Shown here piece after piece: positions 1 to 64,000 of a stretch of 64,000 nt of DNA. A model generated the notes under the pieces. It was given only the letters and a program-made list of their open reading frames with translations, ran no database searches and was not told the DNA's origin. The stretch's first letter is position 1, and each line of letters starts with the position of its first letter. The DNA lies in NCBI GenBank assembly GCA_026874595.1, contig CM049320.1, forward strand, positions 5,769,464 through 5,833,463, read 5' to 3'. Origin of the DNA: Sipunculus nudus (Eukaryota; Annelida; Sipuncula; Golfingiida; Sipunculidae). The position numbers and the translations under genes are program-made.

Positions 1-426
1 TACATTTAGTTCTACTTAAATCTGCAAAATCTATCCTGGAAAAATATCATCGGAGCATATGACCCGTCATCCTAAACCAAAACTGTTGAATGCGGTGCTA
101 CCCAGCCTGACAATTTTAACTATGCATAATGTGCTAAAATTAGTGATCCTGTACGCACTTGAGACTGTTTGTTAGCTTTTACTTAAAAAGCAATCAAATA
201 TTATTTCCCCATTCAACCAAAATTGCGTTAATAATATAAATCGTCTATTTATTCTCAGTATAACTCTTAAAATGAAATAATGCTTTTGTTCTGATATAGT
301 GGCTTATTTCGCTATTGTAATAATATCACGGCTTACTTTTCTTTTGAGGGATTTTACAACAATAATTCTTATACTGCCTTTGTCTCAGCTTCAACTTTCC
401 TTTCGTATTTTTAAGTGTTATTTTAG

Positions 427-2254
427 AGATATCAACCAAAGTCATGATCAGCAAGCACTACACCATGTATCCTAACAAAAAAGTTTTGGGCAAAGACAGT
501 TCCAGGCAGAATTCGGAGATAATTACCTGCTTGGTTCAGTGTAACCTACACGAGTCATGCAAAGCCGTGAATACATTCTACAACAGAACCTGCGAGCTGG
601 TCTTGTCACAAGTTGATATATCGGTGTACTATGGGGGATGTGTCTCGTTCATCACCCTTAACGACAAAACTACTCAAGGTACGACTTTTATCACCCCTGA
701 AGCATCCACACCAACGTATACCATATCAAAACTATTCTGATGTATTTATCCCGTATCAGGCTACTTCTTCTTCATTTAACGTGAAAAGAAGGTGCATGGC
801 ACATGTAAAAATTATGTAGAATATGTCACAGAACGTGTGAAAAGCCGCATGGTGTCAAAATGTTATATATGTGATAGAAATAAATGCACAGTTTGCACAC
901 CTATTTCAAAACTTGCGCCCCCCTCGTTAATCGTAAGTTCATAGGCCAGGCTGAACAAGGTGAAATTCCTCCTCTAATGCTTAAGTCCTATTAGAAAACG
1001 AAACATACTGAAAACAAGAGTTGTGACCATCTTGCAAAGTATCATTTTAGATGCAACCTATCGCCATTTTAACTTATCTTTAAGTTTATTTTCAGTAGTG
1101 ATATGGCTTATAATCAAAATAACTCATCAATCCAATACAAATCCCCATAGAAGGTCGATATTGCAGTTATTTGAAAAGAAAATACATTCATTATTCAAAA
1201 TGAAAATATATTCCTATATTTAGAGTGTCCAAATGGTTATGGGTTCAGGCTCCAATCAGGTTCAGAACACCCGCGCGGCTCATGTTACAGATACTTCAGA
1301 CAGAAAATGTCATGGATGAGAGCGAAAGAGCTCTGTGAGCGTCATGATGGAGACTTAGTGAGCATCGAGACGAGAATGGAACTGGAACATGTTCTGTCTC
1401 TTATGACGGACAGTAGCTCAAGGATCGGTAATGCCATGCATTATTTATTATTTGGGTAGTCAGAGTTTGCACTACTTATAAAAGGGTCATTGACCCTTGC
1501 AGATATCGAGCGAATTGTTATGATTATGATCGCAAAACCGAGATTATTTTGGTTATATCATTACATCAAGACTACGACGAGGCCTTGTAAAACTCTATAT
1601 TAGGAAGTCTGTATAAGCTAAAGTTTATATTTATCGCGGTATTGTCTTACCATTGTGACAAAATCAATCAGAATATTACTTACTGCTCTCTTCTTTCGAC
1701 TAAGCAGGTGACCTTTCAAATATATTTTCGGTGCGGCGTTGAGTATATTACTTAGGTTTGGTTTATTCTTACAAAATCTAATTCCTGCTTAAGGTCTTTG
1801 TGTATGTTTTATCTAAAACCTTTAAACGAAAGTTGAATATATCATAATAATTAAACCTGAACGACTTCTACAAATAAAGACATAAACAATTTCTAACTGT
1901 TTCTAAAAAATATGTTCTGTTAAATATCATATTAAGATACATTTATGATAATTTTTTATCTTCTATTTAAAGATATATTTTCATTATTATATTAAACTAG
2001 TCAATGCATTTTAAATGACTGGTTCACACAAAGCGCCTCCTGGGACATGGACATCTGCTGCTGGCACGTTCTCGGGGACAGGGTATACGTGGAAATGGTC
2101 TACTGGAGAGAGGGTGGACTTCTCACAATTTGGGATTCATCCTCCAACACCACTTGTGACCCGCAGACTGGTCATTTATAAAAACCGCACCTTGATTTCC
2201 TTGAAGCGATCTGGCAACTACTTTAACGTAAATTGTGAATCCAGAGCAATCTAA
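427..2254 (+). CDS. PAN/apple plus C-type lectin domain gene, 3' part (three exons)
   Basis: Three exons read in one frame. Exon 427-678 follows a TTTTAG acceptor, ends in a phase-1 donor (CAAG/GTACGA), and encodes a PAN/apple-like module with the pattern C-x3-C-x5-C and then NRTCEL. Exon 1224-1427 (phase 1 to phase 1) encodes the N-terminal half of a C-type lectin domain: ECPNGYGF, SCYRYF, then WMRAKELCERHDGDLVSIET. A third exon, probably 2034-2254, gives GYTWKWSTGE and NYFNVNCESRAI before TAA. The 5' exons, including any signal peptide, lie left of the window. Such proteins are usually secreted or surface carbohydrate-binding proteins. Oddities: the third-exon acceptor has a poor pyrimidine tract, the usual second cysteine is replaced, and the protein stops before the expected final ICE motif. 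It may therefore be decayed or end in an unseen exon. The PAN and lectin assignments are firm; the exon-3 boundary is inferred. Confidence 0.6.
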
Positions 2255-5200
2255 TGAATTATCTAAATATGTCCTGCTTTTTATTTCTTGTTTGCAGATC
2301 AGTGTAATCTTGTATTCATTAACAAAATCAAGAAACGGATTACTAAGAGGTATAACCAAAATGCCAGTCATATGTAAAGAATTATTCGGCAAATAATTTT
2401 AGAAGTATTATATACACTTTGTTTTATATATTGACGTATGTGCTTATGTAAATATTTTGACGCAGGAATATTGACGTTTGAAGAACATGGATATATAAAC
2501 TGTAACTGACAAATACCAACTATTCATATTAAAGAGAAAGTAATCTTATTATTTAATTCTCTTCAAAACAGACCTCACTTTCCTAAATGCTTGATTTCTT
2601 AAACATTTGCAAATTATTGTAAAAAAAAATATTATTTGAGTTAATCTTACAGATCGTATTTCAATGTAACGGTATGTATTAGAGTAAAAAAAAACACACA
2701 AACACATATATTTATAACACATTTTGTGAGTGGACCTTTGAAACATTAATTTACTTAACTATTTTATACACAAAGTACAAAAAATATATGTTAGATTTAG
2801 ACGGGGAAAAATGGAACCTGCTTACACATCTGCAATGTACCATACTTTTATTTGTTTTATACATCGGTCAAAATGTGCATCTCCGGATAAAATAACTCAA
2901 GGAAAAGGGATATGATGTTGAGAAAACTGGAAAATATCCTAATTGTTTAAAAAATACAGGAAAGTGTTGTAGGATAAACGATTATTTTTTAAGTAAAGAC
3001 AATGTTTGATAATTATTAATTATATATAAGAATTGCCCTGGGTCGAGTTAGTCTCAGGTTTAGTTATAAGCGCTAACTTTTGCTTATCCTTTGTGATGAT
3101 GACATATAGGATGTGACAATGCTATATTTTGGAGAATATCAGAGTTTTACGTACCATGTATTCAAGTTCATGCGATCTTTGCATCAGTACTATGAATACT
3201 AAGAATGACTCTGGATATTTTCCCTTCTTACCTGACCTCCGGAGACTTCCACTAACTGTTGATACCTAATACCTACTTTCGTCCATTTTTTAAATAATTC
3301 TTGAGTGAGTTACTCTTAATATGTTTATATATAAAGACAGAAACCTGTTTTTCAGAAGGGGACCGCTGGTCATTGTAAAGGTTCACCCATTAGTCGGAAT
3401 TAGGAATAAGCAGTATACCAAACATATATAAGCATATTTTGCCTTATGACATTTATAATACTTTGCTGATTCGACAGAAAGGCACTAGAACCATCAATCT
3501 AATGGGAATTTTGATTGAGGGACATTATTTCACGATAAAAATGACAGGGAACATTACAGCAGATCAATTCATGCGACATGGTTACAAGCAAAGAAACAAT
3601 TTATTGTATTTTAACACATACGTTTGTATTAAAGCTTTTTATACTTTGATGTCTTGCAAAAAATATTGTATTATTGTGTTCTTATATTATTTCATGCAGT
3701 ATTTTTTCTAAATTATTGAACCAAGTTGAAAACGACATATGTCTCAGTGTGTACTTCTGTGATTAATGAAGACAACGTTCAAGTGCATCCTTTTTTGGTA
3801 ATTTACATGTTTAAACTTGTTGGGGAAAACACTACAGATTGTATGGCATTGGTAGCATTGTCTAGTCAAACCTCTGGTCATTACTTTCCTCTGTTAAACC
3901 CATATTATTTATGAAAAGATATACCAAGTGGATTTTTAGTCATAGAGGGGATATTCGATACATCTTTTCTCATGATAAAAAATATTATTTGCTGGTCAAC
4001 AAAAGAAGTATTTTTTTCTATATACACACTTTCAAAGAGCTAAAGGATAACATCTTAGCATGTATCTAATAGAGGATTTCTTAAATTAACCATCCAAAGA
4101 GATGAAAATTAGTAATAAAGTCTTTTAAATATGTAGTGAATATATTAGCGGTATTGACGGCGATTTACTCAATGTACAAAATATGACGAAGGGCCATTAC
4201 AGAAGCAATATTATAATTATTTTCTAGTTGCCAAATCGACTACTGCAAAATAACCAAAATGTTACGAAATCGAAACTTAAGGCCTATATGACAGAATAAC
4301 ATGGCAATTATATTTAAATAAACTATGCATTATTTAATATTATATATGTATATAATTTTTGATGCATTATCTAATAAAATTGTGTTGAGCAATATTTTAA
4401 TACTTGAATTATGATGAAGCTTTGAAAGGGTAACTTTCCTCCGAGATACCTTTCCTACATAACAATGTTTGGTGTGTGAAATATATCCTCTGTTTTTATT
4501 ACGTTACTAGAAAATAGCATTATGATTATATCAAAGTATTTGATAGCAATGAATATATCCTGAAAAAATGTAAACGGTAAGAAAAATATAAAATCATAAG
4601 TATCTTAATTATAAAATACTTGAACTAAAGAATAAAATCAAATCAGTGCATATATATTATTGATTGTTTCTATTGAAGTAGAAAAAGGTGTCACTTAAAT
4701 TGCCTCCTCCATTACACTGATATTAACTGATAACTGTCAAACGTATTAATTTAACAGAAAATGAATCCATTATGGCATGAATATAATGGAAAGAATGCAT
4801 TGGTTCAAAAATATTTCAGGAATCCTGAAAAAAATGCTATGTTCTATGCCTTGGCGTGCATGTTCATGGATTGACAAGTGATTTGGTTTGACATTTAGCA
4901 AAACTTGACCTGTCAATTATCAGCATAAGCTGAGAGCTATATTTTGATATTTTAAATGGAAATGTATCAACATATGACAGATTCCATTTCTCACGAGACA
5001 GTTATAACTGAGTGCACTAACATCGGTGGTCTTAGTCTTTAGGCATAGTCTTTTTTTACCAAATGTCACTTTTTATTTCTTTTTCTTATAAATAATGGCG
5101 CTTAGCTCTTTATTAATGTAAATTGTTAAATTAAACCTGGTCAAACCATGACATATACATAGAGCTTTTAAATAATTTGATATAATTCTGCTGATGAGAT

Positions 5201-5869
5201 TCCCTGATATGAGCAAAAATCAATGAAAACAAAATTCCGTCTTGCATTGCACCACCCAAAGATGAAAACATGACCTATGATGGTATTTGCTCTTCGGGCC
5301 TTGTCATATGTTTCCATTTTATAAAATGAATACAGTTCAGGTTAGGTAAAATATGTTGAAAACTAAGTTTACAAATGCCCGTAGGGCTACGTATCCTTCA
5401 TATATAATATCTCAAAACATTGCAAGAACATTTATCATTATTCAATTTAACATTCTTACTCAGACATATGCAGAGCATTGTCAAAGATTTATCAAAAGGT
5501 AGATGAAAATATATATCATTCTCGAATAGCTTTCAATATACCGGTCTGGCTAGTTCCACTACTCATTTCAAGCTTTTTTGAATTTTTTATACACTAACAT
5601 TAAACCTTGCGGTAGGACAGAAATGCCAATAAGTTGCAGGGCTTATTATTTATATTCCATTTAAACCATATTATACATGTATAACGATGTCCAATGGATA
5701 TTTATTGTATTGCGGGATCTGATGGGTGACAGAGACAGACCGTCCTCAATTAAATCTAGTCGGCTTTAGTTAAAATTGCACACAACTAATAGCCAATGTA
5801 TTTGCAGTGTTTTCCTTAAATATATCGCCTTTGTGTCACATATGCGTCCGTCAGTCATTAATGCTACGG
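2255..5869. other. Anonymous AT-rich sequence, no supported gene
   Basis: About 3.6 kb of very AT-rich DNA. Open frames of 60-90 codons occur (for example 3439-3711 and 3726-3914, +), but they have no domain signature, no convincing splice context and AT-driven composition. No repeat family was recognised. It may hold the 3' flank of the lectin gene. Confidence 0.5.
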
Positions 5870-6480
5870 TCACAAATCACTAAAAGCCGTCTGTCGGCGT
5901 GGTAACTGCCAGTTTTCACTAAAATTCGTCAGGTGGCAGCTCGGTGGCAGGCACAACCGGCAGTCGGCATTTTAGACGCCGCTAGGACGCCGCTGAAATT
6001 TTAAGAAAAAGTTAAAATTCTGTCTGCCACCGGCCGATTTTTTCCAATCATGCCAGTCGTCAGGTCGACGACCGGGCGCATTTCGAAGTCGCGCGGTGGC
6101 TATCAAGCGGCAGGCGGGCAGCGGCGCGATTTTTATTCGGTCGTGGGGCTCGAGGTCCTTCAAACTTCGGCTGGCGATCGGTAGGATCAAACTGCCACTC
6201 TCTAGTATCCGGCCTGCTGCCGTAATGCTACCGACATTCCACCGTTCGATTTCAAAATATCTGCCGGCGGCAGGGCGGAGATTGAAAGGCAGCTGGGAGG
6301 CGGCTATCGGTGTTGGTAGGTGGCAGGGCGGCGATCTGCCGAGTGCAGACTCCTGGACCCCTGAATATAAATCCGAGGCCATCCACCATACAACATACTC
6401 GTCATGGCTGTCTGCTTTGGGGCTGTCTGCCTTGTCCTTTCCCTTCCCTTTAGGGGGCATCTTGTTGGAAGGAAATGGTT
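5870..6480 (-). other. GC-rich insert with an open frame starting MPPKGKGKDK
   Basis: A block of about 600 bp that is strikingly GC-rich beside its neighbours, with dozens of GGCAG/CTGCC and GCCGCC words. On the minus strand a frame opens at an ATG at 6460 (MPPKGKGKDKADSPKAD) and runs to a TAA at 5972-5974, 162 codons. An in-frame upstream ATG at 6589 would add 43 residues rich in Tyr, Pro and Ser. The first 40 residues from 6460 look like a real protein start: basic, low complexity, then WWMASDLYSG. The remainder follows the GC-rich repeat and may be coding only by chance, since stops are rare there. No family is recognised. A non-autonomous transposon or GC-rich repeat carrying a captured 5' coding end are both possible. 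Confidence 0.45.
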
Positions 6481-6533
6481 GATAATAATGGTTGATGGAA
6501 AATGGTTGATAATAAATGGTTGATGGTACACTT
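6472..6533. repeat. Short tandem repeat of a GGTTGATAATAA-like unit
   Basis: The word ATGGTTGAT recurs four times in about 60 bp, spaced by AATA, GGAAA or AATAA linkers, immediately upstream (minus-strand sense) of the MPPKGKGK frame. It is probably slippage at the edge of the GC-rich insert. Confidence 0.6.
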
Positions 6534-6849
6534 TGCTGGACAATATAGCGTGAAAAACAAACAGCCAGGCAAAGAAAATGAGCAAACAAGGTGGCATATC
6601 TTGATTACCAGTAATATATTTATTTGTGTCCTAATGCACATAATATGAAATGTAGAGGCAGATTTTAAGACACTTCAGATGCAAGAAGTTAAGTTTGTAG
6701 AAAATAAATGGCGTTAAAAATACTGATAATGCTATTGAACAGCAAAGTGTGACATAATAAAATTATTGTTAAAAAAATAATATACTTAAGATACAAAAAA
6801 AAGATTTGTTTTATGTTTTGTGTTGACTGGCAGTTATACATAAAATGTT

Positions 6850-9038
6850 GCATAAAAGAAATCCCAGATCCACATCCAGATCAAGATCTCCTTACCTGGT
6901 GAAACTACTTATAAGCGAATGATTCATCAGATTACAAAAACTAAAAAATCCTAAATAATTGTATGGGATAATTTTGTTTAAACATAATATAAATAATTAT
7001 ACTACTACTAATAATAAAATAATAATAATAATGATGAAACCATAATATCCAATTTTTGCCTTTTTGAATCATAAAGAAAAATATCAATATTCATATTGGC
7101 CTAAGAAAACAACAGTGAATGTTAAATAACATGACAGGAAGCATTTAGGCTTAATAATATATATATCAACGAAACAATGTAACAGAACCTAACATTCTGT
7201 ACACAAGTTATATGATAAATTAAAGAAATATATAGATCCTGCTGATCAAGTAATTTTATGGGGAACCTAAATATTATGGTCAGGATAAAATTAGATAAAA
7301 AGATGGCACTGCAGACATTATAAAAATGGCAGTGGAAACTTTTTGCAGATAGCACACCATTTTATAGATATTTTAGGTTTAGGTTTACTGATCAGAAAAG
7401 CTGCATATAGATTATGAACAATTAACCTTTTGTAGTAGACTATACTTCAGGTGAAAGCCAAGTAACCTACGATATAGAATTAAAAAATTTGGAACCCAAC
7501 ATTATATAAAATCATAGAACTCTGCTATTTAACTAGATATTGAATAATTAATGGTCATGGAGATTAAAAGAAAAGGTTACTGAAAGCTTAAAATGATTTA
7601 TTAAATGAAGATGAACTAACATCATGATAAATTGAAGAACAAAATAATAAAACTGGATCGAGATTATGAGATCTTAGAAGGGGAACGACTTGGGATATTA
7701 AAACAAAATAGGAGTTTTATATAAAAAGAGAGCTAGGGTAAGAGGTACAAAAATAATCCTAAGCATAAATGAGAAGAATAAAATGAATATTTTGATAATA
7801 TAGCTCTAGGTAAAGCCAAGAAATAGTGGATGAAATAAGTGCAGTGAACACTATGTAATAAGACACATATAACCACAAAGCACAGGACTGTATTATTACT
7901 TTAAAAACTAGATTGTATTCTGAATCCGAAGAAATATAAAAATTGCTCAAATATATTAGAAAACAAATCTGCTGCAGTAGAATTAAAGCAAATGTCCGAA
8001 AAATGTAGTCAATGGAAAAGCAATCTTATTTACGATTATATCATTTACAAGCAAATAAAACAAAGTAGAAGATAGGCAGAAAATGAAAAATGACCCTACT
8101 TATCAAAACGGAATTTAGAAAAACTTGATAGCATTATCACAAAACAAGATCATTGTAATACTTTAAGAACATTTTCTAGGCATAACACCACAAGTAATGA
8201 TGGGACACCTGTAGACATTAATTATGCTGTTGTCATATTTTGGTTCTGCAGTGGTAGCTTTGTTAAACAAATTAATGCAAGAAAGAGACCTATCCGCATA
8301 AAAAATAGGGTCATCATTGCAGAATTGTACACCGATATCGCTATTACCAGAAACTCTCACTAATAATGAAGAATATTACAAAACATTTCATGAAAAGAGT
8401 AAAAGTTTTTATGTACAATGAACGTTTACAGCAGTAAATATAGAAATGCTATCAAATATCTAAATTTAATAACAGTAAATGATACCCTCCGTATTCTTTT
8501 AAGCGTAAAAATATTGAAAGAGCTTTCAATTCTTTAGACCGGGATTTCATATCTTGTATTTTCAGTTAATACAATTCTGCTACATCTTTTATAGAATAGA
8601 ATAAAACGCTATATAAAATATTGAAAATTCATCTTTAATAAGGGAGGTGACTTCTGGATACCTTAGAGTGGAATGAAGGGTCCGCCCAGGAGATCCACTG
8701 TTATAATATTTATCCGTGATCGCGGAGAATATTAAGACTAATAAGGTAAACAAGGACTTTAGAAATTGAAAACTTATTTAACTTTGTACAATTCATACAG
8801 TGAAAGATCTAAATTGGGCAAAACAAGTTTTACAGCACTTTGGTTACAACTTGTTCATGAAGTTGAAATCAAAAGAAAAAAAAATATGCATGAAAACAGA
8901 GGCAGCTCCATATTTCAATTTATGCAGATTGCTTAAATGTTTCTCTTTTCAAAATTTATTATTATTTGGCAAATGATCCTTTACCAAACACGTTTTTTTA
9001 CAAAGAGCTTAATAAAATTAAATTTATCTTCATTTCAG
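6850..9038 (+). mobile_element. Decayed L1/Tx1-like non-LTR retrotransposon, copy 1
   Basis: Collinear reverse-transcriptase motifs survive on the plus strand, broken by stops and frame changes. They are a VALLNKLMQERDLS segment (about 8240-8295), a PISLLP motif (about 8330-8350), IERAFNSLDRDF (8508-8546, the catalytic D..AFD block), and GYLRVE then RVRPGDPL (8650-8700), the R-G/R-P-GDPLS block typical of L1 and Tx1 RTs. The whole segment is homologous in direct orientation to 47460-49275. The shared sequence stops at TTCATTTCAG (9029-9038). No intact ORF remains, so the element is inactive. Clade placement rests on the GDPLS signature and is an inference. Confidence 0.65.
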
Positions 9039-9153
9039 ATGTGTTTACGGTAGGCGGTTTACTTTGATAGGGACTGCCATTAAAAATGGCGGGCTGTACC
9101 ACGAAGAGCCACACTTTGACCTCGGCTTTGATATCTCATCAGAATGTGAATAA
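9039..9153 (+). CDS. Candidate terminal exon, unknown gene
   Basis: A TTCATTTCAG acceptor is followed by a 37-codon open frame (from TGT at 9040) ending in TAA at 9151-9153. It begins CVYGRRFTLIGTAIKNGG and ends DISSECE, with two cysteines. Composition is less AT-rich than the flanks, and an AATAAA-like GAATAAAC overlaps the stop. It abuts the end of the decayed LINE exactly. It could be the last exon of a secreted protein (perhaps the lectin gene upstream) or a fragment carried by the repeat. No family is recognised and no partner exon was found. Confidence 0.25.
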
Positions 9154-9192
9154 ACCGTTTCTTGCATTATGAATTCTATACATAGTCATTCA

Positions 9193-9196
9193 AACA

Positions 9197-9246
<50 letters not shown>

Positions 9247-9254
9247 CACACACC
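9193..9254. repeat. (AC)n-(AT)n-(AC)n microsatellite
   Basis: A run of CA dinucleotides passes into TATATA and back to CACA. The apparent HTHTHT/YIYI peptide across it is low-complexity translation and not a gene. Confidence 0.9.
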
Positions 9255-9366
9255 TCTCTACCCGACTTACCATCTGACAAAAAACCTGTGCGCTTCAAAA
9301 GATCTCATGTTAATAAACATGTTAGACATATATATGGAAATGGTATTCACAAAAAAGTCGGTTCCC

Positions 9367-9412
9367 TGAAGGTGGGAATAGAACCCACGATCTTCAGATT
9401 TCAGGTCGGGTG
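9367..9412 (-). repeat. tRNA-derived SINE fragment
   Basis: On the minus strand the sequence reads GATCGTGGGTTCTATTCCCA, matching a tRNA T-arm with a near-canonical B box (GGTTCTATTCC against GGTTCGANTCC) and a paired GTGGG/CCCAC stem. The 5' tRNA half is cut off by a (TA)n tract at 9415-9433. It is too incomplete for a functional tRNA gene. Confidence 0.35.
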
Positions 9413-9433
9413 CCGTATATATATATATATATA

Positions 9434-12400
9434 AATATGTTCCTCAACTGTATATATTGTAATGAGTTTTTTAATAAAAGATGCATAAATATGAGCGAGG
9501 AAGCAATTCTATTTAGCCAAGTATGTTTTTTTATTTTATTTTTTAGACTGTGTTGTTACCGGTGACAAAAATTCAAGCATTAGACAGTACCCTACGTCGC
9601 GTTTATTCTCCCATTAATTAGTTTAAAATTGTGCCAAAAACATAAATTAGAAATCATTTATTTTAGTCACAATAAGTATCTTTTCCAATATAAGATTATT
9701 TTTCATTTCAGTATCATACATTTCTAATTATAAAGTCCTCATCTAGTTCTTTTGAAAGAAATACTTCATACGTTTTATATAAGATTAGAAGAACAGAAAA
9801 AAAATGTTAAGTCTTCTGGCGAACAAATCGAAATCCCCCTGTGAGAATAACTCTGTCTTGCTTCTTTGTTATTCTTAGTTCCATGCACATAAAATCTGAA
9901 ATGCAGATTCAAAACGATATTAGAAATTTACTAAAAATGTATAGTTACCTCCTCTGCTGAGAGACCTTGAAAAATTTGTAAAATCGCACAGAGGTATATT
10001 GTTTTCTTGAGCGAGTCTGAGCAAAAAACATAGCATAAGTATGTAACCCAGAATCATGTTACCGTCTCTAATGACGAGCTGATTGGAGACGGCAGTCCAA
10101 ACTATCCATAGAGTTTAAAGGGGCCCAATCATCTAATCTGTTTTGTATAAACTAAAGCTAATCCCCTGGAGCTTTTATAAAAATAGGCCAGTAAACTTGG
10201 ATATCACCGCACAGAGGCTGCTTTTTTTTTATACCAACATGTTTAAAATATGTGGGGGCCCGCAAAAATAATCAAAACAAAGTCAGCAATGGAAACTGGT
10301 GGCAAGTAAGATAAGCAAGAGCTTTCAAATTACTTTTGGCAACAAGTGATATTTCTACTTCGGCATATATGCAGCCTATCACCTTATGTTATATGTGTTT
10401 CCTTTTGTCAATATTGCTGTGTTTACACAAAGGCGTTATAAGAACTTTTCATAACCGAAAATAACCTTCGACCATTATTATATACACATAGGAAGCCCGA
10501 AATCACATAATTTCTTTATTCAACAGGCAGGGGAAACCTTTAATACATAAAAAAAGTCTGATGCCAAAATTACTTATGATATGCGTTGGTGAAAATTACA
10601 AAACCAAGAAATAGCTTTCTTATTTGAGGGGAAATAGACATGTGGTGAATAAATAAACTTGGAGTCAAATTAAGATGTTCTTTCTGGGTGGCAATGATTA
10701 ATTGGTTTATGTGGATACATGCAACATGCAGATCGAAAGCGGGTATAATTGCATATATATTGTACCAGTATCTCTTTGGAGATGGATATCATCACATAAA
10801 TATCCTTGTTTTCTAAACATCGTAAACAAACGGTCTGTTTATGTCGCATCTGTGTGTGAACCACGAATCCTCACATCCCTAAAACATTCCGTATTGCCAT
10901 CACACGATTAATGGGTTAATGATGCGAACATCATCAATGGTAAATTCATTCAGTACATAATATCCACCGTTTCGTGACCAAATGACGTCAATATTTCATC
11001 AGGTCATGGAGCTGCAGCCCTAGGCTTTTGTTTAGATTGATTTATGATTATAAGGTGCATACATGAAGAACGACGACGCCCGCAGTAGTAAACGAATATA
11101 TATAGAGATTAATCACACAACAAAAGCCAATGGCTTTGAGCTGTTGCCTGCATGTTGCCGTTAAGATTTCAAAATAAACAAACATGTTACCTTTCAGTTA
11201 ATCGTGTAATAGGTTCATAATGAAGTTAAACTAATGGGATATAATGCAGACAATCATTGATTGTCGTTGAGACGGATGCATTTACAATACCGGGTGGGTG
11301 TTAGTATTCTGCTCACCAAACATGGGTCATATTTTATATGTTACAAAAGAATTTCCGTTAGGTGAGACATATTTATACAGTCTGACTTTTATTGAAAACA
11401 GGGAAAGAGATCAATCCCAATGTCCTTCAAACGGTATAACGTGTTCCATTAAGCATCCAAAATAATAAAATACAGGGACTTCGGAGGCTACAGATAGAAA
11501 GCGACAATATCAAATAGGAACCTTTCGATTCTTTGAATAGTTGGATTCAATTTCCTCAGAGATTTTTTTCATACCATATGTTCAAACTATAATACTAATC
11601 CTGAATTGGTTTTTTTTTCAGAAAAAAAGGATAATATGTCAAGAAAATAAAGTTATACCCTCTTTTAAGTTTCTTTCGACTCGCAAAAATAATAATTATG
11701 ACAAATATGTGCATTTTTTTCTATAACAAATGCCTTTGTTCATCTTATGAGTGGAATGTGATTTCATTATTAATATTTTTAACAATTTTCTTCAGACGTC
11801 AGGTGTTTTAATAGGAGTAAGGTTAGACAGAATATTCTTTATATATTAACCCGTCGCCAACTACCAGTACCTATATCAAACAGTGTTTGCGAAGGTGCAT
11901 ACTTTCGGAAAAGCATTCGGTGAGGATCTTTAGGCGAATGTGTTCTTAAATGAATTTTAAACCCACACTCATTACTCCACCATGCTTAATGATACATAGG
12001 TGATGTGTTCATAGGGGTTGTGAACTGCGCCCTGCGGTTTACATGTTTTGAAAAGTAATTCTTGCTATAAAGACATTAAATTCCGTATTATACCACCAAA
12101 TATTTTCGTTCAAATGCAATTGTTATTCCTCCATTGAATTGATGATGCTAATGATGGACCATTTCAAGACATGAATTCATTCTTTTCTTTTGTCACAATC
12201 GTGACACAACTACATCCTTTCTTCGTTCAGGTAGGTTCTTTTTAATATTCAGAACAATTCATTATTTTGCTAATGAAGGCAGAATATCCGGATCTAAAAA
12301 AAAGTGTACGCATTATTATGTTTAAAAGAAGTCATTGCATGATTTTAGCAACTCTACCGAGCTTACCTAAAGATGACTCCACACGGAGGCCTACACGTTT

Positions 12401-12829
12401 CGAGGTGTAAAATTTTATGCCATACATTCGGTTTGACAAACAACCCTTTTCTGAACTTTCTGTTGCCGATCTGGTTTTGCTTAAATGCTTTCTAATGACA
12501 GACACCTTACCTCTCATTCGTCATTCCGGAAAAAAGTGATCGAAAGATCTGTTATGACTTAACGATTCTCCGCCCAAGTAAAGATGGAATTTGCCTTGAG
12601 TGTTTGGAAGGTGCATATTAAATCTTATCAAATATACCGTATTAGATGAACTGATCTGCAACAGAAGTAAAACAAACAAAGAAAACTAATATCTAAACAT
12701 ACACAAACATATACATATAAAGTGTACATATATACAGACCTAAGAGGGATATTAATCGAAACCCACCTTACTCTGTAGTATTTGTAGAAAGTTAAAAAAA
12801 TATACAATCGAAGTTGAGCAAGGTATTAC
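9434..12829. other. Anonymous AT-rich interval
   Basis: No supported gene. Contents noted are an inverted copy of the 250-bp upstream element at about 10960-11205 (listed separately) and a minus-strand open stretch at 12380-12517 followed by GTAAGC, which could be an isolated exon but lacks a clear acceptor and any recognisable domain. Confidence 0.45.
10960..11205 (-). repeat. Conserved upstream element, solo inverted copy
   Basis: Reversed, this matches the element found 0.7-0.8 kb upstream of each lipocalin promoter. It has the same order of blocks: AACATGTTTGTTT, GCAACATGC.GGCA, a TTTTGTTGT..GATT block, CTGCAGCT, and ACGTCATTTG.TCACGAAA. It contains a perfect CRE-type palindrome, TGACGTCA, at 10983-10990. 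No lipocalin exon was found beside it. Confidence 0.55.
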
Positions 12830-13055
12830 CTGTCATGGAAATATGGTTACAATATGTATAAAGACAAAATGCATCTTTATAGTAAAGGGTAAGGAGATTC
12901 GTAGTACGACAATATCGGTTGTCAACCAGGAAGCATGGACGAAGCATTGTAGTAGTTGTGAATTTTGTCGTTGTACCGCTGGACAATACACCTGGTACAA
13001 ACGTAAGAGCCAAGGTGTGAAATAAAACTACCGGAAACCATAATATAGAAACCAT
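12830..13055 (-). CDS. Candidate first exon of a small secreted protein
   Basis: A minus-strand ATG at 13053-13055 opens a 75-codon frame ending in a good phase-1 donor (GACAG/GTAATA at 12830). The start is a credible signal peptide: MVSILWFPVVLF, then a hydrophobic stretch to about residue 26, then a Thr-rich segment and several cysteines (PCFLVDNRYC, FCLYTYC). Phase-1 junctions are usual for secreted modular proteins, and the window's other secreted genes use them. No downstream exon could be joined with confidence and no family is recognised. Confidence 0.3.
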
Positions 13056-13769
13056 TACATAAGTTGCATGTACGTTGAATATTTTAAAATGTAAAAGAAC
13101 ATTGAATATATTTCAGTTGAACCTTAAGGCAAATCATGTTATCCTTAACAATTTGTTATGGCATACATGATATGAAAACAAAAAGATCTTAATTTTTAAA
13201 AACTTAAACATATTATTGGATGCCTCGTCAGACCAATGAATAACTCAGCTTGGTCATTGTATACCCGCGTACGCTGAGAAACCGGTGTGCGAGCAAAGAA
13301 AAATTGTAACAAATACTGGAACTGTTCCAAAGTAGATTAAATGTTAGCGGTAGCTAACAAGAACAAGAAAATGGTGACATGGCTCTAATTTCAACAAGAG
13401 TAAAAAGGCAGAATAAACCAGAATAGAATTAACCGTTCTATAAACAGTGAAGTAAACCTTAATATTCAATTAAACCGTGCGGATACGATACTGAATATGC
13501 AGTTTATGAACAACAAAACCTGCAAACAGCCGGTAAACCCTTGCTTCATGTACGCGAAGCATGATGAAGACCTACCAAACAGCAGCAGGTCTGAAGAGTG
13601 TGCATATAATTGGTTTTGTCGTTAAAAACATGTCTTGTACAATTTTTGTTGTAAAAGATAAACAACGGAGTTGGAAGAAACAAACCCTAGTTTAAAGTGA
13701 TCAGATGTATGACTCTTGTTTTTTTTTTTTTTTTTGTTAAAACACATTGGTCTGTATCTAATTGCTTAT
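13056..13769. other. Anonymous interval with a poly-T run
   Basis: No gene seen. A T17 run lies at 13719-13735, just left of where homology to the other lipocalin blocks begins (about 13770). Confidence 0.5.
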
Positions 13770-13959
13770 TTTCATTAAATGACAATATGTATGTAAAAAT
13801 ACCTCATCTGATTAAAATGCTTTATAACATGATAATATAAAACGACCGATATTCTGTTGATTAAATGCCAAATGTTGCTTGGAAAGTGCGGCTGACCTAA
13901 TGGAAATTGATGCTTACCTCGCCGGAATAAAAGAAATATATATTGTACAACAGTAAGCA

Positions 13960-14215
13960 CTGACATGTCTAATTAAAATGTAACATGTTTGTTTCATTTG
14001 CGAAATTGGCTGTGACATGCGGGCATAAACCGAAAAGCTCCCACTTTTTGTTGTATGATTTAAACTCTCATTATATCAACAACTACATCAATGTCCTGGC
14101 TCGTTCACCGTGTTTATAATTGATTTAATAACATATCAGCGTGAATGAAGACAAAAGGCTAGTGCTGCAGCTTCAAGACTTGATAAAATGTTAACGTCAT
14201 TTGATCACGAAATCT
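13960..14215 (+). promoter_or_regulatory. Conserved upstream element, copy A
   Basis: A 250-bp block shared with 38765-39020, 32255-32510 (-), 35345-35580, 53450-53665 and 10960-11205 (-). It ends in AACGTCATTTGATCACGAAA about 770 bp upstream of the copy A TATA box. It is conserved in more places than the lipocalin exons are. An enhancer or an old repeat are both possible. Confidence 0.4.
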
Positions 14216-14420
14216 AGGTTTCATGCAACTCTATAGATTAATCATTTTACAATTTTGCACGATTAACCCAAATATTGTTTTGTCCAAGGTTTTTTTTCTT
14301 CACGTTGTAAATTTAACTAAATTTAAAAATTCATATCAGTTATTAATAACAATATTTATTTGTTCATTCAATATCGGTTTAATACTCACTTTTATGAATA
14401 TTACAATATGACGGACAGAA

Positions 14421-14423
<3 letters not shown>

Positions 14424-14474
<51 letters not shown>
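14424..14474. repeat. (TA)n microsatellite
   Basis: An uninterrupted AT array of about 50 bp upstream of lipocalin A. The homologous site in block B is the array at about 31976-32037. In block C it has shrunk to about 12 bp near 39236-39247. Confidence 0.9.
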
Positions 14475-14478
<4 letters not shown>

Positions 14479-14792
14479 AGATGCTACATGAATTACTAAC
14501 AACATGTGCTGAAAGTACGTAAGAAAGTGGGAAAATACATATATTAAAACGACGATATCCATCTGCAGACAAAACTTGATACAACACAAATGTGATTTTA
14601 GCAGCTTTTTGTTCCCGTGGATTTACCCGTGTTAATTTATTCAGCATTGCCATATAACATTTATAATGACAATCTCAGATGACAAAAATATAACTATACA
14701 TTTAAAATAAAATCTTGTAAAAATGCTTTATCTTTCTGAGCCAGCTAAGATTTAATTACAGGTGAATGTGCCCATATAATTTTAGTAATTTA

Positions 14793-14795
<3 letters not shown>

Positions 14796-14839
<44 letters not shown>
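14796..14839. repeat. (TA)n microsatellite
   Basis: A second AT array in the copy A upstream region. The homologous sites in B (about 31644-31672) and C (about 39552-39565) hold only short interrupted TA. Confidence 0.9.
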
Positions 14840-14841
<2 letters not shown>

Positions 14842-14957
14842 ACTTTGGCACGTGTAAAATTTTCAACGTTAAGAATTTCTGACTTAACAATGCCCTTTTA
14901 CCTGTCTGTACAGCCACCTGTCACTCATTTATTATGTTGGGATTACACCACGCCTTC

Positions 14958-15026
14958 CTCATATGACGTGTCCGATTGGTCTATAAAAGAACTGCCGAAT
15001 AGCAGGTAGTTGAATCTGCTCAGTTT
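14958..15026 (+). promoter_or_regulatory. Core promoter of lipocalin copy A
   Basis: CTCATATGACGTG (a CRE-like half-site), an inverted CCAAT box (GATTGGT) and TATAAAAG at 14982-14989. An initiator-like CTCAGTTTG follows about 30 bp further on. The segment is conserved with copy C, supporting transcription start near 15020 and a 5' UTR of about 55 nt. Confidence 0.65.
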
Positions 15027-15076
15027 GAATAGACCACTCGCTTCTGTGTTAATTCTCAACTACAACATTGCTCATC

Positions 15077-16928
15077 ATGACTGGAGGAAGAAAAGTGCTT
15101 TGGTTGGCCTTGGTTCTCTTAGGCTACATCAACCACCCTACCTCAGGTAACTTTTTTATTCTTAGAAAGGGAAAGTATTTATCAAATGTATAACGTTCGG
15201 ATGTTATAACCAGAAAAATGAATCAGGAATAAAGATTCTTTTGTAACAGATTTTTATTATCGTATTTTTTTAAATGTTTTGTTAAGGAAACCGCCTGCAT
15301 TTTATCTACTTTCTAAGTTTATTATTTAGATCTGCAGAGTTCCATTTTGGTTCATGGCTACGCGAAAGGGCGGTACCGCTCCATTCCTGTCATCGCATTT
15401 ATTCTGGTCTCACTCAGACCCGGGGTCTACCGGCAGGTCCTGGATTTGTAATTAACCCAATAACATGGGCAATTACACGGAGGAATCTCCCCAGACCTGC
15501 ATAGCCTTCAGTGCGGCTGAGTAAGATTATATGTGTACTGCATCAGTTGATCACATATAAATTATGTTTCTGATACTGTAATTTTAGTGTTTGGTTACTA
15601 TATGATATCGCTACTGTTTTTCTAGAAGATGCTCAAGCGTATGTTGCAGGCGCAGTTAAAAGATAATGATTTAACAGGCTTGTAAAGTGTCAAATATTAG
15701 ATATTGACACCATTGCATACTATATCCAATCTGTCTTTAAAGATAGAGCTTCTTGCCCTGTTATTATTTTAGGTGTACAGATGTAAACGACTATATGGAC
15801 AGTATCTTCTGAAAACAAATGTTCTATTACCAGTTTTTTTTTCACCTATGTTAAGGTATTATGGTTGAAGCTTGGGTCAATGTCATTAGCTTCTATTACC
15901 AATATTAATTTGTTCTATTTTATATTTGGAGATGTAGAAGTAGAACCACCTGTGTGTCCTTTTATATGTTATTTCACTGCCTAAAGGAGAGCTTGAGATT
16001 AATTATTTCAATTACATATCGCGTTCGTCCAGGAAATTTACATTTCTTTTACTAAATGTATGTGTGTGACAAGCTCCCCATCCCTAAACTTTGGGCGGAT
16101 ACTGTCTTTTTTGTCCTTTAGGCATTGTTCCTTCCGAAGACCATATACTATAGGTGGAGAGTGTTTGTCGCACTTCGTTCCTGACATATCAAATTCGTCC
16201 CTTTTTTTCTCATAGAAATTTTCATTAGCCATTACAACGACAAATTTCCTGCAAGCGTCTGTGGCTTTCGTTAACATGTCGTTTAAAAGATTGATTCTGT
16301 CCAATGTCATTTGGGTGTTTATCGGATTTCATAAACATGTCGTTAAGCACGCCTGCTTAGAAGATGCTCCTGCTCAATGTCATATGGCGCGCCTATCTGG
16401 TTTTGCCCGAGATCACCTCTGTTTTTTTTATGTAGGCTTCCCCCATGAGAATTTCTTGAAAAAGTAAAACATATACAGTTTGACACCTCATGGGAATCAG
16501 GTCCTGTCAATTGTTCAGATCAGATTTTAATATTCTAAATTTGCGATACATTTACGTAAAACCAGCACAAAACTTTAAAATGTTGGCATAATTATATAAA
16601 TTTGCAATACATGAAGAAATATTTCTTTAAAAACCAGGTATCTTTAAGCGAGCTGGTGAGCAAGCATTCATGTATTCAATTACCTGCCTTTTGTACTCAG
16701 CTGATATAGTCTCTTCAATCCGCAGCTGGCACTTGTACCACCAGTAATGTTCCCCTGGATGAAGACTTTGATGAAGACAAGGTTTGCCCGATATTTCTTT
16801 CCGGTAAGAGGAAAAATTTATAAAGATAATTCAAATATTCAAAACAGATTTAAATTGATTTCTGTAGTTTTGTTTGTATTGAAGAAAAATCTAAAAGCTT
16901 AATTGATATTAAGGCTTAAATATTGATT

Positions 16929-16980
<52 letters not shown>

Positions 16981-17315
16981 GATTGTTCATTTATGTAAAG
17001 CCTTTGGTCATAAGTATGTTTATAATTCCTACAACTTCATAAGATATATATCTTGAAGTAAGGACACAGTTACAATTTGATTATAATCAATTTTTATCAG
17101 CTGATCGGCCAGTGGGTCAACTGGCGTTATTACCAGACCTTCAAACCTGCTGAATATGACTTTATCATCACCGTCTACAGAAACGGAGGCAACCTCTATT
17201 ACAAAGAGTCGTACACGTGAGTATATAATGATGTTTATTATATGGGAAAGTATGAGGACAGGTAATCAAAATCGTCAATCATAAAGTCAAGGAATTGTAA
17301 TATGAATAATACAGC

Positions 17316-17350
<35 letters not shown>

Positions 17351-18873
17351 CATATAAATAATGTTGCTGTGGATAAATGTATATGTGTATGGTCTATAGT
17401 GTACACTGAGAATAACACATATGAAAACTTTTGCTTTCAGAAATAACGGTGACACCCCATGTGTTTTAGGTTTACCAAACTTGTTGGCACCGGGCAATGA
17501 TGAAGGAACATACCTTGTGGGCGGGAGTAAGTGCGCATTATATATTACATATTGTCATTTGTTTGACTGTAGAATTAATAAATTCCGGTAAGAAATATAA
17601 ACATAACGTTATAATAAAAAAAATACATGAGATTCATGTTCAACTTATCATATCAGATGATATATGCCGGGATCTAATAATCATCAATACAGTTGTATAA
17701 TTTATAATAACCAGGGGTGAATTTAGATATTGATTAATAAAACTGGCTAAAATATTTGAGCCAAAGACTGATTATTTTTTATTATTTGTTTTTAAAGTTA
17801 AGCCGAAACAAAGGAGTAGCATTTCATTATTTATTGAATTTTGACATATCCAATAATAACTATTATGATGAAAGCGATTAGACATTCATACGTTATACAG
17901 TGAAATTAATGTTGATGCCTTTAACTGTAAAGCCAAAGTCCACACCGATTAAATGAAGACCAAGAACACCAGAAGAAAATTCTTTCGAGTTACACCATGT
18001 GTAAATATACAAAAATATCAGGGTTAAAATTGTGACTTTAATTGTGATTGTGACATTTAACAAAATTTCCTCCTTTAATTTTTATCATCACATCATCGGC
18101 AAACGCAGAAAGAGTATATTAAAAAATTCCTCGCGTTGAGCAAAATCTATACAGAGAAATTGTATTTGGTGGTAAAGGATGAATCGTTTGAACTTTCCTG
18201 AATACTGATTTGTAACGTTGGGAAGGAACTTTGGCCGTACCAAAAATGTAAAAAGCAAATAAATTATATCAAAGTAGATAGGTGAAGCATAAAAAGATAA
18301 AGACTAAACGGGGAATCGAGAAACAGCGATAATGAATTCAATTAACTTTACTTTCAGCTGTCCAAATTCGCTACCTGAAAGTGACGGATGAGTACTTTGT
18401 GGTCTTCCAGTGTTTCACCGAGTCAAACGGTGTATGCACTGATTATGCAGCTAATATCGCGTATAAGGCCGGTGAACGGGATAATGTTGACCTGGATGAC
18501 ATTGAGTCGGAGTACATTGGTGATGCTTGTGCTGATCCGCAGACATATGCCGAAAATATCGGAGAGGGTAAGTACCACAGTTATTCTTACGTTTACACGC
18601 ACTTCGTATCTTCTGTTCTAAAGTGGCACAAGCATTTATCAAGTTAATAACTGCAAACCTAATTATCCTGTTAGAATTTATTGATTAAACTATGCGTTTT
18701 TTTTAATTACATATATTTTATCATTAAGTTCGAATATATTTCACATACGGACGGAAGAAACTGGTCTCACGTTTCTTCAAACAACGACATACTAGTTTCA
18801 ACTTTTCCATGCCTCCATAAGTATGTCCATTTTGCTAAAGTATGGATTTCTGATTTCAGATTGCCTCGCATAG
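15077..18873 (+). CDS. Secreted lipocalin, copy A (six exons)
   Basis: Exons 15077-15146, 16726-16781, 17101-17216, 17441-17526, 18358-18567 and 18860-18873 join to 552 nt, 183 residues. The start MTGGRKVLWLALVLLGYI is a signal peptide. Lipocalin landmarks follow: DFDEDKLIGQW (motif 1, strand A, GxW), a central LYYKESYT strand, YLKVTDEYFVVFQCF (motif 2, TDY-like, followed by a strand cysteine), and ANIAYKAGERDNV (motif 3 region, Arg before the helix). Cysteines in TCTT, TPCVLG, FQCF, VCTD, GDAC and the terminal DCLA allow the usual disulfides. Length and motifs match classical extracellular lipocalins, which bind small hydrophobic ligands; the ligand here is unknown. Intron phases are 1, 0, 2, 1, 1. 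The exon-2 donor (AAG/GTTTGC) is weak, but its position is the same in all copies. No internal stop occurs. Confidence 0.82.
15340..15545. repeat. Conserved GC-richer element in lipocalin intron 1
   Basis: A 200-bp stretch (GGTTCATGGCTACGCGAAAG, then ACCGGCAGGTCCTGG, then ACCTGCATAGCCTTCAGTGC) is kept in intron 1 of all three copies (about 30945-31140 inverted; 40055-40265). It is less AT-rich than the rest of the intron. Conservation may only reflect the recent duplication. Confidence 0.5.
16020..16310 (-). other. Copy A-specific intron insert with an antisense open frame
   Basis: About 250 bp (16020-16270) of intron 1 is absent from copies B and C, whose introns run directly across the site. 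The minus strand is open for 90 codons (16310 down to 16038) and reads like protein (NENFYEKKRDEFDMSGTKCD, then KFRDGELVTHIHLV). The last 40 bp of the frame is ordinary shared intron. It is probably a fragment of a host gene or mobile element; no family is recognised. Confidence 0.4.
16936..16975. repeat. (TA)n in lipocalin A intron 2
   Basis: An AT array of about 40 bp, absent at the homologous position in copies B and C. Confidence 0.9.
17318..17347. repeat. (TA)n in lipocalin A intron 3
   Basis: A 30-bp AT array. The homologous site carries about 50 bp in copy B (29394-29445) and about 16 bp in copy C (near 41908-41922). Confidence 0.9.
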
Positions 18874-21689
18874 ACGTGAAGAAAGCGAAATGGAAACAAA
18901 CCCTCTCACCTGCAAACGTGTAGAGATAAAAAAAAAGACATACCACACATACATTTTTGTTTAGTCGCCCAAATAATATGATCTAAATACACACTTTAAG
19001 GAAGACAATAATTGAACCAATGTTGTCATTAATAATCACTTTGGGTTACAATAATTTTACACAACATTAATTACAAGAACACTTTTATTTCACAAACGTT
19101 ATAATGCATAATATTTCCTGTGTTTTGGTTAACTGGTGTTTCCTTTTTTCATAATTCTGCGTCCTTTGATATTTCATGAATAAAAAGGTATTGATGCAAT
19201 ATCGTGTTTTCATTGTATTATCAACTGGTGGTTCCTGAAAGCGAATGGCTAAAGAAAGGTATTCCTTAGACGTTCCAATAACATCAATACAAAACAAGAA
19301 AATAAATTTTAGCACGGATGTTACAATTTCACATTATATATCAAATCAAGTTGGGCAAAATGTCCAGGGACCTGAAAAAAATATGCAGGACCTAAAGATC
19401 ACTTTAAGGTTTTCCTAAAAAATCAACCTAAGTGATCTCGTTAAAGCATCAGAGATTCACTAAAATATATTAATAATTTTTTTATGACTTTTGAATTATT
19501 TCCCTACCCGTGTGTATAAAATTTTGTCATTCAAAAGCCATGCGAAATATCATAATATGTCCTAAGGTTACCGTTTTCTTAACAAGATAGATAACGTCAA
19601 CAATACTCCCCAGGCCTATCATTAAAAGAGATTTTAAAATTTACCTTAACATAAGTTAACAGGCAAGGGATATTACATTGTGGCTTGTGAATTTGTCACT
19701 GTTATGCTCATACATTAACTCTAATGGTAGCATATGTTGGACAAGCAGAAATCAAATGTGGTCCGACATGAAAACTTGGATAGAACTAAAAGTTTATCAT
19801 TGGATGATAGGTTTTGTTATTCAGCAACAAAGGGTCGTGAGTAGGCCGTGATATTTACCATAGACAGATAATTATGATAACTCCTACTGTAACCAGCTTC
19901 CAGTCTAATAGATAGTTGTAATCCTAATGCTAATAGGTATCTATTACCTCTCGCCCGTTTCTTACCATTGAAGATCATGATTATATCCTGAAAGAGCCGT
20001 CACACAAATTACGTCGATCCCGCCACGATACCCTTCTGTGATATTCACATCTTTGCCTTGATTGGCATGCTACTTTCTTACAATAACACTGTTTATTATA
20101 TCGACCTTTGTAGAGTTGAGTATACAAAATTAAAATAATTTAGCCTTGGTAATTGTAATGCATGATAAGGGAAAATTGACTTCAGATTAGACTGAAACAG
20201 TGGAACCACACATGGTAAAAACCATCAAGAGATGTAAATACATAAATTTCTCTTTCGTTCAATCTATTTTTAGTTTGATACATATTTTAGGACCATGGAA
20301 CAGATATACATGCAGAACACTCCCCTTCGACATCACCTGAATTAAATGAAAAAGAAGAGTCTTTTAGCAAACATATCTACATTGCCGTGAAGAGCCAGGC
20401 CTGTATCATAAAACCGTTGGGCATCCTAATTCACTTTATATCTTCCTGCAATTGTTAAATGCGATGCCAACATACATTGATCTCCTTACTTAATTTAGCA
20501 GGTCATGACTGAGCGCTACAAGCGCTCTCCTTCTGCTGTGACACCACTTCGGAAATTTAATAACGTGACAAATTTTAAACCCATGTAAAACACTTTCCTT
20601 ATGTCGTAAGTGGATGTGATGGGTATGTAAATGGACAGAACACTGACAAGCTATGGTGCCCGACTCTTGACATATTTTCTTTGCCGCTGTTACCTGGCAT
20701 ATTTGTCCTAAGATCATCAGTAAAGACACAATGGTAAATTGCGTATAAGACTAAGATCACTTGGTCCGGTGGTAGGACGTCAACCTACGGTCCAGGGTAA
20801 TCCTTGGTGCTCTATGGAGACTTTATGTTTGCAAATAGTCAGTCAATTGTCTAGTAAATAAACCTGAGAAACGTTGGGCATGCCGTAGCGGAACATCGAA
20901 CCGGAAAGAGGAAGTACTTCAGTCTATGCATGTTCTAAGCTTCAGGTACAAGAAGCTTTAGACTCTACTAAACCAGTGATGAATTTACCAGTGTCCGAGC
21001 TGTCCGAGTCGCGCGGTTGTATTAGATAGGCCCTCATCACTCAACTCGTCTAAGGAATTTGGTTGGATCTTTAGAGTAGTAATTATCACTTTATATTTTA
21101 GATCATCGTACCACATTACACCGTGTATATATTTGCCCTTATGTAAAAAAAAGTGTTTATCTGAAATATTATGTATAAATAATGCATAGAATATCTTTAT
21201 ACAGGACTTCAATATTTGCATATAATATCAAGGTATAACCGGTATAATTAATCCTATCTTCTATATTCTGTGATATCGCTAACAATATATTTGACTTTAG
21301 ATTAACACGCTGGTGTTATCAGTTGATTTCGTCTGAAATTTTGCGATATTTCAAATAAATTAATAATTAATCATCCATTCAAATTATGTTGAATTTCGAT
21401 GATACAGCGTGTAATATGATTCACTTTATAATGCTTTTATAACAAAGAATAAATATTAAAGAAAATAGTATTTACTCTTCTTCAATTCACCAAACTAAAT
21501 TCCTTTGCCGACTTAAAAAGGTTCAAGTGTAAAGTGGATCCTAAAAGATAGTTCTATGGCTGTTCCAATCCTTTGAGCTTTATGATATCTGTTGTTTTAG
21601 ATATTTTATTGATACTGAATATGCACATATAAATCACATAATACAAGCATCAGTGGGATTAAGTGCAAGCTACTAAAAGCTTACCTCGA
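18874..21689. other. 3' flank of lipocalin A, no gene
   Basis: Shared with block C to about 20060 and, inverted, with the right edge of the window to about 21250. Open frames inside it do not persist between the copies, which argues against coding. Confidence 0.55.
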
Positions 21690-24120
21690 CTCTCTCCCGA
21701 ATGTTTCCATTAACAATATACGATGGCAGTATTCAGAGTGTTTGGATGTGAGTGAGTTTAGGTGAGGTAGGGTGGTATGGATGTTGGGTAAGTGAAGGCA
21801 AGTTGTAAATTTTCTTAGTAAGAATGGAAGAAATTGTTCATTTGTTCTTTTTTTTTAAATTTAATTAATTATTTGGAAGACAAGTATTCAAAATTGTTTT
21901 TGTTTCATTTTTGTTTCAGGTCCTAGTATATTAGGACTAATTTTATGACTGAATTATGAATATCACTTTTAGGGGAAAATATGGTGGGGAATATTATATT
22001 TTGAACCTTTTTGTGTCTTCTATGTATGAAGATACTGCTTCAAAAATTTCTTCATTTCTGATGAGGCTTGCATAAGGTTTTCCATAAAGAAGTTCTTCTA
22101 CAGGTATATTTAGGGGGAGATGTTTACTTCTAGAGTTGACATGGAGGTGACACTGCAGTAGGAAATGTTCTGCGTTTTCTGTTTCGAATCCACATTGGCA
22201 TTTTGAATCGTTTGATAAGTGTCTTCTATATAAATCATGGTTTAGATTACTGCACTGTGTTCTTAGTCGTGTGTGAATTATCTGGGCTCTTCTTGGTCCT
22301 GAATTATAATATTTAGGTGGTTTGTTTTTAGCAATTTTTCTTGGTATATTATTTTTTAGCAATTAAAAGGTCTGGCAGTGTTTAAGTCTATCATCTAGTT
22401 TGTTCCATAGTCGTATAGATTTTGGTAGGAATGAGTTGTAGTACAGCTCTGTTCTAGAGAAAATGTTTTGTATATTGAGTAGAGCACTTGACCTTGTATT
22501 AAAGGTATAGTTTCTTGGTGGAGGTAATAGAAGGTAAAGGTACTTTGGAGTTTCTTGTTTTAACATTTTGTGTAGTTAGATGACCACAGAGTTTTCCCTA
22601 CGTTTTTTTAATTGGGGCCAGCCTGTTTCTTTGTATAGTTTGGCATGGCTAGTTCCTCTGACACAGCCTGTCACAATCCTGGCAGCTTGTAGCTGCACTG
22701 CCTCCAATGTATCACTTTGCTCTTGTGTGCAGTTACACCACACAACATTGCTATATTCCAATATTGGCCTTATATAAGTGAAGTATATGTTTTTAAGAGT
22801 TTTCCTATCAAGCATATATTTCAGTTTGCTTAGTATTAATACTTTAGAGTTTGCTTTGGCTTTTATATTTTCTATGTGATCATTCCATTTACAGTCCTTT
22901 CTGAATGTTAATCCTAGATGTTTGTGACTGTTAAATTTATCTATTTTAATGCCATTTAAATATAGGTCTGGGTGAGAAGTTTTAGATGATTTAGATGAAA
23001 ATATTAAGGATTTGGTTTTCTTTGTGTTAAAAGTGACTAACCATTTTGTGGACCATATAAATATTTTATCTAAGTCATTGTTTAAACTTTTTTCTGCTAA
23101 TGATGGATTTTCATATATAGAGATATAACATAGTATCCTCAGCGAATAATCTAATATTGCTCACTATGTTTTCTGTGATGTCGTTGATGAATATTAAAAA
23201 TAATAGGGGTCCCAGTATGGACCCTTGGGGTACTCCTGCATGAAGTGATCCCCAATCAGAAAGTTCATTTTCAATTATTACTCTTTGTTTCCTATTTTTT
23301 AAATACTGTGCTAACCACCGAAGTAATTTTCCTTTAATTCCAACTGATGACAATTTGGTGAGGAGGCCTTCAGACCAGACCTTGTCAAAAGCTTTACTCA
23401 TATCTAGGAATACAGCCTGTACTTCCTTGCCTTTATCAACGTCTTGGCAGATTGAATTGTATAGGTCAGACAGTTAGTATACTGTCGAGTCTCCTGGGAT
23501 AAAGCCAGACTGATATGGGCTTATTATGTTATTCTCTTTTAAAAAGTTGTACATTTGGGCAAAGATTATTTTTTAAAAAAGTTTGCATATACAGTATGTC
23601 AGTGATATAAGTCTGTAATTAATTGGCATATTTTTTCCCCATTTTTATAGATTGGTGATACGTTAGCCTTTTTCCATAGTGAGGGAAGTTGCCCTGTTTC
23701 CATTGACAAGGTAAAAAATTTCCATAGTGGATAAACCAGTTCTTTGTGGCATTCCCGAAGGACGATTGGGGGCACTTCATCAGGACCTTGGGACTTGTTA
23801 CAGTTTAGACCTTTCATTATTGATTCTAGTTCATTAATATCAATAATGATTTTGTCAAGTCTATTTCTATTTTTACTAGCTAGGAATGGTGTGGATGAAT
23901 TGTTTTCCTGAATTATTGTTTGTTTAATAAATTGTTCATTTAATAAATTTGCCTTATCCTTTGACTCTGTTGCAAATGTTCCATCTTTATTGATAAGTGG
24001 AGGTATGAGTTGTTGGTTATTACCCTTCATTAAGATATTTACAGTTTTCCACCACTGTCTTTCATTATGTAGGTTATTTTTAAGTTCAGCTGCAACTTTT
24101 GATATCTGTTATATGACTCA
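21690..24120 (-). mobile_element. CR1/Jockey-like non-LTR retrotransposon, 3' part
   Basis: Minus-strand RT runs from 24030 downwards. Blocks in order: ELESIMKGLNCNKSQGPDEV, PLWKKANVSPIYKNGEK (the real order LPSLWKKANVSPIYK), then after a frame slip NYRLISLTYCICKLF, SPYQSGFIPGDST, DMSKAFDKVW (23401 region), AGVPQGSILGPLLFLIFIND, and the active site FAEDT where the family has F/YADD. Further on come YIRPILEYSNVVWCNC (22770 region), the thumb and a C-terminal CQCGFETENAEHFLLQC knuckle (about 22170). The 3' UTR continues to about 21690. Several stops and at least two frame changes, plus the Asp-to-Glu change, make it dead. The 5' end is missing. Confidence 0.82.
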
Positions 24121-24324
24121 GGGCAATGAATATTAGTCTTTAACTTCAGCGCCCTGTATATAAAAGACACATGTAAATATTAAGTGACAGTCCATAGTAC
24201 TAGGTTGCATTAATGAATTATGTCCAACTCTACCCGTTCAAACAATAGATCACAATTTAGTCCTATCTACATACTTTACAGCATACTTTCTATTCCATCT
24301 ATGTTTTAGGAATATCTGTTTTAG

Positions 24325-24530
24325 ACACAGTCAACAGGTATTACTCTCTGCATCCAAACAGACAGACCCTCTCCAACCAGACATCCAGAATTATGCCAGA
24401 TAGTTCAAGGACGAATTAGCACTTCAGTTACTGTTTAATCAACATATGTCATGGAAAGCCGTGAATATGCTCAACAACAGAACCTTCGAACTGGTCATGT
24501 CATCAGCTGACAAATATGGTTCCACCAAAG
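24325..24530 (+). pseudogene. Decayed PAN/apple exon
   Basis: Homologous to the PAN exon at 427-678. After a TTTTAG acceptor-like site it reads YYSLHPNRQTLSNQTS (the intact exon has HYTMYPNKKVLGKDSS). Then, in a shifted frame, it reads MSWKAVNMLNNRTFELVMSS (intact: ESCKAVNTFYNRTCELVLSQ). Two conserved cysteines have become Trp and Phe, an in-frame TAG precedes the shift, and no donor was found. It is a dead fragment of the lectin-type gene family, stranded upstream of the CR1-like element. Confidence 0.65.
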
Positions 24531-24727
24531 TTTCGGTCGCAAACACTCCCCTAAATGAGCAAAATACCGGAGGGAGGTATTCCAAGTTTAACCAAATATA
24601 CTTGGCAACGCAGGTGCAATAGTATCCCCAGACAATTAATCCCCCCCCACCTACAGTAGCATGTACTTACCCTTGGCAAGCCACTATGGTTTCTTCCATC
24701 AATCAGCATGAATACATGTAATTTCCA

Positions 24728-25510
24728 CCATATATGAAAGGTCATGACCCGAATTTTAATATACAGCATTCCATAACCGTTGTCTATGTATATGCATAAT
24801 ATGAAAGAAACCTGTCCATTAGCTTTGACTTATAATGCTCATAGTACTGTCAAGTAGCAAGGATGGGGTATTGAAAACGCGAAAACAAGAAAAGGACAAA
24901 AGGTGGCGCCACCTGTCTTCTGCAGAAGACAAAGCCATTCAAGATCTTCAGTCAATATGATTTTTAGACCAATCCATGCATCCCTTGTTGAGATATTAAT
25001 GATTTAAGGTGATTTTCACCATATATGGCATTATTCAAGGTCAAGGCCACTCCCATATGAAAGGTCATGACCACAATTTAAATATACATCTTTCCATAAC
25101 CCATGTCTATGTATATGTATAATATGAGAGAAATATGTCTTATACTTTTTGACCTATAATCCTCACAGTACTGTTAAGTGGCAATGATGGGGGTATTAAA
25201 CGGCACAAAAACCAGAAAAGGATAACAGGTCGCGCCACCAGGTTCCGGTACATGACAACATTATCCAAGACCTTAGGTCAACTTGATTTTGGATCAATCC
25301 ATGCAAGATTTCTTGAGATATTCTAGAATTTGTGTGATTTTCCCTCAAAATGGACGTCTTCAAGGCCAAGGTCACTTTCCTAGTGTAGGTCATGACCCAA
25401 TTTTAAATAGACTTCGTCCTCTCAGCCATATCTGTGGACATGTCTAGTTTGGTAAAGATCCGTAAAATATTTTTTTGAGTTATGGCGTCCAAACGAAATC
25501 TCTGCGGCGG
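24728..25510. repeat. Tandem repeat, unit about 324 bp, about 2.4 copies
   Basis: The word GGTCATGACC starts at 24740, 25063 and 25388. Between these points the units align (CCATAACC..TGTCTATGTATATG.ATAATATGA, then TACTGT.AAGT.GCAA.GATGG, then a GGCGCCACC/CGCGCCACC block). The third unit is partial and ends near TGGCGTCCAAACGAAATC. No coding capacity was seen. The arrangement resembles interspersed repeat ends common in mollusc genomes; the family was not identified. Confidence 0.65.
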
Positions 25511-25869
25511 CGGCGCGACCGTCAGTAAACCATAGTATCCCGACTTTGTCTGGGTATACAAATAATCATAACAACATTCCGAGTATTCCCTTCTTACAGT
25601 TTACACATAACAGTTCAGGTGTAATTTATGTTAAATACATACGGATGTTTCCTTTTACCCTTATGCTGGATTTAAGATTTTAATGAGATAGTTTGACCGT
25701 TGTATTCATTCAACTTATGGGAGGGTGGTGCCATCTGGTGATGCAAGCAGATGATATGGTAATAATCTCCGGCTTAAAAACTCTTGTTTGGTATTCAATA
25801 AAGTATACAGCAAAATACCGGTGGTGCAAAAACTGTCATATCGTCCATGTAAAGAAAGGGTTCGATACT

Positions 25870-27130
25870 CAGATGTACAGAGCACGAATTGGCCTGTATG
25901 GACCAGGGCCGAGCATGTCGAGCACCCATGTTGCTGTTGTCAGGCACGCCAGTCAGGGCTTCTATAGAAACAGTCCTGTTTATCGCCATGGCCCTCATGT
26001 GTAGTGGTGATGTTGAGACAAACCAAGGCCCTCCTCCAACTTAACCAAAGACACCTGGTACAGAATCACAACCCAGAACATTCCGACCAACCCAGGCTAG
26101 GCTAAAAATGTTAGAAACTGGTTACCTGGGTTTGGTGTCAGACATTGACGTACATAAGATGAGTGATGCCGGAACCCGACATGTCAGAGCCAATAAAGGT
26201 TATGCCAGCAGTGCTCCTGCTAGAACATGTACAGCTCAGTAGCGGACACAGAGTAAGCTTGATGATATTTGTAGACAACGCAACAAAACAAATTACAAAC
26301 CTGGGGTCTGAAATAGACCAGTTGAAACAAAAAAAAAAGAGATTAAAGTGGAATGTGAGTAAACAAGAGGAACATTTTATTGTATTCAGGAAGAGGATGG
26401 TAAAGAATCCTGGGAACGATGCGAAACAAAAGTTAGAAATGTATCAATTATAAATTTAATCTCCCATCAGACGAAGAGCATGTTTCCATTGCACGGGCAT
26501 ATCGGCAACCCTGGCATGAGATGAGAACGGCAAGCCGAGCCCTATCTTTGTCCGCTTTGAGCGCTTCAAGGTTAAGGAAGATGTCCTCCAGAACACAATG
26601 CAAATATGTAAAGAGTGGGCATAACAGTATATATTAAAAACCACTACAAGAGGCTGAGAAGAAAGGTTACATTATATATATTGAAGTGTTAATGTTTATC
26701 ATGCATGGATCTAAATTTAGATTTACTTAAGATGTTCTGTTGGTTGCAGTTTATATTGCACAAGAATTTTCAGCATGGATCTTAACTGATATTTACCATG
26801 GATGTTCTGTTGGTTGCAGTGTACATTCCACCAGAATCTTCAGGTGTATATTCTTTTCTTGAGGAAGGAAGATGATAACATCTACAGACTAGGGAATATT
26901 CTTTGTGGAGTCATTGATAAACTAAGGATAAAATGAAATAATAATATTGGGTGACCTTAGGGCAAGAATAGGTTATTTGCAAGATGTCTTAATCGATGAT
27001 GATGGTTAGGATATTTACAGTAATGTTCGGTCGATGAATGTTACATGTCATGGGGAAAGAAAACACAAGATCGAATAGTTAATACGTTTGGTTAATCAGG
27101 AATTGTGTCTAGCTTTAAATCTATGTATCT
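25870..27130 (+). mobile_element. LINE 5' region: ORF1 with 2A-like motif, then endonuclease
   Basis: MYRARIGLYGPGPS (from about 25874) starts an ORF1 leader. After a frame slip it reads ETVLFIAMALMCSGDVETNQ and then GPPPT. SGDVETNQGP matches the 2A ribosome-skipping consensus D-x-E-x-N-P-G-P except that the first Pro is Gln. Then follow a coiled-coil stretch (ITNLGSEIDQLKQKKKRL, about 26300) and an ORF1 core-like RFERFKVKEDVLQN (about 26545-26600). An AP-endonuclease piece follows: VYIPPESSGVY (about 26820), then IIILGDLRARIGYLQDVL (about 26942-26995). Homology ends near 27130 and no RT follows. Many stops. The corresponding RT of a related copy is at 58655-61140 (-). A local 70-bp duplication (GATGTTCTGTTGGTTGCAGT at 26731 and 26801) lies between ORF1 and the endonuclease. 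Confidence 0.7.
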
Positions 27131-27559
27131 TAAAAAATAGTAGATTTGTGAAATAAATGGGGAATTTACATTCTGTACTTCGATTGTTAAGAATGCTATT
27201 TGTTATATTATTGCAGATTTTAAAAGCTCTTTTAAAAATTTGTGTGAAAATAACCATAGAGTGCAAGAGAAGATCAGGTGTCATTCTAATAATAAAAATG
27301 TGGCGCATAATGAAAAATCTCCGAAGGAATACTGATATAAACGTGACTCAACAAACCAATTTGGTACACATATCTGACAAAAGTATTTTGAGGTAGAACA
27401 CACTTCGAAAATACCTGACATAACCGAATCAATTATTTTAAAGCTGAGACATATTGACAATCACAAGATTCTGTGTTTAATAGAGAAAATGAACTCTTTT
27501 GAAATAAAAAAAAATGTGATAAATGAAATGATACCTAGAAAGGAACCAGCAAAATTGAT
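27131..27559. other. Anonymous sequence between LINE fragment and inverted-repeat arm
   Basis: AT-rich with no recognised domain. The short frames at 27157-27396 (+) and 27461-27649 (-) lack any signature. Homology to the lipocalin blocks starts at about 27560. Confidence 0.4.
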
Positions 27560-27901
27560 ACATGACATTGCATCAATAGCTTTTGATTCATGAAATATCC
27601 AAGGACGCAGAATTATGAAAAACGGAAATACAAGATAACCACAACACAATAAATATTATGCATTAAAAATTTTTTGTGAAATAAACGTGTTCTTATTATT
27701 GATTTTATGTAAAATTATTGTAATCCAAAGTGATTATTAATGACAACATTGGTTCAATTATTGTCTTCTTTAAAGTGTTTATTTAAATCATATTATTTGG
27801 GCGACTAAACAAAAATTTATATGTGGTATGTCTGCTTTTTCGATGTTCTCTCTACACGTTTGCAGATGGGAGGGTTTGTTTCCACTTCTCTACCTTCACG
27901 T

Positions 27902-29390
27902 CTATGCGAGGCAATCTGAAACAAGAAATCTATACTTTAGCATAATGGACATTCTGCATAATAGGTTACATAATCCTTGGTAGGAGGCAATAGTGACTAT
28001 GGAGGCATGAAAGATTTCAAACTAGCATGTCGTTGTTTTAAGAAAAGTGAGACCAGTTCCTTCCGTCCGTATGTTATATATATTCGAACTTAATGATAAA
28101 ATATATGTATTCTAAAAGAACACATAGTTTAATCAATAAATGCTAACAGGATAATTAGGTTTGCAGTTGTAATCTTGATTAATGCTAATGGCACTTTAGC
28201 ACAAAAGATACGAAGTGCGTGTAAAGGTAAGAATAACTGTGATACCTACCCTCTCCGATATTTTCGGCATACGTCTGCCGATCAGCACAAGCATCACCAA
28301 TGTACTCCGACTCAATGTCATCCAGGTCAACATTATCCCGTTCCCCGGCCTTATACGCGATACTAACAGCATAATCCGTACATTCACCGTTTGACTCGGT
28401 GAAACACTTGAAGACCACAACGTACTCATCCGTCACTTTCAGGAAGCGAATTTGGACAGCTGAAAGTAAAGTTAAAATATTTCAATACCGTTGTTTCTGG
28501 ATTCCCCGTTTAGTCTATATTTTCTTAATACTTCACCTATCGACTTTGATATAATTTGTTTGCTATTAACAATTTTGGTTTGGTCAAAGGTTTTTCACAG
28601 ATTTTCAAATCAGGATACAGGAAAGTTAATATGATTCATTTATTACCACCAAATCAAATTTCTCGATTTAGTTTTTGCAAAACGCAAGGAACTCAGCTTT
28701 TCAAAAAGCTGTACCTGTCACAAATTTTATCCCTACTATTTTGTATGTTTACACATGATTTAGAACGTAAGAATTCTCATCTGGTGTTCTTAGTATTCAT
28801 TTAATCGGTGTTGACTTTGGCTTTGCAGTTACAGGCAACAACATTTATTTCACGGTATTTCACTATAAATTATAGATGTTCTCTCTTATCGCTTTCATCA
28901 TTATAATTATTATAGGATATATCAAAATTCATCAAAGTAATTTATGAAATGGTACTCCTCTGTTTTGGTTTCCCTTTAAAACAATTAACAAAATATAATC
29001 AGTCCTTGGTTCAAATATTTTTAGCCGGTTTTACTGATCAACTCCTAAACGAAAACTCACTACTAATCATTATAAATTATTAAACAGTATTGCTGATTTT
29101 AAGCTCCCGGCATACATCATCTAGTAAAATAAGTTGAACATGTATCTCACATTTTTTTATTGTCACATTATGCTTATATTTCCTACAGGAATGTATTATT
29201 CTGCAGTCTAATAATGACGATTTAATATATAATGCGCACTTGCCCTCGCCCACAAGGTATTTTCCTTCATCATTGCCCGGTGCTAACAAGTTAGGTAAAC
29301 CTAAAACGCATGGGGTGTCACCGGTATTTCTGAAAGCAAACGTTTCCACGTGTCATTCTCAGTGTAAACTTTAGGCCATACACACACATC

Positions 29391-29449
<59 letters not shown>

Positions 29450-31408
29450 ATGTATACATATATATTAACTGTATTATTCATATTATTACAAACCCCTGAA
29501 GGTTCCATTTAATAAAGAGTTTTTAGAAAGCTGCACAAAATAATGTAAAATTACCCAATCAGTTATCTTGCTATGAATTATATGTGGTTCAGCTGTAATG
29601 AATGTGTAAATGCTGAGACATTGGATACCTCATCTAAGAGGAGACTTCATGATTACAATTTGGATAACCTTTCCTTATACTATCCTAGATAATAAACATC
29701 ATTATATACTCACGTGTATGACTCTTTGTAATAGAGGTTGCCTCCGTTTCTATAGACTGTGATGATAAAGTCATAATTAGCAGATGTGAAGGTCTGGTAA
29801 TAACGCCACCTGACCCACTGGCCGATCAGCTGATAAATTTGATTATAAGCAAAATTGTAATTTTGTCCGTAGTTCATGATATATATCTTATGAAGTTGGG
29901 AAAATTATAAACATACTTCTGATCAACAAAAAGGGAACAATTTATTTTATTTATAAAATCTTTTAAAATCTTTAAAATTTTTAAGCCTTAATATCAAATG
30001 TGTTTATGATTTTTTTTCTCGAATTCAAACGAAACTTCCGAAATTATTTAACACATGTATAACGGTTTTTTTCTATTATATTTGAATGATCTTTATTATT
30101 TAATTCCTGCTGCGTGTAAGAAAAATTCTTACAAACCTTGTCTTCTTCAAAATCTTCATCCAGGGGAACATTATTTGTGACACAAGTGCCAGCTGCGGAT
30201 GGAAGAGACTATATCAGCTGAGTACAATAGGCAGATGATTGAATACAACAATGCTTGCCAATCAGCTCGCATCAAGATACCTGGTTATGAAATATTTCTT
30301 CATGTATTGCAAATTTATATAATTATGCAAATGTTTTAAAGTTTATTGCTGGCTATATATAAATGTATCGCACTTTTAAAAATTCAAAATCTGGATCTAA
30401 ACAACCGACCGGACCTGATTTGGAAAATAAATGTTTATCAACGCCATATTTAATTGAAGTAATTAAGGCATCTCAAGTTCATCTTTTGGGACTGAAATAA
30501 CACATAAAAAGGACGCACAGGTGGTTATACTTCTACATTCCCAAATATGCAATTGAACACATAATATTGGTCACATGACATTGATCCAGGCGTTAACGAG
30601 AATACCTCAAATCATAGGTAAAACAAAGCTGGCAAAAGAAACTTTTGCAGAACATACTATCCATATAGTCGTTTACATCTTTATGACCCAAATGATAAAA
30701 GGCCAAGAAGCTCTATTTTCACAGATAGGTTGGGGAATAGTATGCAGTGGCGTCAATAACTTATACATTGACACTTTACAAGCCTGTTAAGTCATTATCT
30801 TATAACGTCGCCTGTACTTCCTCACCATATGCTTGGGCATCTTCTAGAAAAACAGAAGCGATTCATTTAGTAGTCAAACACTAAATTAACAGTTTCAGAA
30901 GGATATTTTATAAGTGATCTACTGACGCACTACACATATGATCCTACTCAGCCCCCACTGAAGGTTATTCAGGTCTGAGGGAATTCATCGGTGTTATGGC
31001 CAATGTTATATGGTTGATTACACTCCCAGGACCTGCCGGTAGACAACGGATCTGGTTGAGACCACAATAAATAAGATGTCATGACAGAAGAGCTACCGCC
31101 CTTTTACGTAGCCATGAACCGAAATGGAACTCTGTGGATCTAAATACTTAGCTTAAGAATAAGAAAAAAATGGAGGCGGTTGCGTGAACTAAAACTTTTA
31201 AAAAGTCAATCGGAAAATTAGATTATTTAAACAGTTGCCAAAGAAATATAACTCCTCTTTCTTTTTTTTCTGATTATTTTAACCCAACGTTATACATTTG
31301 ATAAATTACTCTCAATCTCACAGAAATTGAAAAGTTACCTGAGGTAGGGCGGTTGATGTAGCCTTAGAGAACCACGGCCCACCAAAGCACTTTTCTTCCT
31401 CCAGTCAT
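27902..31408 (-). pseudogene. Lipocalin copy B, broken in the signal peptide
   Basis: Exons on the minus strand: 31408-31339, 30192-30137, 29829-29714, 29329-29244, 28459-28250 and 27915-27902, identical in length to copy A. Exons 2-6 are fully open and keep the LIGQW, VTDEYVVVFKCF and terminal DCLA signatures. In exon 1, codon 15 is TAA (31366-31364) where A and C have TTA (Leu), and codon 10 is Trp where they have Leu. No other ATG lies in exon 1. The exon-4 donor is GC (GG/GCAAGT) instead of GT, a tolerated minor class. The promoter has CATAAAAG in place of TATAAAAG. The coding body is barely decayed, so loss is recent, or the stop is a sequencing or assembly error or a polymorphism. Confidence 0.75.
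29394..29445. repeat. (TA)n in lipocalin B intron 3
   Basis: An AT array of about 50 bp at the site homologous to 17318-17347 in copy A. Confidence 0.9.
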
Positions 31409-31429
31409 GATGAGCAATGTCGTGGTTGA

Positions 31430-31545
31430 GAATTAACTCTGAAGCTAGTCCGCTACGCAAACTGAGCAGATCCGACTACCTGCTATCGGGCAGTACTTTT
31501 ATGGACCAGTCGATCACATCATGTGAGGAAGGCGTGGTCTAATCA
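31430..31545 (-). promoter_or_regulatory. Altered core promoter of lipocalin copy B
   Basis: Aligned with the promoters of A and C, the TATA box reads CATAAAAG on the minus strand (31503-31496). The CRE-like half-site is ATGATGTG rather than ATGACGTG. Both changes fall in the two best-conserved boxes. Confidence 0.55.
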
Positions 31546-31972
31546 AAATATAAGGAATGAGTGACAGGTGGCTGTAAAGACAGGTGAAAGGTCAACGTGA
31601 CGTCAACAATTCTTAACGTTGATAATTTAACATTGTTCATAGTGTATATAAATTTATATATACATCTAAATTACTCAATTTATATGGGCTAATGCACCCA
31701 TAATTGAATCTTAGCTGACCCAGAATGATAAAACATTATTATCAAGGATTATCTTTCCAAATCAATAGTTATAGTTTTGACATCTCAGTTTGTGAATATC
31801 ATTTTTATATGGCAATGATAAATTATTTGTAACAGATAAATCCACGGGAACAAACAGCTGCTTAAACACATTTCTGTTGTATCAAAATCAGTCTGCAAAT
31901 GTATACGGTCGTTTTAACACCCCCCCCCTAATTTCTTACGTACATTCAGAACATGTTGTAAGCTATTCATGT

Positions 31973-31975
<3 letters not shown>

Positions 31976-32023
<48 letters not shown>

Positions 32024-32037
32024 ATATATATATATAC
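31976..32037. repeat. (TA)n microsatellite upstream of lipocalin B
   Basis: An AT array with a TGTATG interruption. The predicted YIYIYI peptide over it is an artefact. Confidence 0.9.
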
Positions 32038-32254
32038 ATTTATATTTTGTCCGCGGAAATGTTATATTCATAAATTTGATTATCAAACTCGATATTCGAG
32101 GTACAAATACAAATTGCTTTTAATAACTGATATAAATTTCGAACTTTTGTTAAATTTACCAATATGAAGAAATTTGCCATTCACAAAAACAATTTTCAGG
32201 TTAATCCAGCAAAAATTAAAAAGTTTAATCTATAGAGTTACATGATACCCAGCT

Positions 32255-32510
32255 TTCGTGATCAAATGACGTTAACATTTATAAATTCTTGTAGCTACAG
32301 CACCGGCCTTTTGTCTCCATTCACGTTTATATATCATTAAATCACTTTTAAACAAGGTGAACGAGCCAGGACATTCAGGTAGCTGTTGAAATTACGAGAG
32401 TTTAAATCATACAACAAAAAGGCGAAGCATTTCGGCTTATGCCCGCATGTCGCTGTCAATACCGCAAATGAAACCAAAATGTTACATTTCAGTCAATCAT
32501 GTCAGTGCTT
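32255..32510 (-). promoter_or_regulatory. Conserved upstream element, copy B
   Basis: Reverse complement of the element at 13960-14215 and 38765-39020, about 750 bp upstream of the altered TATA box. Confidence 0.4.
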
Positions 32511-34470
32511 AGTGCTCTACGAAATGGAAATATGTCTTTTATTTCACCGAGTTAAGCATTAGGGCAGTTGCACTTAAAAAGCCAGCTGATGGCATTCTTC
32601 TAAAAAAAATGGGTCGTTTTAAATAGTTATGTTATGATAAAATTTCCATCAGCTTAGACATTGTTACATACATTTTGTCTTTTAATGAACAAGAACAATG
32701 AGATCTAGAACAATGTGATGTAACAAGAACACCAAGGCTCATTCATCTTAACACCTCACACTAGTGCTTGTTTTCTTTCAAAATCATTATTACCTGTTAT
32801 AAAAACATATGGAGCATATTTCTCACAAACACAATCTGCCTGCTATGCACACGCAACACGTAAGCTGAAAGTTGCAGCAGTAGTATCATGTTATATGTTT
32901 CAGAAATCTGAATATTAAAGCAAATTGTAATAAACTTCATAAACCGTGTTCATATCTAGGTTTCCTTTTTGTACTGGACTATAAAATAAATATAATTCGT
33001 TCAATGTTTTGTTAATGCTTAGAGATTATTTCTCTTATTAATCCAGCAACTTTGGTTTACACAAGCTGAATGAGGCTTTGGCACAATTCACAACAGATAA
33101 GGTATGTGTTAAGTAAATGTAACGCTGATGGGAAAATCTAAATATTTTTCGACTGACCTCTTACATTTCTGCATAAAAGGCATAATTTTTGAGTATTCGT
33201 TTGAAAATATTTGTTAATCCAAAAGTTGTGGTTTATATTTAAAAAAAATAAGTATTGAATGTCAAGAAAATTCAATTATTTCAAATATGATATCGTAAAC
33301 ACAGTTCTTTTGATAGATAGTTCATTGACAGGGGGTTACAATATCAAACGAAAAAAAAGTCATGCACAAATAATATATTGCATAAAATATATATAAAGCC
33401 TTGGGTGGTCATTGTCAAATTATGAAACGTTTTCTTCTTGAAATTTGATCACACTTCAACCATCTTTACCGGGCCTCATCATTGTATTGAGCTTAAAACT
33501 GTCACTTTTAATACCGGTGTTTAGGATTCTGACTGCTTCATGCGGTAGGCCTGACCATTCATATGTCATAGATTTCTAGTTTGTTGCTATTGGATTTCAT
33601 GTCGGGTGGCACATCTCTGTGCTTATTATTACACGACGGCGCTTTAGAGTGAATCAGATTACCTTCATACACACCTTTTTATTAAGCATGAAATATAGTA
33701 TCAGTCACCTGACTTAGTGTCAATCCTGTATTGATGAATTCAACAGAGGAGAGTCATAATGGTTAGCTTTACTAGCATCGGAAACGAAACAGACAACGGA
33801 TGCTTTTAAACCCGAAGTTATATCTTAAACTATTGCACATGTGATAAAAGAGACACTTGGGTACCAGCCCTCTGTTAGGAGACAACTAGTAATCGCGACA
33901 GTGGCTCCACTAAAAGTTGATGATTTAGGGAAGAGCTGACACACCAAAACGGGACAAAAGTTGTGTAAATAATAATAACCGACCGCAACTTTTTAAATAT
34001 AAGAAATATAACACAATGAATATGTTTGAATTTACAAAAAAAATCTATATGAACACAGGATGGAGGTAGCTGATTCAGTTTTAGCCCAAGGGGGCGTCAT
34101 TTAAAGGCGTAAAGGAAAAAAAGGAAAAAGTAATAAATATACAGTGTTTTGTTTGATTCTGATCTTTTGTAAGAGAAAATTCTCATTTTACCTACTTATA
34201 ATGTCCTACATTGTAACTACCGGCCTCATTTGATGATCTTTTTTTCTTCTTGAAATTGTTTTGTTTTGGCAGCAGTTAAACAATTCAAGACGGTAGAACG
34301 AATGTATTTAGACAAAAATATTTAATTACATAATCCAAAGTTTAATGTTCTTATAGTGGGGATGACGTTTCAAAACATGTGCACGGTGAACTCGCTAACT
34401 CCGGTGAACACAGATCATAGGTATCAATGAGCATGGTGGGTAATGATGGTGACGCTGGACTTCTTTTCAG

Positions 34471-34628
34471 ACCACCTTTGCGATAAGACCCCTTGTGGAA
34501 CGCATTATTACAAGTATCCATCTTTCGAACCAAGGTGTGATTGGATAATTATACCTGGAGAGGTGTATATTCAAGATGAATATTCTGATTTTCTTATTCC
34601 TACTCCTGTACCTGGATTCCGAAGCTAA
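34471..34628 (+). CDS. Cysteine-containing terminal exon, unknown gene
   Basis: A strong acceptor (GACTTCTTTTCAG) precedes a phase-1 exon that reads HLCDKTPCGTHYYKYPSFEP, then RCDWIIIPGEVYIQDEYSDF and LIPTPVPGFRS, ending at TAA 34626-34628. Three cysteines, aromatic-rich and acidic, with no AT-driven low complexity. A clearly related but broken exon lies at 52411-52565, so this is a duplicated coding unit. The upstream exon was not found: the ATG at 34443 in the same frame lies before the acceptor and is probably intronic. Family unknown. A secreted small protein is a guess from cysteines and phase. Confidence 0.45.
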
Positions 34629-34649
34629 TTGTTGTATGATTTTCAACTT

Positions 34650-34730
34650 ATGATTAAAAAAATATGAGCCATGAAATATAACTTTGTTTTAAAAAAAAGC
34701 AATATTTCATGGCTCATATATTTTAATCAT
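34650..34730. terminator. Long hairpin just downstream of the terminal exon (not a bacterial terminator)
   Basis: Arms 34650-34679 and 34702-34730 are near-perfect reverse complements (core ATATGAGCCATGAAATAT / ATATTTCATGGCTCATAT), with a loop of about 22 nt. The hairpin starts 21 nt after the stop codon, so it would lie in the 3' UTR. The homologous 52.6-kb locus has only the right arm. The type label is used only because it is a 3'-end structure; no function is claimed. Confidence 0.6.
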
Positions 34731-35012
34731 GAGATATTCTCAAACCACTGATTGAAAAAAGTTTTAGGAAGGTTCAGCTTCATCGTTTTTGCTTCATTCT
34801 TAGGAAAAACAACCGCGTTTACATAGTTTTGTAGTTTGAACATATGATATGTTAAAATGTTTGGTCTAAAGGAAGCATACAAAGAGCCCAGAGGTGTCTG
34901 ATTTATGTTAACATTTCCAGGTATATGAGCAATTATTAGAATAACTGTGTCTCTACATCATGTGTTTCAAGATCAATGAGATTTTTTTTTCATTTTTGTT
35001 CATATAATTTAT

Positions 35013-35016
<4 letters not shown>

Positions 35017-35069
<53 letters not shown>
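35017..35069. repeat. (TA)n microsatellite
   Basis: An AT array of about 50 bp. The homologous site at about 52935-52950 is short and is followed by an inserted RT fragment. Confidence 0.9.
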
Positions 35070-35072
<3 letters not shown>

Positions 35073-35344
35073 GAAAAACATCGTCCTTTCCTTCTGAGCT
35101 GACACCTTTTGAAACAATGTCAATATCAAACTTTGACCCAGTAGCGTATTATCTCTATCTCTAGCCTCCGATGCCTATGTAATTTTTAACCATTATATAT
35201 TATCGCTATATATTCCTATGTCGGCTTTCATCACCAAGTCTTTGAACTCGGACGAAACCACATGTCCAATTACCTGTGTGGAATGCTGAATGTTTTCCTG
35301 TGGCAAGGCATTGTGCTTTAACTGATAAAATGATTAATATGACA

Positions 35345-35580
35345 TGATTAACTGAAAAGTAACATGATTGTTTCATTTGCGCCGTTAACGGCACCATGCG
35401 GGCAACAGCTCCGACCATTGGCTTTTTTTTCTATGATTTACTCTCTCGATATATATTCAGTTACCGCACCGCGCTGACTCGATCTCCGTGTATACAACTG
35501 ATAAAAGTATACATCTACCTAAACAAAAACCGAGACTACATGCAATATGAACATTATTTGGCCACGAAACGGGGATATTA
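35345..35580 (+). repeat. Conserved upstream element in the duplicated locus, short copy
   Basis: Shares AACATGATTGTTTCATTTGC, GGCACCATGCGGGCAACAGC and the distal GGCCACGAAACGGGGATATT block with the element upstream of the lipocalin copies, but no lipocalin exon follows it. Confidence 0.5.
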
Positions 35581-37234
35581 TGTTACTATTAATCTTATGA
35601 ACATATTCGCACCATTAATCTTATAATCATTTGAGACTTTAAGGCAGGAGATGTTTCACGGTTTACTTGCAGGTGAAACATATCTCGGAAAAAATGGAAG
35701 CCCTTATCTCCACAAACATTTAAAAAAAAAATTGAAACATGCACTAATGTTTGTATACAAAGAAATTTTGCCAGGTTTGCTACTTTAAGAAGGCTGGAAG
35801 TCCACTTGAAACAATTTCGATTTAACCCCATTCATTTTTGCAAACTTATATTAAGAAAGAGCCAATTTTAAACTGGATTGACACACATGTAAAAAAATGA
35901 ACTATGTTGAAAATAATGAAATGAATCATAATAGTCAGTGAATAACAAAAGTTACCATTTAAAAAAAAGTAATCTATTTGAGGAATATTTAATCGTTTAA
36001 AAGGGTTACACATCTTATTTAAACACTCCTAGAAATACATATAGTATATTTCCCCACCTGCGATAAGTTTCTAAAAAGATCATATTTTTCAGTTATTTCC
36101 TAGAAAACTACATATGGTAGAAACAATGATGGTACAAGCTTTAACTAATGATTTAGTATTCATACGTATGATATAATAATATATTGTATCAACTTTATTT
36201 CATAAAGTTCAAATGCTTACGATTATTGTTTTATATTTATTTATTTTTTTTTATCTTTCACTGAGGCTAAAATTCATCATTGTCAATTTATGTTTTGCTG
36301 TCAAACATAAATTAAGCCTGCAAATGCTTAGGAGATTGTAGACAGTAGTAAAGTATAAATTTCAGTATGTGCAAACAAACTAAAATTCTTAACATAAATA
36401 TATAATAATGGTATTTACGACAAAAAAAACATATGATATATTCTCCAATTGGCATTTTAATATTTTTATTCAGATATTTCACCTGAATGTATTTGTTGAT
36501 GCGAATTCTCGAAATTAACAAAGTAGTGTAAATCTGTCACTTCACACACCAATCACTCACATGACGCAAAATGTACTTAGTGAGATATAGAAGCAAGCAT
36601 GAGGGTGTAAGTGCGCTATGCTGCATGTTGTCCGCTTAACAGCGCCGCTTTGGTAAATCAGCCCTGACAAAAGTCCGTTTCCTAAAATTTCAGTCATCTT
36701 GCATTGTATGATATTGATTTAACTCTGATGGTAACTGCTTTATATAATTAATAATTTCTAATTCATAGAATTATTTTATTTCAGTGAATAAAACTGTTAT
36801 ATCTTTTCAGTCTGATAAATATTAGTCTGAAATAAAACTATGTAATGTTACCGAGATTAGACGAATTTGGAGCGTTTAAATACCCTGCCTACAAATTAGA
36901 GTCTCAAGTGCCCCTTACAGTCCTTTTTAGAGTAGAACAGTCATCCAAATGATAATGTGATCATTATGTAACTTTTTAGATCATATTTGTAATTGTTTTA
37001 AGCAACATAAAGTATTTACCCATTTTCTTTTGAGCAAAAAAGAACCAGATAAGATGTAACTACACCATTTTGTTTTAGTAACCAACATATACACAGTTGC
37101 TTTGTGTTTTATATCACTCTTTGAAACATTAATGTGAAACCAATTTACGCAGTGATTTTTAGGGGATTATTGCAAGCGCTATTTCATGTGACAATATAAA
37201 TGACAATACACGCATTAAGGTACTCGATTACAGT

Positions 37235-37440
37235 ACGCCAGCTGAACCACTGGCCTATCAGCTAAGAAAAGTTGATTATAAATCAAATTGTGTCCGTAGT
37301 TCATGACAAATAACTTATGCAGTTGAACGAATTATATACATAATCCCATAATATTCCATTATATACATAATTTAACATAAAGGGAAAATATATGTCATAT
37401 ATAAAGTCTCAATCAATATTTAAGCCTGGATATCAATAGT
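37235..37440 (-). pseudogene. Relic of lipocalin exon 3 with intron 2
   Basis: On the minus strand, intron-2-like sequence (37440-37262, including TCATGAACTACGGACACAAT and a CTTAG acceptor) runs into CTGATAGGCCAGTGG and then TTCAGCTGGCG (37261-37235), encoding LIGQWFSWR, the lipocalin GxW motif. Homology then stops. It lies next to the right arm of the inverted repeat and marks an additional, mostly deleted copy. Confidence 0.7.
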
Positions 37441-38764
37441 TGAAAAAGGGCTAGTACACAAATGTCTCTTTTATCACATCTGCAATAGTTTAGAGCGATA
37501 ACTTTGGTTTATGTACATCCGTTGTCTGTTTGGTTTCCAATTCTAGTAAAGCTGAACATTATGACTCTGTTAAATTCATCAATTGACTTTAAATCAGATG
37601 ACTGGTACTATATTTCATGCTTAATAAAAGGTGTTTATGAAGATAATCTGATCGTTATGCATCCACAATTTTTTTAAACATCATTCACTTAAAAGAGCCG
37701 TGGTGTAAAAATAAGCACAGAGATGTGCCACTCCACATGAAAACCAATGACGCCCAGTAAAGATGGTTGAGGTGTGATCAAACTATAAGAAGGAAAAATT
37801 TCACAATTTTTCAATGACCACCCAAGGATCGGCTGCATTATATAAATTCTAGCCAATATAATATTTTTGTATGAATTTTTATTGTTTTATAGTGTAACGG
37901 CCCTGTAAAGGAAATATCTTATTTATCGACGATATCAATATTTTACAATACCATATTTAAAATAATTGAATTTTTTTTACATTCAATACTTATTTTTTAT
38001 AGTAAAAACCACAATTTTTTTTAATAACAAATATTTTTTTCAAATGATTACTCAAGGATTATGCCTTTTATACAAGCATACATCAACTTATGTCAATTTT
38101 AAAGGTCAGTGAAAAACTATCTGGATTTATTCATCAGCGTTACATTTACTTAGCACATACACTTATCTGTTGTGAATTGTGCCAAAACCTCATCAGCTTG
38201 TGTAAAGCCGAAGTTGCTGGAATAATAAGAGAAGTAATCTCTAAGCAATAACAAAACACTGAACGAATCATTTCTACAATTTATTTTATAGTCCAGTATA
38301 ATAAGGAAACCTCGATATTAACACGGTTTATGTAGTTTATTACAATTCGCTTTGATATTCTGATTTCTCAAACATATATCATGAAACCACTGCTGCAATA
38401 AAATGCGAAACATTCAGCTTACGTTTTGCGTGTGCATAGCAGGAAGGTTGCGTTTGTGAGAAATACACTCCGAATGTTTTTGTAACAGGTAATTTTGAAA
38501 GAAAACAAGCACTAGTGTGAGGTGTTAAGATGAATGAGCCTTGGTGTTCTTGTTTCATCACATTGTTCTAGATCTCATTGTTCTTGTTCATTAAAAGACA
38601 AAATGTATGTTAAAATGTCTAAGCTGGTGGAAATTTATTATAATATAACTATTTAAAACGACCCATTTTTTAGAAGAATACCATCTGCTGGCTTTTAAAG
38701 TGCAACTGTCCTGGTACTTTACTCGGTGAAATAAAAGACATATTTCCATTTCGTACAACACTAA

Positions 38765-39020
38765 GCACTGACATGATTCACTGAAATGTAACATGTTTGT
38801 TTCATTTGCGGTATTGACTGCAACATGCGGGCATAAGCCAAAAAGCTTCACCTTTTTGTTGTATGATTTAAACTCTCGTGATTTCAACAGCTACCTCAAT
38901 GTCCTGGCTCGTTAACCGTGTTTACAAGTGATTTAATAATATAAACATGAATGGAGGCAAAAGGCCGTTGCTGCAGCTTCAAGACTTTATGAATGTTAAC
39001 GTCATTTGATCACGAAAGCT
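38765..39020 (+). promoter_or_regulatory. Conserved upstream element, copy C
   Basis: Same element as at 13960-14215, ending AACGTCATTTGATCACGAAA about 680 bp upstream of the copy C TATA box. Confidence 0.4.
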
Positions 39021-39679
39021 GGGTATCATGTAACTCTATAGATTAATTATTTTATAATTTCTGCACGATTAACCTTAATAATTGTTTTTCTTGTGAACGG
39101 TTTTAATTTCTTCACATTGGTAAATTTAACAAAGCTTCGAATTTCATATCATTTATTAATAGCAATTTGTATTTGTTAATTAAATATCGGTTTTGAAACT
39201 CACATTTATTAATATCACATTTCGGCGGACAGAATTTATATATATGGTGCATGAATAACTTACAACATGTTCTGTAGGTACGTAAGAAATTGGGGCGGGG
39301 GAATGTTAAAACGACGATCCATCTGCAGAAAGAATTTGATACAACAAAAAATGTGCAGTTTTTTTGTTCCCGTGGATTTATCCATGTCAATTAATTCTTC
39401 ATTGTGATAAAAAAATTGATATTCACAAACTGGAATATCAAAATGATTACTTTTCATTTGGAAAAAAATCCTTGATATAAATGCTTTTTTTTCTGGATCA
39501 GCTAAGATTCAATTACAGGTGCATTTGCCCTTATAAATTGAGCAATTTAGATGTAATTATATACACTATGAACAATGTAAAATTATCAACGTTAAGAATT
39601 GTTGACGTCACATGGCCTTTCACCTGTCTTTACAGCCACCTGTCACTCATTCCTTATATTTGGATTAGACCACGCCTTC

Positions 39680-39750
39680 CTCATATGACGTGAACGACCG
39701 GTCTATAAAAGAACTTCCGGATAGCAGGTAGTTGGATCTGCTCAGTTTGT
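39680..39750 (+). promoter_or_regulatory. Core promoter of lipocalin copy C
   Basis: CTCATATGACGTG followed by TATAAAAG (39704-39711) and CTCAGTTTG, as in copy A. The CCAAT-like GATTGGT of copy A is GACCGGT here. Confidence 0.65.
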
Positions 39751-39798
39751 GTAAACCACTAGCTTCAGAGTTAATACTCAACCACGACATTGCTCATC

Positions 39799-42700
39799 AT
39801 GACTGGAGGAAGAAAAGTACTTTGGTTGGCCGTGGTTCTCTTAGGCTACATCAACCGCCCTACCTCAGGTAACTTTTGAATTTTTATGAAAGGGAAAGTA
39901 ATTATCAAATGTATACTGTTAGAATAGAATAATTAGAAATGAATCAGGAATTATGATTCTTTGGCAACCATTTTAATGATCTCATTTTCCGATTGACTTT
40001 TTAAAAGTTTTAGTTGAGGTAAATCCTCCATTTATTCTAAGTATTTGGATCCACAGACTTCCATTTCGGTTCATGGCAACACAAAAGGACGGTAGCTCTT
40101 CTCTCATGACATCCTATTTATTCTGGTCTCAACCAGACCGCTTGTCTAACGGCAGGTCCTAGGTGTGTAATCAACGATATAACATGGGCCATTACACTGA
40201 TGAATATCATCAGACCTGCATAACCTTCAGTGCAGCCTGAGTAGGATCATATGTGTACTGCACCAGTTGATCACGTATAAATTATCATTCTGAAACTGTT
40301 AATTTAGTGATTTGACCAATATAAGATATCGCAACTTTAATTTCTAGAAGATGTTGAAGCATATGTTGAGGAATTACAAGCGCAGTCAAAAGATAATAAC
40401 TTAAGAGGCCTGTAAAGTGTCAAAATTATAATTATTGGCATCATTACATACTATTCTCGTATCTGTCTGTGAAGATAGAGCTTCTTGCCCTCTTATTATA
40501 TTTGGTGTATAGATGTAAACGACAATATGGATAATATGTTCCTACATACTTTTCTATCGCCAGCTTTGTATCCCTTATGTTGAGATATACTAGTTGAATC
40601 TGGGATCAATTTATTAGCTCCTATGACCAATATAATGTTTTCTAGTTTATATTTAGGAATGTTGAAGTAAAACTATTTGTGTGTCCTTTTGAATGTAATT
40701 CCAGTCCCAAAAGGTAAGCTTGGATGCTTTTATTGTTTAAAAAGCCTGATGCTGTCCAATGTCATACGGGTCGCTAAACGGATTTCATGATAATTTCGTT
40801 AAGCACGCTTGCTAATAAGATGCTTCCCAGATCAACTCTGTTTTTTATGTAAACATTCCCCATACGAATTTCTTGAATCAGTAAAACATGTAAAAGTTTA
40901 AAACCTCATAGGAATCTGGCGCAGTTTGTTATACAGATCCAGATTTTAATTTTTAGAATTTGCGATACATTTATATGAAATGTCTGCATAATTATTTCAA
41001 TTTACCATACATGAAGAAATATTTCTTTACCAGCCAGGTATCTCTATGCAAGCTGGTGAGCAAGCATTGTTGTATTAAAATGTCTGATTATTGTATTCAA
41101 CTGATATCGTCTCTTCCACTCGCAGCTGGCACTTGTGTCACCAATAATGTTCCCCTGGATGAAGACTTTGATGAAGACAAGGTCTGCATGAAATTTTTCT
41201 ACACGCAACAACGATTAACATATAATGATAATTCAAATATACTTACACTGTTATACATTTGTTCCCGTTATTTCATGACCTTGGATATTTTGTGTTTAAA
41301 AAAAAAACGATTAATATTAATTTCTGAAGTTTGGTGTGTATTCAACAACAAAAAACTGAAAAAAAATTATTTCACCCATAGATATCCAGACTTTAAAATT
41401 GATTGAGACTTTATATATAACATATATTTTCCCTATATGTTCGATCAGAAATATTTATATAATTCTTCATACTGCTTAAGATATATATCATGAACTACGG
41501 ACACAGTTACAATTTTGCTTATAATCAACTTTTATAAGCTGATCGGCCAATGGGTCAGCTGGCGTTATTACCAGAACTTCAAACCTGCTGAATATGACTT
41601 TATCATCACAGTCAACAGAATCGGAGGCAACCTCTATTACAAAGAGTCGTACACGTGAGTATATTATGATGTTTATTATCTAGGATCATATGAGGAAAAG
41701 TAATCCAAATCGTCAATCATAAAGTTTCCTTTTATATGAGGTATGTCCAAGCATTTACACATTTATAGGAACTGCTTTTTTATCCACATTTAATTTATAG
41801 CTAATTTTTATATCTGATTTGATATTTTTCACATTATTTTGTGCAGCTTTCTAAATTAACATTATTGGTAGGAACGTTCAGGGAATTGTACAATGAATAA
41901 TACAGTATATATATATATATAAAGATATATATACATATTTGTGTGTGTTAGGGTGTTGGTTTGGATGTATATTTGTGAATGGTCTATAGTGTACACTGAG
42001 AATGACACATATGAAATCTTTTGCTTTCAGAAATAACGGTGACACTCCATGCGTTCTAGGTTTACCAAACTTGTTGGCACCGGGCAGTGATGAAGGAACA
42101 TACCTTGTGGGCGGGAGTAAGTGTGCATTATATATAAGATCGTCATTATTAGACTACAGAATTTATAGTCCTGTAAGAAATATAAACATAATGTGACAAT
42201 AAAAAAATGTGAGATACATGTTCAACTTATTATACTAGATGATGTATGCCGGGATCTAATATTCAGCAATACAGTTTTATAATTTATAATAATAAGTAGT
42301 GAGTTTTCGTTCAGGTGATCATCTAAAAATTTTTGAACCAAGTACTGATTATATTTTGTTATTTGTTTTTAAAGGTAAGCCAAAACATAGAAGTACTATG
42401 TCTTTTATTAATTGGATGAATTTTGTAATATCCTTTAATTACTATAATGATGAGAGCGATATGAGAGGACATTTATACTTAATACAGTGAAATAAATGTT
42501 GCCTATAACTGCAGAACCAAAGTCAACACCGATTAAATGAAGACTGAGAAGACGAGCTATATACGTGTAAACATACAAAAATATTAGCGGTTAAATTGTG
42601 ACATTAAATGTGATTGTGACATTGAACAAAATTACCAGCCTAATTTGTTATCACCAAATCATCAGCAATTGCAGATACAGTGTATTGAAAAGCTGAGTTC

Positions 42701-43473
42701 CTTGCGTTGAGCCAAAACTACATCAAGAAATTTGATTTGGTGGTAAATAATGAATCGTATGAACTTTCCTGTTTCCTGATTTTGAAAATTTGTGAAAAAA
42801 CAGACCGAGCAAAATTGTTTACAGCAAACATATAATATCAAAGTAGATAGGTGAAGTATTAAGGAGATATAGACTAAACGTGGAATCCAGAAACAGCGTT
42901 AATGATATGAATTAACTTTACTTTCAGCTGTCCAAATTCGCTTCCTGAAAGTGACCGATGAGTACTTTGTGGTCTTCCAGTGTTTCACCGAGTCAAACGG
43001 TGAATGCAAGGATTATGCTGCTAATATCGCGTATAAGGCCGGTTTACGGGATAATGTTGACTTGGATGACATTGAGTCGGAGTACATTGGTGATGCTTGT
43101 GCTGATCGGCAGACGTATGCCGAAAATATCGGAGAGGGTAAGTTCCACAGTTATTCTTACCTTTACACGCACTTCGTATCTTCTGTGCTTAAGTGCCATA
43201 AGCATTTATCAAGATTACAACTGCAAACCTAATTATCCGGTTAACATTATAGAATACATATATTTTATCATTAGTTCAAATAAATTTCACATACGGACGG
43301 AAGAAACTGGTCTCACTTTTCGTCAAACAACGGCGTATTGGTTTCAACTCTTACATTCCTCCATAACCACTTTTGCCTCCTACCAAGGATTATGTAACCT
43401 AATATAACGTATGTCCATTATGCTAAAGTATGGATTTCTTGTTTCAGATTGCCTTGCAATGACGTTAGGATAG
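39799..43473 (+). CDS. Secreted lipocalin, copy C (six exons)
   Basis: Exons 39799-39868, 41126-41181, 41539-41654, 42031-42116, 42928-43137 and 43448-43473 give 564 nt, 187 residues, without internal stops. The signal peptide is MTGGRKVLWLAVVLLGYI. Motifs: DFDEDKLIGQW (GxW), VTDEYFVVFQCF (TDY-like), then IAYKAGLRDNVDL. Differences from copy A include V-N-N for T-S-N after the first mature cysteine, QNFK for QTFK, VNRIGG for VYRNGG, and KDYA for TDYA with loss of no cysteine. The stop seen in A and B after DCLA is read through: GCA TAG has become GCA ATG, extending the C terminus by MTLG to a TAG at 43471. The exon-3 acceptor ends AAG rather than CAG, and the exon-2 donor is AAG/GTCTGC, both weak. 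If these junctions are used the gene is functional; transcript data would settle it. Confidence 0.8.
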
Positions 43474-44660
43474 CGACGTGGAAACAAACCCTCTCACCTG
43501 CAAACGTGTAGAGAGAGAAATTAGAAAAAGCAGACATACCACATATAAATTTTTGTTTAGTCACCAAAAAAATATGATCTAAATAAAAACTTAAGGAAGA
43601 CAATAATTGAACCAATGTTGTCATTAATAATAACTTTGGGTTACAAAAATTTTACATAAAATTAATTATAAGAATACTTATTTCACAAACATGTTATAAT
43701 GCATAATATTTCCTGTGTTGTGGTTAACTTGTATTTCCGTTTTTCAAAATTCTGCGTCATTGGATATTTTCATGAATAAAAAGGTATTGATGCAATATCA
43801 TGTTTTCATTATTTTATCAACCGGTGGTTCTTGAAAGTGAATGGCTAGATAAAAGGCATTCCTTAGACCTTCCAATAACAACAATACCAAGCAAGAAAAT
43901 AAATTTTAGCACTTATGTTACACCTTCACATTAAATACAAATCACAATGGGCAAAATGTCCAGGGTCCTGAAAAAAATATGCAGGTCCTAAAGATCACTC
44001 CAAGGTTTTCTTGAAAACAACCTTAGAGAACTCGGGAAAGCATCAGAGATTCACTAAACTATATTAATAATGGCTTTTGAATTATTTCCCTACCCGTGTG
44101 TGTAAATTTTAGAATTCGAAAGCCAGGCGAAGTACCATCATAAGTCCTAAGGTTACCGTTATCTTAACAATATAGATAACGTCAACAATACTCCAAAGAC
44201 CTATCATTCAATGAGATTTTCAAAATACCTTTACATAAGTTAACAGGCAAAGGCTATTATACTGTGGCTTATGAATTTGTCACTCTAATGCATATACATT
44301 AAGTCTAATGGGTGGCATATGTTGGGTAAGCAGTAATTAAATTTGGCCTAACATAAATACTTGGATAGAACTAAAAGTTTATCATGGCATGATAGGTTTT
44401 CTTATTCAGCAACTAAGGGACTTGAGATGACAGTGATATTTACCATAGACATATATATATATATATATATATATGATAACTCCTACTGTAACCAGGTTCC
44501 AGTTTAATAGATAGTTGTAATCCTAATGCTAATAGGTATCTATTACCTCTCGCCCGTTTCTTAGCATTGAAGATCATGATTATATCCTGAAAGAGCCGTC
44601 ACACAAATTACGTCGATCCCGCCACGTTTCCCTTCTGTGATATAAACATATTTGCCTATA

Positions 44661-45759
44661 TCGGTATGAGGCTTGACAGTAGCTACAAATTGTACCGCTT
44701 GACACCAACATTTGTTGTATTCATGCTGCACAAGAAATATGTTCCCAAACGTATTTAAACAATTCTGTTCAAGCATCCGTGAAGTAGACACACACCGTAT
44801 CAAGCTGTACCGCTTGTGTCAAGTGGTACTATTTTATCATGCTTAACAGCATTCTTTTGTTAGCCTTTTTACTGCTGACGTATTTGTGTAGCGTTTATTA
44901 GGATTGGTGATCGGCTTTAATCATAACGGACGAATCGGGAATATCCTCATGGAAACAGCATGCACGTAAGAAAACAAAAAGATTTATAGAGGAATTAAAC
45001 AAATCATCAATACAAACACAATCCGAAATTAAAACAACAATCTCCGGTCAATTAGACAAGTATATGCACCGATTCTAATGACGATGAAATACTTCTGGTT
45101 GCAAACATGGAAACCACTCTGACATCAGGCGTCTGAACAAGACCGGCGTCTATTAAAGACCGGCGTTTATTTTTCTAGAACATTGTTTTGCCCAAACGAC
45201 TAAATATGGCAGGCGAATATTTAAAGCCCCGCGTCTGAACCAGGAAATACGTTAACACTATTACAGCGTCTTCTCTTTGCACTCTATGCATTGAACCACC
45301 AAAGGTTCTTTTATATATCGTTTACATATTACCTATAAATCCTTCATTTAAGTAACATAAATGTTGAGACTTATGTTACAAAGATAAAAATCCGTGGCTT
45401 ACAACATACAGGTCAGTGTGCATTTTTATAAGAGTTTTTTTGTGTGGAGGTAACCGCTTCAGCTATTTTATGATATCGGCTTGAGGCTATGTGATGGGGC
45501 GAAACAATGTTTGCTATGATAGCATAATAATAAACACGAGTAATTGTGGCAATTTTTCTCGGCCAGATCAATTCTCGTAAAAGGACGCCAAAACGTTTGA
45601 GTAAGAAGGGCAGATTTGAAATCTTGTATTATAAATTATAAATTGAACTATATTTTAATATTTAAGACACATGAACATATTATTTAAAACATATCTTTCA
45701 TAATATAAACCTCATAATGGATTACACATTATCTAATACCTCTTTCTCTCTTTCGTCCC

Positions 45760-45828
<69 letters not shown>

Positions 45829-46291
45829 CGAATATAACTGCCATAAAAATTTAGTACAAGCAGCACTTGAATATCATTAGTCGTGTCTATTTTTTATCAT
45901 TAATAATAAGTTATAAAGTTATTAAACTTTTAATCATTAATAATATGTTTAAAAGTTTGATCAAAATTTCTTCTGACGACTAACCCTTTATACACTAATA
46001 CCGGCTGTCAGTTGCATCAATTTATTTAAGAATAAAAACAGAAGATGTTGTTTATCTACAAAGATGCTGGAAATATCATGTCCTCTATTTGAGCATACAT
46101 GTGCAGGGAATGACGTCATGGAATGGGAAATTTGGCGAGAACATCCGTTATCGAGAATATTCGTAAAATATCAGGCTTGTCAGGTCTAATTGTGCACATC
46201 ATTTGCTATAGAACAATTTCCTAAACCACATTGAATACATCTTACAATAACAAACATTGTTGATATGTAAGTTTCATACAATGTTGAATTA
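44661..46291. other. Anonymous interval with an inverted-repeat partner of 54.8 kb
   Basis: No gene. 45240-45540 matches 54830-55080 in reverse orientation (TGAGGCTATGTGATGGGGCG against CGCCCCGTCACATAGCCTCA-like sequence). A compound CT/TA/TG microsatellite lies at 45760-45829, and a TGACGTCA palindrome at about 46111-46118. Confidence 0.5.
45760..45829. repeat. Compound (CT)n(TA)n(TG)n microsatellite
   Basis: CTCTCTCT passes into TATATA and then TGTGTGTG. Confidence 0.9.
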
Positions 46292-46509
46292 TCAGGACGC
46301 TTCTTTACGTCCCACGGTTTTCCTCATGTTGCTTAGGATTTTGTCAATGAACTGTTCAACAGTGTCAAATCTTAATCGCTGTTCCTTTTTCCAAACAAAG
46401 AACACTTCCCTCACGTGGCCAGTACTAGCTGACCCACTGCATCTGCGTCCGAATGCCCTTCTCCGAAATTTGCTTTTATTTCTTTTCCTTATGAAGCGTA
46501 TTGCTAACT
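46292..46509 (-). CDS. Candidate terminal exon, basic protein, unknown
   Basis: On the minus strand, a TGAATAG acceptor at 46510 opens a phase-1 frame of 71 codons to TGA at 46294-46292. It reads AIRFIRKRNKSKFRRRAFGR, then CSGSASTGHVREVFFVWKKE and FDTVEQFIDKILSNMRKTVG. GC content is higher than the surroundings and the peptide looks protein-like: an Arg/Lys-rich start and then an amphipathic stretch. No family is recognised and no partner exon was found. A degraded transposon ORF is an alternative. The plus-strand frame over the same span is its shadow. Confidence 0.3.
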
Positions 46510-47459
46510 CTATTCATATATATATTACAAAATGCAGAGAACAATCGTTTTCAAATAGCAGTGCTATTTAACTGATAAAGAATTACTATTTTATTGAAAA
46601 ACAGGTGGCAATATCAAAAGGAAAAATTTAAAACATGATATGATTTGGACGAGATTTACAATTATTTTGGGTTCAAAATTTAATATAATTTTGGAATTTT
46701 ATATTTCATCTGACAAATGTGGTCAGATTTAGTTTCCTTTATTGATGAATACCATTTCTTACATAAGTACTTGGGCATTCTTTACTTGATATACTCAGTA
46801 TTATGCATTTTTTCTTTATATTATAAGTATGTTAAAAATTAGCTTAAAATTTTTAATTAGGCATATTTGTAAAAATGCAATATCAAGTTCTTGTTCTGAA
46901 ACGGATAAAGGTAAGGCCCAGTTTGCAATAAATAAGCATACCATAGAAATGTAATATTCGATGTTTATCCATATAATTTTTCACATCTATTTTGTTAATT
47001 TTATGACAAACAAATAACGACTTTAATCAGTGTCACCTCTTGTCCCGCTAACAAAAATAAATATGCACACTTAAAAAAAAAATTAGACGCATTTCTTGGT
47101 TCGAAAGTTGTTCATTCTGAGACGCAGTTATTCCCATTCTATAATAACTTTCTTTACTGTAGCCAAATTAATCTGTAATATTACACATATTGCTCCATTT
47201 TACAATTATCTGACAAAAAAGACCTTAAACTCTTACGACTTTTTAGAGCAAATTCACAGCAAATCCAACAAAGCGGAAGACGCTTTTATCTTATTGACAT
47301 TTCTCCATTTCCATGTTTTCTGTTTTGTGCCTGAGAAATGTCATTCTCTACCACGTGAATTTATGTATTATATTATGCTTTTATTCGTTAAGGTTAAACA
47401 AACAGTGCAAAAGCTGTCACTGCAGTTTTCACTCCCCTGGCTTAATATCTAGAATTTGT
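46510..47459. other. Anonymous AT-rich interval
   Basis: No supported feature. A 118-codon plus frame (47096-47452) has no domain signature and AT-typical composition. Confidence 0.45.
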
Positions 47460-49450
47460 TATGGAAAACAGATCCCAGAACCACATCCAGATAAAGATCT
47501 CTTTACCTAGTGTAATTACTAATAAGCGAATGGCTCATCAGTTTAGAAAAAATCTAAATAATTGTATGGGATAAGTTTGTTTAAAAATAATATAAACAAT
47601 TATGCTGCTACTAATAATAATAAAATAATGATAACAATGATATCCTATTTTTGCACTTTGAATCATAAAGAAAAAGATCAATATTCAGATTGGCCTAAGC
47701 AAAAAACAGTGAATGTTTCATTACATGACAAGAAGCATTTAACCTTATTAATATATATCCACGAAACAATGTAACAGAATAAAAAATTATGTACACAAAG
47801 TTATTTAATATATTTAAGAAATATATAGATCCTGCTGATCAAGTATTTCTATGGAAGACCTCAATATTATGGTCAAGGTAAAATTAGATATAAAAAGTGA
47901 CACTGCAGACATTAGGAAAAGGGCAGTGGGAACTTTTTGCAGATAGGACACCATTTGTATAGATATTTTTAGCTTCAGGTCTACTAATCAGAAAAGCTGC
48001 AAATGGAGGATTAAAAATTAACCATTTGTAGTAAGATCAGTAAGAAGAAACATATAACCACAAAGCACGGGACTGTATTATTAGTTAAAAAAACAGATTG
48101 TATTCTGAACCCGAAGAAATATAAAAATGGCTAAAATATATTACAAAACAAATCAGCTACAGTAGAATTAAAGCAAATGTCCGAAAAAAAGTTGTCAATG
48201 CAAAAGCAATCTTATTTACCATTATATTAATTAGAAGTAAATAAAACATAGTAGAAGATAGGCAGAAAATAAAAAAAATGACCCTACTTATCAAAACGGA
48301 ATTCAGAAACAATTGATACCATAATCACAACAGACGATTATTATAATACTTTAAGAACATTATTTTCTAGGGATAACACCACAAGTAATGATGGGATACC
48401 TCTAGACTTTTAATGTTGGTGTTGTCATATTTTGGTTCTGCAGTTGTAGATTCGTTTAACACATTAATGCAAAAAAATCCTATCCGCATCACAAATGCAA
48501 GTAGTATTGATTGATAAGAAATAGGGTCATCAATGAAGAACTGTCAACCGATATCGCTATTACCAGAAACTCTCACTTATAATGAAAAATATTGTAAAAC
48601 GTATAATAAAAAAGAGTAGAAATTTATGTACAGTGAACGTATACAACAGTAAATATAAAATTTCTATTAAATATTCTCAATTTAATATGAGTAAATGATA
48701 TCCTCGGAATTTTATTAATTGCAGATATTGAAAGAGCTTTCAATTCTTTAGACCAGGATTTCATGTGTTGTTTTTTTCAATAAATACAATTATACTACAT
48801 CGTTACAAACGCTCTATAAAAGATGAAAATTTATCTTTAAATAGTGAGGTGACTTCTGGATATCTTAAAGTGGAATAAAGGGTCCGCCCAGGAGATCCAC
48901 TGTCATAATATTTATCCGTGATTGCGATCAAATAATGGCGGAAAATATAAGACTAATAAAGTAATCAAGGACTTACAAATTAATAACTTATTTAACTTGG
49001 TACAGTTCAAACAGCACAAGTTCTAAAGTAGGCAAAACAAGTTTTACATACAATACAGGAATTTGGTACCTACAATGGTTTAAAAATTAAGTGATGGTTA
49101 TGGATTGACCGGAATAGGAACTGTTTGCAAAAGCGATTTGGTTTTAAATGGCTGGTATAGACTATGAAAGAATGTACCTTCCTTATGATAAAAGCAACAC
49201 TATAGTTAAAAGTTGTTCATGAACACCAAACGCTTTTTTACAGAGAGCTATATTAAATAGATTTATCTTCATTTCAGTTAATAATAGAGAAAGAAGTAGA
49301 AGAGTCAGTTAAAATCCTGCAACTCAAATGCCTTATCTGAACAATGGCTTACCTTTAAGTATTTTAAGTTCATTTAATGAACTTTGGGCTTTTCCAGCAT
49401 ACAATGGTCTTCATGATGAATCTATGACGGATTTATATCATTGCTTATTT
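47460..49450 (+). mobile_element. Decayed L1/Tx1-like non-LTR retrotransposon, copy 2
   Basis: Direct homologue of 6850-9038 (ATCCCAGA.CCACATCCAGAT at the left; GGGTCCGCCCAGGAGATCCA at 48879 and 8680). RT motifs on the plus strand: IERAFNSLDQDF (about 48727-48765) and GYLKVE, stop, RVRPGDPLS (48855-48902). This copy continues beyond the point where copy 1 ends, with a C-terminal stretch around 49320-49450 (MPYLNNGLPLSILSSFNELW). Multiple stops; inactive. A block equal to 7440-7760 of copy 1 is missing here near 48030. Confidence 0.65.
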
Positions 49451-49540
49451 TTAAGCTGTTAATAAACACAGTCCATGCATCATGTTGACAAACAGAACAA
49501 ATGTAACTGAAAGTAATTTGCTGCTGGAAGTTTAAAGATT

Positions 49541-49612
49541 ATTGGACAGCTGAGTGGTAAAACGCTCGGTCTTCTCCGCTGGCGGCCCGGGTTCGATTCC
49601 CGGCGTGGTTAT
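49541..49612 (+). repeat. tRNA-derived SINE head or tRNA pseudogene
   Basis: An A box (AGCTGAGTGG, 49548-49557) and a perfect B box (GGTTCGATTCC, 49590-49600) are at tRNA spacing, with a perfect T-arm (CCGGG/CCCGG). The acceptor stem does not pair, the anticodon stem is mostly wobble, and no CCA end is seen. These points favour a SINE promoter head over a working tRNA gene. Confidence 0.55.
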
Positions 49613-50063
49613 GTAAGTGGGTTGTAGTGAACCTTAAAACACTAATACGTGTTTTTTTTTTATTCTACTGAAGAGGTAAAAGCTTTGTTGTCTAAAATAG
49701 ATATTTCGTGCAGAGACATCACAATTAATATTAAGTACATTTACAGATCTGCATGGAGACTTGGAATCTTTATATGTTATATATATAAGCAGTATATGTA
49801 CACAGAGAAAAGTTTCAAAGTGCTTTGTGTCAAACACACATGTGTTTACGGTAGTGCACCAAACTACCTTGCTTAGCTTGTGCGGGCATACCAGCCATCA
49901 CGTAGTTTATGGTCTAGTGACCAGCATTTTCTGGGTCATCCTGCTTCTCGTACAAGAACATAAGGTGATCGTTCTTTACAGTGGCTGTGCCGAAAATATG
50001 GGTCGAGTTAACCTTAGAACCCCGCATGTGTTATCATTATAATGGTTAAAAGACAAGTAAAAA

Positions 50064-50167
50064 CCTGTTTCGGGCTGCATTTTTAAATATATAGTTTTGC
50101 TTTTTATAAACTACACCTGTTTCGGGCTGCATTTTTTAATATATAGTTTTGCTTTTTATAAGCTATG
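50064..50167. repeat. 52-bp tandem duplication
   Basis: CCTGTTTCGGGCTGCATTTT begins at 50064 and 50116. The two units differ at a few bases only. Confidence 0.85.
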
Positions 50168-50351
50168 CCCACATTAGGTAATAATTATAATGGGAACCTC
50201 ATAAACTCTTAGCATATCCTACAATCATATTTTATCAATACATGTTTTATCTTCACCTGTAATGGCGACACTGAGCAGCACTGAGTGCTGGATATTGTGT
50301 GCGGTATTGTTAATACGAATAATATTAGTATTATATTATTAAAACAATTAT

Positions 50352-50498
50352 TTATATATATATATATATATATATATTATTGCAAAAATAACCAGTATGG
50401 CCTACAACCATCATTAGCAAGCCTTCATGTTTAGGCAGTTGGAAGAATTATGGAAATTGTGATCAATCACACTAACTGAATTTATGTAATTTAAACAC

Positions 50499-50534
<36 letters not shown>
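50352..50534. repeat. Two (TA)n microsatellites
   Basis: AT arrays at about 50352-50378 and 50502-50534, just upstream of the LINE fragment. Confidence 0.85.
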
Positions 50535-50536
<2 letters not shown>

Positions 50537-50579
50537 CACTTGATCACATCATCCGCTCAGGTTATATTTATAAATTAAT

Positions 50580-51468
50580 TTGTCATGTGGCAATTATAGA
50601 TGACCCATCGAATAACTCTAATTATTATCCGGTGCTTATGAAATGTGATACTTACCCTAAACGTGATCAAGTTAAATGGTTTAATGCAACTGAGGATGCA
50701 ATTCAGGGATATGAAAACACAGTCGATATAACTATAAAAGTTAATACGTCTAATGATATTATAACATGATCCAACAATACCTGTTCATCACAGACCCACA
50801 TAAAACATATAGATAAGCTTTATGCAGACATTGTTCAAAGTTGTGTAGATGCAAGTTATAAGTGGCTACCATACCGAAATCAAACAAGCTCTAACAGAAA
50901 ACGAATACCATATTGGTCAGAGACGGTGAAACCAATTGAAGAACAGTCCTTGTTCTGGCACTGGTTATGGATACAGAATGGTCGCCAAAATACAGGGGCA
51001 TGTGCTGTTACTGACGTAGGACCCGTGCAGAATATCACAGAATATTGAGAAACTGCCAAAGCAAGAGAATAACCTACGTAAGCAACGTATGACAGACATG
51101 ATAAATAAAAGTCGAGAGGGAGACTTATGGGCTGAAGTAAAGAAGATGAAGTTAGGTGGCCCTTCACAGACCAGGACTGTTGATAATAAATTTACTAGTA
51201 CAGTACTAGTTTCACTTCGTGGAAATCACAGACACTTATATAATAGCCTTCCAGATAGAACGGAGGAACTAAATAATATTGTTAATCAGGCAATAAAAAC
51301 ATATCACCAAAGGATACTCTCAGGATTGGTATATCCGACGTTACGATGGCTGTAAATCATTTAAAAACCGGTAAATCCGATGGAAGATCTATTCTACAGT
51401 CTGACCATATCATTAGTGGAACACACCGTTTGTATGTATATATATATATATATATAAATAAATATATT

Positions 51469-51521
<53 letters not shown>

Positions 51522-52080
51522 TTTATTTCATTTTATGATTTTACATGGTCATGTCGCAGGGGAAATGAATACTTACGTAATTATACCAATATCAAAAGAC
51601 CCAAGAGGTTACCTAACCTGTAGTGAAAACTACAGGGGTATCTCATTGACAATTGATTTCAGCAAATTACTTGATAGTGTTATTATTCAGAAAAATGTAG
51701 ATAAACTTGGCTCTTCTTCACTGCAATATGCTTTTAAGTTTTGTTGATACGTTTTTTGTCGGAATTAATATTCCCAAGTTGTTCCATTAACTCATGAAAC
51801 GCAATGTTTCACCTACTGTCATTAGAATACTAGCAGATATCTACCAGAGACCTATCATTAAGACAAAATGAAATGATGTTGAATCTGGACAGTTTGGTGC
51901 TAATAATGGTGTACGCCAAGGGGGTGTATTATCCCCTCCCCCTTCTGTTTAATATTTATAAGGACGAGCTTTTAAAACGTCTAAGAAAATGAGGGAATAG
52001 GATGTTTTATTGGAAATTATTTTGCTGGTAATGTTTGCTATTCGGACGATCTTACGCTCTAATGTCCGACTTGGACGGGG
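50580..52080 (+). mobile_element. Non-LTR retrotransposon fragment (endonuclease end to RT), split by a (TA)n tract
   Basis: Plus-strand coding remnants in order: endonuclease tail and linker (DQVKWFNATEDAIQGYENTV, about 50665-50725), NRKRIPYWSETVKPIEEQSL (about 50895-50955), MINKSREGDLWAEVKKMK (51098-51150), MAVNHLKTGKSDGRSI (51345-51393), SDHIISGTHRL (51400-51430), a (TA)n tract, then GHVAGEMNTYVIIPISKDPR (51547-51606), LTCSENYRGISLTIDFSKLL (51616-51675), and FGANNGVRQGGVLSP (51892-51936). A frame-shifted YSDD-like site is near 52040. These are RT blocks of a CR1/I-group type element. Stops and slips make it inactive. Confidence 0.75.
51432..51522. repeat. (TA)n tract inside the RT domain
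   Basis: About 90 bp of nearly pure TA replaces the sequence between the SDHIISGTHRL and GHVAGEMN blocks. Confidence 0.85.
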
Positions 52081-52410
52081 CTTCAACAGATGATTTAAGA
52101 GGAAAAAGTATTGAATATATTGTGATTGATTTGATGTTGACTTTTTTCAAACAAAAACCTTTTTTGCTCCATTTAGTGTCCAACGTTGTAATTACCGTCC
52201 TCATTTTATGATTTTTTGGTACTGGAAATAGACGGTAGAACGAAAGCATTAAGACGAAAATATTTAATTACATGATCCGGTGTTTAAGGTTCCTACAGTT
52301 CGGATGACGTTTCAAAACATGTGCACGGTGTACTCGCCAACTCCTATGAACACAGCTGTTAGGCATCAATGAGCATTTTAGGTGATGATGGTGGGGCCTG
52401 ACTTCCTCAG

Positions 52411-52565
52411 ACCACGTTCGCGATGAGACCCCTATTGGAATGCTTAACTACAAGTATGCATCTTCCCAACCAAGTCAAGATTGGATATTGATGCTTGGCG
52501 AGGAATATATTTAAGATGAATATTCTGATTTCCTTATTCCTACTCCTGTACCTTGATTCCCAATC
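52411..52565 (+). pseudogene. Broken copy of the cysteine-containing terminal exon
   Basis: Aligned codon for codon with 34471-34628: HVRDETPIGMLNYKYASSQP, then SQDWILMLGEEYI, then TAA at 52512-52514 where the other copy has CAA, then DEYSDFLIPTPVP. All three cysteines of the intact exon are lost. The acceptor (ACTTCCTCAG) is still recognisable. Confidence 0.65.
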
Positions 52566-53244
52566 CAATTATTATATCAGTTTAAAAAAATATATTTCAT
52601 GGCTCATATTATTTAAAATCATAAGATACATTTAAACATTTCCATTGAGATGAAACAAAGTTCTAGGAAGGTTAAGCTTCATCTTTCTTTTTTGCTTCAT
52701 TCGAAGAAAAAAACCGCGTTGACACAGTATTATTGTTTGAACACATGATATGTTAAAATCTTTGATCTACAGGAAAAGATATCCAATCATACAAAGGTCA
52801 AAGTGTTTCCTGATTTGTGTTAACATTTACGGGTATAAGAATCATTTATTAGAATGACTGTGGGTATCTCTACATTATGTGTGTCAATATCAATCAGATT
52901 TTTTTTTCATTTTTGTTTATATGCTTCATATAACTATATATATATAGTTTGGTGCTAATAATGGTGAACGCCAAGGGGGTGTATCTGTTTAATATTTTCA
53001 TTTACCTGATGATGACATCTTTCGAAACAATATCAAATATCTTTGCCCTAGTATATTGTATTATCTCTATCTCTAGCCTATGATGACTTGGTAATTTGTA
53101 AACCATTATATGTTATCGCTAAATATTCCTCTGTCGGCTTTCACCACCAAGTCTTGGAACTCAAACGAAACCATATGTGCAAATACCTGTGTGGGATGCT
53201 AAATGTGTACCTGTAGCAAGGCATTTGGCTTGAACTATGCGCAT

Positions 53245-53448
53245 GTTTTTATTAAATGTCAGACGGTATAAATAAGTATCACCTGATGGATATTCCTTTG
53301 TATCAAATTATATACGACCAGTATTTTGCGAGAAGAATATCAACACTTGACATTGAAAATGCTGTTTTCTCAACGACAATCAATGAGTGCATACGTGATA
53401 ATCAAGACATATATCCTATTCGTATCACTTTATCATCAGCCAATGACA
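53245..53448 (+). other. Insert with an open frame, absent from the 35.3-kb paralogue
   Basis: About 200 bp interrupts the duplicated locus just before the 250-bp upstream element. It is open from an ATG at 53256 (MSDGINKYHLMDIPLYQIIY, then ARRISTLDIENAVFS and CIRDNQDIYPIRITLSSAND). The peptide looks protein-like despite the AT-rich setting. Origin unknown. Confidence 0.35.
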
Positions 53449-55904
53449 AGGTTACATGTTTGTTTCATTTGTGCTGCTAGCGGCAGTATGCGGGCAACAG
53501 CTCAAAGCCATTGGCTTTTTTTGTATGAGTTACTCTCTCAATATTTATTCAATAAACATAGCGCGCTGGCTTGTTCTCCGTGTATACACGTGATATAAAT
53601 ATACGTCTTCCTGCATAAACCCAGACTAGATGCATTATAAATATTATTTGGCCACGAAACGGGGGATATTAAGTTAATAATAATCATTTGATCATATTCG
53701 CACCATTAGCCTTAATATCGTTTGAGGTTATAAGAAAGGAGATGTTTCATGGTTTACTTGCAGATGCAACATATGCTTTTCGTTCGATGCTGAGAAAACA
53801 ATGATGTTGATGTGAAGATTTCAATCTGCAAAGATATATAGGTATAAAACAAAGACTTCCTTCTGCTCCTCACGTTCATACCCACATTAATCAATTAATC
53901 GCTGCCGCCTAAAAGAGCATCTAAATTTGACTCTATTTTAATCTTATATTAACGATATACCTATTTTACCTCAAATGAGAAAACTATTCTTGGAAAATAG
54001 ATCTTTATTTATAACTTCCACCAGCATATATCATAAGTATGTGTAGCATAAGACATTTTCTGTACTAATTTGTATTGATTTATTGATTGTCGTTGCTCCT
54101 TTACTCGTCACTTAAGACGGAAACATAAGAGTTTAGGTTATATACGTATGCAGCCTCTGATGTGTGCTCAGACACCGTCAATATAAACATGCCTGTGTTC
54201 GACAGAGTTACAAACATCGCATTTTACTGTTTTAATATGGACCAAGGTCTGTCGGTGGAGTATGGTAACCCACATGATTTCTTAATACCGATATGAATCT
54301 GCAGTTCCGGTTTAATATGCATGTATCTAGGAAAACAAAGATGGAAGGAAGATTGAATATCTGGGGTTCCATCAAGATGTGACCTCGCCTGTATGTGAGA
54401 TTCTGGTCGGTTTTGATATGGAAGCCAGAATCCTTATTCGCGGGACTTCCTTCCTCTAATATTGGGTTAACATATGAACAATTCTTTTTATAAGGCAAGG
54501 TTGGGACTTGAATAAAGCACTATTTTTGTCAACAAATAAACATTTTCCATTTTACTTAAGTATCCATCCCGTTTTACTTAAATTTAATCGTAAAACTTTC
54601 ATAATTATTTTGCATTTTTTTCTCTATTTAGCAAAACATCTTGCCTGTTAGATTATGTGAATCCCTAATGATGTTGATATTAACAAAGATATGTTTATAA
54701 TAATATGTCCGTGTGTTTTAAATATTACAAAATAGATCAATTTATAATTTAGTCAAACAGGAATGCCAATCTGCCATTCTTACCCAACAGTTTGGCGTCT
54801 TTTTACAATAGGTGAATTGGCCGATATATTGTTTTGCCCCGTCACATAGCCTCAAACCGGAATCTCATAAAAAACGGAGGCGGATATCTCCAAACATACA
54901 TCCTTTAGAAATAAACAGTGCACAAGGATCTGTACGTCGTAATCCATAGATTTGTATGTTTTAATAAAAGTCTAAACGTTTAAGGTAATTTAATACAGCG
55001 AATATACAGGTAATATGGAAAAATGGTTCAAGGCATAGAGCGCAAAGTGAAAAAGCTATAAATGTTTAATACAACGATTAATATGAGACAATATAGGTTG
55101 AAAGATACAATGTAGTTTCTTCCTACTTGAGAATGAAAAATAAATGGTATATTATTATATGTTACCCCCTCCTAATGTCACTAATAAATAATGATATGTA
55201 TTCAAGGGGATTTTGCAAGGGATGCTACATTAAAAGGCTCGATGTCCACGAGAAATAATATCCATTTAACTCAATTGATATTAGCTAATAGACGCACTTA
55301 ATTGGATTGACATATACGTAAAAGAAAAAAAAACTCTGTTGTACATTTAGTCAATGAGTGATGGTTATTTCAAATATAAATCGTTGACATTTTGACGTTC
55401 ATTCGTTTGAATGCATTACACATCTTTTTAAATCATACATTCAAATACATATTAATTAGACATTCATAATGATGGTACAAGCTTTAACTAATATTTTAGT
55501 ATCCATACTTATTATTTAATCATATATTGTATAAACTGTTGTCATATATTTCGGATTCTGTCCATTATTGTTTCATATTTATAAATGTAATTTCTTCTTT
55601 CTTTGAGGCTATATTTATTATTACATGTACTGTTACTATATATGAATCAAGTCTGCATATGTTAAGGGAGAATACTGACAGTTGAACATTATACATTTCT
55701 GTGTGGGCCAAAAGCTAAAAAAACCTTTACAGAAAACTTATAAAGGTGACTACAACTAAATCATAAGTTAATATTCTCCAATGAGCATTTCATATTGATT
55801 TAGATATAGCATCTGGATGAATATGTCGATGCGAAATCTGGGAATTTATCCTGTAGCGGGCGTAAGATTTGTCAGCTGAAAAACCGGTCACTAAAATGAC
55901 GCTT

Positions 55905-56590
55905 AGTGTACTTAGTAAGCTAGAGGAGCAAGCAAGACATTGTAAATGCACCATGTTGCATGTTGTGTGTACTTAGTGAATTATAGAAGCAACCGGATGT
56001 GGCAAATGCGCCTTGTTGCATGTAGCGTGTACTAAGTGAGTTATAGAAACAAGCAAGAATTTGTAAATGCGCTATCCTGCATATGCATGCTGCGTGTGCT
56101 TAGTCAGTTAAGGAAGCCAGCAAGATGTGGTCAATGTGCCATGTTGCATGTAATGAGTACTTAGTGAGAAAGAAAAGCAAACGGAATGTGGAAAATGTTC
56201 ATGTTGTGTGTATTAAACGTTGTAAATGTACTTTGTGTTCAGAGAAGAAGGCAGGATGTTGTAAATGTACTTAGTGGTTAGCGAAGGAAGCAGGATGTTG
56301 TAAATGTACTTAGTGGGTTAGAGAAGTAAGCAGGATGTTGTAAATGTACTTAGTGTTTAGAGAAGAAGGCAGGATGTTGTAAATGTACTTAGTGGGTTGG
56401 AGAAGGAAGCAGGATGTTGTAAATGTACTTAGTGGGTAAGAGAAGGAAACAGCATGATGTATCAAATGTACTTAGTGCTAAGAGAAGGAAGCAGGATGTT
56501 GTTAACGTACTTAGTGGTTAGGGAAGTAATCAGGATGTTGTAAATGTACTTAGTGGGTTATAAATGAAGCAGGATGTTGTTAATGCACCA
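55905..56590. repeat. Minisatellite: about 14 units, period shifting from 60 bp to 40 bp
   Basis: The word GTACTTAGTG or a near variant recurs at about 55909, 55969, 56029, 56097, 56158, 56226, 56266, 56305, 56345, 56385, 56425, 56468, 56507 and 56545. The first five units are 60-68 bp and include CATGTTGCATG. Later ones are about 40 bp with that segment deleted (core GAAGCAGGATGTTGTAAATG). The paralogous site at 36570-36640 holds a single unit. Confidence 0.85.
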
Positions 56591-57299
56591 TGCTGTGCGA
56601 TGAACCCCGGCCGTTTTGGTAAACCAGTCCAAGCGCAAGTGGACTTCCTAAAATATGTAAGTATAATTTGTATGTTATATATTAAGATATGATTGTTACC
56701 AGATTGTTATATGTTAAATATATCTTATTTGTATCAAAATTATTTAATGTTTTTATTCAGAAAGTGAAATTTCATTTTCAGTGTTATGAATATTTGTCTC
56801 AAATAAAATTATTAAATATTATTGAGATCGGATGATTAAGGATCGTTAAAATATCATCTCTACAAATTAAAAGTGAACCTTACAGTCCTTAACAGAAGGA
56901 ACTAAATAACCACGTGGTAGAGAAGAACAGTCATCTCCAAAGTTGGTACAGCTTGTACTTTGATCATAATGCAACTTAGTACTTTATACACTAGTATTTA
57001 TTTCACAACGTAAAGTATTTATCTATTTTATTATGAAAAAAAAACAAAATAAGATTAACTACAACTTTTTCTTTATTTACCAAAATATGCACACGTTGCT
57101 TTGTGTCAAACCTCTTTTTTCAACATTAAAGCCAATTTAGGCAGTGATTGGTCAGAAGATATATACAGGTGTTATTACATGGAACACAAAAAAAATGCAC
57201 GCAATAATGAACCCAGTTACAGAGCTGCTGATTCACATATTACGTTATAGCGGTGAGCATCTCGCATTGAAGAAATCAAGGAGCGGTGTTCTGAGATAA

Positions 57300-57410
57300 T
57301 CAGGTTGAGTCAGCATTGGTGCTCGATAGTCATTCCCAAATCCTGAGAAGATGACCTTTAACCCTGTTGACCATCACCACATGTACGCTCCTACTGAGCT
57401 AACAGCAAGA
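57300..57410 (-). repeat. Possible tRNA-derived SINE remnant
   Basis: The minus strand carries a consensus A box (TAGCTCAGTAGGAGCG) followed by GGTCAACAGGGTTAAAGGTC. No proper B box is present, so this rests on one motif. Confidence 0.3.
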
Positions 57411-57892
57411 GCTCAGTAAACACTACAAACAGATGTCCATATTCACAGAGGCATAATGTATCAAGGAATAATTTAGAATGCTTAAAAATATAAACTTGAA
57501 TTTGAAGATATCATACTTGTGTACAATATAGAGAAAAACTAACACAACGTACATTTGTTCTGGTGAGCAATTTATTTCAAACTAATAGTAGGTGATTTGG
57601 TTTGATTACCGTTTTCACATGAAAAATCTGCGACTCATTAAAATGGATAACTGGTATTCTCTAGAATGGTAGAGAGGCCGGAATCAATCTATTAATGCCT
57701 TGATATTGATGTGTAAAGTTGTATATAGAATGGACGAAAGTCTGGGTCAGACATTGAAATAACATAACCGTTACGTTATATCCTTAATATCGAAAAAACA
57801 AAATATATCTTGAGACCATAAATTCAGATAAATTATCGCTCATTTACAAAGAAAGTATAAGTAGACGGCTGATAATGAAAAACTAATTTTAC

Positions 57893-58095
57893 AGACATTG
57901 GGGTAGGTATTGTCATTAAAATCAGAGTTTGTTCCAGTTCCTTAAGTGTTTCGGTGCTTACTACCTTTCCATCATGTTGTAAACAAATTCGCTCTGCTGC
58001 TCGCCAGAACATTATGAAACCGAAGTATCTGTAGCATGAGTCGTGTCGGTGTGGTGATCCTGATATGAACTTAAACCTGTAGCCGACACGGCAAC
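57893..58095 (-). CDS. C-type lectin domain exon (N-terminal half), isolated
   Basis: After a TTTAG acceptor the minus strand reads CRVGYRFKFISGSPHRHDSC, then YRYFGFIMFWRAAERICLQH and DGKVVSTETLKELEQTLILM. This is homologous residue by residue to exon 1224-1427 (SCYRYF, W-RA-E-C--HDG--VS-ET). It probably ends at TCT/GTAAAA (57893), making it 203 nt, phase 1 to phase 0, against 204 nt and phase 1 to phase 1 in the left-hand gene. The phase mismatch and the lack of a matching downstream exon suggest a relic or a differently spliced paralogue. No PAN exon was found upstream. Confidence 0.55.
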
Positions 58096-58109
58096 CTAAA
58101 CATATGAAT

Positions 58110-58654
58110 GTGTTTATTCTCAATAAATCGTTAAATGCAATATTCCATAATTATGTAGATGTATATGGAAAGTTAAAAAGCCTGTTTACAGAGAAAAGCC
58201 GCCGCTCGCTCTACCTCTTTGTGTTCTTTTGTATTTCTAACTGACAAACTATTACGGACAATAATAATACTGTTATTTTCTACATCTCTAGTATACATAA
58301 ATTTATTTAGGTGATTATTGATTAATAGTATTTTGAGGGGGAGGGGGGTATTCATTAATACTGCTTTATAACCTTTAACAGAATGGAACGTATTTGAAAT
58401 ATATGTTATCGATCTAGAGTACAGCAGCTGATAAGTTCAACATTTTCTTGTCTTAAAAATATATTTAAACAACGACGGAAAAGAGTGCAGAATTATTCAA
58501 AATAAAACAAATTGTTATTTAATAATATTCTGATAATTTTTTCTTGTCATAAAAACCTAAGTGAAGAAGAACAATGGATACAGATTTGTCTTTTCTGTAA
58601 TTCGAACCCTCCTTTAAGGGTGCTCAGTCTTTTAATATACAATTATTAAAATTA
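58110..58654. other. Anonymous interval
   Basis: No feature seen apart from a G-rich run at 58335-58349. Confidence 0.4.
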
Positions 58655-61140
58655 CTTAAATGAATGAATGAATGAACATTTTTTTATTCAAGTATGTAGG
58701 CATCCAGCCCATAGAATATATACAGTAAAGAATACAAATCTGAGGTGTTTATCCAAGGTACTGCATACAACAAAAGTTATTGAATAAAAGTACTAACACA
58801 TTACTAATATTAAGAGTTATACATGGTAAAATATAAAACAGACAACAAACAACATTTTGTGTAAATGGTTGTAAACACAAAATTTAAAAAAATAACATGT
58901 ACGCATGTGTAACATATATCATAACCTGGATAGCTCGAAGTCAAAAGCCAAAAGTAGAGCACATTTACTGTTCCACAATAGACATTCTGCAGAATATAAC
59001 ATTTTTATTTTACCATAATCCATGCAACCTACATATGGTTGTGAAAACTGGTATGTTTTTGTACATGTCGCATATCATAAGTGTTGTTCATACAATAATA
59101 ATTTATGATGTTGAAGCAATATAATAATTATCATCAATTTTAAATTCATTTTTAGTAAAATAAAATAATTATAAAACATACATTAACTCAACCAATATTA
59201 TAGATCCCCCACATTGGTGTAGCAGTTACCCAACACTTTGATCAATATACATCTCTTTTTTTTAACGGAGTGGTATATATACATAGCTAGATTATTGATG
59301 TTTATTAATCATTTTTAAAGGACATCAGTTAAATAAAACCATTCATATTGTTCTGAATCATGTGTTCACCCAGATATTTTCTTTTGAGTGTCACATATAT
59401 ATTCACAATCAAAGTTATATTCTAAGATAAAATAAAACTCATCCCTATAACATTCACCCTTGGTTGAGACAGAAAGTACATAAACGGTTTGTTTTTAAAA
59501 TAGCATATTTTCTACCGTTTTCAGTTTCAAAATCATGTTGCGAACACATTAGTGTTGACATTCTTTTTTTCTATATCTCATACTAGGTACACAATGTATT
59601 TATATCACCTACATCCTTAATGATCCAGGCAAAACCAAATCCATATCTGAAAATAATATTATCTCTTTTGTGATCCAGTTATTTCTACCGACTGTAGAAG
59701 TTGGTAAATTAAATAATAATATGCTTGTTTTACAATTCTTTGCTTTGCACGTCTAGTATCTTGATCCAATATTTTATACACCTTTTGATACAATGTTTTT
59801 TAACTGGTTACCTTTCGCATTCATCTTGAACAGCAGGCGTGGGTGCTAATGAATCCAGTTTCAACAAAAACATGCAGAATTTTGTTTTGACTCTTTCTTA
59901 ATCCCCGCATCTGCCGATTCCCTTGATATTTATGACATTTTGACCATTTACTAAAGCTTGAGAACATTTATCCAGAATATGTATACGAGCTTACCGCATC
60001 AATTTTAGAACCCATGAATTTCCATTTTGTTTTATTTTTTGTTTTAATTTTCACCATTTCTCCAATCCACCTTAGTTTTCCTAAGATTCACATTTATCCA
60101 ATATCGGAATCAAAAGATTCTATAAAGTTTTAATGTGATTCTGTAGGTTTCTGTGTAATTTTGAATTAAAGACATTAAGGTAAACATATTGTCAACAGTG
60201 CTTCTTTTTCTCCTGAACCCTGCCTCTTCCTCTACAAGTATGTCTGCTTCCTGAACCCATTTTATTAACCCATTATTAAGTATTAAGTTTTCTTCCCTCC
60301 CATTGTTTTATTTGCACACGAGTATTTGAAAGACCTTTTCATCTTTCTGTACACACTTAGTTCTTCTGTTTGATTTGTAAGTCTGTATTTTTTTAATGCT
60401 TAATATTTTATCTTTTGCAACAGTACATTCTTGAACCCACCATTTCGGTGGCATTCTTGGTTTCATGCTCTCGTTAGTTTAAAGGTAAGTTTCGATAGCA
60501 ATTTATTGCAATAGAAATATCCTTTTTTTCAGCACCATCATTAAAGACATTGTACACATTCACGGAGAACTAATTTAAAAAAAGATTTATTTCATTATCT
60601 TCCCATACAAACTGATTACTTTTTCTCTCCCTGTACTGAATCCAATTATTTATAATTAGTTTATTCGATGTACTATCTGTTATCAATCTGTATATACTTA
60701 AAGTGGTCGAGATCCGGAAATGATCATACAGGTCCATAATGTTGTAAAATATTTAAAATAATCTGAATCTGCATTAATATAATCAATGACACTCCAGCCA
60801 ATTGATACTCTCGCAGAATGAAAATTTCCAATTTATGTCAGAGCCAAATCTGCCTTTTAAGATACATAGATTTAAAGTTAGACACAATTCCTGTAATGAT
60901 TTACCAACAATATTTGATCTTTGTTTTTCTTTTTCTGTGACATGCAACATTCATACATCTACCATTATTGAAAATATCATCACCATCATCATCCTGTAAG
61001 ACATCATGCAAATAACCTATTGTTGCCTTAAGGTCACCTACTATTATTACTTTGATTTCTTCATATTTGTCAATTACTTCACCGAGATTATTTTCTGAAG
61101 TTCCTTTCCGAAACATATACATTACATTGAGCTAGTATAA
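58655..61140 (-). mobile_element. Non-LTR retrotransposon with endonuclease, RT and (TTCA)n tail, decayed
   Basis: Minus strand, 5' to 3'. Endonuclease block VIIVGDLKATIGYLHDVL (about 61050-60990), matching 26942-26995. RT block WVQEADILVEEEAGFRRKRS then TVDNMFTL (about 60260-60190). RT/thumb pieces VNLRKTKV..RNGG and KWKFMGSKIDAVSSYTYSG (about 60085-59960). C-terminal GECYRDEFYFILEYNFDCEY (about 59450-59400). The 3' end has TGGGCTGGATGCCTACATAC, AATAAA (about 58690) and a TTCATTCATTCATT tail (58660-58676), as in CR1-like elements. Many stops and deletions; inactive. The endonuclease end is homologous to the LINE at 25.9-27.1 kb, which keeps the ORF1 this copy lacks. Confidence 0.75.
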
Positions 61141-61949
61141 TTCTGAAATTCATCAGTATGCTGCAAACTGATAAACATCCTATTGCTAACATAAAGAAGA
61201 GTTTAGATCCACACAAGGCAGGTAAGTAACTATAAAATCAAGGGACATCGATTATCATGGAGGTTAAAAAGCAAATAAACCACACCGCCATGCTTTTATC
61301 AAATTATTTTGCTTATCCGAACTGAATAATTACTATGCCAGTGCATTAGTGTAATTCATGTTGAACAATGCATGTAGAATATTTGGTAACACTATGCTTT
61401 GTCTCTCTGACTAGTGTACAATGGTTTAAATATATATTATCCTGTTATCCAATCAGTGTGTCCCAATATACTTCGGATATTAACTTTAATAAAAGTAACT
61501 CTCCGGTCACATATTTCTAGAGACAGAATGACTTTACGGAAAATTCGGCGAAGCTCTTCGAAGATTTAGCATTTGTTTTCCACTTAATCAAAACTTAATC
61601 AAAGGATCCGGTGTTGTATTTCAAAATCTGGAAAACGTAAATTGTGTACCGAATAGCTGGGTGACATATAAACGGGATCTTTTAGTAGTAAAACTTTTTT
61701 TTGCCTTTCCAAAGACTGTGAGTTCCAAGGGGATGCACACCCAAGGAGGGTGTCCGCAGCACGTAATATCACTGTTTTGTATCTACCATTTGGGTTCTAT
61801 ATTTGAAGACATTTCAGAATGATCTCATTTGTGACCAACTGGAATACAAACTTTGAATAAGTCTGTAGAGGAAAACTTATCCAACATTTTATTTTTAGCA
61901 AGCCAGTTAAATATTTGTACCCATTCATTATATTTAGTGGGGACTCGCA
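61141..61949. other. Anonymous interval
   Basis: No gene or recognised repeat. It may include 5' remains of the adjacent LINE. Confidence 0.35.
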
Positions 61950-64000
61950 CAAGAAAAATGTAATATTTCTTGAAGATGTTTTAAATCCTGACTGTTTTGA
62001 TTGTACAGATCACCCATGTAAGACTCGACACCTCTGAGATTGATTGCGCGAAACAAACATCTCCTATATCTAATATAATAGCTAGACAAAAAATTGTAAT
62101 AGTAAGAATATGTGATGATCCCAAAGTATAAATTGTGAAATATTTCTTTTAAGATCCAACCAAATTCCTTGGACGAATTGAGGGAGCTGAGGGCTTATCT
62201 AATCCAACCGTATGACAACCGTATAGCCCATATCACACTGGTTAATTCATTACTAGTTTAGTACAGTCTGAAGATAATTTTACCTGAAGTTAGAACATGA
62301 ATAGACCAAAGTACTTCCTATATCCGGTCCGATGTTCCAATACGGCAAGACCAACATTTCTCAACTGTACTAGACACTTGGTTTATTATCTGCACACTGA
62401 AAGTCTCCATAGAGAACCTAAGATTACCCAGGACCGTAGTGTGACATCCCACCACTGGACCCAGTGATCTGAATCTTCTACACAATTTACAATATTTGAA
62501 ATCGACTGATGACCTACGGAAAATAAACGGCAAAGTAACAGCGGCAAAGGAGGATTGTCAGGAGCCGGGCGCGAAAGCTTGTGAGTGTTCTGTCACAAGT
62601 AAAGTATAACCATAAAATCCGCATACAGCATAAGCAAAGTGTTCTACACGGGTTTTAAATATGTCATTTTATTAACTTTTTAAGGTTCTGTCACAGTAGA
62701 AGAAGATAATGGCGTTTTTTTTAAATTAAACTGAAGTGAAACACGTTCATTTTTTCACCAGTCTTATTAAGGAATAAACAAAGAAGACAGATATAATATA
62801 CATCGCCGTGATAAAATGTATAATCATTTTTATTTTATATTTAATTATTTAATTAATATATATCTCTCGCTAGGATGTAAAGTAGCGCTAAGTTATCACC
62901 TTATAAATAACGTATAGAGATAAATGTATGTCGGCAATGCATTTAACAACTGCAGGAAGAAATAAAGTGAATTAGGATGCACGAAGGTTTTATGATTCTG
63001 GCCTGGCACTTAATGGCAATGTAGATACGTTTGCTAAACAACTCTTGCTTTTCCGATGGTGTCAAAGAGGAATGAACTGCCAGTATATCTGTCCCATGGT
63101 CCTAAATATGTATCTAAATAAACTAATTTGAAAGAGAGAGATATTTATGTCTATACACTTCTCGCTGGTTTTTGATATGTATTGTTCCACTGTTTCAGTG
63201 TAATCTAAAGTCAATTTTCTCTTTTCATGTATAAAATATACCAAGGCTAAATTATTTAAATACTCAATTCGACAAAAGTAGATTATACAGTGTTTAAAAA
63301 AAATGAAAAAAAAACTAGCATACCGATCTAGGCAATGATGTGTATATCACAAATGGGTATCGAAGCTGGATTGAGGAGATTAAATTAGGAAATTATCATG
63401 ATCCTAAATGGGTAGAAACGGGGGTGAGATTGTAGGTATCTCGGAACAGCAGGCTTACAGCTATCTACTAGACTGAAACCTGGTTCCAGTAGGAGGTATC
63501 ATTTAGATATGTCTGTGGAAAATATGACGGTCCTACTCAAGACCCTTTATTACTATATAACAGAACCTATCTTGCTTCGATTAACTTTTAGTTCTATTAG
63601 AGTGTTAAATCCACAGGTCACAATATAATATCCTTTGCCTGTTAACTTATGTATAGGCAATTAAAATATCTCATTAAAGAATAGGTCATGGGATTATTGC
63701 TGACGTTATCTATCTCCTTCAGATAACGGAAACCTTAGAACATGTATGATGGTATTTTGTGAGGCTTTTGAAATTTAAATTTTATACACACGGATAGGGA
63801 AATAAATCAAAAGTCACAACCAGTTATTAATATATTTTAGTTAATATCTGATGCTTTCACGAGATTTCCTAGGTTATTTTCAGGAAAACCTTAGAGTTAT
63901 ATATAGCTCTTTCATATATTTTCAGGTCCCTGGACTATTTGCCCATCATGATATGATATATAAATTGATAATGTTGCATTAGTGCAAACATGTCCTATCT
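61950..64000 (-). repeat. Inverted copy of the lipocalin 3' flank (block D), entering from the right edge
   Basis: Reverse complement matches 19290-21250. Landmarks: GGTCCCTGGACTATTTGCCC (63926) against the GGGCAAAATGTCCAGGGACC region at 19353; TATCTCCTTCAGATAACGG (63709) against 19570-19600; TTATCTAATCCAACCGTATG (62194) against 21020; and TATGGAGACTTTCAGTGTG (minus, 62390-62410) against 20813. The frame at 62533-62318 (-) lies in this non-coding homology and is not a gene. Confidence 0.75.

Follow-up and report, generated by a model that had tools for sequence, protein, structure and literature searches.

The locus described here raises the question of whether a large inverted repeat with a gene in each arm is a palindrome in its own right, or whether its arms are two members of a more widely duplicated gene family. 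A blastn self-comparison of the window (the whole stretch of 64,000 nucleotides that was analysed) placed one arm at 27560-33871 and its reverse complement at 37447-43803, separated by 3575 nt, and both the positions and the spacer of about 3.6 kb given in the first-pass annotation were thus borne out. The similarity is far beyond chance. The accompanying description of the pair as a near-palindrome did not survive direct alignment of the arms, in which 5073 of the 5991 columns that could be aligned are identical (84.7%) and a further 720 are gaps; there were 8 exact runs of 40 bp or more, and the longest exact match was 78 bp. Arms such as these are not nearly identical, as those of a long palindrome under arm-to-arm conversion would be.

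A third copy, which the annotation had also reported, was found on the plus strand at about 13.7-20.1 kb. This copy (A) comprises a gene block with 5' and 3' flank at 13671-20075, and it is 81.9% identical to the left arm (copy B, minus strand, 27560-33871) over 4928 aligned columns and 81.5% identical to the right arm (copy C, plus strand, 37447-43803) over 5032 columns. Because A and B likewise form an inverted pair, at 81.9% identity over those 4928 columns, the B-C pair is not special among the copies. Since A is almost as close to B and to C as these are to each other, B and C are simply two members, in opposite orientations, of a gene family represented at least three times in the window. 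The inverted arms, the modest spacer and a tract of about 0.9 kb of low B-C divergence (described below) would be in keeping with a true palindrome of the kind found on mammalian sex chromosomes, retained by selection and with ongoing gene conversion between its arms keeping them alike. With arms 15% different, interrupted by 720 gap columns and sharing no exact match above 78 bp, and with copy A nearly as close as the partner arm, we consider this very improbable, and palindromes of that kind are put at >99% identity in the part of PMC8981503 used here.

A single six-exon gene model accommodates all three copies and predicts a secreted protein of 183-187 amino acids. Exons were placed by eye from splice signals and cross-copy conservation and then checked; an automatic coding-periodicity search did not recover the set. 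The exon lengths of 70, 56, 116, 86, 210 and 14 nt are common to the three copies except that the last exon is 26 nt in C, and the intron phases derived from these lengths are 1, 0, 2, 1 and 1 throughout. In copy A, the exons lie on the plus strand at 15077-15146, 16726-16781, 17101-17216, 17441-17526, 18358-18567 and 18860-18873, with AG acceptors, GT donors, an open frame of 183 codons and a TATA-like element at 14982-14988. Those of copy C are at 39799-39868, 41126-41181, 41539-41654, 42031-42116, 42928-43137 and 43448-43473 (plus strand), with the TATA-like element at 39704-39710, and those of copy B at 31408-31339, 30192-30137, 29829-29714, 29329-29244, 28459-28250 and 27915-27902 (minus strand). 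The stop codon of C falls 4 codons later than in A and B, and the products are 183 residues for A and 187 for C. The N-terminus is signal-peptide-like, the products are 88-92% identical to that of A, and pairwise dN/dS was 0.39-0.50 across the three pairs. The reading frames of A and C are open, and by this evidence both still look able to code. With tblastn (matches >18 bits), no further exon besides those of A, B, C and the relic described below was matched in the window at better than E 0.62.

Copy B has departed from this model at several points. The TTA that A and C carry at codon 15, within the signal-peptide exon 1, is replaced in B by TAA; the splice donor after exon 4 is GC, not GT; and the TATA-like element, which lies 95 bp upstream of the ATG, has the sequence CATAAAA rather than TATAAAA (31503-31497, minus strand). 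Because of the stop in the signal-peptide exon together with the changed TATA-like element and the GC donor, B is probably a pseudogene, and a young one. Codon changes private to one copy were divided between amino-acid and silent changes as 14 (including the stop):7 in B, 7:4 in A and 4:7 in C, and the amino-acid excess in B was not significant (14:7 against 11:11, Fisher p 0.36); B may therefore be a recent pseudogene, or its stop at codon 15 may be a base or sequencing error. The annotation had seen a complete six-exon lipocalin in each arm. The six-exon model and the matching places of the exons stand, but two complete genes are ruled out for B by the stop at codon 15 of its exon model, beside the changed donor and TATA-like element, and the lipocalin name, which we take up below, is plausible without support from Pfam, PDB or profile comparison.

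The sequences around the genes extend the family beyond its exons. Most of the spacer (34119-37233, plus strand) is the 5' flank of copy B, homologous to 52097-57222 (plus strand) and in part to the upstream flank of A at 12169-10766 (minus strand); because it is colinear with the A 5' flank and with the sequence at 52-57 kb, the readings of the spacer as unique DNA or as one transposon were both rejected. The remainder includes a 0.2-kb relic of another gene copy at 37235-37445 (minus strand), which retains intron 2 together with roughly 35 nt from the start of exon 3 (LIGQWFSWR), matches C 41618-41368 and A 17127-16902 at 70-72%, and directly adjoins the C arm. A second copy of the 5'-flank sequence lies at 52097-58126 (plus strand), with blocks matching both the region upstream of A and the spacer. 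All five blocks between the A upstream flank (12135 down to 1191) and 52227-58126 kept the same order and relative orientation; among 10 Markov-1 control sequences the highest score was 40 bits. The spacer, the A upstream region and the 52-58 kb sequence are thus the same 5' flank, viewed from each gene. The 52-58 kb copy is oriented as expected for a minus-strand gene to its left, and no gene was found beside it. A short imperfect palindrome also occurs in the spacer at 34657-34724 (two 34-nt arms, 88% complementarity, no gap), and at 56219-56585 the second 5'-flank copy contains a 39-bp unit repeated in tandem about 9 times (84% matches).

The 3' flank of A recurs in reverse at 64000-62114 and 61096-60747, and the segment 60747-64000 (minus strand), homologous to the A 3' flank at 19297-21107 and 26891-27241, represents the 3' flank of a fourth unit (D). 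The partial block noted earlier at the right edge of the window is therefore real (62114-64000, minus strand, matching A 21107-19297); it contains 3' flank only, with no exon inside the window, and the gene of unit D, if present, would lie beyond. About 4.8 kb of extra sequence between the two parts of the A 3' flank holds a decayed LINE-type reverse transcriptase in the A-B interval at 22144-23626 (minus strand; PF00078, E 1.2e-22, with a weak zf-RVT match below cut-off). The similarity of C to A extends past the arm to about 44674, and the 3' flanks of B and C have nothing in common beyond 27544/43820. These flanks bear on the possibility that the arms are haplotypes (alleles) wrongly joined in assembly, a possibility favored by the fact that some invertebrates are very heterozygous. 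Noncoding divergence between the copies is about 0.17-0.22 substitutions per site, B-C similarity in the 3' flank stops at 27544/43820 whereas A-C similarity runs on to 20069/44668, and A is as distant from B and C as these are from each other. Because the arms have different flanks and A is about equally distant from both, we regard such a misjoin as extremely improbable.

Several other features were recorded in scans of the window. Six-frame Pfam comparison returned the reverse transcriptase from 22.0-26.9 kb and 0 matches from each of the segments 4.6-9.5, 44.7-49.2 and 49.2-54.1 kb; the three plus-strand frames of the copy C region gave 0 Pfam matches, and Rfam at its gathering threshold gave 0. 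The sole open reading frame of at least 150 amino acids in the window (5972-6589, minus strand, 205 amino acids, TTG start) falls in the 4.6-9.5 kb segment, no frame of which matched Pfam. A dispersed direct repeat pair, 6799-9040 and 47409-49279 (plus strand), is 71-76% identical and out of order with the gene units; it is probably a mobile element. A two-copy tandem repeat of a 325-bp unit (76% matches) occupies 24732-25409.

Divergence was compared among A, B and C. Noncoding K2P distances of the arms were 0.166 for B-C, 0.210 for A-C and 0.220 for A-B, from 5241 of 5439, 4217 of 4480 and 4262 of 4376 aligned noncoding columns, respectively, the locally unalignable ones having been dropped. 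The distances were uneven along the arms in every pair (p 1.8e-15 for B-C, 3.1e-5 for A-C and 1.7e-5 for A-B). In the shared 5' flank the A-B distance was 0.41-0.55, about twice that of the gene blocks, a figure from blast-chosen pieces in which alignment bias is possible. The 3' end was low in divergence in all three pairs (0.10-0.12), which could reflect constraint on the UTR. A candidate conversion tract lies at 32235-33147 of B (minus strand), matching C at about 38115-39036: from 33147 to 32235, B differs from C by 6-10% in each 150-column bin, whereas the neighbouring bins on both sides differ by 16-30%, and A differs from both B and C by 15-25% in the part of the tract that it covers.

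Private sites, at which one copy differs from the other two, were also unevenly distributed. Those of A were in excess in the 5' part of the gene and those of C in the middle, and the patterns varied along the genes (chi2 75.9, df 38, permutation p 0.0002) over 20 windows, which remained after the first of 21 was dropped because A hardly aligns in it; a three-zone split of these sites was chosen post hoc, the 20-window test was not. The longest concordant runs of A-B (p 0.19) and A-C (p 0.27) were within chance expectation. That of B-C was significant but fell mostly in sequence where A hardly aligns. Together, the significant mosaic and the low B-C tract identify segments whose relationship is unlike that of the rest of the gene, a pattern in which three copies cannot separate conversion, successive unequal crossovers and uneven constraint. 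The mosaic fits past gene conversion or unequal exchange, as judged from these alignments. Possibly, there was no conversion at all, and A arose from an earlier duplication and B and C from one later, with uneven divergence produced by uneven constraint alone; B and C are indeed closest overall, and every pair shows conservation of the exons and of the 3' end. In mid-gene, however, the private-site excess moves from A to C, and A and B are there as close as or closer than B and C; this is not what rate variation on one unchanging tree would predict by itself, and we think this account unlikely. As for exchange at present, frequent events between the arms would not be expected because of their 15-18% divergence, exact matches of 78 bp at most and the 3.6-kb spacer. 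The earlier view of an actively reshuffled gene-family cluster is therefore kept with regard to a rearranged cluster with a mosaic that fits past exchange, and is weakened with regard to the word "actively".

The identity of the protein is less secure than the anatomy of its genes. None of the A, B and C proteins matched Pfam at E up to 10 (0 of 3), nor did a partial protein without exons 1 and 6 match any Pfam family; a PDB profile search gave one unrelated match (E 0.64) and no lipocalin, and a PDB single-sequence search at E up to 10 gave 5 matches, of which 0 were lipocalins. By significant profile match, then, the protein was not placed among lipocalins. All three copies carry LIGQWV, a GxW-type motif, and the best hhalign alignment to a profile of the bacterial lipocalin Blc (built from 80 bacterial Blc-type lipocalins) fell on the lipocalin GxW region, pairing query 30-49 with Blc 29-48 and LIGQWV with YLGTWYE, at nearly the same distance from the N-terminus in both; the probability was 2.45%, and of 60 column shuffles 4 scored as high. 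By exon lengths, the phases of introns 2-5 are 0, 2, 1 and 1. In lipocalins the introns that interrupt the barrel-coding part have the conserved phases 0, 2, 1 and 1, a pattern for which our literature search found no published confirmation. The order strand-strand-helix and the final cysteine resemble, by eye, what we take to be the tail of apolipoprotein D. From the motif, the order of parts and the final cysteine, "lipocalin" is plausible, and carriage of a small hydrophobic ligand would be the corresponding function. That the protein belongs instead to some other small, secreted, cysteine-containing family is the less probable reading but one to be reckoned with: the empty Pfam and PDB searches and the shuffled-profile scores favor it, and the position of the best profile alignment and the likeness to apolipoprotein D judged by eye argue against it. 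Should it be a lipocalin that has diverged beyond the reach of current profiles, the locus would gain in importance, because its three copies, relic and flanks would define a family that searches would miss.

In summary, several diverged copies with shared flanks, some of them broken or truncated, occur in this window (A, B, C, the relic at 37235-37445 and flank-only units at 52-58 and 60.7-64 kb), as is expected of a tandem or inverted multigene cluster with birth and death of its members. The inverted pair is real but old and ordinary within that rearranged cluster. We consider it likely that this is a small gene-family cluster whose units were duplicated in both orientations and broken up, with gene blocks partly homogenised and B probably dead; the host is a eukaryote, probably an animal. 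The repeat unit would span about 20-26 kb and comprise a 5' flank, a gene whose six exons encode a secreted protein, probably of lipocalin type, and a 3' flank. We infer that it was duplicated several times in both orientations, and that deletions, truncations and the insertion of a LINE then broke up its copies. B and C would be two such units head to head, the spacer being the 5' flank of B itself, cut off at the start of the C block, where a relic of yet another copy marks the junction. Once duplicated, the gene blocks may have been made partly uniform again through gene conversion or subsequent crossing-over, most recently in the 5' part of B and C, with A and C remaining coding-capable in appearance and B probably dying. 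By this reconstruction, the locus is a readable case of a small secreted-protein gene family growing and decaying by inverted and direct duplication.

Among the literature matches listed, nothing on invertebrate or molluscan lipocalin inverted clusters was closer than the mouse Mup and teleost apolipoprotein D genes. In the sections of PMC2533699 and PMC2441477 that we cite, the Mup cluster resembles the present one in that its Class B lipocalin genes (PMC2533699) form inverted head-to-head pairs in which one partner is a pseudogene, truncated by a premature stop codon within its first coding exon, and in its repeated inverted-duplication units with transposable elements near the breakpoints. 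It differs in that Class B copies share >97% cDNA identity in a long regular array, and the inverted-duplication cassettes are about 98% alike in the portion of PMC2441477 used, whereas the copies here are 15-18% diverged, few, irregular and truncated, and their protein has no significant alignment to known lipocalins. Conversion is not a given even in Mup, since the passages concerned report no evidence of it for the older Class A genes (PMC2533699) and apparently little role for it (PMC3477143). The teleost apolipoprotein D clusters, as treated in the excerpt of PMC6325677, share lineage-specific tandem duplication and, in one species, an inverted member, but they are vertebrate, and no inverted pair with shared flanks is described in that excerpt. 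Mammalian X/Y palindromes likewise have gene-carrying inverted arms, but theirs are >99% identical via conversion, according to the part of PMC8981503 cited, against 84.7% here. By analogy with the Mup layout, it is conceivable, although we think it distinctly doubtful, that the present locus is an independent counterpart outside mammals, in which lipocalin genes are maintained as head-to-head gene/pseudogene pairs whose partners exchange sequence and the pseudogene is silenced in its signal-peptide exon.
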